In this document: piece by piece, positions 1 through 25,630 of the stretch
How the letters are laid out: every line of letters starts with the position of its first letter
Position numbering within the stretch: the first letter of the stretch is position 1
DNA from: a virus
Reading direction: 5' to 3' (one strand)
IMG/VR virus record: IMGVR_UViG_3300005613_000376
Span: 1-25,630 of that record
DNA: 25,630 bases
Notes under the pieces: model-generated
What the model saw: only the letters and a program-made list of their open reading frames with translations
The model's database searches: none
Told to the model about the DNA's origin: nothing
Program-made: the position numbers and the translations under genes

Positions 1-628
1 CAGCAACAGCTGTAAATGTAGTGGTTTTAACTGCTTGCCAATCTGTTCCAGCAGCAATTGTAACTGAAGAACCTAATGTTGCAGCAACACCATTTATGGT
101 AATAGATTTATTTGCAAGTTTAGCATTTGTTACATTTGCATTTGAAATTTTTACAGTAATGACAGCGTCTGTTGCAAGTTTAGCTGCAGTGATTGATCCA
201 TCTGCGGGAGCAGTTGGAACTTCTACTATGTCTGTTCCATCCGTATATACAATTTTATATCCTTTATCGGTTGCAGTAAATGTAGGCCCTGTCCCTGATG
301 CAGTTTTAAATTGTACGGTGAACGCACCTGTTGTGTTATTATAAACAATATATTGTTTTTCAATTCCATCTGGAACTGTTACGATTTGATTTCCTGTAAT
401 AGTTCCTGTTAATTCTATAATTAAATTTCTAGCATCTGAAGAAGTAGTTGCTCCATCAGTAATTGTGAGTGCAGTAGTTTGTGCACCACCTGCAATTGAC
501 TTTGCTAAATATCCTTGAGATTGTTCAACGATGTTTAAGTTAGTATTTGTAATATCACCCCATGTCCCAGACTTTTCGCCTGTGACCATTAATTCTAGTC
601 CAAGTGTGGTACTGTAACTTGATGCCAT
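1..628 (-). CDS. Tail-fibre-like structural protein, 3' end outside window
   Basis: A minus-strand frame opens at 628 and stays open for 209 codons to the left edge, so the C-terminus is missing. The start follows a strong ribosome site (TAAGGAGCTAAAATATG). Residues 15-30 contain VTGEKSGTWGDITNTN, a pattern I associate with the N-terminus of tail-fibre or receptor-binding proteins of uncultured marine phages, where it would attach the fibre to the tail. The rest is Thr/Ala/Val-rich beta-type sequence with repeated 'ITAAKLA', 'VTNAKLAN' segments, typical of fibre shafts. It is the last gene of the late operon visible here. The structural role is likely; the receptor-binding role is inference. 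Confidence 0.75.
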   Translation of the reverse strand, partial: MASSYSTTLGLELMVTGEKSGTWGDITNTNLNIVEQSQGYLAKSIAGGAQTTALTITDGATTSSDARNLIIELTGTITGNQIVTVPDGIEKQYIVYNNTTGAFTVQFKTASGTGPTFTATDKGYKIVYTDGTDIVEVPTAPADGSITAAKLATDAVITVKISNANVTNAKLANKSITINGVAATLGSSVTIAAGTDWQAVKTTTFTAVA

Positions 629-664
629 ATTTTAGCTCCTTATAATTTAAATAATATACATTTT

Positions 665-1780
665 TTAGGCGGCTTTATCAACCTCTATCCATGTTTGATT
701 TACTCCTGTAGTAATCTCAGTAAATGTTTGGTTTACGTTAGGGTCTATTTCAGCCCATGCAGTCACTATAACCGATCCAATACCTGTAGACAAGGCTTGT
801 CCAGTTACTGAAACATCTGCATTTGCTGATATTGTAACGGATCCAATATTTGCAGATAAACTTATTCCTGAAACCTGGACGATGGACACCGCATCAACAT
901 CTCCGATTGCTGAAGTTAAACTGATGCCAGTTACTGAAACATCTGCATTTCCAACAGGTATTTCTTCACCAAGTGCTGTAGTTAATTCAATGCCTGTGAC
1001 ATCTACAGGAGTATTTAATACAACAGTTTCATCCCCAATAGCAGAAGTTAAATTTATTCCTGTAAGACTAATATTAGCATTTCCAGTCGGTATTTCTTCT
1101 CCAAGTCCTGTTGTTAATTGTATTCCTGTGACATCTACTGGAGTGTTAAGGTCTACCGCAACACTATTAATATTTAAGGTAGCTTCTATACCTGTTACTG
1201 AAACATCTGGAGCAGGGTCTACAATTCCAACTTCTGAAGTTAAATTAATACCTGTAAGAGAAATATTTGCATCTGCTATTGTATTGACTGAACCTATGTT
1301 TGAAGTTAATTGTTGACCTGTTGTAAGAATAGATGCTCCAGCATCTGCAGTAACTTGTCCTGCACTAATACTTAATGCTATTCCTGTTAAATCAATAACT
1401 CCAGTTCCAGTAATAGTTAAACTTCCTGGACTAGAGATTAATGAAATACCCGTTGTGCTAACATCAATATCTGTAAATGCATCTTCATTACCTGTAACAG
1501 AAGTTAATTCAATTCCAGTTACATTTATATTTGCATCAGCTGTAACAGTGACTGAACCTATGTTGGTAGTTAAAGACTGTCCTGTTGGAATAATTAATTG
1601 ACCAAGGTCAACGGTTACTGAACCTGTATTTGTGGATAAAGCATCAGTGACATTTCCAGTACCCCAAGGAAAATCACCCCAGGCTTGATCACCCCAAGCA
1701 TCTCCAAAGATTACATCAATGCCATTATCACCCCAGGCTTGTTCGCCCCAATTATTAGAACCCCAGGGTGATTGTGACAT
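665..1780 (-). CDS. Repeat-rich beta-structured virion protein
   Basis: 371 residues. The N-terminal 40 residues carry six copies of a Trp-Gly motif (PWG, NWGE, AWGD, AWGDQAWGD, PWGTG). The body is built of repeats around 'VTGIxLTSxIG', about 18-25 residues each, including a nearly exact 44-residue tandem unit. The C-terminus has two copies of 'VNQTW/FxEI'. Such Thr/Val/Ile/Gly repeats suggest a beta-solenoid or stacked-strand fold, expected of tail-fibre or surface proteins. The ribosome site is AAGGAGTCTTTAATG. It lies between the fibre-like gene and a conserved structural gene, so a virion surface role fits. I do not recognise a named family. Confidence 0.8.
   Translation of the reverse strand: MSQSPWGSNNWGEQAWGDNGIDVIFGDAWGDQAWGDFPWGTGNVTDALSTNTGSVTVDLGQLIIPTGQSLTTNIGSVTVTADANINVTGIELTSVTGNEDAFTDIDVSTTGISLISSPGSLTITGTGVIDLTGIALSISAGQVTADAGASILTTGQQLTSNIGSVNTIADANISLTGINLTSEVGIVDPAPDVSVTGIEATLNINSVAVDLNTPVDVTGIQLTTGLGEEIPTGNANISLTGINLTSAIGDETVVLNTPVDVTGIELTTALGEEIPVGNADVSVTGISLTSAIGDVDAVSIVQVSGISLSANIGSVTISANADVSVTGQALSTGIGSVIVTAWAEIDPNVNQTFTEITTGVNQTWIEVDKAA
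903..1166 (-). repeat. 132-bp tandem coding repeat (44 residues, two copies)
   Basis: Two neighbouring copies offset by 132 bases (for example starts at 903 and 1035 on the plus strand). Each encodes a unit starting VDVTGI and containing LGEEIP and GN(A). The copies differ mostly at synonymous or conservative positions, so the duplication is not brand new. The frame is kept, as expected for a structural repeat that can grow or shrink by recombination. Boundaries are approximate. Confidence 0.7.
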
Positions 1781-1790
1781 TAAAGACTCC

Positions 1791-2231
1791 TTAGCTAATT
1801 CTTAGAATAGCAGCAGAAGTCGTAAATGCAGGGAATTGAATAGTGAATGTACCAGCTGTTGCAGTTTTATCACCACCAAAATCCAGAACAGCGACTGCGC
1901 TATCTGAGTTTGATGTATTATAAATTAATGCACCTCTAGCTGTAATAGTTACACCTGTAAACGATCGGTCTGCAAAGTCGACGATCGCAACACCTGATGC
2001 TACAGATGTTTGTTGAGATCCAACTGCTAGAGCTCCACCACCTGCAAGATATTGACCTGATGCTCCGACTTCATTATCCGTTGTGTATGAAGTTGTTGAT
2101 GCACCTAAAGTTGCAGATGAAGTGTATAAAGCTAGTTTATATTTATCACCAGTTGTTTGTGTGAAATTATGTTTTCCTTCTAATAGTTCTTTCTTAAAAG
2201 AATTCGCTATTGCATTTGTTGTTATTGCCAT
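1791..2231 (-). CDS. Conserved phage structural protein, unknown role
   Basis: 146 residues, starting MAITTNAIANSFKKELLEG. It is a soluble, Ala/Thr/Gly-rich, beta-type sequence with no signal peptide or membrane segment. The pattern 'NSFKKELLEGxHNF' followed by 'YKLALYTSSATLG' is, from memory, common in structural proteins of marine podovirus-like metagenomic phages. The ribosome site AAGGAGTAACAATG is strong. It sits between an adaptor-like gene and fibre-like genes, so it may be a tail or head-tail surface component. No catalytic motif is visible. The exact function is unknown. Confidence 0.75.
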   Translation of the reverse strand: MAITTNAIANSFKKELLEGKHNFTQTTGDKYKLALYTSSATLGASTTSYTTDNEVGASGQYLAGGGALAVGSQQTSVASGVAIVDFADRSFTGVTITARGALIYNTSNSDSAVAVLDFGGDKTATAGTFTIQFPAFTTSAAILRIS

Positions 2232-2254
2232 TGTTACTCCTTATTTAATTTTAA

Positions 2255-2938
2255 TTATGGACTTGGTGAATCCAATGGTATTCGAGTCACCCCGTCACTG
2301 TAATCATCTCTTCTTCTGTATCCTTTTTGTAAGATACTGAATGTTTTCAATTCCTCAGTATAACGGCTTTTGTATAGATTGTACATATCTGCGGGGCCTT
2401 TTAAGAAACTAAATGCCTCTACCATTACACCGTAGAATAATAAATTTTCTGCATATGTTGACAAATACGTAGTTGTATTTGAAGCAGATAAATGCTGTGG
2501 TGTTTTTATATAATTAATTTGTACCGTATATGCTGAATCAGGTGCAGGGCCTACTACAATATATTGTGGGCTATCATCCCAATACGCATAATATTTAGGA
2601 ACTCCAGTAGTTATTGGACTTGTTTCTGGTGAATATTCAGCAATAAAAGTCTGGTCTCTTTTTTCTAAAAAGACTCTAGGGGTTCCTGTTTGATTTGAAT
2701 CAAATACTTCTAATGATCTAAGATATAGTACATCAGAAGGTAAATTTAAATATCTATTGCTAGCTACAAATGTAGAGGTAGAGTATTTTCGGTCTACATC
2801 CATACCATCAACAGCTCTAGATATTCCTATTTCAGTATCAGTTAAAAATCCCTCAATAATAGAATCGGTTAATACATTAGAATCTACTTCTGTGTAATCT
2901 CTTACTTTAGTTAACATTTCTGAAAAGGTAATAGCCAT
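2255..2938 (-). CDS. Adaptor-like head-tail connector protein
   Basis: 227 residues. It begins with an amphipathic helical stretch (MAITFSEMLTKVRDYTEVD), then 'YLNLPSDVLYLRSLEV', a beta region around 'PKYYAYWDDSPQYIVVGPAP', then a long helix ending 'LYKSRYTEELKTFSIL'. This order (N-terminal helices, beta insert, C-terminal helices) resembles phage adaptor proteins that bind beneath the portal ring, such as the P22 gp4 / HK97 gp6 / SU10 adaptor families. Its start shares one base with the stop of the upstream gene (TAATG). It shares this overall plan with the protein at 3300-3986, so one may join the portal and the other the tail. Assignment is from pattern, not search. Confidence 0.6.
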   Translation of the reverse strand: MAITFSEMLTKVRDYTEVDSNVLTDSIIEGFLTDTEIGISRAVDGMDVDRKYSTSTFVASNRYLNLPSDVLYLRSLEVFDSNQTGTPRVFLEKRDQTFIAEYSPETSPITTGVPKYYAYWDDSPQYIVVGPAPDSAYTVQINYIKTPQHLSASNTTTYLSTYAENLLFYGVMVEAFSFLKGPADMYNLYKSRYTEELKTFSILQKGYRRRDDYSDGVTRIPLDSPSP

Positions 2939-3300
2939 TATGATATCTCCACGGTTACTTTAGACAAATACATTGCAATTGCTGGTTTAATATTTCTACT
3001 TGGTCTCATACCATCTGATGAAAATGCAGAATCACTTTGACCATCTACTGGAAATGCAGTCACTACCATATTACCCCCACCAATTTGATTTGATGGAAAA
3101 TGTTGGGGTCTTGCTTGTTTTAATCCTTGAGGATCCGCACCATAAACTTTAGGCTCCAATTGTGGATGCTTTGGCTCATACTCCGAAATATGCACTAGTG
3201 AACCGTTCCACTCTCTAACCATTTCGGTGTACGGGAACGCTTGACCTGACCGGTCAGATATGGCTTGTGATCTCTTTCCTTTTGCAAATGCTTGTGCCAT
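2938..3300 (-). CDS. Conserved hypothetical protein between two adaptor-like genes
   Basis: 120 residues, starting MAQAFAKGKRSQAISDRSGQ. The first half is polar with conserved-looking aromatics (FPYTEMVREWNG, EYEPKHPQLEP) and the second half Gly/Ser-rich. No signal peptide, membrane segment or known catalytic motif is visible. Both ends are TAATG junctions with the flanking adaptor-like genes, so the three proteins are probably made in step. I infer a minor virion or head-tail joining component; the family has no function that I know. Confidence 0.7.
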   Translation of the reverse strand: MAQAFAKGKRSQAISDRSGQAFPYTEMVREWNGSLVHISEYEPKHPQLEPKVYGADPQGLKQARPQHFPSNQIGGGNMVVTAFPVDGQSDSAFSSDGMRPSRNIKPAIAMYLSKVTVEIS

Positions 3301-3986
3301 TAGTCCCTCGTTGGATAATAAGTTGATGGTGTAATGAAGACAGAAGTTCTTTGACCGTCTTCGTCTAACGCTCTTTTTAATTCATCTTCATAATAAAGTT
3401 TTAAAGCTTCTGTTTTTTGTGGTGAATATTTTAAAGATAAATAAAATGCTAAACCAGAAATCATGCAAGGAATAAATCTAAAAGGTAGATCAGCATTGTT
3501 ACCGTATGCACCCGCATCTTCAATTCTATTTAATGTATAATATTTTAAATATGTATAAGTACTTGCATCAGGAGTTTGATACAATGTAATTGTGGGTGTC
3601 AATTGACGATCAACGTAATACTGTGACGGCGTACCGGTTGAACCTTTATTTGGTAAAGCTGCATAAGTTGACCGATCAATTTTTGTTAAAGATATGTCGG
3701 TGTAATCTCCGCTACCAGAACCAGTTGAGATGTACGCTTCTAGAACATCATTAGTAGATGTTGGAGTTGTGTAAGTTGAAGTTCCACTAACAAGCGCTAC
3801 TTCTTGAAGTTCGGTTTTCCATAAATGGATCCCTCGATTACCCCACTCTGAAAATAAAATGTTTAAAGATGTTCTAGCTTTTTTAAGATCGTATCCAGAA
3901 TTAGTTTGTAAGCCACATCTTTCGTACGCTTCTTCTACAATATCATCGATTGTAAGATTGAATGCTGTAGTTCCTGATGTTGCCAT
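3300..3986 (-). CDS. Adaptor / tail accessory factor-like protein
   Basis: 228 residues. The N-terminal helical region contains 'IVEEAYERCGLQTNSGYDLKKARTSLNILF' in pieces typical of P22 gp4-like accessory factors and related head-completion proteins. A beta-rich centre carries 'SQYYVDRQLTPTITLY'. The C-terminal helical part 'LPFRFIPCMISGLAFYLSLK' and 'LKLYYEDELKRAL' matches the usual helical closing segment. Known family members bind the portal after packaging and form the platform for the tail. It lies 18 bases after the preceding small gene, with an AAAGGA site upstream. The family call is reasonably strong from pattern; the exact place in the virion is inferred. Confidence 0.7.
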   Translation of the reverse strand: MATSGTTAFNLTIDDIVEEAYERCGLQTNSGYDLKKARTSLNILFSEWGNRGIHLWKTELQEVALVSGTSTYTTPTSTNDVLEAYISTGSGSGDYTDISLTKIDRSTYAALPNKGSTGTPSQYYVDRQLTPTITLYQTPDASTYTYLKYYTLNRIEDAGAYGNNADLPFRFIPCMISGLAFYLSLKYSPQKTEALKLYYEDELKRALDEDGQRTSVFITPSTYYPTRD

Positions 3987-4004
3987 TTAAACATATCCTT
4001 TATT

Positions 4005-4229
4005 TTATTTATTATAGCCTTTTATCTTCGTTCTAGGGTCTCCAACGTTTTCTTTTCCAACTACTTTGGCAATAGCCTCTTGTCTTGTTCTTTGAAATCT
4101 TTCTTCTTTCATAGGATGTTCATATTTTTTCATTTTCTCTTTTTTAGCCATACCACCTGATTTCATTTTTTTAGCTACAGGTGATTTACCAGTCATAGCC
4201 ATTTTTTTATGCATTCTTATTTTTTCCAT
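4005..4229 (-). CDS. Small Lys-rich protein with K-S-G-G motif
   Basis: 74 residues, about one third Lys/Arg. Contains 'KKMKSGGMAKKEKMKKY', the Lys-x-Gly-Gly motif that recurs in several small proteins of this phage, then 'RFQRTRQEAIAKVVGKENVG'. The start codon directly follows the TAG stop of the upstream gene with no spacer. No membrane segment. The strong positive charge suggests nucleic-acid contact or packing inside the capsid, but this is inference; I do not recognise a family with known function. Confidence 0.65.
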   Translation of the reverse strand: MEKIRMHKKMAMTGKSPVAKKMKSGGMAKKEKMKKYEHPMKEERFQRTRQEAIAKVVGKENVGDPRTKIKGYNK

Positions 4230-4964
4230 CTAAAACACTCCTTTAAAGTTGTTACCTTTGATAGCGATTCCGCCACCTCTCATTTTGTTATTTTTTCCTT
4301 TGAGAATTTTAAAATCCTCACCAGAAATCTTTCCATCGTTATTCACGTCAAGTTTTTTTTGACCACCTGTTAAACCGCCATCTTTATAATTTGTTTTTAC
4401 AAGATCTCTAACATTAGCTTTGTATTTTCTTTTAGTTTTTGATTCTTTGGCCATGTCTTTATCACTAAATTTTAAGTTGTTCATCATTTCTTTTGCTGTC
4501 ATAACTTCAGCTTTTCTTTGAGTTGCCATTCCACCTCTTTTAACTTCAATTACTTTTGGTTTATTTCTAAGATTGAATTCACCTTCTTTTACAGGTCTGT
4601 CATATTCCATACCTTGTCTGTTATATTTTTTCTTTTTCATTTCACCGCCTTTGTTCTTTTTTTCATAAGGTTGTCCTTTAACATCCCCTCTTAAAACATT
4701 TAATCCAGCTTCACCTAAATTTTTATATGCTTCACCTGCTTTATTAAGTTTATTAGTTACTTTATCTAAAAATGATTTTTTTCTTTGTCCTTTGTATTGA
4801 GATGATCTTCTCTTTTCTCTTTTTTCAGCTGAAGCAGAATCTCTAAAATTTTTCATTGCTTCGTCTTTAGAAATAACATTACCTTGTTTGTCGGAATAAA
4901 TAACACCACTATTATCGTCTGTCATATAAATTCTGTTTGGTTTCTTTTTAGGTGTTATAGCCAT
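4230..4964 (-). CDS. Basic Lys/Gly-rich protein with an EF-hand-like loop
   Basis: 244 residues, highly basic and apparently low in fixed structure. Lys-x-Gly-Gly motifs occur near residues 105, 142 and 195. Residues 206-217 read DVNNDGKISGED, a complete EF-hand or dockerin-type calcium loop (Asp206, Asn208, Asp210, Lys212 backbone, Ser214, Asp217). The C-terminus GGGIAIKGNNFKGVF resembles the end of the protein at 14185-14850 (GAAIKGFKFTGVK). The start overlaps the upstream 42-residue gene by one base (TAATG). It may be an internal virion or ejected protein, but that is inference. No enzyme motif is seen. Confidence 0.65.
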   Translation of the reverse strand: MAITPKKKPNRIYMTDDNSGVIYSDKQGNVISKDEAMKNFRDSASAEKREKRRSSQYKGQRKKSFLDKVTNKLNKAGEAYKNLGEAGLNVLRGDVKGQPYEKKNKGGEMKKKKYNRQGMEYDRPVKEGEFNLRNKPKVIEVKRGGMATQRKAEVMTAKEMMNNLKFSDKDMAKESKTKRKYKANVRDLVKTNYKDGGLTGGQKKLDVNNDGKISGEDFKILKGKNNKMRGGGIAIKGNNFKGVF

Positions 4965-5092
4965 TATCGTTTTCCTTTACTTGGTTTAATTTCTTTTACT
5001 TTTAATTCTTTACCCTTGTGTGTTGGTTTAGGCCTGTACACGGTATACGGAGACCTATTTAAACCTTGTTTTTTTAAAAATCTTTTAAACAT
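4964..5092 (-). CDS. 42-residue basic protein in the coupled small-gene string
   Basis: The frame MFKRFLKKQGLNRSPYTVYR ... ends KPSKGKR. Its ATG lies inside the last sense codons of the upstream gene (bases TATGTTTA, where TAT-GTT-TAA ends the upstream protein), and its TAA shares a base with the next ATG at 4964. The purine run AAAAATGAAAT just upstream can act as the ribosome site. Both junctions and the lack of any other gene in the space support it as real. It has 13 Lys/Arg in 42 residues. Function is unknown; it belongs to the string of small basic late proteins. Confidence 0.65.
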   Translation of the reverse strand: MFKRFLKKQGLNRSPYTVYRPKPTHKGKELKVKEIKPSKGKR

Positions 5093-5477
5093 ATTTCATT
5101 TTTGTTTGATTTATAATACCACCAGATTGCTTTTTTGCAAAGGTAGACACATTAGTTGGTTTTGGCCCTGTATTACCTGCTGCTCTTTTTCTGCTGACAG
5201 CACTGGCCTTTTGAGAAGCGCTCATTTGTGTGGCTTTTGCAAGTGGTACGCACTTGGGGTATTTCCTCTTTGAAGAGCCACTCGACGTAGATCTGCCACA
5301 AGGTTGATATTTTCCATCTTTTCGCTTTGCTCCAATATCTACCCATTTTTCTGAAAACCATTTAGTCAGCCCTCCTTCTTTCATACCTGCAGGGACACAA
5401 TTAGGAACCATCTTATTTCCTTTTTTCTTCATGCCTTTTTGGACATAACCTTCCCAGCATGTTCCTCTTTTAGACAT
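5085..5477 (-). CDS. DUF5872-like basic protein ending in T-K-M-K-Y-V
   Basis: 130 residues from the ATG at 5477. I prefer this over the ATG at 5489 because it sits in the same TATGT(T/C)TA junction used by the two neighbouring genes. The N-terminus has 'CWEGYVQKGMKKKGNKMVPNCVP', common in marine phage proteins. The middle 'LTKWFSEKWVDIGAKRKDGK', 'YQPCGR' and 'KYPKCVPLAKATQMS' matches what I remember as DUF5872, and 'QKASAVSRKRAAG' follows. The C-terminus GGIINQTKMKYV resembles the ends of the two upstream proteins. Cys residues recur in pairs (NCVP, PCGR, KCVP), so a bound metal or disulfide is possible. Biochemical role unknown. Confidence 0.7.
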   Translation of the reverse strand: MSKRGTCWEGYVQKGMKKKGNKMVPNCVPAGMKEGGLTKWFSEKWVDIGAKRKDGKYQPCGRSTSSGSSKRKYPKCVPLAKATQMSASQKASAVSRKRAAGNTGPKPTNVSTFAKKQSGGIINQTKMKYV

Positions 5478-5832
5478 ATTTCGTCTCATTGTATAGAGGT
5501 TTGTCTATTAAACCACCCTTTGCATTCATAGTAGGTTTTGTTATACTTTTTTCAAGCGTTGCTCCTTTAGTTTCTCTTTTAGTAGCTTCTTTAATTGCTT
5601 TTCCTAATTGAGATTCTATATTTTGAATACTGTCTAAATATTTTTTAGAATCAACAGGTTTCCCTTTAATTTTTAAATTTAAAGATTGTTCTGGTTTACT
5701 AACAATTCCTCTTTTGTGTTTAATAATATTTTTATAAGCGTCTTTCAATAAAACTGAAACAGGTCTTCCTGAATCAACAGCTTTCTTTGCTAAGAAACCC
5801 ATTTGAACTAATCTACCTAAAATACTAAACAT
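5470..5832 (-). CDS. Small basic protein ending in E-T-K-Y-V
   Basis: 120 residues. The N-terminus MFSILGRLVQMGFLAKKAV is moderately hydrophobic and amphipathic, not a clear transmembrane helix. The middle is Lys-rich and helical (KYLDSIQNIESQLGKAIKEA), and the C-terminus reads NAKGGLIDKPLYNETKYV. The start codon is embedded in the last codons of the upstream gene, and its own last codons contain the start of the next gene, giving 8-base overlaps at both ends. It carries the Lys-Gly-Gly motif before its tail like its neighbours. No known family; a virion-associated or ejected role is inference. Confidence 0.65.
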   Translation of the reverse strand: MFSILGRLVQMGFLAKKAVDSGRPVSVLLKDAYKNIIKHKRGIVSKPEQSLNLKIKGKPVDSKKYLDSIQNIESQLGKAIKEATKRETKGATLEKSITKPTMNAKGGLIDKPLYNETKYV

Positions 5833-6025
5833 ATCTCATCTTTGTCATGTCGATAAAAGCACCCTCTTTTGCTTTTTTCGGTCCCCAGTCTTTTCGTTTA
5901 GTACCAGATGGATCTTTGATTTTACCCGCACAGATTTTAGACGCATATGCGTTAGCATATGCTGACGGATATACTTTAAACTTTCTTTTAGCGGCCGCTT
6001 TGCCTCTTGCACATAGTTTAGTCAT
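5825..6025 (-). CDS. Small basic Cys protein ending in T-K-M-R-Y-V
   Basis: 66 residues. 'LCARGKAAAKRKFKVYPSAY' followed by 'ANAYASKICAGKIKD' is a pattern I remember from many marine phage and cyanophage genomes as a short conserved protein of unknown function. The two Cys residues (positions 5 and 32) may bind metal or pair. The C-terminus KEGAFIDMTKMRYV belongs to the shared tail type. The start overlaps the stop of the upstream 36-residue gene (ATGACTAA), and its end overlaps the next start by 8 bases. It is strongly basic and has no membrane segment. Confidence 0.7.
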   Translation of the reverse strand: MTKLCARGKAAAKRKFKVYPSAYANAYASKICAGKIKDPSGTKRKDWGPKKAKEGAFIDMTKMRYV

Positions 6026-6128
6026 GCTTTTTGAGCCTCTTTCGGTTATATAACTTTTTAGACTTTATCAGTTTTGGACGGAATCGTCTAGTGCGTAAGT
6101 TTTTAGCTACTGGGTTCTTTCTAGGCAT
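6018..6128 (-). CDS. 36-residue Arg/Lys-rich protein
   Basis: MPRKNPVAKNLRTRRFRPK followed by 'LIKSKKLYNRKRLKKHD' and a stop. More than 40 percent Lys/Arg. The ATG overlaps the end of the methyltransferase-like gene by 22 bases and the stop overlaps the next ATG (ATGACTAA). The pattern 'KNPVAKNxR' with 'KKxYNRKxxK' is, from memory, a short protein conserved in many phages. It probably binds nucleic acid or packs inside the head; that is inference from charge only. No other gene occupies this gap. Confidence 0.65.
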   Translation of the reverse strand: MPRKNPVAKNLRTRRFRPKLIKSKKLYNRKRLKKHD

Positions 6129-6679
6129 ATTTTATTTTTGCCTGATTCTATTATAGAAAAACCATATTTTTCAAGAACCTTATGAATTAATTCCATGTCA
6201 TATTTAGGATAATCATCAAACACAAATCGAGTTCCTTTAACAGATCTATTAGCAAACCATACTGCTTCGGTAATTACATCCTTCGTCATGTGTGGGCCAT
6301 CAAAGTGAACAAAATTAAAATATTCTAAATTACCATTTTCATTCATGAATTCAGTGTCTGTCATTTTAATAAAATTAAACATAGGGTATCCTTCAAAGTC
6401 TGAAATCATTTGTTCATACATGCCGTCTGTATAGTCACAAGTATATGAACCAGTATTATCGTAGTGTTGATATTTTAAATTGCCGTATGGATCGACGCCA
6501 AAATGCATGTAAGGATATCCTTTTAATCTTTCATTAAAAGCATCCATTATAATTTTAGATCCGAGTCCTTCTCGAACTCCTATTTCTAATGAATAAAATC
6601 TATCGTTTGGATTGTGAACTGGAGTTGTTTCGCACCACTTTTTTAGTAGTTCGTAATCTGAGCTGTCGCCTCTTATCAT
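6107..6679 (-). CDS. SAM-dependent methyltransferase-like protein
   Basis: 190 residues. Residues 31-40 LEIGVREGLG form a motif I-like SAM loop after a beta strand, with Asp63 (FGVDPYG) at the usual acidic ribose-binding position. 'FVHFDGPHMTKDVITEAVWF' (about 123-142) matches the DG-x-H segment of class I methyltransferases of the Methyltransf_24 type, followed by 'GTRFVFDDYP'. An AAAGGA site lies 5 bases upstream of the ATG. The target (protein, sugar or small molecule) cannot be told. Its place among virion and lysis genes suggests modification of a structural protein or host surface, which is inference. Confidence 0.65.
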   Translation of the reverse strand: MIRGDSSDYELLKKWCETTPVHNPNDRFYSLEIGVREGLGSKIIMDAFNERLKGYPYMHFGVDPYGNLKYQHYDNTGSYTCDYTDGMYEQMISDFEGYPMFNFIKMTDTEFMNENGNLEYFNFVHFDGPHMTKDVITEAVWFANRSVKGTRFVFDDYPKYDMELIHKVLEKYGFSIIESGKNKICLERTQ

Positions 6680-6749
6680 TATTTCCTTTTCTAGCGCCTC
6701 TTAGCTTACCGTCTATCTGTTGTGGAATTTGTGCTCTTGATATTGGCAT
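6600..6749 (-). CDS. Possible 49-residue basic protein overlapping the methyltransferase start
   Basis: The frame MPISRAQIPQQIDGKLRGAR ... ends in Ser/Arg-rich sequence. Its ATG shares a base with the TAA of the peptidase gene (TAATG at 6749), as at most junctions of this operon. The start 'MPISRAQIPxQID' recalls short phage proteins I have seen elsewhere, which supports translation. About 80 bases overlap the methyltransferase-like gene in another frame, so the C-terminal part may be under little constraint or the gene may be a truncated relic. Function unknown. Confidence 0.45.
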   Translation of the reverse strand: MPISRAQIPQQIDGKLRGARKGNNDKRRQLRLRTTKKVVRNNSSSQSKR

Positions 6750-7228
6750 TATACTAAATCGACTGCTTTTCCTATAATTGGTTTATATTTAGTTTTACCA
6801 TTTTCATCTCTATAGGCAAGTAAAAATTGTTTTCTTCCTTTTTCAGGAACATACGACACATGGCACCATCCGCTATTAGGTTCTCCTGGAACATAGTATT
6901 CTAATATCATTTGATCATAATCAAGGTTTTTATAAACCCAGTCACAAACCTCGGCATTGTCTTTTCCCATACATTCGAAATCAACGGCTTCAGCTTTGGC
7001 ATGCTGTGAATTAACGGAGCTTCCTATTTTGACACAAAGATTAGGGGATCTGAATCCAGAGGTCACGGTTACAGGCCCGAAGTGGTCTCGTACCGGTTGA
7101 AGAATATTTTCACAAAGTAATTTTAATTTTTCTATTTGATCTGCGTTTGGATTGTTATCAATATTTAAACGGACGGCAGTGTCCGATTTAGTTAATTCTT
7201 GAAGAGTAAAATTACGTGAAAGATTCAT
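6749..7228 (-). CDS. M15-type peptidase (probable endolysin)
   Basis: 159 residues. 'VTSGFRSPNLCVKIGSSVNS' followed by 'QHAKAEAVDFE' gives the SxHxxxxAxD-type zinc motif (His76, Asp83), and 'GWCHVSY' supplies the second His (His123). These are the three zinc ligands of the M15 / D-Ala-D-Ala carboxypeptidase fold that phages use to cut peptidoglycan cross-links at lysis. No signal peptide is visible, so a holin is needed for export. TAATG junctions on both sides place it after two membrane-protein genes, the expected lysis cassette. Length is normal for single-domain M15 endolysins. Confidence 0.85.
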   Translation of the reverse strand: MNLSRNFTLQELTKSDTAVRLNIDNNPNADQIEKLKLLCENILQPVRDHFGPVTVTSGFRSPNLCVKIGSSVNSQHAKAEAVDFECMGKDNAEVCDWVYKNLDYDQMILEYYVPGEPNSGWCHVSYVPEKGRKQFLLAYRDENGKTKYKPIIGKAVDLV

Positions 7229-7446
7229 TAGTGATTATTTACTATTTCTAATATTCTTATTCTACCAGAATTCCAGTCTTCTTCAACTATTGCTTCCATT
7301 TCTCCACACATCCATTGTACGTTTTCATTTGTATTTCTAATAGCTTCTCTTTTTGATTTTAAACAATCTGATAATGAATTTTTATAAGTATGCTCAACCA
7401 CTTCTCCACCCATCAACATACATAAAACTATAACTGTTTTAATCAT
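7228..7446 (-). CDS. Small secreted or membrane-anchored protein of lysis cassette
   Basis: 72 residues. The N-terminus MIKTVIVLCMLMGG is a short hydrophobic stretch like a signal or anchor. It is followed by a polar region with Cys at 28 and 47 (LSDCLKSKR, QWMCGEME) and a C-terminus 'GRIRILEI'. The two Cys residues could pair in the periplasm. It is coupled by TAATG to a one-helix membrane protein upstream and the M15 peptidase downstream. An accessory lysis (spanin-like) role is possible, but no Pro-rich or lipobox signature is visible, so the function stays open. Confidence 0.6.
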   Translation of the reverse strand: MIKTVIVLCMLMGGEVVEHTYKNSLSDCLKSKREAIRNTNENVQWMCGEMEAIVEEDWNSGRIRILEIVNNH

Positions 7447-7820
7447 TAATGATTCCCGTTTAATTTTCCAATATTAGCTCTTACACTGTCTTTTAATTTC
7501 TCTACGTCTACACGTAATCTTTCAACATCAGTTTGAAGTCTTTCAATGTTAACTCTATTATTCATCATACCATCAACTCGTACCGTTAATTTTTCTAAAC
7601 CTTCTGCAATATGTTCTAATAACATAAATTGCTCCTGGTCGATTGGTTTTTGAGAAGAGGCTTCAAGTAAATCTTGTTCGAATAATTGGTTTTTAGTCTC
7701 AAGGTTATTTAATCGCTCTACTACAGAAAACGCAAACCAAGCACCTACCACTATGCTACTAATGAGCATAATTAGATTCCTCAACGGAAGACCGATGTTC
7801 GTGTTCTCATTTATCTTCAT
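7446..7820 (-). CDS. One-helix membrane protein with coiled coil (holin candidate)
   Basis: 124 residues. Residues about 13-34 (LRNLIMLISSIVVGAWFAFSV) form one transmembrane helix. A long helical part follows, and residues 90-118 carry heptads of Val/Leu (VERLRVDVEKLKDSV) typical of a coiled coil. TAATG junctions link it to a 51-residue gene upstream and the small Cys protein downstream, then the peptidase. A membrane protein next to an endolysin is often a holin or its regulator, but a single helix with a cytoplasmic or periplasmic coiled coil also fits an antiholin or i-spanin. Assignment is inferred from context. Confidence 0.6.
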   Translation of the reverse strand: MKINENTNIGLPLRNLIMLISSIVVGAWFAFSVVERLNNLETKNQLFEQDLLEASSQKPIDQEQFMLLEHIAEGLEKLTVRVDGMMNNRVNIERLQTDVERLRVDVEKLKDSVRANIGKLNGNH

Positions 7821-7975
7821 TAAATACCTTGTAGTCTAGGGTCTTTAGAAGTTATATTTTTTTTAGCTTTTGGTCTAGAAATAGAATCCATACTTCTTTT
7901 ACGAAGTTGAACTTTAGCTGACTCTTGTCTACGTCTTTCGTCTATTTGTTTTTTTAAATCTCTTAATAAGTTCAT
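7820..7975 (-). CDS. 51-residue Arg/Lys-rich protein
   Basis: MNLLRDLKKQIDERRRQESA ... ends in 'ITSKDPRLQGI'. The ATG follows AAAAGGATAAAAAATG, a good ribosome site, and its TAA shares a base with the next ATG (7820). The first half is a charged amphipathic helix. This frame fills an otherwise empty 230-base gap between larger genes, which together with the junction supports it. Function unknown; no membrane segment. Confidence 0.65.
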   Translation of the reverse strand: MNLLRDLKKQIDERRRQESAKVQLRKRSMDSISRPKAKKNITSKDPRLQGI

Positions 7976-8060
7976 TTTTTATCCTTTTAAATATATTATC
8001 TATTTTTTCAAAGAAGTTGTCTACAGCCTCAAAAAATTTATATATAATTTTATCAATCAT
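7929..8060 (-). CDS. 43-residue amphipathic basic peptide
   Basis: MIDKIIYKFFEAVDNFFEKI ... ends 'KTNRRKT'. It is joined to the upstream gene by a 4-base ATGA overlap (8057-8060), and its last 47 bases overlap the following 51-residue gene in another frame. The sequence alternates Ile/Phe/Tyr with Lys/Asp/Glu in a helical pattern, so it would form a strongly amphipathic helix that could lie on a membrane. Position just before the lysis cassette makes a lysis-related role conceivable. This is inference; a chance frame is not excluded. Confidence 0.5.
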   Translation of the reverse strand: MIDKIIYKFFEAVDNFFEKIDNIFKRIKNELIKRFKKTNRRKT

Positions 8061-8698
8061 TTTTTCTCCATTTCATAGAACATTTTATCGCTGTCTTCTG
8101 TAACCATGTCGTTATCTTCCGCATCCCAATAAGTAGTTTGGACTCTATAGTCAGGCCAGCTGTTATCAGTAGTGTATGAATTAACATGCCACAAAAGGCG
8201 ATTATTAGGCTGAGCTGCATAATTACCGTTAGCGAGCTCCAGTATATGCGCACACTTATGTTCTTGAGGAATTTCAGAATGTTCAACATCCAAGATATTA
8301 GTGTCTGGATGCGCCCAGTCAACTGTAAATAAATATTTTCCATGATAAAATTTTTTATCTAAACCTAAAAATTTACCGTTTAAACCATCCAGCCAATCAA
8401 AGCAATGAACGCTAGGCCAATAACTAAAACAATTCCACAGTTCCAATTCGTGCGTCTGCATATTCGGCACATCGGCTCGATCATATTGTTTTTGGAAAAA
8501 CGCTGAGATAGGCAAACGCCAATAGCACGCACCATTGGGAAGCATAATGTTAAAAAGGAGAGCCCTACCTGATATAGAGCTAAGACCAAAGATAACACAG
8601 TCACTAAACTCTTTCTTATATTTTTCATCCAAATCATAGAGATATTCCTTTCTGATCTTGCAATAGATCGGTGGTATGTTAGCGTTTAAATAAGACAT
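8057..8698 (-). CDS. Conserved phage protein of unknown function
   Basis: 213 residues, unusually rich in aromatic residues and Cys (YWRLPIS, LELWNCFSYWPSVHCFDWL, FTVDWAHPD, LLWHVNSYTT). The N-terminus MSYLNANIPPIYCKIRKEY and the segment 'IPQEHKCAHILEL' match a protein I recall from many marine metagenomic phages, apparently strongly conserved. No signal peptide, membrane helix or catalytic motif is evident. The start directly abuts the TAG of the upstream gene. It sits in the late operon, so a virion or assembly role is likely, but what it does is not known to me. Confidence 0.75.
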   Translation of the reverse strand: MSYLNANIPPIYCKIRKEYLYDLDEKYKKEFSDCVIFGLSSISGRALLFNIMLPNGACYWRLPISAFFQKQYDRADVPNMQTHELELWNCFSYWPSVHCFDWLDGLNGKFLGLDKKFYHGKYLFTVDWAHPDTNILDVEHSEIPQEHKCAHILELANGNYAAQPNNRLLWHVNSYTTDNSWPDYRVQTTYWDAEDNDMVTEDSDKMFYEMEKK

Positions 8699-9028
8699 CT
8701 AGCATTTCCATCTTCTTCTAGCCTGTCTTAATCTTGAGTTTGGATCCTTAGCAGCTTTAGGAAATTGTTTCATTTGTCCAGCTGACCTTGCACAAAATGA
8801 TTTACGTCTTTTTGCAGCTTTAGATCCTGCTTTTACTTTACCAGTTACAGCAGTTTTTAATTTTGAACCTGGGTTTTCTCTTCGATATCTTGCGACACCT
8901 GCTTTAGTCATTCCAGCCCCAGACTTGGTTGACCTAAAATATTTTTTATTTTTAGGGGGCTGAACATCGCCCCCTCTTTTTAAAAGAATCGGACTTGTTC
9001 CTTTAGACTGCATTCCCATTCTATTCAT
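8699..9028 (-). CDS. DUF6321-like basic protein
   Basis: 109 residues. The core 'GMTKAGVARYRRENPGSKLK' and 'AVTGKVKAGSKAAKRRKSFC' followed by 'ARSAGQMKQFPKAAKDPNSR' and the end 'RRRWKC' matches what I remember as DUF6321, a small basic family frequent in marine phages. The N-terminal part contains the Lys-Arg-Gly-Gly motif (LLKRGGDVQPP) seen in other proteins here. Very high Lys/Arg content and two Cys (SFCAR, WKC) suggest nucleic-acid binding, possibly with packaged DNA; this is inference. It lies two bases after the upstream gene's stop. Confidence 0.75.
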   Translation of the reverse strand: MNRMGMQSKGTSPILLKRGGDVQPPKNKKYFRSTKSGAGMTKAGVARYRRENPGSKLKTAVTGKVKAGSKAAKRRKSFCARSAGQMKQFPKAAKDPNSRLRQARRRWKC

Positions 9029-9030
9029 AA

Positions 9031-9351
9031 TTAGAACGAAGGACCTGGTCCTGAATATTTGTCTGTTAATAATGTTACTGCCGCAACTGTATCAAATGTT
9101 GATACATAAATTCCTTTTGGAAACAGAATACCGTCTTCAGGTAATGAAAAGTTTACTACATCTCCTGCTGGGACATCAATTGTAAATAAATTTGCGCCTG
9201 CTTGAGAAGTTGTAGTTAATTTAACAACACCTGCATTAGTAGAATCTGTGTTAGCAGCAATGACACCTCTAAGTCTTACGCTTGGACTAATAATTGCACT
9301 AGTAGTCGTAGCCGTAAATCTTGTTGCTTGTACATCACTTTTGTAACCCAT
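9031..9351 (-). CDS. Small conserved structural-type protein
   Basis: 106 residues, starting MGYKSDVQATRFTATTTSAI. Entirely beta-type, Thr/Val/Ala-rich with 'RLRGVIAANTDS', 'FTIDVPAGDVVNFSLPEDGI' and 'LFPKGIYVSTF'. This jelly-roll-like pattern fits a small capsid decoration or tail surface subunit, but the family has no function known to me. The ribosome site is AAGGAGATAAAATG. It follows a stable hairpin at 9367-9388 and precedes the DUF6321-like gene. No signal peptide, Cys or catalytic motif. Confidence 0.7.
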   Translation of the reverse strand: MGYKSDVQATRFTATTTSAIISPSVRLRGVIAANTDSTNAGVVKLTTTSQAGANLFTIDVPAGDVVNFSLPEDGILFPKGIYVSTFDTVAAVTLLTDKYSGPGPSF

Positions 9352-9366
9352 TTTATCTCCTTAGTT

Positions 9367-9388
9367 TGTGGCTCCCGAAGGAGCCACA
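9367..9388 (-). promoter_or_regulatory. UUCG-capped hairpin between structural genes
   Basis: A perfect 9-bp stem (9367-9375 with 9380-9388) whose minus-strand transcript has the loop TTCG closed by C-G, the exceptionally stable tetraloop. The orientation agrees with the genes here. No U-run follows, so it is unlikely to be a full intrinsic terminator. It more likely protects the upstream message from 3' exonucleases or partly attenuates transcription. Confidence 0.6.
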
Positions 9389-9394
9389 GATTAA

Positions 9395-9925
9395 TTAAGC
9401 ATCAGCGAACGGAGTCACGTTTGCATCAGAAGTTGAAGTACCTATTAATTCACCTTCTACTTGATAAACGTTATCTGCCACTGCTGTAACTTTAATTACA
9501 CTACCTTTTTTACCACCTTTAACATCACCATCTAAAGTGATTACGTCATTAGTAGCAGCTGGAACAAATGAAGATACTGCTCCAGTAGTAGCATTAGTTG
9601 AAATTGTATTTACTTTACCGATAAATTTATCAGTTCCATCAGTTTTGATGTCTAAGTCAGTTGCATCAGCAGTTAAAACGAAAGTGAATGATGCACCTAA
9701 GTTATTTGCTGAATTTAAACCGTTCTCATCAGTGGTACCAGCTGCTGCTGCACTGATTGTTGGTAAAGTTAATTTTCCATCAGTATCTGATCCGATACCA
9801 AGGATTCTGCCAGAGTGATCTGCAACAGTTATCGCAGTAGATGTAAGAGTTTCTACCATTCCTACACCTGCTCCGATAAAACCGTTAATAGATTTTACTG
9901 GACCTGTGAACGTAGTTTGTGCCAT
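9395..9925 (-). CDS. Structural protein, decoration or fibre type
   Basis: 176 residues, starting MAQTTFTGPVKSINGFIGAG. Strongly Thr/Ala/Asp/Gly-rich and beta-type, with 'LTLPTISAAAAGTTDENGLN' and 'ITLDGDVKGGKKGSVIKVTA'. Similar short proteins next to the major capsid gene occur in marine phages I recall and are treated as virion structural. The site CTAGGAGCTAAATATG precedes the start. It is the first gene after the capsid terminator and seems to have its own promoter near 9999-10039. Function (capsid decoration versus tail surface) cannot be separated from sequence. Confidence 0.7.
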   Translation of the reverse strand: MAQTTFTGPVKSINGFIGAGVGMVETLTSTAITVADHSGRILGIGSDTDGKLTLPTISAAAAGTTDENGLNSANNLGASFTFVLTADATDLDIKTDGTDKFIGKVNTISTNATTGAVSSFVPAATNDVITLDGDVKGGKKGSVIKVTAVADNVYQVEGELIGTSTSDANVTPFADA

Positions 9926-10010
9926 ATTTAGCTCCTAGTTATTTGAATACAGTCTCTAGGTCGTCGACTATACGCGTCTGCATCCAAAGTTAATTTTGTA
10001 TAGTGAATAT

Positions 10011-10039
10011 ATTATACATAAAAAAAGGGGCGAAGTAAA
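10011..10039 (-). promoter_or_regulatory. Putative promoter overlapping the capsid terminator
   Basis: On the minus strand a perfect TATAAT (10016-10011) lies 17 bases after TTTACT (10039-10034). The -35 falls in the loop and arm of the terminator hairpin. Transcription would start near 10004 and give a leader of about 80 bases before 9925. That leader contains a possible 14-codon frame (9983-9939, MQTRIVDDLETVFK). The -35 is weak, so this is tentative. Confidence 0.35.
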
Positions 10040-10052
10040 CTCCGCCCCTTTT
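10021..10052 (-). terminator. Intrinsic terminator after the major capsid gene
   Basis: Stem 10023-10035 with 10040-10052, loop of four, followed on the minus strand by a run of T. The one non-pair in the plus-strand reading (A10033/C10042) becomes a G-U pair in the minus-strand RNA, so the hairpin fits minus-strand transcription best. It lies 35 bases past the capsid stop codon and would limit readthrough from the head genes. Confidence 0.85.
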
Positions 10053-10086
10053 AAGTGACCTTAAAGGCCTAATTAGTAATTAAAAA

Positions 10087-10995
10087 TTACGCCGCTCCTG
10101 GAGATCCGAAGATACCTCTAGGGTCAGAGAAGCCGAAGCTATATCTTTCTCTAGCTTTGTATCTAACGTTACCAGTATCGAAATCACCTTCCATTGCAGT
10201 TCTTAATGGTGCTCTAACAAAATGTTTTAGACCATTAGGTGCATCAGTCATGATGAAAAACGCATCAGTGTCAGTTAAGAAATGGTTGATTCTATAACCT
10301 TCTGGAATCATTCCCATGTTCGCCATTGCATTGATGTCGTTATCAGCAGTACCTACTCTTAAAGGTGACTTTAAGATTCTCTCAGCAGTAAATTGTAATT
10401 CTTTTGGAATTATCAACTTTCTACCTTGAGTAGCGATTTTTAATCCTCTTTCATCAACGAAAGCCGCAATATCAATTAACGACTGTTCTAATGATGTTTC
10501 AGATAAGTCCGCTGGAGTAGCTAACTCGTTTCTGAATGTTCCACCAGTTACTAGTGGGTGTGCATTAGATAATAGAGGTTGTCCGTCACCACCATTAGCA
10601 GTGTCGAAACCATTGTTCAAGACAGCAGCAGCTTTCACTTGTTTAGTGTTAGCCATTGATCTTGCCAATGCTCTTGTGTAACGAGCAGCCAATCTGTCAT
10701 ACAAGTTATCTTCTACTGCTTCTTCAGTAACCGCAAATGCTAAAGCAATAGTTTCATGCGTATATCTTGCTGTGAAACTTTCTTTTGCATCGTCGAATAC
10801 CACTGCTGCACCTTCATTTTTAGTTGGTGCAGATCCGAAGCCAGATAACATCACTTCTTCTTCAAAAGCTCTGTCAGAAGACTCTGTAGTAAAGATCTCT
10901 GCGTGTTCGTTTTCGTATCTATTATACTCCAGGCCGAATAAGGCATTCAAACCTGGTTCTAGTTCTTTAACTAGTTGTGCTCTACTTATAGCCAT
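10087..10995 (-). CDS. Major capsid protein (HK97 fold)
   Basis: 302 residues, starting MAISRAQLVKELEPGLNALF. Diagnostic segments are 'RYTHETIALAFAVTEEAVED', 'LARSMANTKQVKAAAVLNNG', 'DGQPLLSNAHPLVTGGTF', 'GRKLIIPKELQFTAERIL' and the C-terminal 'NVRYKARERYSFGFSDPRG'. This pattern is typical of Mu gpT-like / marine phage major capsid proteins with the HK97 fold. There is no long N-terminal delta domain, which agrees with a separate scaffold gene upstream (12144-13148). The site AAGGAGATAAAACTATG precedes the start. It is the last gene before a strong terminator. Confidence 0.88.
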   Translation of the reverse strand: MAISRAQLVKELEPGLNALFGLEYNRYENEHAEIFTTESSDRAFEEEVMLSGFGSAPTKNEGAAVVFDDAKESFTARYTHETIALAFAVTEEAVEDNLYDRLAARYTRALARSMANTKQVKAAAVLNNGFDTANGGDGQPLLSNAHPLVTGGTFRNELATPADLSETSLEQSLIDIAAFVDERGLKIATQGRKLIIPKELQFTAERILKSPLRVGTADNDINAMANMGMIPEGYRINHFLTDTDAFFIMTDAPNGLKHFVRAPLRTAMEGDFDTGNVRYKARERYSFGFSDPRGIFGSPGAA

Positions 10996-11014
10996 AGTTT
11001 TATCTCCTTATTCC

Positions 11015-11596
11015 TTACCCGTTAATCCCTGCAACTCCACCTTTGTATTGGTGTGCATTGATTCTAACAAGTACGTTTACGTTTGATGTTGTTTGATCAC
11101 TGTTGTCAGGGTCTTGAGAAATATCAATAGCCTGTAATACAAAAGTAGACGAAGAGTCTGCTTCTGATACATCTAATGCATTTCTTGAACTGCCTGAAGC
11201 AGTGTCGCCAGTTCCAACTGCGATTTTATAGTTAGCAAATAAGTCAGAATTCGCAAAACTTTCATCTGCCTTAATTTCATAAATCACATTTGGGTCGTCG
11301 ATTACGTTCGCAATAATATCGTTAGCACTTACAGTACCAGGATAATAATTTTTGAACGTAGGTTTTTGAGTTGTCGGGTCTGTATAGAAGACACCATTGA
11401 AAACTCCAACAACAGGGTTAGTAGTTGCACCTGCAACAATGATTGTACCATTATCGCTTGCAGCAACTAAATCGCCTTGGAATATTGCTGAACCGTAGTT
11501 CTTTAATATTCTGTATCTGTTTTGTGAGTTATTAAACGGTGTACCACCTAACATTCTCGAAGGTCTCATTCCAAAATTACCGCTTTGATTAGCCAT
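11015..11596 (-). CDS. Capsid-adjacent structural protein (probable decoration protein)
   Basis: 193 residues, starting MANQSGNFGMRPSRMLGGTP. Beta-type, with 'FQGDLVAASDNGTIIVAG', 'VVGVFNGVFYTDPTTQKP' and a C-terminus 'NVNVLVRINAHQYKGG'. The order 'RYRILKNYGSAIFQGDLV' recalls marine phage proteins that sit next to the capsid gene and are assumed to decorate the head. It lies 19 bases ahead of the capsid gene with a strong site (AAGGAGTAACAATTATG). No enzyme motif. The structural role is likely; decoration is inferred from position and size. Confidence 0.7.
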   Translation of the reverse strand: MANQSGNFGMRPSRMLGGTPFNNSQNRYRILKNYGSAIFQGDLVAASDNGTIIVAGATTNPVVGVFNGVFYTDPTTQKPTFKNYYPGTVSANDIIANVIDDPNVIYEIKADESFANSDLFANYKIAVGTGDTASGSSRNALDVSEADSSSTFVLQAIDISQDPDNSDQTTSNVNVLVRINAHQYKGGVAGING

Positions 11597-11657
11597 AATT
11601 GTTACTCCTTAGTTAGTTAGTTGTTAGTTTAATAACCCGATGGCCTTTTCTAAAAAA

Positions 11658-12131
11658 TTACTTTTTAGATCCACCACCGAAGGTTACACGAGATTGTCTA
11701 TCAATATTGATAGGCATCTCTGGTCGTTGTTCCTTCATGAGGTCATGATCCACGGCATCCATTTGTCCTTTAGTTTTATCTCTAAAGTAATCTTTCCGTG
11801 ACTCAACAATCTCTTCCGGTATCCTAGCCAACAATAGGCCACCAACCCCGATTATACCTGCGTATCTACCTTCTTGATAAGATGGATAATCATTAGGACC
11901 GATTTGTTTTTCTAACTCATCAGCTCTAACAAGTTCCCATCCCTCTCTAAGTTTTTTGGACATGTTTGCCGTGTCCTCAAAACCCATCGAAGTAGCTCTC
12001 AGCCAACGATGGACGAATCCAGCTGGCGGCGGAGGCGCATCTAGACTTGATGGAGGAGTCCAGGGTTTTTTTCGAGTATCTTTTGCTCGAACCTCTGACT
12101 CGCGCGATAACGTCTTTATTTCATTTGTCAT
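11658..12131 (-). CDS. Conserved hypothetical protein next to scaffold
   Basis: 157 residues. N-terminal 'EIKTLSRESEVRAKDTRKKP' and 'WTPPSSLDAPPPPAGFVHRW', then 'MGFEDTANMSKKLREGWELV' and 'YAGIIGVGGLLLARIPEEIV'. I recall this as a conserved protein between scaffold and capsid genes in marine phages, without an assigned function. Mixed charge; a short hydrophobic stretch near residues 91-105 is too short and Gly-rich to be a sure membrane helix. The site AAAGGAGCTAAATATG precedes the start. Position suggests an accessory part in head assembly. Confidence 0.7.
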   Translation of the reverse strand: MTNEIKTLSRESEVRAKDTRKKPWTPPSSLDAPPPPAGFVHRWLRATSMGFEDTANMSKKLREGWELVRADELEKQIGPNDYPSYQEGRYAGIIGVGGLLLARIPEEIVESRKDYFRDKTKGQMDAVDHDLMKEQRPEMPINIDRQSRVTFGGGSKK

Positions 12132-12143
12132 ATTTAGCTCCTT

Positions 12144-13148
12144 TTATTTTACGTATTTCGCGTATTCTTCTGGTGGCACCCCTAATTTTTTAGAAATAGC
12201 TAACTGTGACTTGGTGAGTTTCACAGTTCGGCGTCCCGATTGATTACGCTGTGCGGAAGCAACGGTTTGGACGGGTTTCCTTTGCTCCGTAGTTGGTTGT
12301 TTTTCTTCAACCGCAAAACGACTAGGAAAATATTCTTTTAATCGTTTATTTAGTTCATTATAGTACTCATCACTGTCTCCCGCAATACCCTCAGCCTTAA
12401 TTTTTTTATCTAAGGCTAAAGCTGCGTCCGTCATAACTTCATCATCACCAAACCACGTATTTTTCTCTGCCCAAGCTTGTGCTTCTGGAGAAGGTTTTAC
12501 GGGTTGATTTATAAAGTTCTGAGTTTGTGCTGAACTTTCTAGTTGAGAAACTTGTTGATATGCTTTTTGCTGTTCTAGCTGTTGTTCTCTCATCATTTTT
12601 GCATTGGTCATTCGCTCTTTTTCTATATTAATAGCGATTAACCTTTGATTTGCTTTTGCAATTTCTGCTGAATCTTGAGATTCAATAGCTTTTTGCAAAT
12701 GAGATTGAGCTGATGCTTCATCAGCATTAACTCTAGCTTCAAATTCCCTTAAATAGTTTTCTTCTACTTTAGGAAATCTTTTTTGAACATCTTCAAATTG
12801 TTTTTGCAAACCTTTAGCGTATTGAAGAGCTGCTTTCTCTCTTCTTTCAGCTTCTCTTCTTTTTCTTGTTAGTTCGTTAATACGATCTTGATAAGTATTT
12901 GCAGTTTTTTGAAGATTGTCTTTTTTATCTTCAGGTTGTTCTGATGTTTCTTCAGCTTCAACCACTTCAATTTTATCATTTTGGTTTGCGTTAACTTCAG
13001 TCCCTTCTGGGATAACTTCATCTGAAGGTAATTTTATTTTATCTTCTTCTTTTGGTTTTTCTTCAAAAGAAATTTCTTTATCTTCAAAGCCGTCGGTATC
13101 TAACTCAACTTCTTTTTCTGATGGTTTTAGTATTTCTGTTTCTGACAT
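12144..13148 (-). CDS. Capsid scaffolding protein
   Basis: 334 residues. Residues 1-80 are very acidic (many Glu/Asp). Residues 80-215 are long charged helices rich in Gln/Glu/Lys/Arg, consistent with coiled coil (ELTRKRREAERREKAALQYA). After a Pro-containing linker, 'WAEKNTWFGDDEVMTDAALA' follows, and the last 31 residues are basic and helical (RRTVKLTKSQLAISKKLGV). Scaffolds of the P22 type use a basic C-terminal helix pair to bind the capsid protein and long helices to form a core that leaves before packaging. The place just upstream of the capsid genes supports this. It has a TATACAATG start with AAGGAG upstream. Confidence 0.8.
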   Translation of the reverse strand: MSETEILKPSEKEVELDTDGFEDKEISFEEKPKEEDKIKLPSDEVIPEGTEVNANQNDKIEVVEAEETSEQPEDKKDNLQKTANTYQDRINELTRKRREAERREKAALQYAKGLQKQFEDVQKRFPKVEENYLREFEARVNADEASAQSHLQKAIESQDSAEIAKANQRLIAINIEKERMTNAKMMREQQLEQQKAYQQVSQLESSAQTQNFINQPVKPSPEAQAWAEKNTWFGDDEVMTDAALALDKKIKAEGIAGDSDEYYNELNKRLKEYFPSRFAVEEKQPTTEQRKPVQTVASAQRNQSGRRTVKLTKSQLAISKKLGVPPEEYAKYVK

Positions 13149-13168
13149 TGTATAGCTCCTTAGTCATG

Positions 13169-13624
13169 TTAGTATGTATGTAAGACATCCTCTGGATTGT
13201 CTACGGTTGCAATGATTTCATCATCGTTTAGAATACGCACTTCACCGCCTTCAATTTTGAAACGGCTACCAGCATATCTTCCAAAAATAATCCAGTCGTT
13301 AGTTTTACACCATGGACCACTTGGAAATTTTTCTTTATCCTTGTAACAAAGGTCACCTTGTTTCAAAACTAAACCTACTACGGTTGTCATTTGAATTCTT
13401 TCCTGTGTTACATCTGAATAAATAATTCCGCCCTTTGTTTTTTGGGGACCAGAATAAGGTAGTACTAACATTCTCCAACCAGTTGGTTGAGGAAGTTTTT
13501 CTAATGCAGATTTGTCGATTGAGTTTTTGTCAAGATAAAGTTTTTCAACTTTTTCTTTTTCTTTGTACGCGTTTAACAATCCCTCTTTTTTTGAAGGGAT
13601 CTCGCTCGTTGCCGAGTTAGTCAT
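13169..13624 (-). CDS. GroES-like co-chaperonin (Cpn10 fold)
   Basis: 151 residues. After a 45-residue Lys/Glu-rich N-terminal extension, residues 47-147 follow the GroES order: 'PTGWRMLVLPY', a mobile-loop region 'KTKGGIIYSDVTQER' with the hydrophobic tripeptide after Gly-Gly, 'TTVVGLVLKQGD', 'KTNDWIIFGRYAGSRFKI', and 'VRILNDDEIIATVDNPED'. Host GroES caps GroEL; phage versions such as T4 gp31 replace it so that the large capsid protein can fold. It stands directly upstream of scaffold and capsid genes, which fits that role. The N-terminal extension and Cys92/Cys106 are unusual for the family. The fold call is confident; the capsid client is inferred. Confidence 0.8.
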   Translation of the reverse strand: MTNSATSEIPSKKEGLLNAYKEKEKVEKLYLDKNSIDKSALEKLPQPTGWRMLVLPYSGPQKTKGGIIYSDVTQERIQMTTVVGLVLKQGDLCYKDKEKFPSGPWCKTNDWIIFGRYAGSRFKIEGGEVRILNDDEIIATVDNPEDVLHTY

Positions 13625-13625
13625 A

Positions 13626-13808
13626 TTATAGCTCCTGTTTTTTTAGCAGGTCCCGAAGGTCCTGAAGCAGATCATTTATTGATCTGATTTGTCCTATTAT
13701 ATATTGATATTGATCCCATGTGTCAACACCAAAAATAACTTTAGATTCTAGAAGTTCTTTTTTCTCTTTTAACTTCTTTTCAATGTATTTAACTGTATCT
13801 ATGTCCAT
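13626..13808 (-). CDS. 60-residue coiled-coil protein
   Basis: MDIDTVKYIEKKLKEKKELL, then 'KVIFGVDTWDQYQYIIGQIR' and a helical end. Two charged helices around a short hydrophobic aromatic centre suggest a helical hairpin or dimer. Its end codons (CAG GAG CTA TAA) also form the ribosome site AGGAGCTATAATATG of the co-chaperonin gene, so the two are coupled. The start shares a base with the stop of the membrane-protein gene (TAATG at 13808). Similar short proteins occur beside phage head genes; function unknown. Confidence 0.7.
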   Translation of the reverse strand: MDIDTVKYIEKKLKEKKELLESKVIFGVDTWDQYQYIIGQIRSINDLLQDLRDLLKKQEL

Positions 13809-14185
13809 TACTTACGTCGCATAATATCAGCACCCTTGAGTCCATAAATTGCCGATACAACACCAATAAAAATAGCTTGGTACCAGTAAGGTAAATTTTG
13901 AAAATGATCAAAGAAGAGAGTCAATTTACGATGAATTTCTGGATCGTCAGAAAAAACAGACCAACCCAGTAACAAGATAGGAAGAGATATGAGAATAAGG
14001 ACAAACTCATCTTTGTACCCGTTGTCGTTGGATTCAATAATTTTTGCCTTATATTCAAGTTCACCTTTCGCCATCTTCTCAGCATGTAATGCTTGAGCAT
14101 CTGACATTAACATTTTAGTTTTTTGTTTATTTTGATAAATATGTGACGCCGTCTTAACACCCATCGATAATAATTTCAACCACAT
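13808..14185 (-). CDS. Two-helix membrane protein, holin candidate
   Basis: 125 residues. After a polar helical N-terminus (SDAQALHAEKMAKGELEYKA), residues 61-79 (FVLILISLPILLLGWSVFS) and 100-118 (YWYQAIFIGVVSAIYGLK) are transmembrane helices joined by a charged loop with aromatic residues, ending in a basic tail MRRK. This resembles, from memory, holin-type proteins of gene-transfer agents and marine phages. The basic tail would stay in the cytoplasm. It lies in the head block rather than beside the endolysin, which is odd for a holin. TAATG junctions on both sides. Confidence 0.65.
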   Translation of the reverse strand: MWLKLLSMGVKTASHIYQNKQKTKMLMSDAQALHAEKMAKGELEYKAKIIESNDNGYKDEFVLILISLPILLLGWSVFSDDPEIHRKLTLFFDHFQNLPYWYQAIFIGVVSAIYGLKGADIMRRK

Positions 14186-14850
14186 TATTTGACTCCTGTG
14201 AATTTAAATCCTTTGATCGCTGCGCCTTGGCCTCTGATGCCATCCGGTCGGTGAGGACAAACCATACCGCCTTTTTTCATCCCTTGTGGATTCGGTCCTC
14301 TTTTTGGTGGAGGCCCTGATTTAACCCCACCTGATAAACCTCCTCGTTTTAATTCAAAAGCAAATTTTCTTGGTGTAACTTTTTGTAGTGGAATAGGAAC
14401 AGTTGGTTTAACCGCTACTTGAGGTAAAATCATCGGATCTTTTCTCTGACCACCATCACCACCATCTCTTGTCATTGTTGGTGTAGTTCTTCTACCTGTA
14501 GTTAACATCTCGCCACCAAGAACATCTTCTTTTTTCTGTTCTTTTAAATTTTTAGCGTTATAAAAACTTTGAATCATTTTATTTGCAAGATAAGTCGTAG
14601 GACCAATAACAGGTAATTGTGGAGGACTTTTTCTAGCAGTTACTGTTTTATCTTGTCTGCCTCCAAAATTTTGACTTTGTGTAGATTTTGCATAATCAGC
14701 TTTACTCATTCCACGTTGTTGAAAATCTGTGTCTCTTCCTCCACCGCCTCCCGATGACTTACTGCCACCAGTTTTACCACCCATGCCCATTCCCGCATCT
14801 CTTCCTGATGCAGCTTTAAGAACTTTTAGTTTTTTTCTTTTTTTCGACAT
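14185..14850 (-). CDS. Basic Gly-rich protein with K-x-G-G motifs
   Basis: 221 residues from the ATG at 14850 (MSKKRKKLKVLKAASG). A longer start at 14907 in the same frame would overlap the well-supported gene at 14816-14959 far more, so I prefer 14850. The protein is Gly/Lys/Ser/Pro-rich and probably unfolded, with one helical patch 'YLANKMIQSFYNAKNLKEQK'. Lys-x-Gly-Gly motifs occur in 'FELKRGGLSGG' and 'GMKKGGMVCPH'. The end RGQGAAIKGFKFTGVK matches the end of the protein at 4230-4964 and, in 'GGxVCxxGQGxA' form, the 17289-17489 protein. A virion-associated role is inferred; no known activity. Confidence 0.65.
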   Translation of the reverse strand: MSKKRKKLKVLKAASGRDAGMGMGGKTGGSKSSGGGGGRDTDFQQRGMSKADYAKSTQSQNFGGRQDKTVTARKSPPQLPVIGPTTYLANKMIQSFYNAKNLKEQKKEDVLGGEMLTTGRRTTPTMTRDGGDGGQRKDPMILPQVAVKPTVPIPLQKVTPRKFAFELKRGGLSGGVKSGPPPKRGPNPQGMKKGGMVCPHRPDGIRGQGAAIKGFKFTGVK

Positions 14851-14959
14851 TTTTAATTGTACCTTTATTTTTCGAAGCATAAAAGACCTGTTCAGCCTTT
14901 TTTCCATACTGTTTTTTCATGGATTTCATGATTTTTTTGCCTTTTGGGTTTAATGGCAT
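14816..14959 (-). CDS. 47-residue conserved Lys-rich phage protein
   Basis: MPLNPKGKKIMKSMKKQYGK, then 'KAEQVFYASKNKGTIKNVEK' and a Lys-rich end. The pattern 'MPLNxKGKKIMKxMKxQYG' with 'FYASKNKGTI' is one I recall from many phages as a short conserved protein, so this is a real gene despite its size. Its ATG shares a base with the portal stop (TAATG at 14959). It overlaps the next gene by 35 bases. Function is not established; its steady place after the portal gene hints at a role in portal assembly or packaging. Confidence 0.8.
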   Translation of the reverse strand: MPLNPKGKKIMKSMKKQYGKKAEQVFYASKNKGTIKNVEKKKKTKSS

Positions 14960-17289
14960 TAGTTACCTCGTTGTTTTATCTGTTCTTCTTGCAATTCTAA
15001 ACGTTTTCTTTGAATTTCTTCGTTCAAAGTCTGTTTATCTTCGTCTAAAGTCTGTTTTGCACCAAATTTTGTTGCATCAAACTCCATTTTTTCTTGTTGT
15101 TCTTGCATTTTACGTTGTAGATCCATCGCTCGAAGGTCAATTTCTTGTTGTTTTAACTGAACAAGCGGGTCTTGGTTAGCTTGAGCATAGAATTGACGCT
15201 CCATTTGAGCTAAACTTTGTGTTTCCATTGCAATTTGCTCTGAAACTTTTGATTCAAACAAGATTGAGAACTCTTCTGGCTTCTCCATTTGCAATCTTTT
15301 CATCTCTTCATCAGAAGTCATCTCTGCAAACACACGATTTTTAACTTTTAGACCCACATGTTCCATTAAATGTCCTTGAAGCAAGGCATACACTTGTGGA
15401 TTAATCTGTACCATTCTTGATTGCATGAAAGCCATGTGTGCATTTAAGTGTGCATCATGGTTCTGTTCTGGAAATGCTTTTGGTAAAGTCATTCTTAATG
15501 CGTTTGCATTCTCTTGAGCAGGGTCGAGGGGTTTCGGAGGCTCAGGAGCCGGTTGTAATATTGCTGGAATATTTTTAACCCCTAATGATTCGTACATTCT
15601 TCTGTATGCTTCATGTAAATTATGAATTTGTGGATTTGATTGAGCAAGTTGCAGCTCAGTCTGTGCCATTTGTATTCTTTGTGCCATTGAGAAGATGTTA
15701 GGATCCGCAACAGGAATAATATCGACTTTGTCATCAAAATCTTGAAGCTTAATACTTCTTGATGCACCATAGACATCATATGGATATTCTGGTGGTAAAT
15801 AACTTGCAAATACATTTGCTAATAATTTAAACTCATTTTTTTGTGCGTAGTAACATCGTTTGTGAATTGCAGACATTACCCGTGAACCTCTTTCCAGCAA
15901 CGCAATCGTTGTTCCAACCGCTGCAGTTTGATTCGCATCTCCAACTTGCATGTCAGCGATCATCGCAAACCGTTTACCAGCATCTACACAATAGCCTAAG
16001 AGTTGGTATAACGTTGCACTTGGTTCGGCGAACGGTAACAATTGAAACTGGTCTTTGATGTTTCCTCCAGGAGCATCTACATCTCTAAACTCTCCTGGTT
16101 GTAAGGGTTCTGCATCATCCCTAATTCTTAATCCTCTAGACTTAAATCCAGCAGGTAAATTTTTTAAGGTGGCTGCATCCAACAGTTGTCGGAGTGCGGA
16201 GGTCGCTGCACGGGACAGTCCACCGATCATATGGATCAAACCAAATCCATAGAAACCTAATCCTGGTAAAAATTTATAATGAACAAAATATTGTTTCTTT
16301 CTTTTTAATTCATCCTCTTCTTTGTAGTTTCTGTAAATAGACAAGATCTGCATTGAGTCTTCATCAATCGTAACCACATATGGAATCTTAATTCCATTTT
16401 CATCTTCGTAACCTGGTAAATCCAAGTTCACATGCATTTCAATTAAATTATATAAACTCGCTCTTGCTTCTGTGTTTTTAACGCCTTCAATTTCTTGATA
16501 CTTCTTCTCTGTATCACTTTGATCCATGTATGGTTTTGGAAGCTCAATGTCTTTATAAAAACCTGATACTTGTAATTTTCTTAAATCGTTTTCAGTTGTT
16601 TTTACAATTTGTGTAATTCGTTCTGCTTCCATTAAATCGGTTGCATTGTAAGGTACTACTAAATCTTCTGCAGGAATAAATTTAGAAACTGCTCTCCCTA
16701 ATAATGAATCGTAATATACTTTTTTAAACGCTGAACCTGCAAGCGGTAAATAAAATAACATCTGGTCATAGTCTGGAGTGTACTCTTCCATGACATCTGT
16801 TATTTGATAATTCATAAAATCTCTTACACGAATAGATTGTTGTTCCTTCTCTTCAGTAGGTGCTCCGACAATCTCAGTTCGTACAGGACCATCTGCGGGA
16901 AGTAATTCTTTGAATGCTTGTGCTTGAAACTGGGTTGCGGATTCCGCTAACAGTGGATGAGTAACTCCTGATGCTCCAACGAACGGTCTTGTTTGTGACT
17001 CGTATTTAAATCCTAACAAGTCTAATCCTTTAACATAATTATCGACCCAGTCTTTTCTCGACATCTTGTCGTTTTTATAATCTTCTAATAACTTGATCGC
17101 GACTGCTTTTAAATCTTGGTCATCAATATTCTCTGCTAAGTTCGAAAAAAAATTTTCTTCCTTAACAACTTCTTCTTCACCTGCAATTAAATTATTGTCT
17201 TCATCCACAACCGTATCGACTGTTTCAGCATTTAAGGGGTCAACGGCATTATCGGATTCTTCGATTTCTATTCTGTCTTCTTCTTCCAT
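14959..17289 (-). CDS. Portal protein
   Basis: 776 residues, close to the size of P22-type portals. An acidic N-terminus is followed by 'VDNYVKGLDLLGFKYESQTR', 'QAFKELLPADGPVRTEIVG', 'MLFYLPLAGSAFKKVYYD' and 'DLVVPYNATDLMEAERITQI'. The region 'FLPGLGFYGFGLIHMIGGLS' and 'ATSALRQLLDAATLKNLPAG' is characteristic of portal proteins, and the last 150 residues are a long Gln/Glu-rich helix (EQQEKMEFDATKFGAKQT) as in the portal barrel. The dodecameric ring would be the DNA channel at one capsid vertex, binding terminase during packaging and the adaptors afterwards. The start overlaps the upstream stop by one base. Confidence 0.85.
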   Translation of the reverse strand: MEEEDRIEIEESDNAVDPLNAETVDTVVDEDNNLIAGEEEVVKEENFFSNLAENIDDQDLKAVAIKLLEDYKNDKMSRKDWVDNYVKGLDLLGFKYESQTRPFVGASGVTHPLLAESATQFQAQAFKELLPADGPVRTEIVGAPTEEKEQQSIRVRDFMNYQITDVMEEYTPDYDQMLFYLPLAGSAFKKVYYDSLLGRAVSKFIPAEDLVVPYNATDLMEAERITQIVKTTENDLRKLQVSGFYKDIELPKPYMDQSDTEKKYQEIEGVKNTEARASLYNLIEMHVNLDLPGYEDENGIKIPYVVTIDEDSMQILSIYRNYKEEDELKRKKQYFVHYKFLPGLGFYGFGLIHMIGGLSRAATSALRQLLDAATLKNLPAGFKSRGLRIRDDAEPLQPGEFRDVDAPGGNIKDQFQLLPFAEPSATLYQLLGYCVDAGKRFAMIADMQVGDANQTAAVGTTIALLERGSRVMSAIHKRCYYAQKNEFKLLANVFASYLPPEYPYDVYGASRSIKLQDFDDKVDIIPVADPNIFSMAQRIQMAQTELQLAQSNPQIHNLHEAYRRMYESLGVKNIPAILQPAPEPPKPLDPAQENANALRMTLPKAFPEQNHDAHLNAHMAFMQSRMVQINPQVYALLQGHLMEHVGLKVKNRVFAEMTSDEEMKRLQMEKPEEFSILFESKVSEQIAMETQSLAQMERQFYAQANQDPLVQLKQQEIDLRAMDLQRKMQEQQEKMEFDATKFGAKQTLDEDKQTLNEEIQRKRLELQEEQIKQRGN

Positions 17290-17489
17290 TAATACATCCT
17301 TGTTCTTTTTTTACGAGCTTTGCCTTGTCCTTTACAGACAATCCCACCTGATTTCAAGTTAACTCCTATTTCTTTTTTGGCACCCTCTGCTCCGATTCCC
17401 GCAGACCGTGCTTTTTTTAATTCAAACTCTTTGAGTTGAGCAGGATCGGGTGAAGTAACGGTGGTTGCTAATTCTGAGACTGTTTTCAT
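17289..17489 (-). CDS. Small protein with S-G-G-I-V-C motif between terminase and portal
   Basis: 66 residues. 'ELATTVTSPDPAQLKEFELK' leads into a Lys-rich C-terminus 'LKSGGIVCKGQGKARKKRTR'. The end shares 'GG(I/M)VC' and 'GQGxA' with the protein at 14185-14850, showing a family relationship or exchanged tail. The single Cys within the motif is conserved between the two. Two bases separate its start from the terminase stop, and its stop is coupled to the portal start (TAATG). Role unknown; the position suggests packaging or head assembly. Confidence 0.65.
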   Translation of the reverse strand: MKTVSELATTVTSPDPAQLKEFELKKARSAGIGAEGAKKEIGVNLKSGGIVCKGQGKARKKRTRMY

Positions 17490-17491
17490 AA

Positions 17492-18970
17492 TTACATATA
17501 ATATTTTTGTTCCATTTGCAAACGCTCCTGCGCTTCGACGATCTCATCGTAGTCTGCGCTTACAAAATTACCTTGCCTATATCTTAACACAGCTTGGGTC
17601 ATACTGTCGACATAGTCATCATGTTCCCCAAAAGGAAAAGCTGCACATTCTTCAATAACTTCTTCTGCAAAGTTTTCCCCTTCTGGATAATACACCATTC
17701 CTGAAGAAAATACAGGGGATACTGCATTTATTCTTGCATGTTTGTCTTTTCCACGACTTGGAACGAAATCCATTACAGGAATCCCCATCTTTCTTAATTC
17801 TTGAATTAACGGTTGACCGGTGGCTTTTGCCTCAATCACTACAGATTCGGGTTGCCAATATTTATATTGCTCTAACGCAACTTCTTTTAAATCAGGAAAA
17901 TCATATCGACCCTTCATCGCATCGATTAAGATTAATGCTGGTGCCCCGCCTTCCGTAGGATAGAATACGCCCCACGTAGTGATTGCAGAATAATCCGCTG
18001 TTTCTTTTTTACTGAATGCAGTATCGTAACTTTGAATAACATATTGAAGATTAGGGAGATCACCTTTCCAAGGTCTCCACCATTCTCGTTTAATGATTGC
18101 ACCTTCTTCTGAAGTTGGGTCTTGCATGTACTGTGCATTCCATCTCGTTACAGGAATAGAGGCTTTTACTTTTTCTAATTCTTCTAACTTCCAATACTCA
18201 GGCCAGACAGGATTACCTGATTCAAGGATCGCGGGGAACGAGATCACTTCCCAGTTGTCGGCTTTCGGATTGGTCTGTGCTTTAATTAAACGCCCAGTGA
18301 GGTCGTCGGTTGCCCAACGAGTCATAACTACTACAATCGCACCCCCTGGTTGTAAACGTTGTCTTGGTCCTGATACATACCAGTCGTATGTCTTTTCCAT
18401 GGCTGTCTCAGACATAACATTTTGTTCGGTGTGCGGGTCATCGATAATTAAAATATCAGCACCACGTCCTGTGATTGCTCCACCTACCCCAGCTGCGAAG
18501 TATTCACCACCGTGATTGGTTTCCCATCGACCAGACGCTTTGGAATCAGCAGCTAGTTTTACATCCCTGAAAATTCTTTGATACGCTTCATCGTTAACGA
18601 TGTTACGAACCTTACGACCGAATCGTTGAGAGAGTTCTGCGTTGTGAGATACCTGCATTAATTTTGCATCAGGACGGAGTCCCATAATCCAAGCAGGAAA
18701 ATATACTGATGCGAATTCGGATTTCGTATGACGGGGAGGCATGTTGACAATCAATCTTTTGATCTTGCCTTGAGCAACCTTAGTTAATTTGTCAGCAATT
18801 ATCTGGTGGTGACCCCAGTTAGAAGGTTCCTTAGCTTCTCGACAAATAAAATCTGGCCACACCCCTTTGACAAACTGCAGGAAATTTTCCTTAGCATCAA
18901 CAATTTTTTTGGCCTCTAATAATTTTTTTAGTTTAATTAATTTCTCTTTTGGTACGTTTTCGAAGTCCAT
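17492..18970 (-). CDS. terL: Terminase large subunit
   Basis: 492 residues. ATPase part: 'LIVNMPPRHTKSEFASVYFP' gives the Walker A-like loop (residues 78-84), 'ADILIIDDPH' the Walker B strand (173-179), and 'VVVMTRWATDDLTGRL' the coupling motif. Nuclease part: 'SYDTAFSKKETADYSAI' (Asp316), 'VVIEAKATGQPLIQEL' (Glu380) and 'HDDYVDSMTQAVLRY' (Asp451/452/455) supply the metal-binding acidic residues of the RNase H-like fold. The enzyme cuts concatemeric DNA and drives it into the prohead through the portal. It is the first gene of the late operon. No Shine-Dalgarno sequence precedes the ATG; a promoter -10 lies only a few bases upstream. Confidence 0.92.
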   Translation of the reverse strand: MDFENVPKEKLIKLKKLLEAKKIVDAKENFLQFVKGVWPDFICREAKEPSNWGHHQIIADKLTKVAQGKIKRLIVNMPPRHTKSEFASVYFPAWIMGLRPDAKLMQVSHNAELSQRFGRKVRNIVNDEAYQRIFRDVKLAADSKASGRWETNHGGEYFAAGVGGAITGRGADILIIDDPHTEQNVMSETAMEKTYDWYVSGPRQRLQPGGAIVVVMTRWATDDLTGRLIKAQTNPKADNWEVISFPAILESGNPVWPEYWKLEELEKVKASIPVTRWNAQYMQDPTSEEGAIIKREWWRPWKGDLPNLQYVIQSYDTAFSKKETADYSAITTWGVFYPTEGGAPALILIDAMKGRYDFPDLKEVALEQYKYWQPESVVIEAKATGQPLIQELRKMGIPVMDFVPSRGKDKHARINAVSPVFSSGMVYYPEGENFAEEVIEECAAFPFGEHDDYVDSMTQAVLRYRQGNFVSADYDEIVEAQERLQMEQKYYM

Positions 18971-18975
18971 AAGTT

Positions 18976-19004
18976 TTTATAGTGTATGTTTGAGTAAAAC
19001 TCAA
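18976..19004 (-). promoter_or_regulatory. Sigma70-type promoter for the late operon
   Basis: On the minus strand TTGAGT (19004-18999) and TATAAA (18981-18976) are spaced by 17 bases. The start of transcription would fall at or next to the terminase ATG (18970), so the message would be leaderless or nearly so. The spacer contains half of a small inverted repeat (TTGAG-taaaa-CTCAA at 18990-19004), which could be an operator. Prediction only. Confidence 0.55.
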
Positions 19005-19083
19005 CCTAAACTGAGTATATTAAGTACCTAACTATAAAAAAAAGGGGGTGGGGGGTCAAATTTTTTGCTGTGGATTTTTGGGG

Positions 19084-19107
19084 ACTCAAGCCCGTTAGGG
19101 CTTGAGT
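19084..19107 (-). terminator. Stem-loop after the gene ending at 19119
   Basis: A perfect 10-bp inverted repeat (ACTCAAGCCC and GGGCTTGAGT) with loop GTTA. It lies 11 bases past the stop of the minus-strand gene. No T-run follows on the minus strand (CCCCAAAAA instead), so it may be a weak or factor-dependent terminator, or a message stabiliser upstream of the late promoter. Just beyond it is a striking C5-A-C6 / T8 pyrimidine tract (minus sense, 19037-19057). Confidence 0.5.
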
Positions 19108-19118
19108 TTAAAGAGTTG

Positions 19119-19448
19119 TTATTGATTTCTTTTATCGACCTTAACTATCTCAACCAACTGAGGGTTAACGTATTTGTAAAACAAATCATTATTTTGTTCT
19201 TTAAATAACTTTTGATTAAACACGTTACGAGTTTGTTCAGTGATATCTAAAACAAATAAATTATTGTCTTTAGTTCCATTATGGAAACTAATTGGACATA
19301 AAGATTTATATTGTTTTAAATCATCAACTAATTGTTTTTCAGTTGCCTTTAAGTTTTTGATTTCAGTTCTTATAGTATGCAATTGAATAATTGCTCTATA
19401 AGTTTTTAAAGGCATTGTTTTTTGTTTAGGTGTTTTTATATTTTTCAT
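19119..19448 (-). CDS. Hypothetical early protein
   Basis: 109 residues, starting MKNIKTPKQKTMPLKTYRAI. Residues 20-50 form a charged helix (IRTEIKNLKATEKQLVDDLK) that could be coiled coil. The C-terminal half is 'FVLDITEQTRNVFNQKLFKE' and 'LFYKYVNPQLVEIVKVDKR'. A helix followed by a short beta part with 'LxITEQTR' recalls accessory proteins of phage recombination or nuclease systems, but I cannot name it. It has its own sigma70-type promoter (TTGCAT-16-TATAAT at 19515-19488) carrying the ATATCCCATGAT element and the site AAAGGAG. It ends before the stem-loop at 19084-19107. Confidence 0.65.
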   Translation of the reverse strand: MKNIKTPKQKTMPLKTYRAIIQLHTIRTEIKNLKATEKQLVDDLKQYKSLCPISFHNGTKDNNLFVLDITEQTRNVFNQKLFKEQNNDLFYKYVNPQLVEIVKVDKRNQ

Positions 19449-19487
19449 TTATTCTCCTTTGTTAATGTTAATATAAAACATAGTTTT

Positions 19488-19515
19488 ATTATAAGGATAT
19501 CCCATGATAATGCAA
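19488..19515 (-). promoter_or_regulatory. Promoter A with ATATCCCATGAT element in its spacer
   Basis: Minus strand: TTGCAT (19515-19510), 16 bases, then a perfect TATAAT (19493-19488). The spacer holds the exact 12-mer ATATCCCATGAT (plus strand 19497-19508), also found exactly at 21223-21234. The promoter would drive the gene starting at 19448. A protein bound to the element would cover the space between -35 and -10, the classical place for repression. Confidence 0.65.
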
Positions 19516-19564
19516 ATACTTTTTAACTACTTTTAAAAAAAAAGTTAACAACTGGTTTTAACGA

Positions 19565-19630
19565 CAACCTAGAGTTGCATTTTACAGGATCAACTTAACT
19601 CAGGACCAAGCTCAGTACAACCTCAAGTTG
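19565..19630. repeat. Pair of 13-bp near-palindromes 53 bp apart
   Basis: CAACCTAGAGTTG at 19565-19577 and CAACCTCAAGTTG at 19618-19630 differ at two positions. Each has CAAC/GTTG half-sites. The 53-base offset is close to five turns of DNA, so proteins on both would face the same side. A shorter direct repeat TTG(G/A)TCCTG (minus sense) lies between. No coding frame fits this 243-base gap between two minus-strand genes. Confidence 0.4.
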
Positions 19631-19644
19631 TTTGTCCAGTTATT

Positions 19645-19680
19645 AAAAAACCCGGCTAAGAATTAACTCAACCGGGTTCA
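19645..19680 (-). terminator. Intrinsic terminator after the 19692-19997 gene
   Basis: AACCCGG (19649-19655) pairs with CCGGGTT (19672-19678). On the minus strand the stem is followed by TTTTAATAA, giving a T-run of six including the stem base. The gene's stop codon is 14 bases before the hairpin. Loop of 16 bases, larger than usual. Confidence 0.7.
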
Positions 19681-19691
19681 GTGTTTATTAA

Positions 19692-19997
19692 TTAATCTCC
19701 GAATAATACATTATTCATTATTTGAGTTCTTAATAACTTCGCATTAGGTTTATGAGCTACATCTAACCACTCATTGCCCCTCTTAACCTCTTTAATCTGA
19801 TAAGCATATATTGAGCCCATCTCATCAAAGAACCCGATTTGAGAGCCCTTAGCATCAATTAGAATTGTAGTCTTTAATCCTCGACCTTGATTAACAGACT
19901 CCATAAGAACACCCTCGCAAAGCGTTCCTAATTGATTTGATTTTATAATGTCTCCTTTTTTAAGGTCATTAAACATTATCACTTTTTTGTCATTCAT
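19692..19997 (-). CDS. Conserved hypothetical early protein
   Basis: 101 residues. 'MFNDLKKGDIIKSNQLGTLC' followed by 'GLKTTILIDAKGSQIGFFDE' and 'MGSIYAYQIKEVKRGNEW' looks like a small beta-barrel (SH3-like) protein, with 'LKKGDII' as in many barrel starts. No Cys cluster or enzyme motif. It is the leftward gene of a divergent promoter (20024-20058); the site AAAGGATACAATTATG precedes the start. It ends before an intrinsic terminator. I recall similar short proteins in marine phages without a known role. Confidence 0.7.
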   Translation of the reverse strand: MNDKKVIMFNDLKKGDIIKSNQLGTLCEGVLMESVNQGRGLKTTILIDAKGSQIGFFDEMGSIYAYQIKEVKRGNEWLDVAHKPNAKLLRTQIMNNVLFGD

Positions 19998-20023
19998 AAT
20001 TGTATCCTTTCATTAATTATTAT

Positions 20024-20058
20024 ATTGACATAATATCTCATGAGTATAAGATGTCAAT
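20024..20058. promoter_or_regulatory. Divergent promoter B, symmetric, with degenerate CATG element
   Basis: Perfect 8-bp inverted repeat ATTGACAT (20024-20031) and ATGTCAAT (20051-20058), 19 bases apart. Each arm is a consensus -35 (TTGACA). Leftward: TTGACA-16-TATTAT. Rightward: TTGACA-16-TAAGAT. The -10 of one direction overlaps the -35 of the other. ATATCTCATGAG (20033-20044) lies at the centre and is a 10/12 match to the shared element. It feeds the genes starting at 19997 (minus) and 20082 (plus). Confidence 0.65.
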
Positions 20059-20081
20059 TAAATAAAAATGGAGGATACAAA

Positions 20082-20279
20082 ATGACAAAAAATATTGAAG
20101 TCGAAGTTTACGGTTTTAATAGTCAAAAAGAATTTGATGAGGCTAATGAAAAGCACATCAAAATCATGAAAAAAGTTGAGGAGAAATTTAAAGACCGACC
20201 TAAAGATAAGTTCGGAAATTTAATTATCTCGGAGGAAGTATCAACTTATATCTTAAAACTAAAAAAGGAGCAAAAATGA
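20082..20279 (+). CDS. Hypothetical small acidic/basic helical protein
   Basis: 65 residues, MTKNIEVEVYGFNSQKEFDE, then charged helix and 'FGNLIISEEVSTYILKLKKE'. I chose the ATG at 20082 because GGAGGATACAA directly precedes it. The upstream in-frame ATG at 20040 lies inside the promoter. Its stop overlaps the next start by 4 bases (ATGA). No family recognised. First gene of a short rightward early operon under promoter B. Confidence 0.65.
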   Translation: MTKNIEVEVYGFNSQKEFDEANEKHIKIMKKVEEKFKDRPKDKFGNLIISEEVSTYILKLKKEQK

Positions 20280-20548
20280 AAAAACAATTACTAGGAGGCA
20301 CAGGGGTTGACAGTGGTCAACTCCTAATCACTGACCCGTGTTATGTTGAAATGAGTGGTCCTAACAAGGGCATCACTTACGACGACATGATATGTAATGG
20401 CGTTGAACCTAAACAACTTATTAATAAGTTCGGGGCAGAAGTCGGGTTAGTTCTTCCAACATTACACGGCGACGGATTTTACGGAGTTAAAGGTAATTAC
20501 GATAAGCACGGAAGAATAACTTCAATTACAATCAACTTAAATTACTAA
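20276..20548 (+). CDS. Small protein with V-D-S-G-x-x-x-x-x-D-P-C-Y motif
   Basis: 90 residues. 'GVDSGQLLITDPCYVEMSGP' near the N-terminus is a pattern I recall in a widespread phage and bacterial family of small unknown proteins, usually 80-150 residues. The rest is beta-type ('EVGLVLPTLHGDGFYGVKGN', 'GRITSITINLNY'). The conserved Asp/Ser/Asp/Cys residues of the motif could form an active or metal site, but no activity is known to me. It begins with an ATGA overlap with the upstream gene, so it is translated from the same message. Confidence 0.7.
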   Translation: MKKQLLGGTGVDSGQLLITDPCYVEMSGPNKGITYDDMICNGVEPKQLINKFGAEVGLVLPTLHGDGFYGVKGNYDKHGRITSITINLNY

Positions 20549-20550
20549 TA

Positions 20551-20577
20551 GAGGAGTGAGGGGAGCAATCCCCTCAT
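20551..20577 (+). promoter_or_regulatory. Hairpin between a Shine-Dalgarno sequence and its start codon
   Basis: GAGGAG at 20551-20556 is followed at once by an 8-bp stem TGAGGGGA / TCCCCTCA (20557-20564 with 20569-20576) with loop GCAA, then nine bases, then ATG at 20586. Unfolded, the distance of 29 bases is too long for initiation. Folding the 20-base hairpin brings the distance to 9. T4 gene 25 is a known case of such a bridged site. No U-run follows, so it is not a normal terminator. Confidence 0.5.
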
Positions 20578-20585
20578 AACAAATC

Positions 20586-20768
20586 ATGAAATATAAATAT
20601 AAAGGTTATTCAATTGGAATGGATTTTGACACTAAAAAAATAACGTGTGAAAAGGATGACGATTTTATAACTTTTTACCCGAAAAATTCCACCAGTACAT
20701 TAGAGGAAATCAAAATTTCCGCGTTCGGTCGGATCGACGATAGAATAAAATATTTAGATAAAAGATAA
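20586..20768 (+). CDS. Hypothetical small protein with hairpin-bridged ribosome site
   Basis: 60 residues, MKYKYKGYSIGMDFDTKKIT, then 'DDFITFYPKNSTSTLEEIKI' and 'GRIDDRIKYLDKR'. Beta-type N-terminal half and helical C-terminal half, mixed charge. No family recognised. It has no ordinary Shine-Dalgarno sequence; see the hairpin at 20551-20577. It is the last gene of the rightward operon, ending four bases before a strong two-way terminator. Confidence 0.6.
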   Translation: MKYKYKGYSIGMDFDTKKITCEKDDDFITFYPKNSTSTLEEIKISAFGRIDDRIKYLDKR

Positions 20769-20769
20769 A

Positions 20770-20805
20770 AAAAAGGGGAGCAATTGCTCCCCTTTAATTT
20801 TTTTA
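20770..20805. terminator. Bidirectional intrinsic terminator between convergent genes
   Basis: The perfect palindrome AAAGGGGAGCAA/TTGCTCCCCTTT (20772-20795) is flanked by A-runs on the left and T-runs on the right. It gives a stem with a trailing U-run in both directions. It separates the plus gene ending at 20768 from the minus gene ending at 20803. Confidence 0.85.
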
Positions 20806-21195
20806 GATTTCAGCCTCGAATGAACAAACGTCGTTTTCCTCGACACATTTTTTGATTTTTTCTCCAAGGTCAAGTCGAGCATACCAACCTAACATGTTCC
20901 GAACATTTCTTTCAGTTCCTAACATAATGTTGTGTTTGTCCTCAAAATACTTACACATCATTTGATGGTTCCAACCCATATTTTCTTCAAAAAATGTATC
21001 AAGTATTTTTTTATGTTCTCCTAATGCTTTTTTACATTTGGAGATACCTTTTTTGATGTCCTCTAGATTATCCTTATCAAAAGTATAATGTAAATAATCC
21101 GAGTGACCCTCGACGCCAAAAAAGTCAGCGTCATTGCTTGATTGAACAGCAAACATAAATTTGCCTTCAATGTCTCCACTATAGTATCGTCCCAT
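20803..21195 (-). CDS. Conserved hypothetical phage protein
   Basis: 130 residues from MGRYYSGDIEGKFMFAVQSS. This start is chosen because GGAGGATACAAA precedes it; a longer frame from 21237 runs into the promoter. 'SNDADFFGVEGHSDYLHYTF' and 'CKKALGEHKKILDTFFEENM' follow, ending 'CVEENDVCSFEAEI'. I recall 'MGRYYSGDIEGKFxFxVQSSxDADFFG' from marine phages, function unknown. The acidic, Cys- and aromatic-rich sequence suggests a compact soluble protein. It is expressed leftward from divergent promoter C and ends at the shared terminator. Confidence 0.7.
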   Translation of the reverse strand: MGRYYSGDIEGKFMFAVQSSNDADFFGVEGHSDYLHYTFDKDNLEDIKKGISKCKKALGEHKKILDTFFEENMGWNHQMMCKYFEDKHNIMLGTERNVRNMLGWYARLDLGEKIKKCVEENDVCSFEAEI

Positions 21196-21216
21196 TTTGT
21201 ATCCTCCTTTTTTTAG

Positions 21217-21247
21217 TTGACTATATCCCATGATCATATAAAGTCAA
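21217..21247. promoter_or_regulatory. Divergent promoter C with exact ATATCCCATGAT
   Basis: Inverted TTGACT (21217-21222) and AGTCAA (21242-21247) are 19 bases apart, the same spacing as promoter B. Leftward: TTGACT-16-TATAGT. Rightward: TTGACT-16-TAAAGT, or TATAAA at a spacing of 14. The exact 12-mer ATATCCCATGAT occupies 21223-21234. It drives 21195 leftward and 21282 rightward; both messages share the GGAGGATACA ribosome site. Confidence 0.65.
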
Positions 21248-21281
21248 TACATAACCATAAATAAAAATAGGAGGATACATT

Positions 21282-21638
21282 ATGGGATATACTAACTATT
21301 GGACTTATAAAAAGCCCTTTGATAATAACGAGTGGTCAAAAATAAAAGATGAATACGACTACATCGTTGAAAACTTTGATGGAACTATCATCAAAAACGA
21401 GACCCCAGTTAAACACAAAGATGAAGTAATTGTCTTTAATGGTGTAGGGGCAAACTCTCATGAAACATTTGTCTTGTTTAAAGATTTTACGAAGCGAGAC
21501 AGAAGTTATGAGGGGCAAGACTTAGGTTTTGATTTTTGCAAAACTAATCGAAAGCCCTATGATCTCGCCGTTTGGCATATGTTAACATTTGCTAAAAATG
21601 TTAATGATGATAAAATCGAAATAAGGAGGGATCGATAA
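21282..21638 (+). CDS. Conserved phage protein starting M-G-Y-T-x-Y-W
   Basis: 118 residues. 'MGYTNYWTYKKPFDNNEWSK' at the start, 'VIVFNGVGANSHETFVLFKD' in the middle and 'DLGFDFCKTNRKPYDLAVWH' near the end belong to a family I recall in many phages and some bacteria ('MGYTHYW...HExF...FDFCKTxRKPYD'). The invariant His-Glu, Phe-Cys-Lys-Thr and Pro-Tyr-Asp suggest a functional site, but no activity is known to me. GGAGGATACATT precedes the ATG. Its stop shares a base with the next start (TAATG). Confidence 0.75.
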   Translation: MGYTNYWTYKKPFDNNEWSKIKDEYDYIVENFDGTIIKNETPVKHKDEVIVFNGVGANSHETFVLFKDFTKRDRSYEGQDLGFDFCKTNRKPYDLAVWHMLTFAKNVNDDKIEIRRDR

Positions 21639-21883
21639 TGAGTAATAATAAATTATGGCTTGATAAGGTGCGAAAGCACCTTGTCGGGCAAACGATAACA
21701 GATGTCAAATGGTTAAGTCCCAAAGATACCGAAAAATATTTCGGATGGGATACTCAACCTTGTGAAATCTTTTTATCAAATGGCGTTGTCCTAACGCCTC
21801 AATCGGATGACGAAGGCAACGACGCAGGAGCAATTGCAACGACTATTGACGACTTGCCAATTATTCCAGTTTTTAGAGATTAA
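21638..21883 (+). CDS. Conserved hypothetical protein, coupled to upstream gene
   Basis: 81 residues. 'LWLDKVRKHLVGQTITDVKW', 'CEIFLSNGVVLTPQSDDEGN' and 'DLPIIPVFRD' form a pattern I recall in small phage proteins of unknown function: a helical start, a short beta sheet, an acidic 'SDDEGNDAGA' loop and a 'PIIPV' end. It is coupled by TAATG to the M-G-Y-T-x-Y-W family gene. It ends shortly before a terminator. No enzyme motif can be named. Confidence 0.7.
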   Translation: MSNNKLWLDKVRKHLVGQTITDVKWLSPKDTEKYFGWDTQPCEIFLSNGVVLTPQSDDEGNDAGAIATTIDDLPIIPVFRD

Positions 21884-21889
21884 TTAAAA

Positions 21890-21922
21890 ATAAAAAAAAA
21901 GGGGGCGATTACTCGCCCCTTC
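21890..21922. terminator. Terminator between convergent genes
   Basis: GGGGCGA (21902-21908) pairs with TCGCCCC (21913-21919), loop TTAC. On the minus strand the stem is followed by a run of at least nine T, so it is a strong terminator for the gene 21944-22624. On the plus strand the tail TTCTTCCC is weaker but may also end the rightward operon. Confidence 0.8.
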
Positions 21923-21943
21923 TTCCCGCTTGGAAGGATACAG

Positions 21944-22624
21944 TTAAGCGGAAACCGTGAAACCGTATTTGTCTTTTTTTGCTCGACCCTTAGCAAGTAA
22001 ACCAACAACCACATTTGATTTATTTTTAAATCGCATGTCATGTAAATCACCGTTGATCACTTTGTATTTCTTATAAAGCTTCGGCAACTTATCTTTAAAG
22101 ACAACCGCGACTGGTGACTTTTTAATTAGTTTAAAAGCTTCCTTCTCATTAGTTTCGGATCGTGAAAAGGTTAAATGGTAATTGCCAGGCTGATTGTCAT
22201 GGATCCGGTTATCTCCCTTTGTATAGTCGTAGAATGTCACTGTCGGGAAATGGTCCATTAAATTTTTACCCTGATACAAATATTTTTCCCAGGGTAAGTC
22301 GGACGTACCATTCAAACGGATCGCCAGTTTCATTTTTTTCTTTTTAGCCCGGCGTAATAGTGTAGTTATATCACTATGCAGCTCAGCCAAAAATTTATTA
22401 CGATCTTTAAAAAAGGCCAGTGTTTTATTTATTCGGGCCGATTGGACCGATCGCATTTGACCTCGGCCAGCTTTATATAAACAGCCGTCAATACAGCCAG
22501 GCGAAGCCCAGGGACAAACATTTTTGCCGCTAGTTTTATGAGGCGCCAGGTATAGGATCCCGGTTATCACCCCGTATTTCATAGACTTAATTGTTTTCCA
22601 ATTAGTATTTACTTGTAGTAACAT
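21944..22624 (-). CDS. Cys-cluster protein, DUF7227-like
   Basis: 226 residues. 'LYLAPHKTSGKNVCPWASPG' and 'CIDGCLYKAGRGQM' give Cys37, Cys44 and Cys48 (C-x6-C-x3-C). Alternating strand-like segments follow: 'KLAIRLNGTSDLPWEKYLY', 'TVTFYDYTKG', 'YHLTFSRSETNEKEAF', 'VAVVFKDKLP', 'VINGDLHDMRF' and 'VVVGLLAKGRAKKD', in the order of a TIM barrel. I recall this as DUF7227. Three closely spaced Cys at the barrel mouth recall iron-sulfur or radical SAM-like proteins, but the spacing is not C-x3-C-x2-C and no activity is established. Promoter D lies upstream with GGAAGGATATATG. Confidence 0.7.
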   Translation of the reverse strand: MLLQVNTNWKTIKSMKYGVITGILYLAPHKTSGKNVCPWASPGCIDGCLYKAGRGQMRSVQSARINKTLAFFKDRNKFLAELHSDITTLLRRAKKKKMKLAIRLNGTSDLPWEKYLYQGKNLMDHFPTVTFYDYTKGDNRIHDNQPGNYHLTFSRSETNEKEAFKLIKKSPVAVVFKDKLPKLYKKYKVINGDLHDMRFKNKSNVVVGLLAKGRAKKDKYGFTVSA

Positions 22625-22654
22625 ATATCCTTCCTTTGTTTTAGTTATCCCACG

Positions 22655-22682
22655 AATATAAGACTATAAATATAAATGTCAA
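22655..22682 (-). promoter_or_regulatory. Promoter D with degenerate element downstream
   Basis: Minus strand TTGACA (22682-22677), 16 bases, TATATT (22660-22655). A 9/12 version of the shared element (plus-strand TTATCCCACGAA, about 22645-22656) overlaps the -10 and the start region rather than the spacer. It would drive the Cys-cluster gene starting at 22624. Confidence 0.55.
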
Positions 22683-22691
22683 CTAAAAAAT

Positions 22692-22946
22692 TTATTGATA
22701 ATTAGGAACTGGTAACTCGTCAGGGCCAACCTGGTTTTCATAAACCCTGGCCTGAAGCTGCACGTCGTACCGGTCACTGTCCCGGTCAATTGCTGGCCTT
22801 AGCCTGGTGAGGGCTGCTTTGAGCTTTTCTTTAGTTTGAAAAGCGATCCTAATGTCCCGGTGTTTTGCACCAGCTGTGTAATACCAGCCTCCTTCTTCAT
22901 GGCCACCGAAAGCCCGGTAAGTTTGGTATATAGATATAAAATACAT
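22692..22946 (-). CDS. Small conserved protein with E-E-G-G-W motif
   Basis: 84 residues. 'YQTYRAFGGHEEGGWYYTAG' near the N-terminus matches a pattern I recall in phage and plasmid proteins ('YGGPEEGGWWY'), function unknown. The rest, 'IRIAFQTKEKLKAALTRLRP' and 'SDRYDVQLQARVYENQVGP', is helix then strand. G+C is clearly higher than in its neighbours (35 of 60 bases at 22741-22800), and it uses CGG/CTG/GCC codons seldom seen nearby, suggesting recent transfer. GGAAGGAAATATG precedes the start, beyond a long structured leader. Confidence 0.65.
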   Translation of the reverse strand: MYFISIYQTYRAFGGHEEGGWYYTAGAKHRDIRIAFQTKEKLKAALTRLRPAIDRDSDRYDVQLQARVYENQVGPDELPVPNYQ

Positions 22947-22972
22947 ATTTCCTTCCTTTCTAAACTAGTGAC

Positions 22973-23195
22973 CCCGACCCAGGCTACCGGGTCGGGATCG
23001 ATTAGTATGGGTCCTTACACCACTTTACTAATTTTACTCCTGGGGTGTCCCGGCTCAAGGCTACGACTAGACCAGAAGCACGGCCGGGTCATTGCCTATA
23101 GGGTAACCCGGCCTTCGACCAGTAAAAATTGTCTGTGTTAACTTTTTACGGGTCGAAGGCATCGACGGTTAACTCGGTCAAAAGTCGACCGTCGA
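22973..23195 (-). ncRNA. Candidate structured RNA or leader with four stem-loops
   Basis: The 348-base gap between genes holds four perfect inverted repeats: 22973-22980 with 22989-22996 (8 bp); 23082-23089 with 23106-23113 (8 bp, GGCCGGGT/ACCCGGCC); 23111-23120 with 23151-23160 (10 bp), continued by 23122-23128 with 23143-23149 (7 bp); and 23162-23169 with 23188-23195 (8 bp). Stems 2 and 3 share three bases and so compete or stack. G+C reaches 36 of 60 bases at 23041-23100. Promoter E (23286-23259) points leftward into it, so it would be transcribed as a leader of about 300 bases before 22946 or as a separate RNA. The strand follows from that promoter. No convincing coding frame was found in it. 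I do not recognise a known RNA family. Confidence 0.5.
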
Positions 23196-23258
23196 CCCAT
23201 TCGTAGTCGATCAAAAACAGGAGCTATAAAAAAGTTTTAAATCGAACTACCAATTATC

Positions 23259-23286
23259 CTTTTATCATCATGGGAGATAGTGTCAA
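23259..23286 (-). promoter_or_regulatory. Promoter E with element in its spacer
   Basis: Minus strand TTGACA (23286-23281), 16 bases, TAAAAG (23264-23259). The spacer contains ATCTCCCATGAT, 11/12 identical to the shared element and in opposite orientation to that in promoter A. It lies just beyond the nuclease stop codon (23295) and would start a transcript running through the stem-loop region toward 22946. Confidence 0.55.
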
Positions 23287-23294
23287 CTATTTTT

Positions 23295-23669
23295 TTATAA
23301 ATTTTTTAAAAAATTTTTTAAATTTTGCCAGTTCACCGGCTCCCGTAATACGCGAATCGGTGGATCGGAAAGAGGGTCACGGGTTGAGGGTCTCGGTTTG
23401 AAAAGTTTTAGCGCTCTCTCCTTGGGTACGGAAACCAGGATAAAAACGCGTCCACCATGTTTTAATCTGGTATAAATCCAGACCTTCTGGAAGCGACTTA
23501 GCTTACCTCGGCTTACCTTTAATTCGATCCATCCTTCAACGCCTTCGATACAGTAATTTATGTCAGGAACGCCTTGAATTGTACTTGTTTCTATTCTTTG
23601 AAAGTGCGCGTCTTTTATGTGTTTTTTTATTCTTTGGTACAACTTTGATTCGGCTTTTTTCAACGCCAT
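23295..23669 (-). CDS. PD-(D/E)XK nuclease, VRR-NUC-like
   Basis: 124 residues. 'HFQRIETSTIQGVPDINYCI' then 'GVEGWIELKVSRGKLSRFQ' gives the pattern Glu27 ... Pro-Asp36 ... Glu49-x-Lys51, the metal site of the PD-(D/E)XK fold. 'QKVWIYTRLKHGGRVFILVS' is the usual following helix and strand of VRR-NUC-type phage endonucleases, which cut branched or flap DNA. The C-terminus is a short basic tail ending in Asn/Leu/Lys. The first 107 bases overlap the end of the metallopeptidase-like gene in another frame. It probably acts in phage replication, recombination or host DNA breakdown. Confidence 0.75.
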   Translation of the reverse strand: MALKKAESKLYQRIKKHIKDAHFQRIETSTIQGVPDINYCIEGVEGWIELKVSRGKLSRFQKVWIYTRLKHGGRVFILVSVPKERALKLFKPRPSTRDPLSDPPIRVLREPVNWQNLKNFLKNL

Positions 23670-24009
23670 CTAGACCTCCTGAAATAGCATTTTGTAGGTA
23701 GGGTAAAAACCACTTATTATCTCTTATAACTTGGGATATAGAATTAGCAAGTGCATTTACAGTTAACTCCTCGCTATCGTCTTTTGAAAGGGCTCCACCA
23801 TCAGAATTTAGACCAGTTTGATACACACATCCGTGCAAAACTTCATGTAAAAGGGTGTTGGCCTCCTGTCTTGGGGTCATTCCTTTAGCGATTTCAATGA
23901 CTGAAGAAGAAGCTTTAAACTCACCTAATGCATCATTTTGTTTTTGAGGGGTGAAATCGACCTTCTGAATTTTTATATCGTCGTATCCTATTTTTATCTT
24001 TTTTTTCAT
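23563..24009 (-). CDS. HExxH metallopeptidase-like protein
   Basis: 148 residues. 'RQEANTLLHEVLHGCVYQTG' contains His55-Glu56-x-x-His59, and 'DSEELTVNALANSISQVIRD' supplies Glu80/81 as a third ligand, in the manner of small zinc peptidases. The N-terminal part 'IKIGYDDIKIQKVDF' and 'LGEFKASSSVIEIAKGM' is the usual beta sheet before the helix. I recall the family from phages, with no known substrate. Residues after about 113 are very basic and are encoded in the 107-base overlap with the nuclease gene, so they may be an extension beyond the domain. AGAGGTGAAAGTAAATG gives a good start. Confidence 0.7.
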   Translation of the reverse strand: MKKKIKIGYDDIKIQKVDFTPQKQNDALGEFKASSSVIEIAKGMTPRQEANTLLHEVLHGCVYQTGLNSDGGALSKDDSEELTVNALANSISQVIRDNKWFLPYLQNAISGGLDGVEKSRIKVVPKNKKTHKRRALSKNRNKYNSRRS

Positions 24010-24157
24010 TTACTTTCACCTCTACTGAACCAACAGAACTTCCTATCAAGTGCCCGTTGTGGATCTCGTGAAATAAATTCCACCAATCTCTCTCAGTCTT
24101 TAGATTCTTTAATTTCTTCTGCTGGGACTTCGACAACATTGGCTTGAGGTATTTCAT
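23933..24157 (-). CDS. Possible small protein filling the gap before the metallopeptidase
   Basis: 74 residues. Only the middle (about residues 22-50, 'ERDWWNLFHEIHNGHLIGSS') lies outside neighbouring genes. It overlaps the small terminase end by 65 bases and the metallopeptidase start by 77. The Trp-Trp and His-rich middle looks like real protein sequence. A later start is possible because the first 20 residues fall inside the terminase gene. No clear ribosome site. Weakly supported. Confidence 0.35.
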   Translation of the reverse strand: MKYLKPMLSKSQQKKLKNLKTERDWWNLFHEIHNGHLIGSSVGSVEVKVNEKKDKNRIRRYKNSEGRFHPSKTK

Positions 24158-24587
24158 CCTGTAGTTTTTTTATTTGATCTATTAACTCCTCTTTACTCAT
24201 TGAGGATAAATCTTCAACTTTTATTTCAGCCCGGTCAACATAAAAACCAGCAGCTTGACCTAATCTAAATTCAGCGTTTACAGCTGCAGCATACTGGCCT
24301 TTGCCTTCAGCTTTTTTCGATAATGTTTCTAATCTTTTTAAATGTCTCAAGTAATCTTTGAAGTAACCAGATTTTTGGTCCCGAATAATTTCCATGTATG
24401 AAACCACGGCTGGATTTAAATCAGGGTTAGTTAAATTCGATCCTGTCTTAGAAGCAATTGCTTTGCTATACCCGGCCTTCTCGGCAGCTTCAGTTTTAGA
24501 CATGTCTGGATAATTGGCTACATAAATCTCAGCAAATTGTCTTTGTTTCGGTGTGAGCTTGGCTCCTAATCGGTTTAATCGTTTCAT
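24093..24587 (-). CDS. terS: Terminase small subunit
   Basis: 164 residues. 'LTPKQRQFAEIYVANYPDMS' then 'KTEAAEKAGYSKAIASKTGS' is the N-terminal helix-turn-helix of small terminases, followed by 'NLTNPDLNPAVVSYMEIIRD'. The middle is helical (oligomerisation) and the C-terminus acidic (EVPAEEIKESKD), as expected for binding the large subunit. It recognises the packaging site on phage DNA. It lies about 5 kb from the large subunit gene, in the early-type region; the two are usually adjacent. A 10-bp inverted repeat stands just upstream. No strong ribosome site; the context is ATAATAATAAACCATG. Confidence 0.82.
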   Translation of the reverse strand: MKRLNRLGAKLTPKQRQFAEIYVANYPDMSKTEAAEKAGYSKAIASKTGSNLTNPDLNPAVVSYMEIIRDQKSGYFKDYLRHLKRLETLSKKAEGKGQYAAAVNAEFRLGQAAGFYVDRAEIKVEDLSSMSKEELIDQIKKLQDEIPQANVVEVPAEEIKESKD

Positions 24588-24606
24588 GGTTTATTATTAT
24601 CACAAG

Positions 24607-24632
24607 TATACGATGAACGCTATCATCGTATA
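24607..24632. promoter_or_regulatory. 10-bp inverted repeat upstream of the small terminase
   Basis: TATACGATGA (24607-24616) and TCATCGTATA (24623-24632) with a 6-base loop. On the plus strand it is followed by AATTTTTT, so it could be an intrinsic terminator for rightward transcription; no plus gene ends here. As DNA it could be an operator, 20 bases upstream of the terminase start. Just to the right, TACTATA occurs twice (24647-24662 region). Confidence 0.5.
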
Positions 24633-24695
24633 AATTTTTTCAGTCTACTATAGGTACTATATAGTAAAACTACCTCTAACACGAAAAAAAGGTAA

Positions 24696-24782
24696 AAAGT
24701 ACGCTGAAACCAGAATAAGTTAAATAATCCTTATAAAATGCGGTTTATTTTGTCAGCGTAGTAGGCTGAAAGTACGCTGAAA
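24696..24782. repeat. 14-bp direct repeat with inverted copy (non-coding)
   Basis: AAAGTACGCTGAAA occurs at 24696-24709 and exactly again at 24769-24782, 73 bases apart (about seven helical turns). An inverted half TCAGCGTA at 24753-24760 pairs with TACGCTGA at 24773-24780 as an 8-bp stem. A GC-rich cluster with GCGGC/GCCGC hairpin potential follows (24792-24830). No gene was found between 24588 and 24860. The iterated arrangement could be a protein-binding array, for example packaging or replication sites. Confidence 0.5.
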
Positions 24783-24860
24783 TTCTGGGAACGGCAGCCG
24801 AAATGCGGCAACCGCCGCACAATAGCCGCCAAATATGACCACACTGTGGCAAAAATACAA

Positions 24861-24965
24861 CTAAATTCCGCCGTAAAATAATAAGGTTATAAGAGATTTT
24901 AATAGACCAATTGCAATTGGTGTCATCATTAAAACCGCCAAACCAGTAAATATAAATAAAAACAT
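24861..24965 (-). CDS. Possible 34-residue hydrophobic membrane peptide
   Basis: MFLFIFTGLAVLMMTPIAIG ... ends 'LLFYGGI'. Almost wholly hydrophobic, enough for one long or two short membrane helices. It has no Shine-Dalgarno sequence, but promoter F ends only about seven bases upstream, so a leaderless message is possible. It is the only frame of interest between 24588 and 25158. A chance frame in AT-rich DNA is a real alternative, although the clean hydrophobic content is suggestive. Confidence 0.35.
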   Translation of the reverse strand: MFLFIFTGLAVLMMTPIAIGLLKSLITLLFYGGI

Positions 24966-24971
24966 ATAGCT

Positions 24972-25000
24972 TATTTACATGGGATATATAAATTTGTCAA
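24972..25000 (-). promoter_or_regulatory. Promoter F with element in its spacer
   Basis: Minus strand TTGACA (25000-24995) and a weak TAAATA (24977-24972), spacing 17. ATATCCCATGTA, a 10/12 match to the shared element, lies at the end of the spacer and into the -10. It is oriented toward the hydrophobic peptide frame and the small terminase. Confidence 0.45.
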
Positions 25001-25090
25001 ACAAATAATTTTATGATAAATTTTAATTAAGTTTTTATCTTTCATAGAAACTTTCTCTTTACAACAAAAGGATCAATATGACCTAGAACA

Positions 25091-25104
25091 GGGGCTTCGG
25101 CCCC
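25091..25104. other. Short GC hairpin with UUCG loop on plus strand
   Basis: GGGGC-TTCG-GCCCC. It lies in the non-coding stretch 24966-25158, in which I otherwise see only promoter F. No T-run on either side. The stable loop orientation is opposite to all nearby genes, so its role is unclear. Confidence 0.4.
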
Positions 25105-25158
25105 CGTCACCCGTTCACCGTGCTAATGTGTACGTATTGCGGAGACCAGTATTTTAAT

Positions 25159-25263
25159 CTATAATTCAACTGTGGTTAGGCGTCTATGGTTTTGATTGTT
25201 TTTTACTTGTCCATGGATGACTAATTTTTCTCCATTGGGTGGGGAGTATTTATTATTTTTCAA
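25159..25263 (-). CDS. Possible 34-residue peptide with TTG start
   Basis: The frame (L/M)KNNKYSPPNGEKLVIHGQ continues to 'HRRLTTVEL' and a stop. The TTG overlaps the TGA of the DUF7220-like gene (TTGA) with GGAG upstream, as in coupled translation. Amino-acid composition looks protein-like ('GEKLVIHGQVKN'). The start is non-standard and the frame short, so this is tentative. No function can be proposed. Confidence 0.35.
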   Translation of the reverse strand: MKNNKYSPPNGEKLVIHGQVKNNQNHRRLTTVEL

Positions 25264-25466
25264 TCCTTTCTTGCTCCCCACCTCTTAAACAATAATCTCC
25301 ACAACCAAGAACGAAACAAAGAAATAACGGTGAAAATAATTGCGATTTGAAAGCTTTCAAAAATCGTTGGGTGCAAGTCAAAAAACGGAAAAATATATAA
25401 TTGGATTAAAGTCGAAAGAAGAAGTCCACTGCCAACATCAATTGCAGCTTCAATGAAGGATCTCAT
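25260..25466 (-). CDS. DUF7220-like small membrane protein
   Basis: 68 residues. 'MRSFIEAAIDVGSGLLLSTL' with 'IQLYIFPFFDLHPTIFESFQ' and 'IAIIFTVISLFRSWLWRLLF' forms two membrane helices (about 10-30 and 40-58) with the FP-F-x-L-H loop between them. I remember this pattern as DUF7220, found in phages and proteobacteria, with no established function. A basic tail (FKRWGARKD) would stay in the cytoplasm. The start directly follows the TAG of the upstream gene, so the two are coupled. Confidence 0.75.
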   Translation of the reverse strand: MRSFIEAAIDVGSGLLLSTLIQLYIFPFFDLHPTIFESFQIAIIFTVISLFRSWLWRLLFKRWGARKD

Positions 25467-25630
25467 CTACAGGCCACACATGCCCTCGCACTCTTGATTG
25501 AATAAATCAGGTTCTTGTTCCTTAACTTTAAATTTTGCGTCTTTGAGTGGTACACAAGATCGGTGAATGTATAACTGGTCTTTAACTTTTTTATTGCCTT
25601 TTCGAATGGTTTCATCGATCTCACAGGCAT
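25467..25630 (-). CDS. Partial Cys-containing protein, 5' end outside window
   Basis: A minus-strand frame enters from the right edge and ends at 25467. The 53 visible residues read ACEIDETIRKGNKKVKDQLY, 'IHRSCVPLKDAKFKVKEQEP' and 'DLFNQECEGMCGL'. Four Cys (CEI, SCVP, ECEGMCG) in this spacing suggest a zinc-binding or disulfide-bonded small protein, a type I recall in phage early regions. It is immediately followed by the DUF7220-like gene. Function unknown; the N-terminal part is not in the window. Confidence 0.65.
   Translation of the reverse strand, partial: ACEIDETIRKGNKKVKDQLYIHRSCVPLKDAKFKVKEQEPDLFNQECEGMCGL

Follow-up and report, generated by a model that had tools for sequence, protein, structure and literature searches.

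Six copies of a 12-bp word, ATATCCCATGAT, stand near the promoters of a 25,630-nucleotide stretch of viral DNA (the window), which raises the question of what reads this word and what it controls. The window comes from a relative of the Pelagibacter phages HTVC023P and HTVC027P and covers a fragment of its genome. Its TerL shares 70% identity with that of HTVC023P, 65% with that of HTVC027P and 61% with that of 023Pt_psg01, and its capsid region matches HTVC023P-type pelagiphages at the DNA level. Related terminase and head genes and the TerS-TerL layout also place it among the HTVC023P-type pelagiphages. The HTVC023P/HTVC027P-type lineage is described as lytic, and the annotation of HTVC023P contains no integrase.

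A 20-bp inverted repeat at promoters

The coordinates and sequences of the six copies in the original prediction were all correct on re-checking. At zero to two mismatches the word is far more frequent than expected from the composition of the window, as estimated by 400 first-order Markov resamplings: there are 2 exact copies (0.0025 expected), 4 copies with up to one mismatch (0.15 expected) and 10 with up to two (2.6 expected; 10 was never attained in the resamplings). There is no excess at up to three mismatches (23 vs. 27 expected), and therefore the three-mismatch copy at 22645 is not significant alone. This copy is validated by relatives, since the orthologous promoter carries an exact CATGGGATA in L009, L011 and L013. 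Only about one quarter of the 19.0-25.1 kb region is intergenic, yet all six sites are wholly intergenic and, as predicted, lie at TTGAC-type promoters. A further copy with up to one mismatch, absent from the first list, is found at 21279-21290 (minus strand), where it overlaps the start codon of the 21282 gene; it is probably coincidental, its codons reading Met-Gly-Tyr.

The 12-bp word is one half-site plus the spacer of a 20-bp inverted repeat, TATCYYAT-N4-ATRRGATA, whose enriched half-site variants are the YY forms. A second half-site peak appears only at offset 12 (mean 4.31/8 vs. a maximum of 4.0 in 500 shuffles), so the symmetry is not centered on CATG as had been proposed, and the inverted repeat supports the proposed regulator with two-fold symmetry. 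Using TerL as an anchor, we collected 80 relatives and compared the two sides of the gene. Upstream of TerL there are 91 occurrences of the half-site TATCCCAT and downstream 4, whereas its reversed control has 10 and 5, respectively. The exact dyad is found 18 times upstream and the dyad with up to one mismatch 37 times, vs. 0 downstream in both cases; scrambled, everted and direct-repeat layouts have no exact copies in these relatives.

Table 1. Operators and neighboring genes of the window, with promoter elements given beside each operator
Feature	Position	Strand	Sequence or match	Promoter and context
TerL	17492..18970	-		no operator in front
Gene under operator A, 109 aa	19119..19448	-		last before TerL
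Operator A	19498..19517	+	TATCCCAT-GATA-ATGCAAAT; left half 8/8, right 4/8; 17.5 bits	between -35 TTTGCA (19516) and -10 TATAAT (ends 19488) of the minus-strand promoter of gene 19119-19448
Gene under operator B, minus side, 101 aa	19692..19997	-		
Operator B	20034..20053	+	TATCTCAT-GAGT-ATAAGATG; 15/16 to dyad	inside bidirectional promoter: + TTGACA 20025...TAAGAT 20052; - TTGACA 20057...TATTAT 20030
Gene group under operator B, plus side, 65, 90 and 60 aa	20082..20768	+	second gene phrog_5209	
Gene under operator C, minus side, 130 aa	20803..21195	-	phrog_33624	
Operator C	21224..21243	+	TATCCCAT-GATC-ATATAAAG; left half 8/8, right 4/8; 18.1 bits	inside bidirectional promoter: + TTGACT 21217...TAAAGT 21244; - TTGACT 21247...TATAGT 21220
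Two genes under operator C, plus side, 118 and 81 aa	21282..21883	+		
GP88 family gene under operator D	21944..22624	-	PF17338, E 3.9e-48	
Operator D	22646..22665	+	TATCCCAC-GAAT-ATAAGACT; 13/16; 15.3 bits	overlaps -10/start of minus promoter TTGACA 22682...TATATT 22655 (gene 21944-22624)
Candidate ncRNA, GC-rich structured non-coding stretch	22950..23255	-		predicted from operator E promoter
Operator E	23258..23277	-	TCTCCCAT-GATG-ATAAAAGG; left half 7/8, right 5/8; 12.8 bits	downstream of -35 TTGACA (23286-23281); promoter serves the structured non-coding stretch, then gene 22692-22946
TerS (Terminase_2, PF03592)	24093..24587	-		downstream of operator F
Operator F	24967..24986	-	TATCCCAT-GTAA-ATAAGCTA; 15/16; 20.2 bits, top score of the window	-35 TTGACA (25000-24995); upstream of TerS, minus strand

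The operators of the window (Table 1) have a weak right half at A and C, and were scored with a promoter-anchored position weight matrix. An unanchored iteration drifted to an unrelated tandem repeat of some relatives, CCCATTTCCCAT, and was replaced. The six sites score 12.8-20.2 bits, and the best score in the block 665-18970 is 12.3 bits, in coding DNA, in agreement with the claim that the late genes lack comparable copies. Placement in the promoter spacer, also claimed, holds for some sites, but others overlap the -10 or the start. Likewise, the six sites mark eight promoters rather than six, because those at 20033 and 21223 are each located inside an overlapping bidirectional promoter. The structured stretch behind operator E has a minimum free energy of -124.2 (z = -6.6), matched by 0 of 100 shuffles, and matches no Rfam family.

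Orthologous promoters also carry the sites, as do many related phages; one operator of HTVC023P, for example, lies at 16556-16575. In L009 the strong half of operator A is retained as ATAAGATA in place of ATGGGATA, and the dyad of operator B is retained with changes at YY/RR positions only; operator C is retained 20/20 in L009, L011 and L013, and 18/20 in L014. Although the operators are retained in the four closest relatives, they are not more conserved there than their flanks. The sites of the window, which covers only 6.7 kb upstream of TerL, occupy the TerS-TerL interval and the DNA just upstream of it; control of the whole early region, as proposed, would go beyond them. In relatives with complete genomes, neither the replication operon nor the structural genes have strong copies linked to promoters, and the only strong site elsewhere is usually at the promoter of the regulator's own operon.

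A ribbon-helix-helix protein as the likely regulator

Across all viral contigs, the operator together with TTGAC gives at least 120 matches, and a scrambled palindrome 22. The TerL lineage of the window is present in 29 of 40 operator contigs examined, which were drawn from the matches listed. A looser pattern, TTGACN{2,10}TATCCCATG, was uninformative on viral contigs, its real and reversed forms being alike plentiful among the matches listed. A gene for a ribbon-helix-helix (RHH) protein is found in 22 of the 40 operator contigs and in 0 of 40 controls. Furthermore, 18 of 35 genomes carry the operator with TTGAC in the 2 kb preceding the RHH gene, at the candidate regulator's own promoter, against none of 192 late 2-kb segments. 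The operator directly adjoins the gene in G012, G016 and G040. Other RHH-bearing genomes, G005, G006, L064 and L028 among them, have no standard dyad upstream of the gene. Both cultured isolates encode the candidate, as gp13 of HTVC023P and gp21 of HTVC027P. A profile search found no RHH gene in the window; in G001, a close relative with a 96% identical TerL, the gene lies ~10 kb upstream of TerL, beyond the 6.7 kb that the window reaches. This co-occurrence, from one phage lineage only, points to an Arc-like RHH protein encoded by the phage as the likely regulator, predicted to bind the dyad.

The assignment of the fold comes from a structure model (pLDDT 82.6) with two helices and an extended N-terminal strand. 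Its best Foldseek matches are Arc (1myl, probability 0.98; 1b28, 0.96), followed by MatP, CopASO, AmrZ and CopG; nearly all of the listed top matches are RHH proteins, with individual E values of 0.1-1.9 and none below 0.1. A first model, of a longer homolog, was weak (pLDDT 69.5, Foldseek E ≥ 3) and was set aside. Among 30 sequences, K7, S8 and A10 are the only columns at least 90% conserved. They fall in the N-terminal strand region, presumably in the DNA-contacting strand, as expected for a conserved base-contacting strand. The 023Pt_psg01 member falls short of the curated cut-off of RHH_1 (E = 0.0023; 18.3 vs. 20.5 bits), and another member matches RHH_4 and RHH_7 at E values of 0.04-0.06. 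Pfam, PHROGs and NCBIfam give the protein no confident name, and a sequence search of solved structures returned nothing useful. It is thus classed as RHH-like by its modeled fold, not by Pfam membership.

The operator might instead be bound by another phage protein, such as fam14 or fam13 or a helix-turn-helix protein encoded beyond the window, with the RHH protein acting on a different target. The products of fam13, fam14 and fam28 come from the operon of the RHH gene and are similarly distributed, but no DNA-binding family was recognized in the members scanned, and the RHH protein is the best fit, given its fold, its conserved strand, the 20-bp dyad and the presence of an operator at its own promoter. 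We regard this alternative as unlikely. In the YRN subfamily of RHH proteins, TATCCTAT is the sole half-site form; this hints that half-site letters follow the RHH subfamily, a link that we do not claim from 3 close contigs only.

Promoter, host and packaging alternatives

The tight linkage to TTGAC promoters could also mean that the dyad belongs to a phage-specific promoter (a spacer or extended -10 for a phage-modified host polymerase) or is an activator site. Either would be expected at one position and in one orientation, but the dyad is a true inverted repeat, is found in both strand orientations relative to the promoter, and starts from -1 to 16 bp after a nearby TTGAC (mostly at 0, 4, 8-9 and 11-13 bp). 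This makes such a role improbable. With these starts the dyad covers promoter elements, overlapping the -35, the -10 or the start site, an arrangement typical of repressor operators and found with RHH repressors.

The promoters are host sigma70-like, and the annotations of HTVC023P and HTVC027P contain no RNA polymerase gene; one might then suppose that a host regulator binds the sites, the phage having taken over a host operator so as to track the physiology of its host. However, a scan of 257 Gb of bacterial genomes for the operator with TTGAC 0-20 bp upstream, the only layout scanned, gives 58 scattered matches, none with a title naming Pelagibacter, and so shows no enrichment at host promoters, whereas the viral matches belong mostly to one lineage among those examined. 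Moreover, DSL-LC04, a phage of the same TerL family with another host, has neither promoter-linked strong sites nor an RHH gene. A host origin is rejected on the bacterial scan, and we consider it very improbable. The original prediction of one regulator, from phage or host, thus stands for the single shared operator set, and the regulator is very likely phage-encoded. That the dyads are DNA-organization or packaging sites (MatP-like or TerS/pac) near promoters by chance is hardly credible: MatP, itself an RHH protein, is among the Foldseek matches and the sites cluster between TerS and TerL, but they overlap promoter hexamers rather than merely adjoining them, and the promoter of the RHH operon, distant from the terminase genes, has one too.

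A candidate shut-off circuit

We consider it probable that a single Arc-like RHH repressor, encoded by the phage, uses the six copies as its operators, both shutting off these promoters and regulating its own synthesis. The dyad, its promoter overlap, recurrence and lineage restriction, the co-occurring RHH gene and the operator at the RHH operon promoter are observed; binding by the RHH protein, the sign of regulation and its timing, including the term early, are inferred. Two RHH dimers would sit on the 20-bp dyad, one per half-site, with half-site centers 12 bp apart, and the protein (HTVC023P gp13 or its G001 homolog) is predicted to bind TATCTTAT-N4-ATAAGATA-type DNA. Since the dyad overlaps the -35, -10 or start of host-sigma70-type promoters, binding would block the host RNA polymerase. 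On infection, the promoters would fire immediately from naked phage DNA, so that the small genes of the TerS-TerL interval, together with one structured RNA, would be expressed. The repressor, made from the operon upstream of TerS, would then silence the TerS-TerL promoters and, by negative autoregulation, its own.

The P22 Arc operator at Pant is a ~20-bp dyad with half-sites 11-12 bp apart, lying between the -35 and the -10, and Arc is negatively autoregulated. The system proposed here resembles it in the small phage RHH protein, the promoter-overlapping ~20-bp dyad, the proposed autoregulation and the best fold match. Unlike P22, a temperate phage with one such promoter region, a genome here carries the dyad at several scattered promoters, and its lineage is described as lytic; the promoters of the window include bidirectional ones and a probable ncRNA promoter. 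The operator letters also differ, and searches by sequence gave no confident match to Arc. CopG, AmrZ and RHH antitoxins likewise place RHH dimers on promoter-overlapping dyads and repress their own operons, but they are plasmid, host or toxin-linked regulators. As with lambda-type CI/Cro, one regulator would serve several related dyad operators inside promoters, although those are helix-turn-helix proteins tied to a lysogeny decision, and the operators here are single and dispersed, unlike the tripartite clusters of lambda.

It is possible, though we put it forward only tentatively, that promoter and operator form a portable module, such that genes and RNAs entering the variable TerS-TerL interval come under one Arc-like timer. 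If so, an abundant marine phage lineage would run its changing accessory genes on a single circuit of early burst and later shut-off. The repressor proposal is a first testable model for the shut-off of a gene block in a very common marine phage group: with the 20-bp operator defined, a candidate repressor in both isolates and the target promoters listed, the timing circuit can be tested directly, and the operator offers a sequence handle on co-regulated accessory genes in uncultured relatives. HTVC027P has 7 copies of the variant ATCCTATA, 6 of them at TTGAC promoters, among which are those of gp02, the RHH gene gp21, gp33, gp34, gp36 and gp38, and the temporal classification in PMC12753301 places gp33/gp34 in a separate class, early to middle, at 6-9 hpi.

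Operator-like dyad at promoters of the window

The window, 25,630 bp long, is one complete IMG/VR record. The TerL encoded on it shares 70% identity with its counterpart in Pelagibacter phage HTVC023P, 65% with the one in HTVC027P and 61% with the one in 023Pt_psg01, and a DNA match to HTVC023P extends across the head-gene region. Operators A-E are placed between TerL and TerS and operator F just upstream of TerS, while the strict early region (replication genes and more) is outside the fragment.

Features of the window, with fixed dyad letters matched for each operator
Feature	Position	Strand	Remark
Operator A	19498..19517	plus	12/16
Operator B	20034..20053	plus	15/16
Operator C	21224..21243	plus	12/16
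Operator D	22646..22665	plus	13/16
Operator E	23258..23277	minus	12/16
Operator F	24967..24986	minus	15/16
Late genes	665-18970	minus	include TerL, portal
TerS	24093-24587	minus	
12-mer copy, one mismatch	21279-21290	minus	over start codon of gene 21282
Structured stretch	22950-23255	minus	306 nt, after operator E promoter
GP88 homologue	21944-22624		PF17338; mycobacteriophage gene product 88
Hairpin	20772-20795		between convergent genes 20586-20768 and 20803-21195

All six copies of a 12-bp element in the original prediction were found where it placed them, and all are intergenic. Their excess over chance holds with no mismatch (2 observed vs 0.0025 expected), at most one (4 vs 0.15) and at most two (10 vs 2.6), and is lost at three mismatches (23 vs 27). 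No comparable copies had been noticed in the late-gene intergenic regions, and indeed the late 19 kb hold none near the scores of the real sites on a promoter-anchored PWM, except one 12.3-bit copy in coding DNA. The one-mismatch copy that overlaps the gene 21282 start codon is kept in relatives, most likely due to its Met-Gly-Tyr codons.

The 12-mer is one half-site plus spacer of an inverted repeat, TATCYYAT-N4-ATRRGATA. Among 39 non-redundant promoter-linked sites, the letters that follow TATCCCAT fit ATRRGATA at offset 12 and no other, with a mean of 4.31 of 8 letters matched; 500 shuffles reached at most 4.0 at any offset. At sites A and C one half matches perfectly and the other weakly. 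The dyad starts from -1 to 16 bp after a nearby TTGAC, mostly at 0, 4, 8-9 or 11-13 bp and on either strand, so that the 20-bp site overlies the spacer, the -10 or the start. This variable position fits a blocking repressor rather than an activator or promoter element. Judging from promoter calls and sequence, B and C are inside two-way promoters, where one bound complex would shut two promoters.

Recurrence in a phage lineage

Taken together, the window, 80 TerL relatives, HTVC023P and psg01 contain 91 copies of TATCCCAT in the 329 kb upstream of TerL and 4 in the 481 kb downstream (reversed word, 10 vs 5). The half-site words TATCTTAT and TATCCTAT are likewise enriched upstream, and TATCTCAT less so. 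The full dyad is found upstream vs downstream 18 vs 0 times exactly, 37 vs 0 times with one mismatch and 6 vs 0 times with a 5-bp spacer, whereas scrambled, everted and direct-repeat layouts give no exact copies and at most one with one mismatch. Sites recur at TTGAC promoters of close relatives and HTVC023P. In the relative L009, the strong half of site A is retained as ATAAGATA in place of ATGGGATA and changes in site B are confined to YY/RR positions, substitutions that the degenerate letters of the dyad predict. Among close relatives the operators are no more conserved than their flanks, which counts neither for nor against the operator reading.

The regulator was proposed to be of phage or host origin; a phage origin is very likely and a host origin unlikely. 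TTGAC followed by the exact dyad within 20 bp gave at least 120 matches among all viral contigs (scrambled dyad, 22), and 29 of the 40 operator contigs examined have the window's TerL lineage, most of the remainder carrying the RHH (ribbon-helix-helix) gene. The same pattern gave 58 matches in bacterial and archaeal genomes, spread across phyla and none titled Pelagibacter. These results indicate that the operator belongs to the phage lineage, not to its host. The Dishui Lake phage DSL-LC04 (OR003939.1; TerL 60% identical, gammaproteobacterial host assigned) has neither promoter-linked strong operator sites nor an RHH gene; it may use a different regulator, and an HTH protein is annotated.

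Candidate RHH-like regulator

A family of 57-80 aa proteins (HTVC023P gp13, HTVC027P gp21, psg01 10602-10775, G001 to G006 and others) was detected by profile in 22 of 40 operator contigs vs none of 40 control contigs. Its best-conserved columns, K7, S8 and A10, are close to the N-terminus. Modelled with AlphaFold2 (pLDDT 82.6), the compact form is closest to P22 Arc (probability 0.98 for 1myl, 0.96 for 1b28) and then to MatP, CopASO, AmrZ and CopG. Almost all of these matches are RHH DNA-binding proteins; every individual E-value is 0.1 or above, the chain being so short. Pfam RHH models score near the cut-off but below it. The family is RHH-like by modelled fold, not by curated sequence score. 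Its gene is missing from the window because the fragment stops about 3.5 kb short of the position in G001, a close relative.

In about half of the genomes the dyad operator lies at the promoter of the RHH operon (with TTGAC, same strand, within 2 kb upstream of the gene in 18 of 35), directly adjoining the gene in three; none of 192 late 2-kb segments has operator plus TTGAC. In HTVC027P the variant ATCCTATA is present seven times, six of them at TTGAC promoters, including those of gp21 (the RHH gene), gp33 and gp34. A published RNA-seq study places gp33 and gp34 in a separate temporal class, high 6-9 h after infection (PMC12753301). Common descent is a confounder of the operator/RHH co-occurrence, a distribution also common to other proteins of the operon. 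The RHH protein is the likely regulator: it would bind the dyad and act as a repressor, much as P22 Arc does, and operator-linked genes would be expressed in an early burst and shut off later. New here are a protein family and an operator sequence, the latter used at many scattered promoters in one of the most common groups of marine phages; our literature searches found no published description of the system.

Candidate structured RNA, repeats and other features

The stretch after the operator E promoter is GC-rich within an AT-rich genome and folds far better than its shuffles (MFE -124 kcal/mol, z -6.6). It matched no Rfam family, and its short block GGTAGYTCRA ... TAGCTCCTGTTT also follows operator promoters in L009, L013, L028 and L038. 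It is a candidate structured non-coding RNA under this promoter.

In one subgroup, L022-L041, tandem CCCATTTCCCAT repeats are found between TerS and TerL, upstream of the latter (for example L034 3860-3900). With four or more G-runs on the opposite strand they are G-quadruplex-like, and despite operator-like letters they are unrelated to the operator. CGAGAACGAG repeats, possibly packaging or replication iterons, are found upstream of TerL in loci L009-L088 (CGAGAACG, 81 copies upstream and 0 downstream). The GP88 homologue has its counterpart in HTVC023P gp26, and the hairpin between convergent genes, AAAGGGGAGCAATTGCTCCCCTTT, is perfect and resembles a bidirectional terminator.

What the first reader, a model, noticed from the sequence alone, without database searches (positions are those of the whole stretch)
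22973..23195. GC-rich chain of perfect stem-loops in a 348-base gap, downstream of a promoter
Four inverted repeats of 8-10 bp (one extended to 17 bp with a single mismatch) follow each other, two of them sharing three bases. Local G+C is about 60 percent in an AT-rich genome. No convincing coding frame fits. Promoter E points into the region. It may be a riboregulator, a structured 5' leader of the 22692-22946 gene, an anti-host RNA, or a replication or packaging structure.
Basis: partly seen in the sequence, partly recalled or inferred. Interest (0 to 1): 0.7.

Follow-up and report, generated by a model that had tools for sequence, protein, structure and literature searches.

The report
Phage antisense RNA with hairpin chain
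The hairpin chain belongs to an RNA of a marine phage whose first hairpin carries a loop that matches, letter for letter, the ribosome-binding site of the phage's own chaperone gene, so it probably switches that gene down.

Summary
The hairpins are real (three perfect repeats of 8 bp or more; 0 of 500 shuffles reach that), but the RNA lies on the minus strand: a promoter at 23286-23259 precedes seven abutting stem-loops (23251-22970), then ORF84. G+C is 53%, not 60%. The first stem-loop, H0 (23251-23200), is a conserved element absent from Rfam: I count 66 viral contigs (plus my own count), 35-37 nt behind TTGAC in 37 of 37 distinct leaders, downstream of the same nuclease gene. H0's loop is perfectly complementary over 17 nt to the Shine-Dalgarno region of the phage's GroES-like gene (13626-13642), 9.6 kb downstream. 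Loop and target change together across nine lineages (48 of 362,880 permutations pair as well), and the GroES site is the best sense-strand duplex in 5 of 6 sequences scanned, second in the sixth. I read H0 as a phage antisense RNA that hides this ribosome-binding site. Repression and the transcript are inferred. The rest of the chain gains, loses or swaps whole hairpins among close relatives; its function is unresolved. Counter-evidence: the target also encodes the end of the upstream protein and persists in two long contigs without detectable H0.

The parts
23259..23286 (-). promoter of the H0 RNA: -35 TTGACA, 16-nt spacer holding TCCCATGAT, -10 TAAAAG (weak)
   Evidence: coordinates; conserved in L061, L062, L069; distance from TTGAC to H0 is 35 (26), 36 (9) or 37 (2) nt in 37 distinct leaders
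23200..23251 (-). H0, 5'-terminal stem-loop, the conserved element
   Evidence: fold z -3.4; model R1 hits; 97.6% of pair cells kept over 15 distinct sequences
23213..23229 (-). antisense segment UUAUAGCUCCUGUUUUU in the loop and inner stem of H0
   Evidence: 17-nt perfect complement of the GroES-like start region (coordinates worked out); 0 of 300 shuffled H0 reach 17 anywhere in the window
23158..23198 (-). H1, second stem-loop, kept in L061, L062, L069 and the near relatives
   Evidence: fold z -4.2; alignment; presence table
23114..23157 (-). hairpin A, replaced by other hairpins in L057 and L060
   Evidence: z -4.2
23082..23113 (-). hairpin B, replaced together with A
   Evidence: z -4.2
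23037..23078 (-). hairpin C; its stem changes in relatives keep pairing
   Evidence: fold no better than shuffles (z -0.9)
23002..23031 (-). hairpin D (weak)
   Evidence: z -0.6
22970..22999 (-). hairpin E
   Evidence: z -5.1
22692..22946 (-). ORF84, first gene behind the chain (SD-like AAAGGAAGG 22951-22959), weak match to phrog_7302
21902..21919 (-). terminator-like hairpin behind the GP88-family gene; likely end of this transcription unit
13626..13642 (-). target site AAAAACAGGAGCUAUAA over the SD of the GroES-like gene, ending one base before its ATG
   Evidence: best minus-strand duplex with the H0 loop in the window, -24.7 against -19.9 for the next
13169..13624 (-). GroES-like gene, 151 aa (Pfam Cpn10; phrog_3188)

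Best explanation
H0 is the 5'-terminal stem-loop of a phage RNA made from its own promoter. Its loop (AGCUCCUGUUU plus flanks) base-pairs with the Shine-Dalgarno region of the GroES-like co-chaperonin gene, about 7.5-12 kb downstream on the same strand, and so blocks ribosome binding and lowers or delays co-chaperonin synthesis. Shown by sequence: the element, its promoter, its place, the complementarity and the joint change of loop and target. Inferred: that the RNA is made and acts in trans, that the effect is repression, and the timing. In the window's clade the same transcript carries a chain of exchangeable hairpins and serves as the 5' leader of ORF84; the chain is probably a stabilising 3' body with little sequence demand (weak inference).
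For: 17-nt perfect complement at the GroES-like start in the window; 0 of 300 dinucleotide-shuffled H0 have a complement of 17 anywhere in the window, the largest being 16. All 8 records that hold both H0 and the GroES-like gene have AACAGGAGCT at its start, as do L445 and L428; G027 has AACAGGAGCC and G028 AACAGGAGCA. Joint change of loop and target: window UAUAGCUCC/GGAGCUAUA, L445 AGUAGCUCC/GGAGCUACU, L428 UUAAGCUCC/GGAGCUUA, G027 UGGCUCC/GGAGCCA. L445, L428 and G028 have stems unlike H0 but the same loop core. Permutation of nine loop-target pairs: 48 of 362,880 reach the cognate energy sum; three flanking positions pair in 23 of 27 cells, mean 18.1 when permuted, p 0.007. GroES start is the best sense-strand site outside H0 in window, L464, L445, L423, L430 and second in L428. 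H0-negative HTVC023P, HTVC027P, 023Pt_psg01, DSL-LC04 lack AACAGGAGC there, 0 of 4.
Against: The target also encodes the end of the upstream ORF (KKQE), so it can be conserved for protein reasons: contigs G029 and G030 (60 and 54 kb) keep AAACAGGAGC at GroES although no convincing H0 was found in them; G026, G032, G034, G035 do too but end 9-10 kb upstream. The permutation test ignores relatedness, and two of the nine loops are identical in the stretch used. L062, L268 and G028 pair imperfectly in the flanks. In L428 another gene start scores better. L221-type phages have an 18-nt complement inside the polymerase gene that this account does not explain. No transcript data; no 3' end defined.
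Confidence: 0.62

Rival explanations
1. H0 is a cis-acting nascent RNA that modifies RNA polymerase (as HK022 put does) so that it reads through the structured leader; the match to the GroES start is incidental.
For: H0 starts at about +1 behind the promoter in 37 of 37 distinct leaders; in the window clade a second stem-loop follows directly, like the two-stem putL (PMC9378689, passages).
Against: No match of model R1 in HK022; no clear terminators between H0 and TerL in L217 and L274, counts near shuffles; H1 is absent from most H0 phages; does not explain loop-target joint change.
Confidence: 0.1
2. No interaction: H0's loop is conserved for another reason (protein binding) and the GroES start is conserved because it encodes the upstream protein's end and a good SD.
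For: AAACAGGAGC persists at GroES in contigs without detectable H0; the 10-mer also occurs in unrelated coding sites.
Against: Bases outside the shared core pair in the cognate combination more than in swapped ones; H0-like hairpins with altered loops were found where GroES targets were altered.
Confidence: 0.15
3. H0's CUCCU loop is a generic anti-Shine-Dalgarno that binds many mRNAs or ribosomes.
For: The loop holds CUCCU; 17 of 37 leaders hold AGGAGC downstream.
Against: No excess of GGAGC among SDs of H0-bearing marine loci: 40 C of 164, against 15 of 66 in H0-negative loci; complementarity of 12-18 nt at one gene.
Confidence: 0.06
4. H0 is a 5' hairpin that protects the mRNA from decay.
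For: A stable stem at about +1 in 37 of 37 distinct leaders.
Against: An invariant loop is not needed for that; loop-target joint change.
Confidence: 0.07

Closest known systems
P22 sar RNA (antisense to ant mRNA)
   Same: A phage RNA that pairs with a phage mRNA and hinders translation initiation (PMC12197685, passages).
   Different: sar is an antisense RNA of the ant region itself (recalled); H0 lies 7.5-12 kb from its target on the same strand and pairs through a short loop.
lambda OOP RNA (antisense to cII)
   Same: Phage RNA acting on a phage mRNA by pairing (PMC12197685, passages).
   Different: OOP overlaps its target; H0 does not.
lambda PreS
   Same: Phage small RNA that acts on an mRNA encoded elsewhere (PMC12197685, passages).
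   Different: PreS acts on host dnaN with Hfq; H0's predicted target is a phage gene and Hfq was not tested.
HK022 putL RNA
   Same: Stem-loops at the very start of a phage transcript (PMC9378689, passages).
   Different: No match of model R1 in HK022; different predicted action.
HTVC023P-type pelagiphages
   Same: Closest cultured relatives of the window phage (TerL 70%); GroES is among the core genes of that group (PMC9599517, passage).
   Different: HTVC023P, HTVC027P, 023Pt_psg01 and DSL-LC04 have no H0 (best E 0.7) and other SDs at GroES.

Membership tests
phage-encoded antisense small RNA acting on an mRNA elsewhere | own promoter at its start | tested here: met
   TTGAC 35-37 nt upstream of H0 in 37 of 37 distinct leaders; presence of TTGAC was a filter, the spacing was not
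phage-encoded antisense small RNA acting on an mRNA elsewhere | complementarity to a translation start region | tested here: met
   17 nt in the window; 8 of 8 records with H0 and the gene have AACAGGAGCT there
phage-encoded antisense small RNA acting on an mRNA elsewhere | loop and target change together | tested here: met
   48 of 362,880 permutations; flanks 23 of 27, p 0.007; relatedness not modelled
phage-encoded antisense small RNA acting on an mRNA elsewhere | discrete transcript with a 3' end | tested here: inconclusive
   no terminator-like site behind the hairpin chain before ORF84; one behind the GP88 gene
phage-encoded antisense small RNA acting on an mRNA elsewhere | effect on target expression | not testable with these tools
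   needs an experiment
HK022 put RNA | two stem-loops directly behind the promoter | tested here: inconclusive
   H0 and H1 in the window clade; no H1 in most H0 phages
HK022 put RNA | sequence or structure relation to put | tested here: not met
   model R1: no match in HK022 up to E 10
Rfam 15 families | score above gathering | tested here: not met
   window and 11 loci, 10 of them chosen from the hits plus L094: 0 matches

The most novel reading that the evidence does not exclude
A widespread RNA of uncultured relatives of HTVC023P-type pelagiphages controls the phage's own GroES-like co-chaperonin through a loop that co-evolves with the target's ribosome-binding site, while the stem and the rest of the RNA, in this clade a chain of exchangeable hairpins, are free to change: a phage riboregulator of capsid-protein folding or its timing.
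Probability: 0.55. Interest if true: 0.78.

Novelty: new variant of a known kind. Interest (0 to 1): 0.7.

Why it matters
Few phage RNAs have a target that sequence evolution alone points to. If true, a co-chaperonin that is a core gene of an abundant marine phage group is regulated post-transcriptionally in its relatives, and loop-target pairs from several lineages make a ready test set. It also gives an RNA element without an Rfam entry and an example of a target found by asking what an invariant loop is complementary to.

Tried and rejected
Known RNA family: Rfam none above gathering; weak matches only. Generic anti-SD: base after GGAG in H0-bearing marine loci A47 C40 T39 G38 of 164, H0-negative loci A21 G18 C15 T12 of 66, window clade G35 C6 A6 T2 of 49; no preference for C. 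Put-like antitermination. Other hairpins of the chain as antisense: longest complements 9-12 nt, chance level in my judgement. Hairpin chain as a general trait of H0 phages: not so; sense z of 31 leaders averages -1.4 and is lowest in the window clade, and sense against antisense is not significant (p 0.07). H0 in bacterial genomes: 0. Window region or H0 in GenBank phages by DNA: none. Pattern hits L065, L066, L076 and several are coding sequence by my reading and were dropped by the promoter and GGTAG filters. The polymerase gene as a shared target: complement present in the 4 L221-type records with the gene, absent from the 8 other H0- or H0-like-bearing records with it.

Full report
Setting. 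The window is an IMG/VR virus record (G000) with terminase, portal, capsid, GP88-family and GroES-like genes. The nearest cultured phages by TerL are Pelagibacter phages HTVC023P (70%) and HTVC027P (65%). The host is not established.

Observation. The repeats are there and exceed chance. Folding favours the minus strand. G+C is 53%. On the minus strand seven stem-loops abut: H0 23251-23200, H1 23198-23158, A 23157-23114, B 23113-23082, C 23078-23037, D 23031-23002, E 22999-22970. Upstream is TTGACA-16-TAAAAG; downstream ORF84, then the GP88-family gene, which has a promoter-like site of its own, and a terminator-like hairpin.

Conserved part. In relatives the chain splits into a constant and a variable part. 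Promoter, H0 and H1 persist in L061, L062 and L069, where a gene follows H1 at once. A scan for TTAGCTCCTGTTT followed by CTACC gave 78 stretches; after removing coding hits, H0 stands behind a promoter in many phages. Counting contigs: 51 among loci L208 and later plus 15 earlier ones counted by me from the lists (window included), 66 in all. This count needs a TTGAC upstream by construction; the fixed spacing of 35-37 nt does not. Model R1 found no other H0 in 158 further loci (the window itself matched). A model built without the window clade and L061/L062 finds L062, L061 and L069 at E 2e-8 to 4e-6 and the window at only 0.11, right place and strand. Pair changes in H0 are few: one pair changes on both sides (C-G to U-A in 4 of 15 distinct sequences), several only through G-U.

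Place. H0 follows terS, a small ORF, a peptidase-like ORF and a nuclease-like gene, and precedes variable genes; in L217 and L274 TerL begins 2.1-2.2 kb further on the same strand. The nuclease motif was found upstream in 88 of 89 loci with enough sequence (repeats of one contig included); the exception, L208, shows the gene cut by the contig end. In 24 of 31 leaders a second promoter-like motif follows within 700 nt; the window is among the 7 without.

Variable part. A and B of the window are replaced by two other hairpins in L057 and in L060; L055 adds elements behind E; L060 lacks ORF84. L063 ends inside the chain and says nothing on C-E. In the shared hairpins, 5 of 7 changed pairs stay paired on the minus strand, 2 of them by G-U only, and none would be paired on the plus strand alone; the two lost ones are the same change in H0. 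No antisense target for H1 and A-E was found.

Target. The loop of H0 is invariant while the partner strand of its inner stem varies, which suggested an outside partner. In the window the complement occurs once besides H0, at the SD of the GroES-like gene, 17 nt long. AACAGGAGCT occurs besides H0 itself in 15 of 21 H0-bearing records, but only in part at GroES; other sites lie at other genes or in coding sequence. Eight of the 21 carry the GroES-like gene and 8 of 8 have the sequence at its start. Around other GroES-like genes I then found H0-like hairpins in L445, L428, G027 and G028, with loops altered in step with the targets. In G028 the hairpin is 8.6 kb upstream only if that record is circular. 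Duplex scan, permutation test and flanking pairs. In L445 and L430 the gene after GroES has a matching SD as well.

Against. Contigs G029 and G030 have AAACAGGAGC at GroES but no convincing H0; the target codes KKQE. Relatedness is not modelled. An 18-nt complement inside the polymerase gene of L221-type phages is unexplained. Nothing here shows a transcript.

Literature. Passages only: PMC12197685, PMC9378689, PMC9599517 (no mention of noncoding, intergenic, hairpin, promoter or small RNA in its main text). Searches gave no paper on such an RNA, judged from their listings. A role of phage co-chaperonins in capsid folding (T4 gp31) is recalled.

Noticed in passing
L208:625-700, L259:2641-2717, L265:5546-5622 and 11 more distinct sequences: A second conserved RNA-like element of 76-79 nt behind H0 in the L208 type of phages, closed by GGGGCRY/GYGCCCC with pair changes, with inner stems CACYG/CGGTG; 2 of 17 predicted pairs change on both sides.
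   Followed up: partly
window 19498, 21224, 23267, 24978: Motif TATCCCATG/CATGGGATA or its kin at or near promoters, in either orientation; also in the H0 promoters of relatives. Looks like a phage-wide operator.
   Followed up: partly
L365:177-190, L378, L379, L367: In L221-type phages 13-18 nt of a polymerase gene (name recalled) are complementary to the 3' side of H0; absent in other H0 lineages.
   Followed up: partly
L445:10459, L430:8023: The gene after the GroES-like gene also has an SD that matches the loop (AAACAGGAGCTACA/TATGG).
   Followed up: no
L079:3047-3371; L078:2090-2637; L222 near 13100: Strong hairpins with the stem base GATCCCTG or a close form in gaps of other phages (L079 gap z -9.4; sequences), like hairpins of L057 and L060; possibly a family of small mobile palindromes.
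   Followed up: no
L221, L217, L092 leaders: Repeats of the type TTCCCATTTCCCGTT behind H0 and in nearby ORF ends; the other strand is rich in GGG runs.
   Followed up: no
window 21190-21287: 29-nt inverted repeat (86%) around two divergent gene starts; a window there folds more strongly for its G+C than the hairpin chain.
   Followed up: no
L077:3614-3785: Three tandem copies of a 58-nt unit in the gap before the GP88-like gene of HTVC023P, where the window phage has H0.
   Followed up: no
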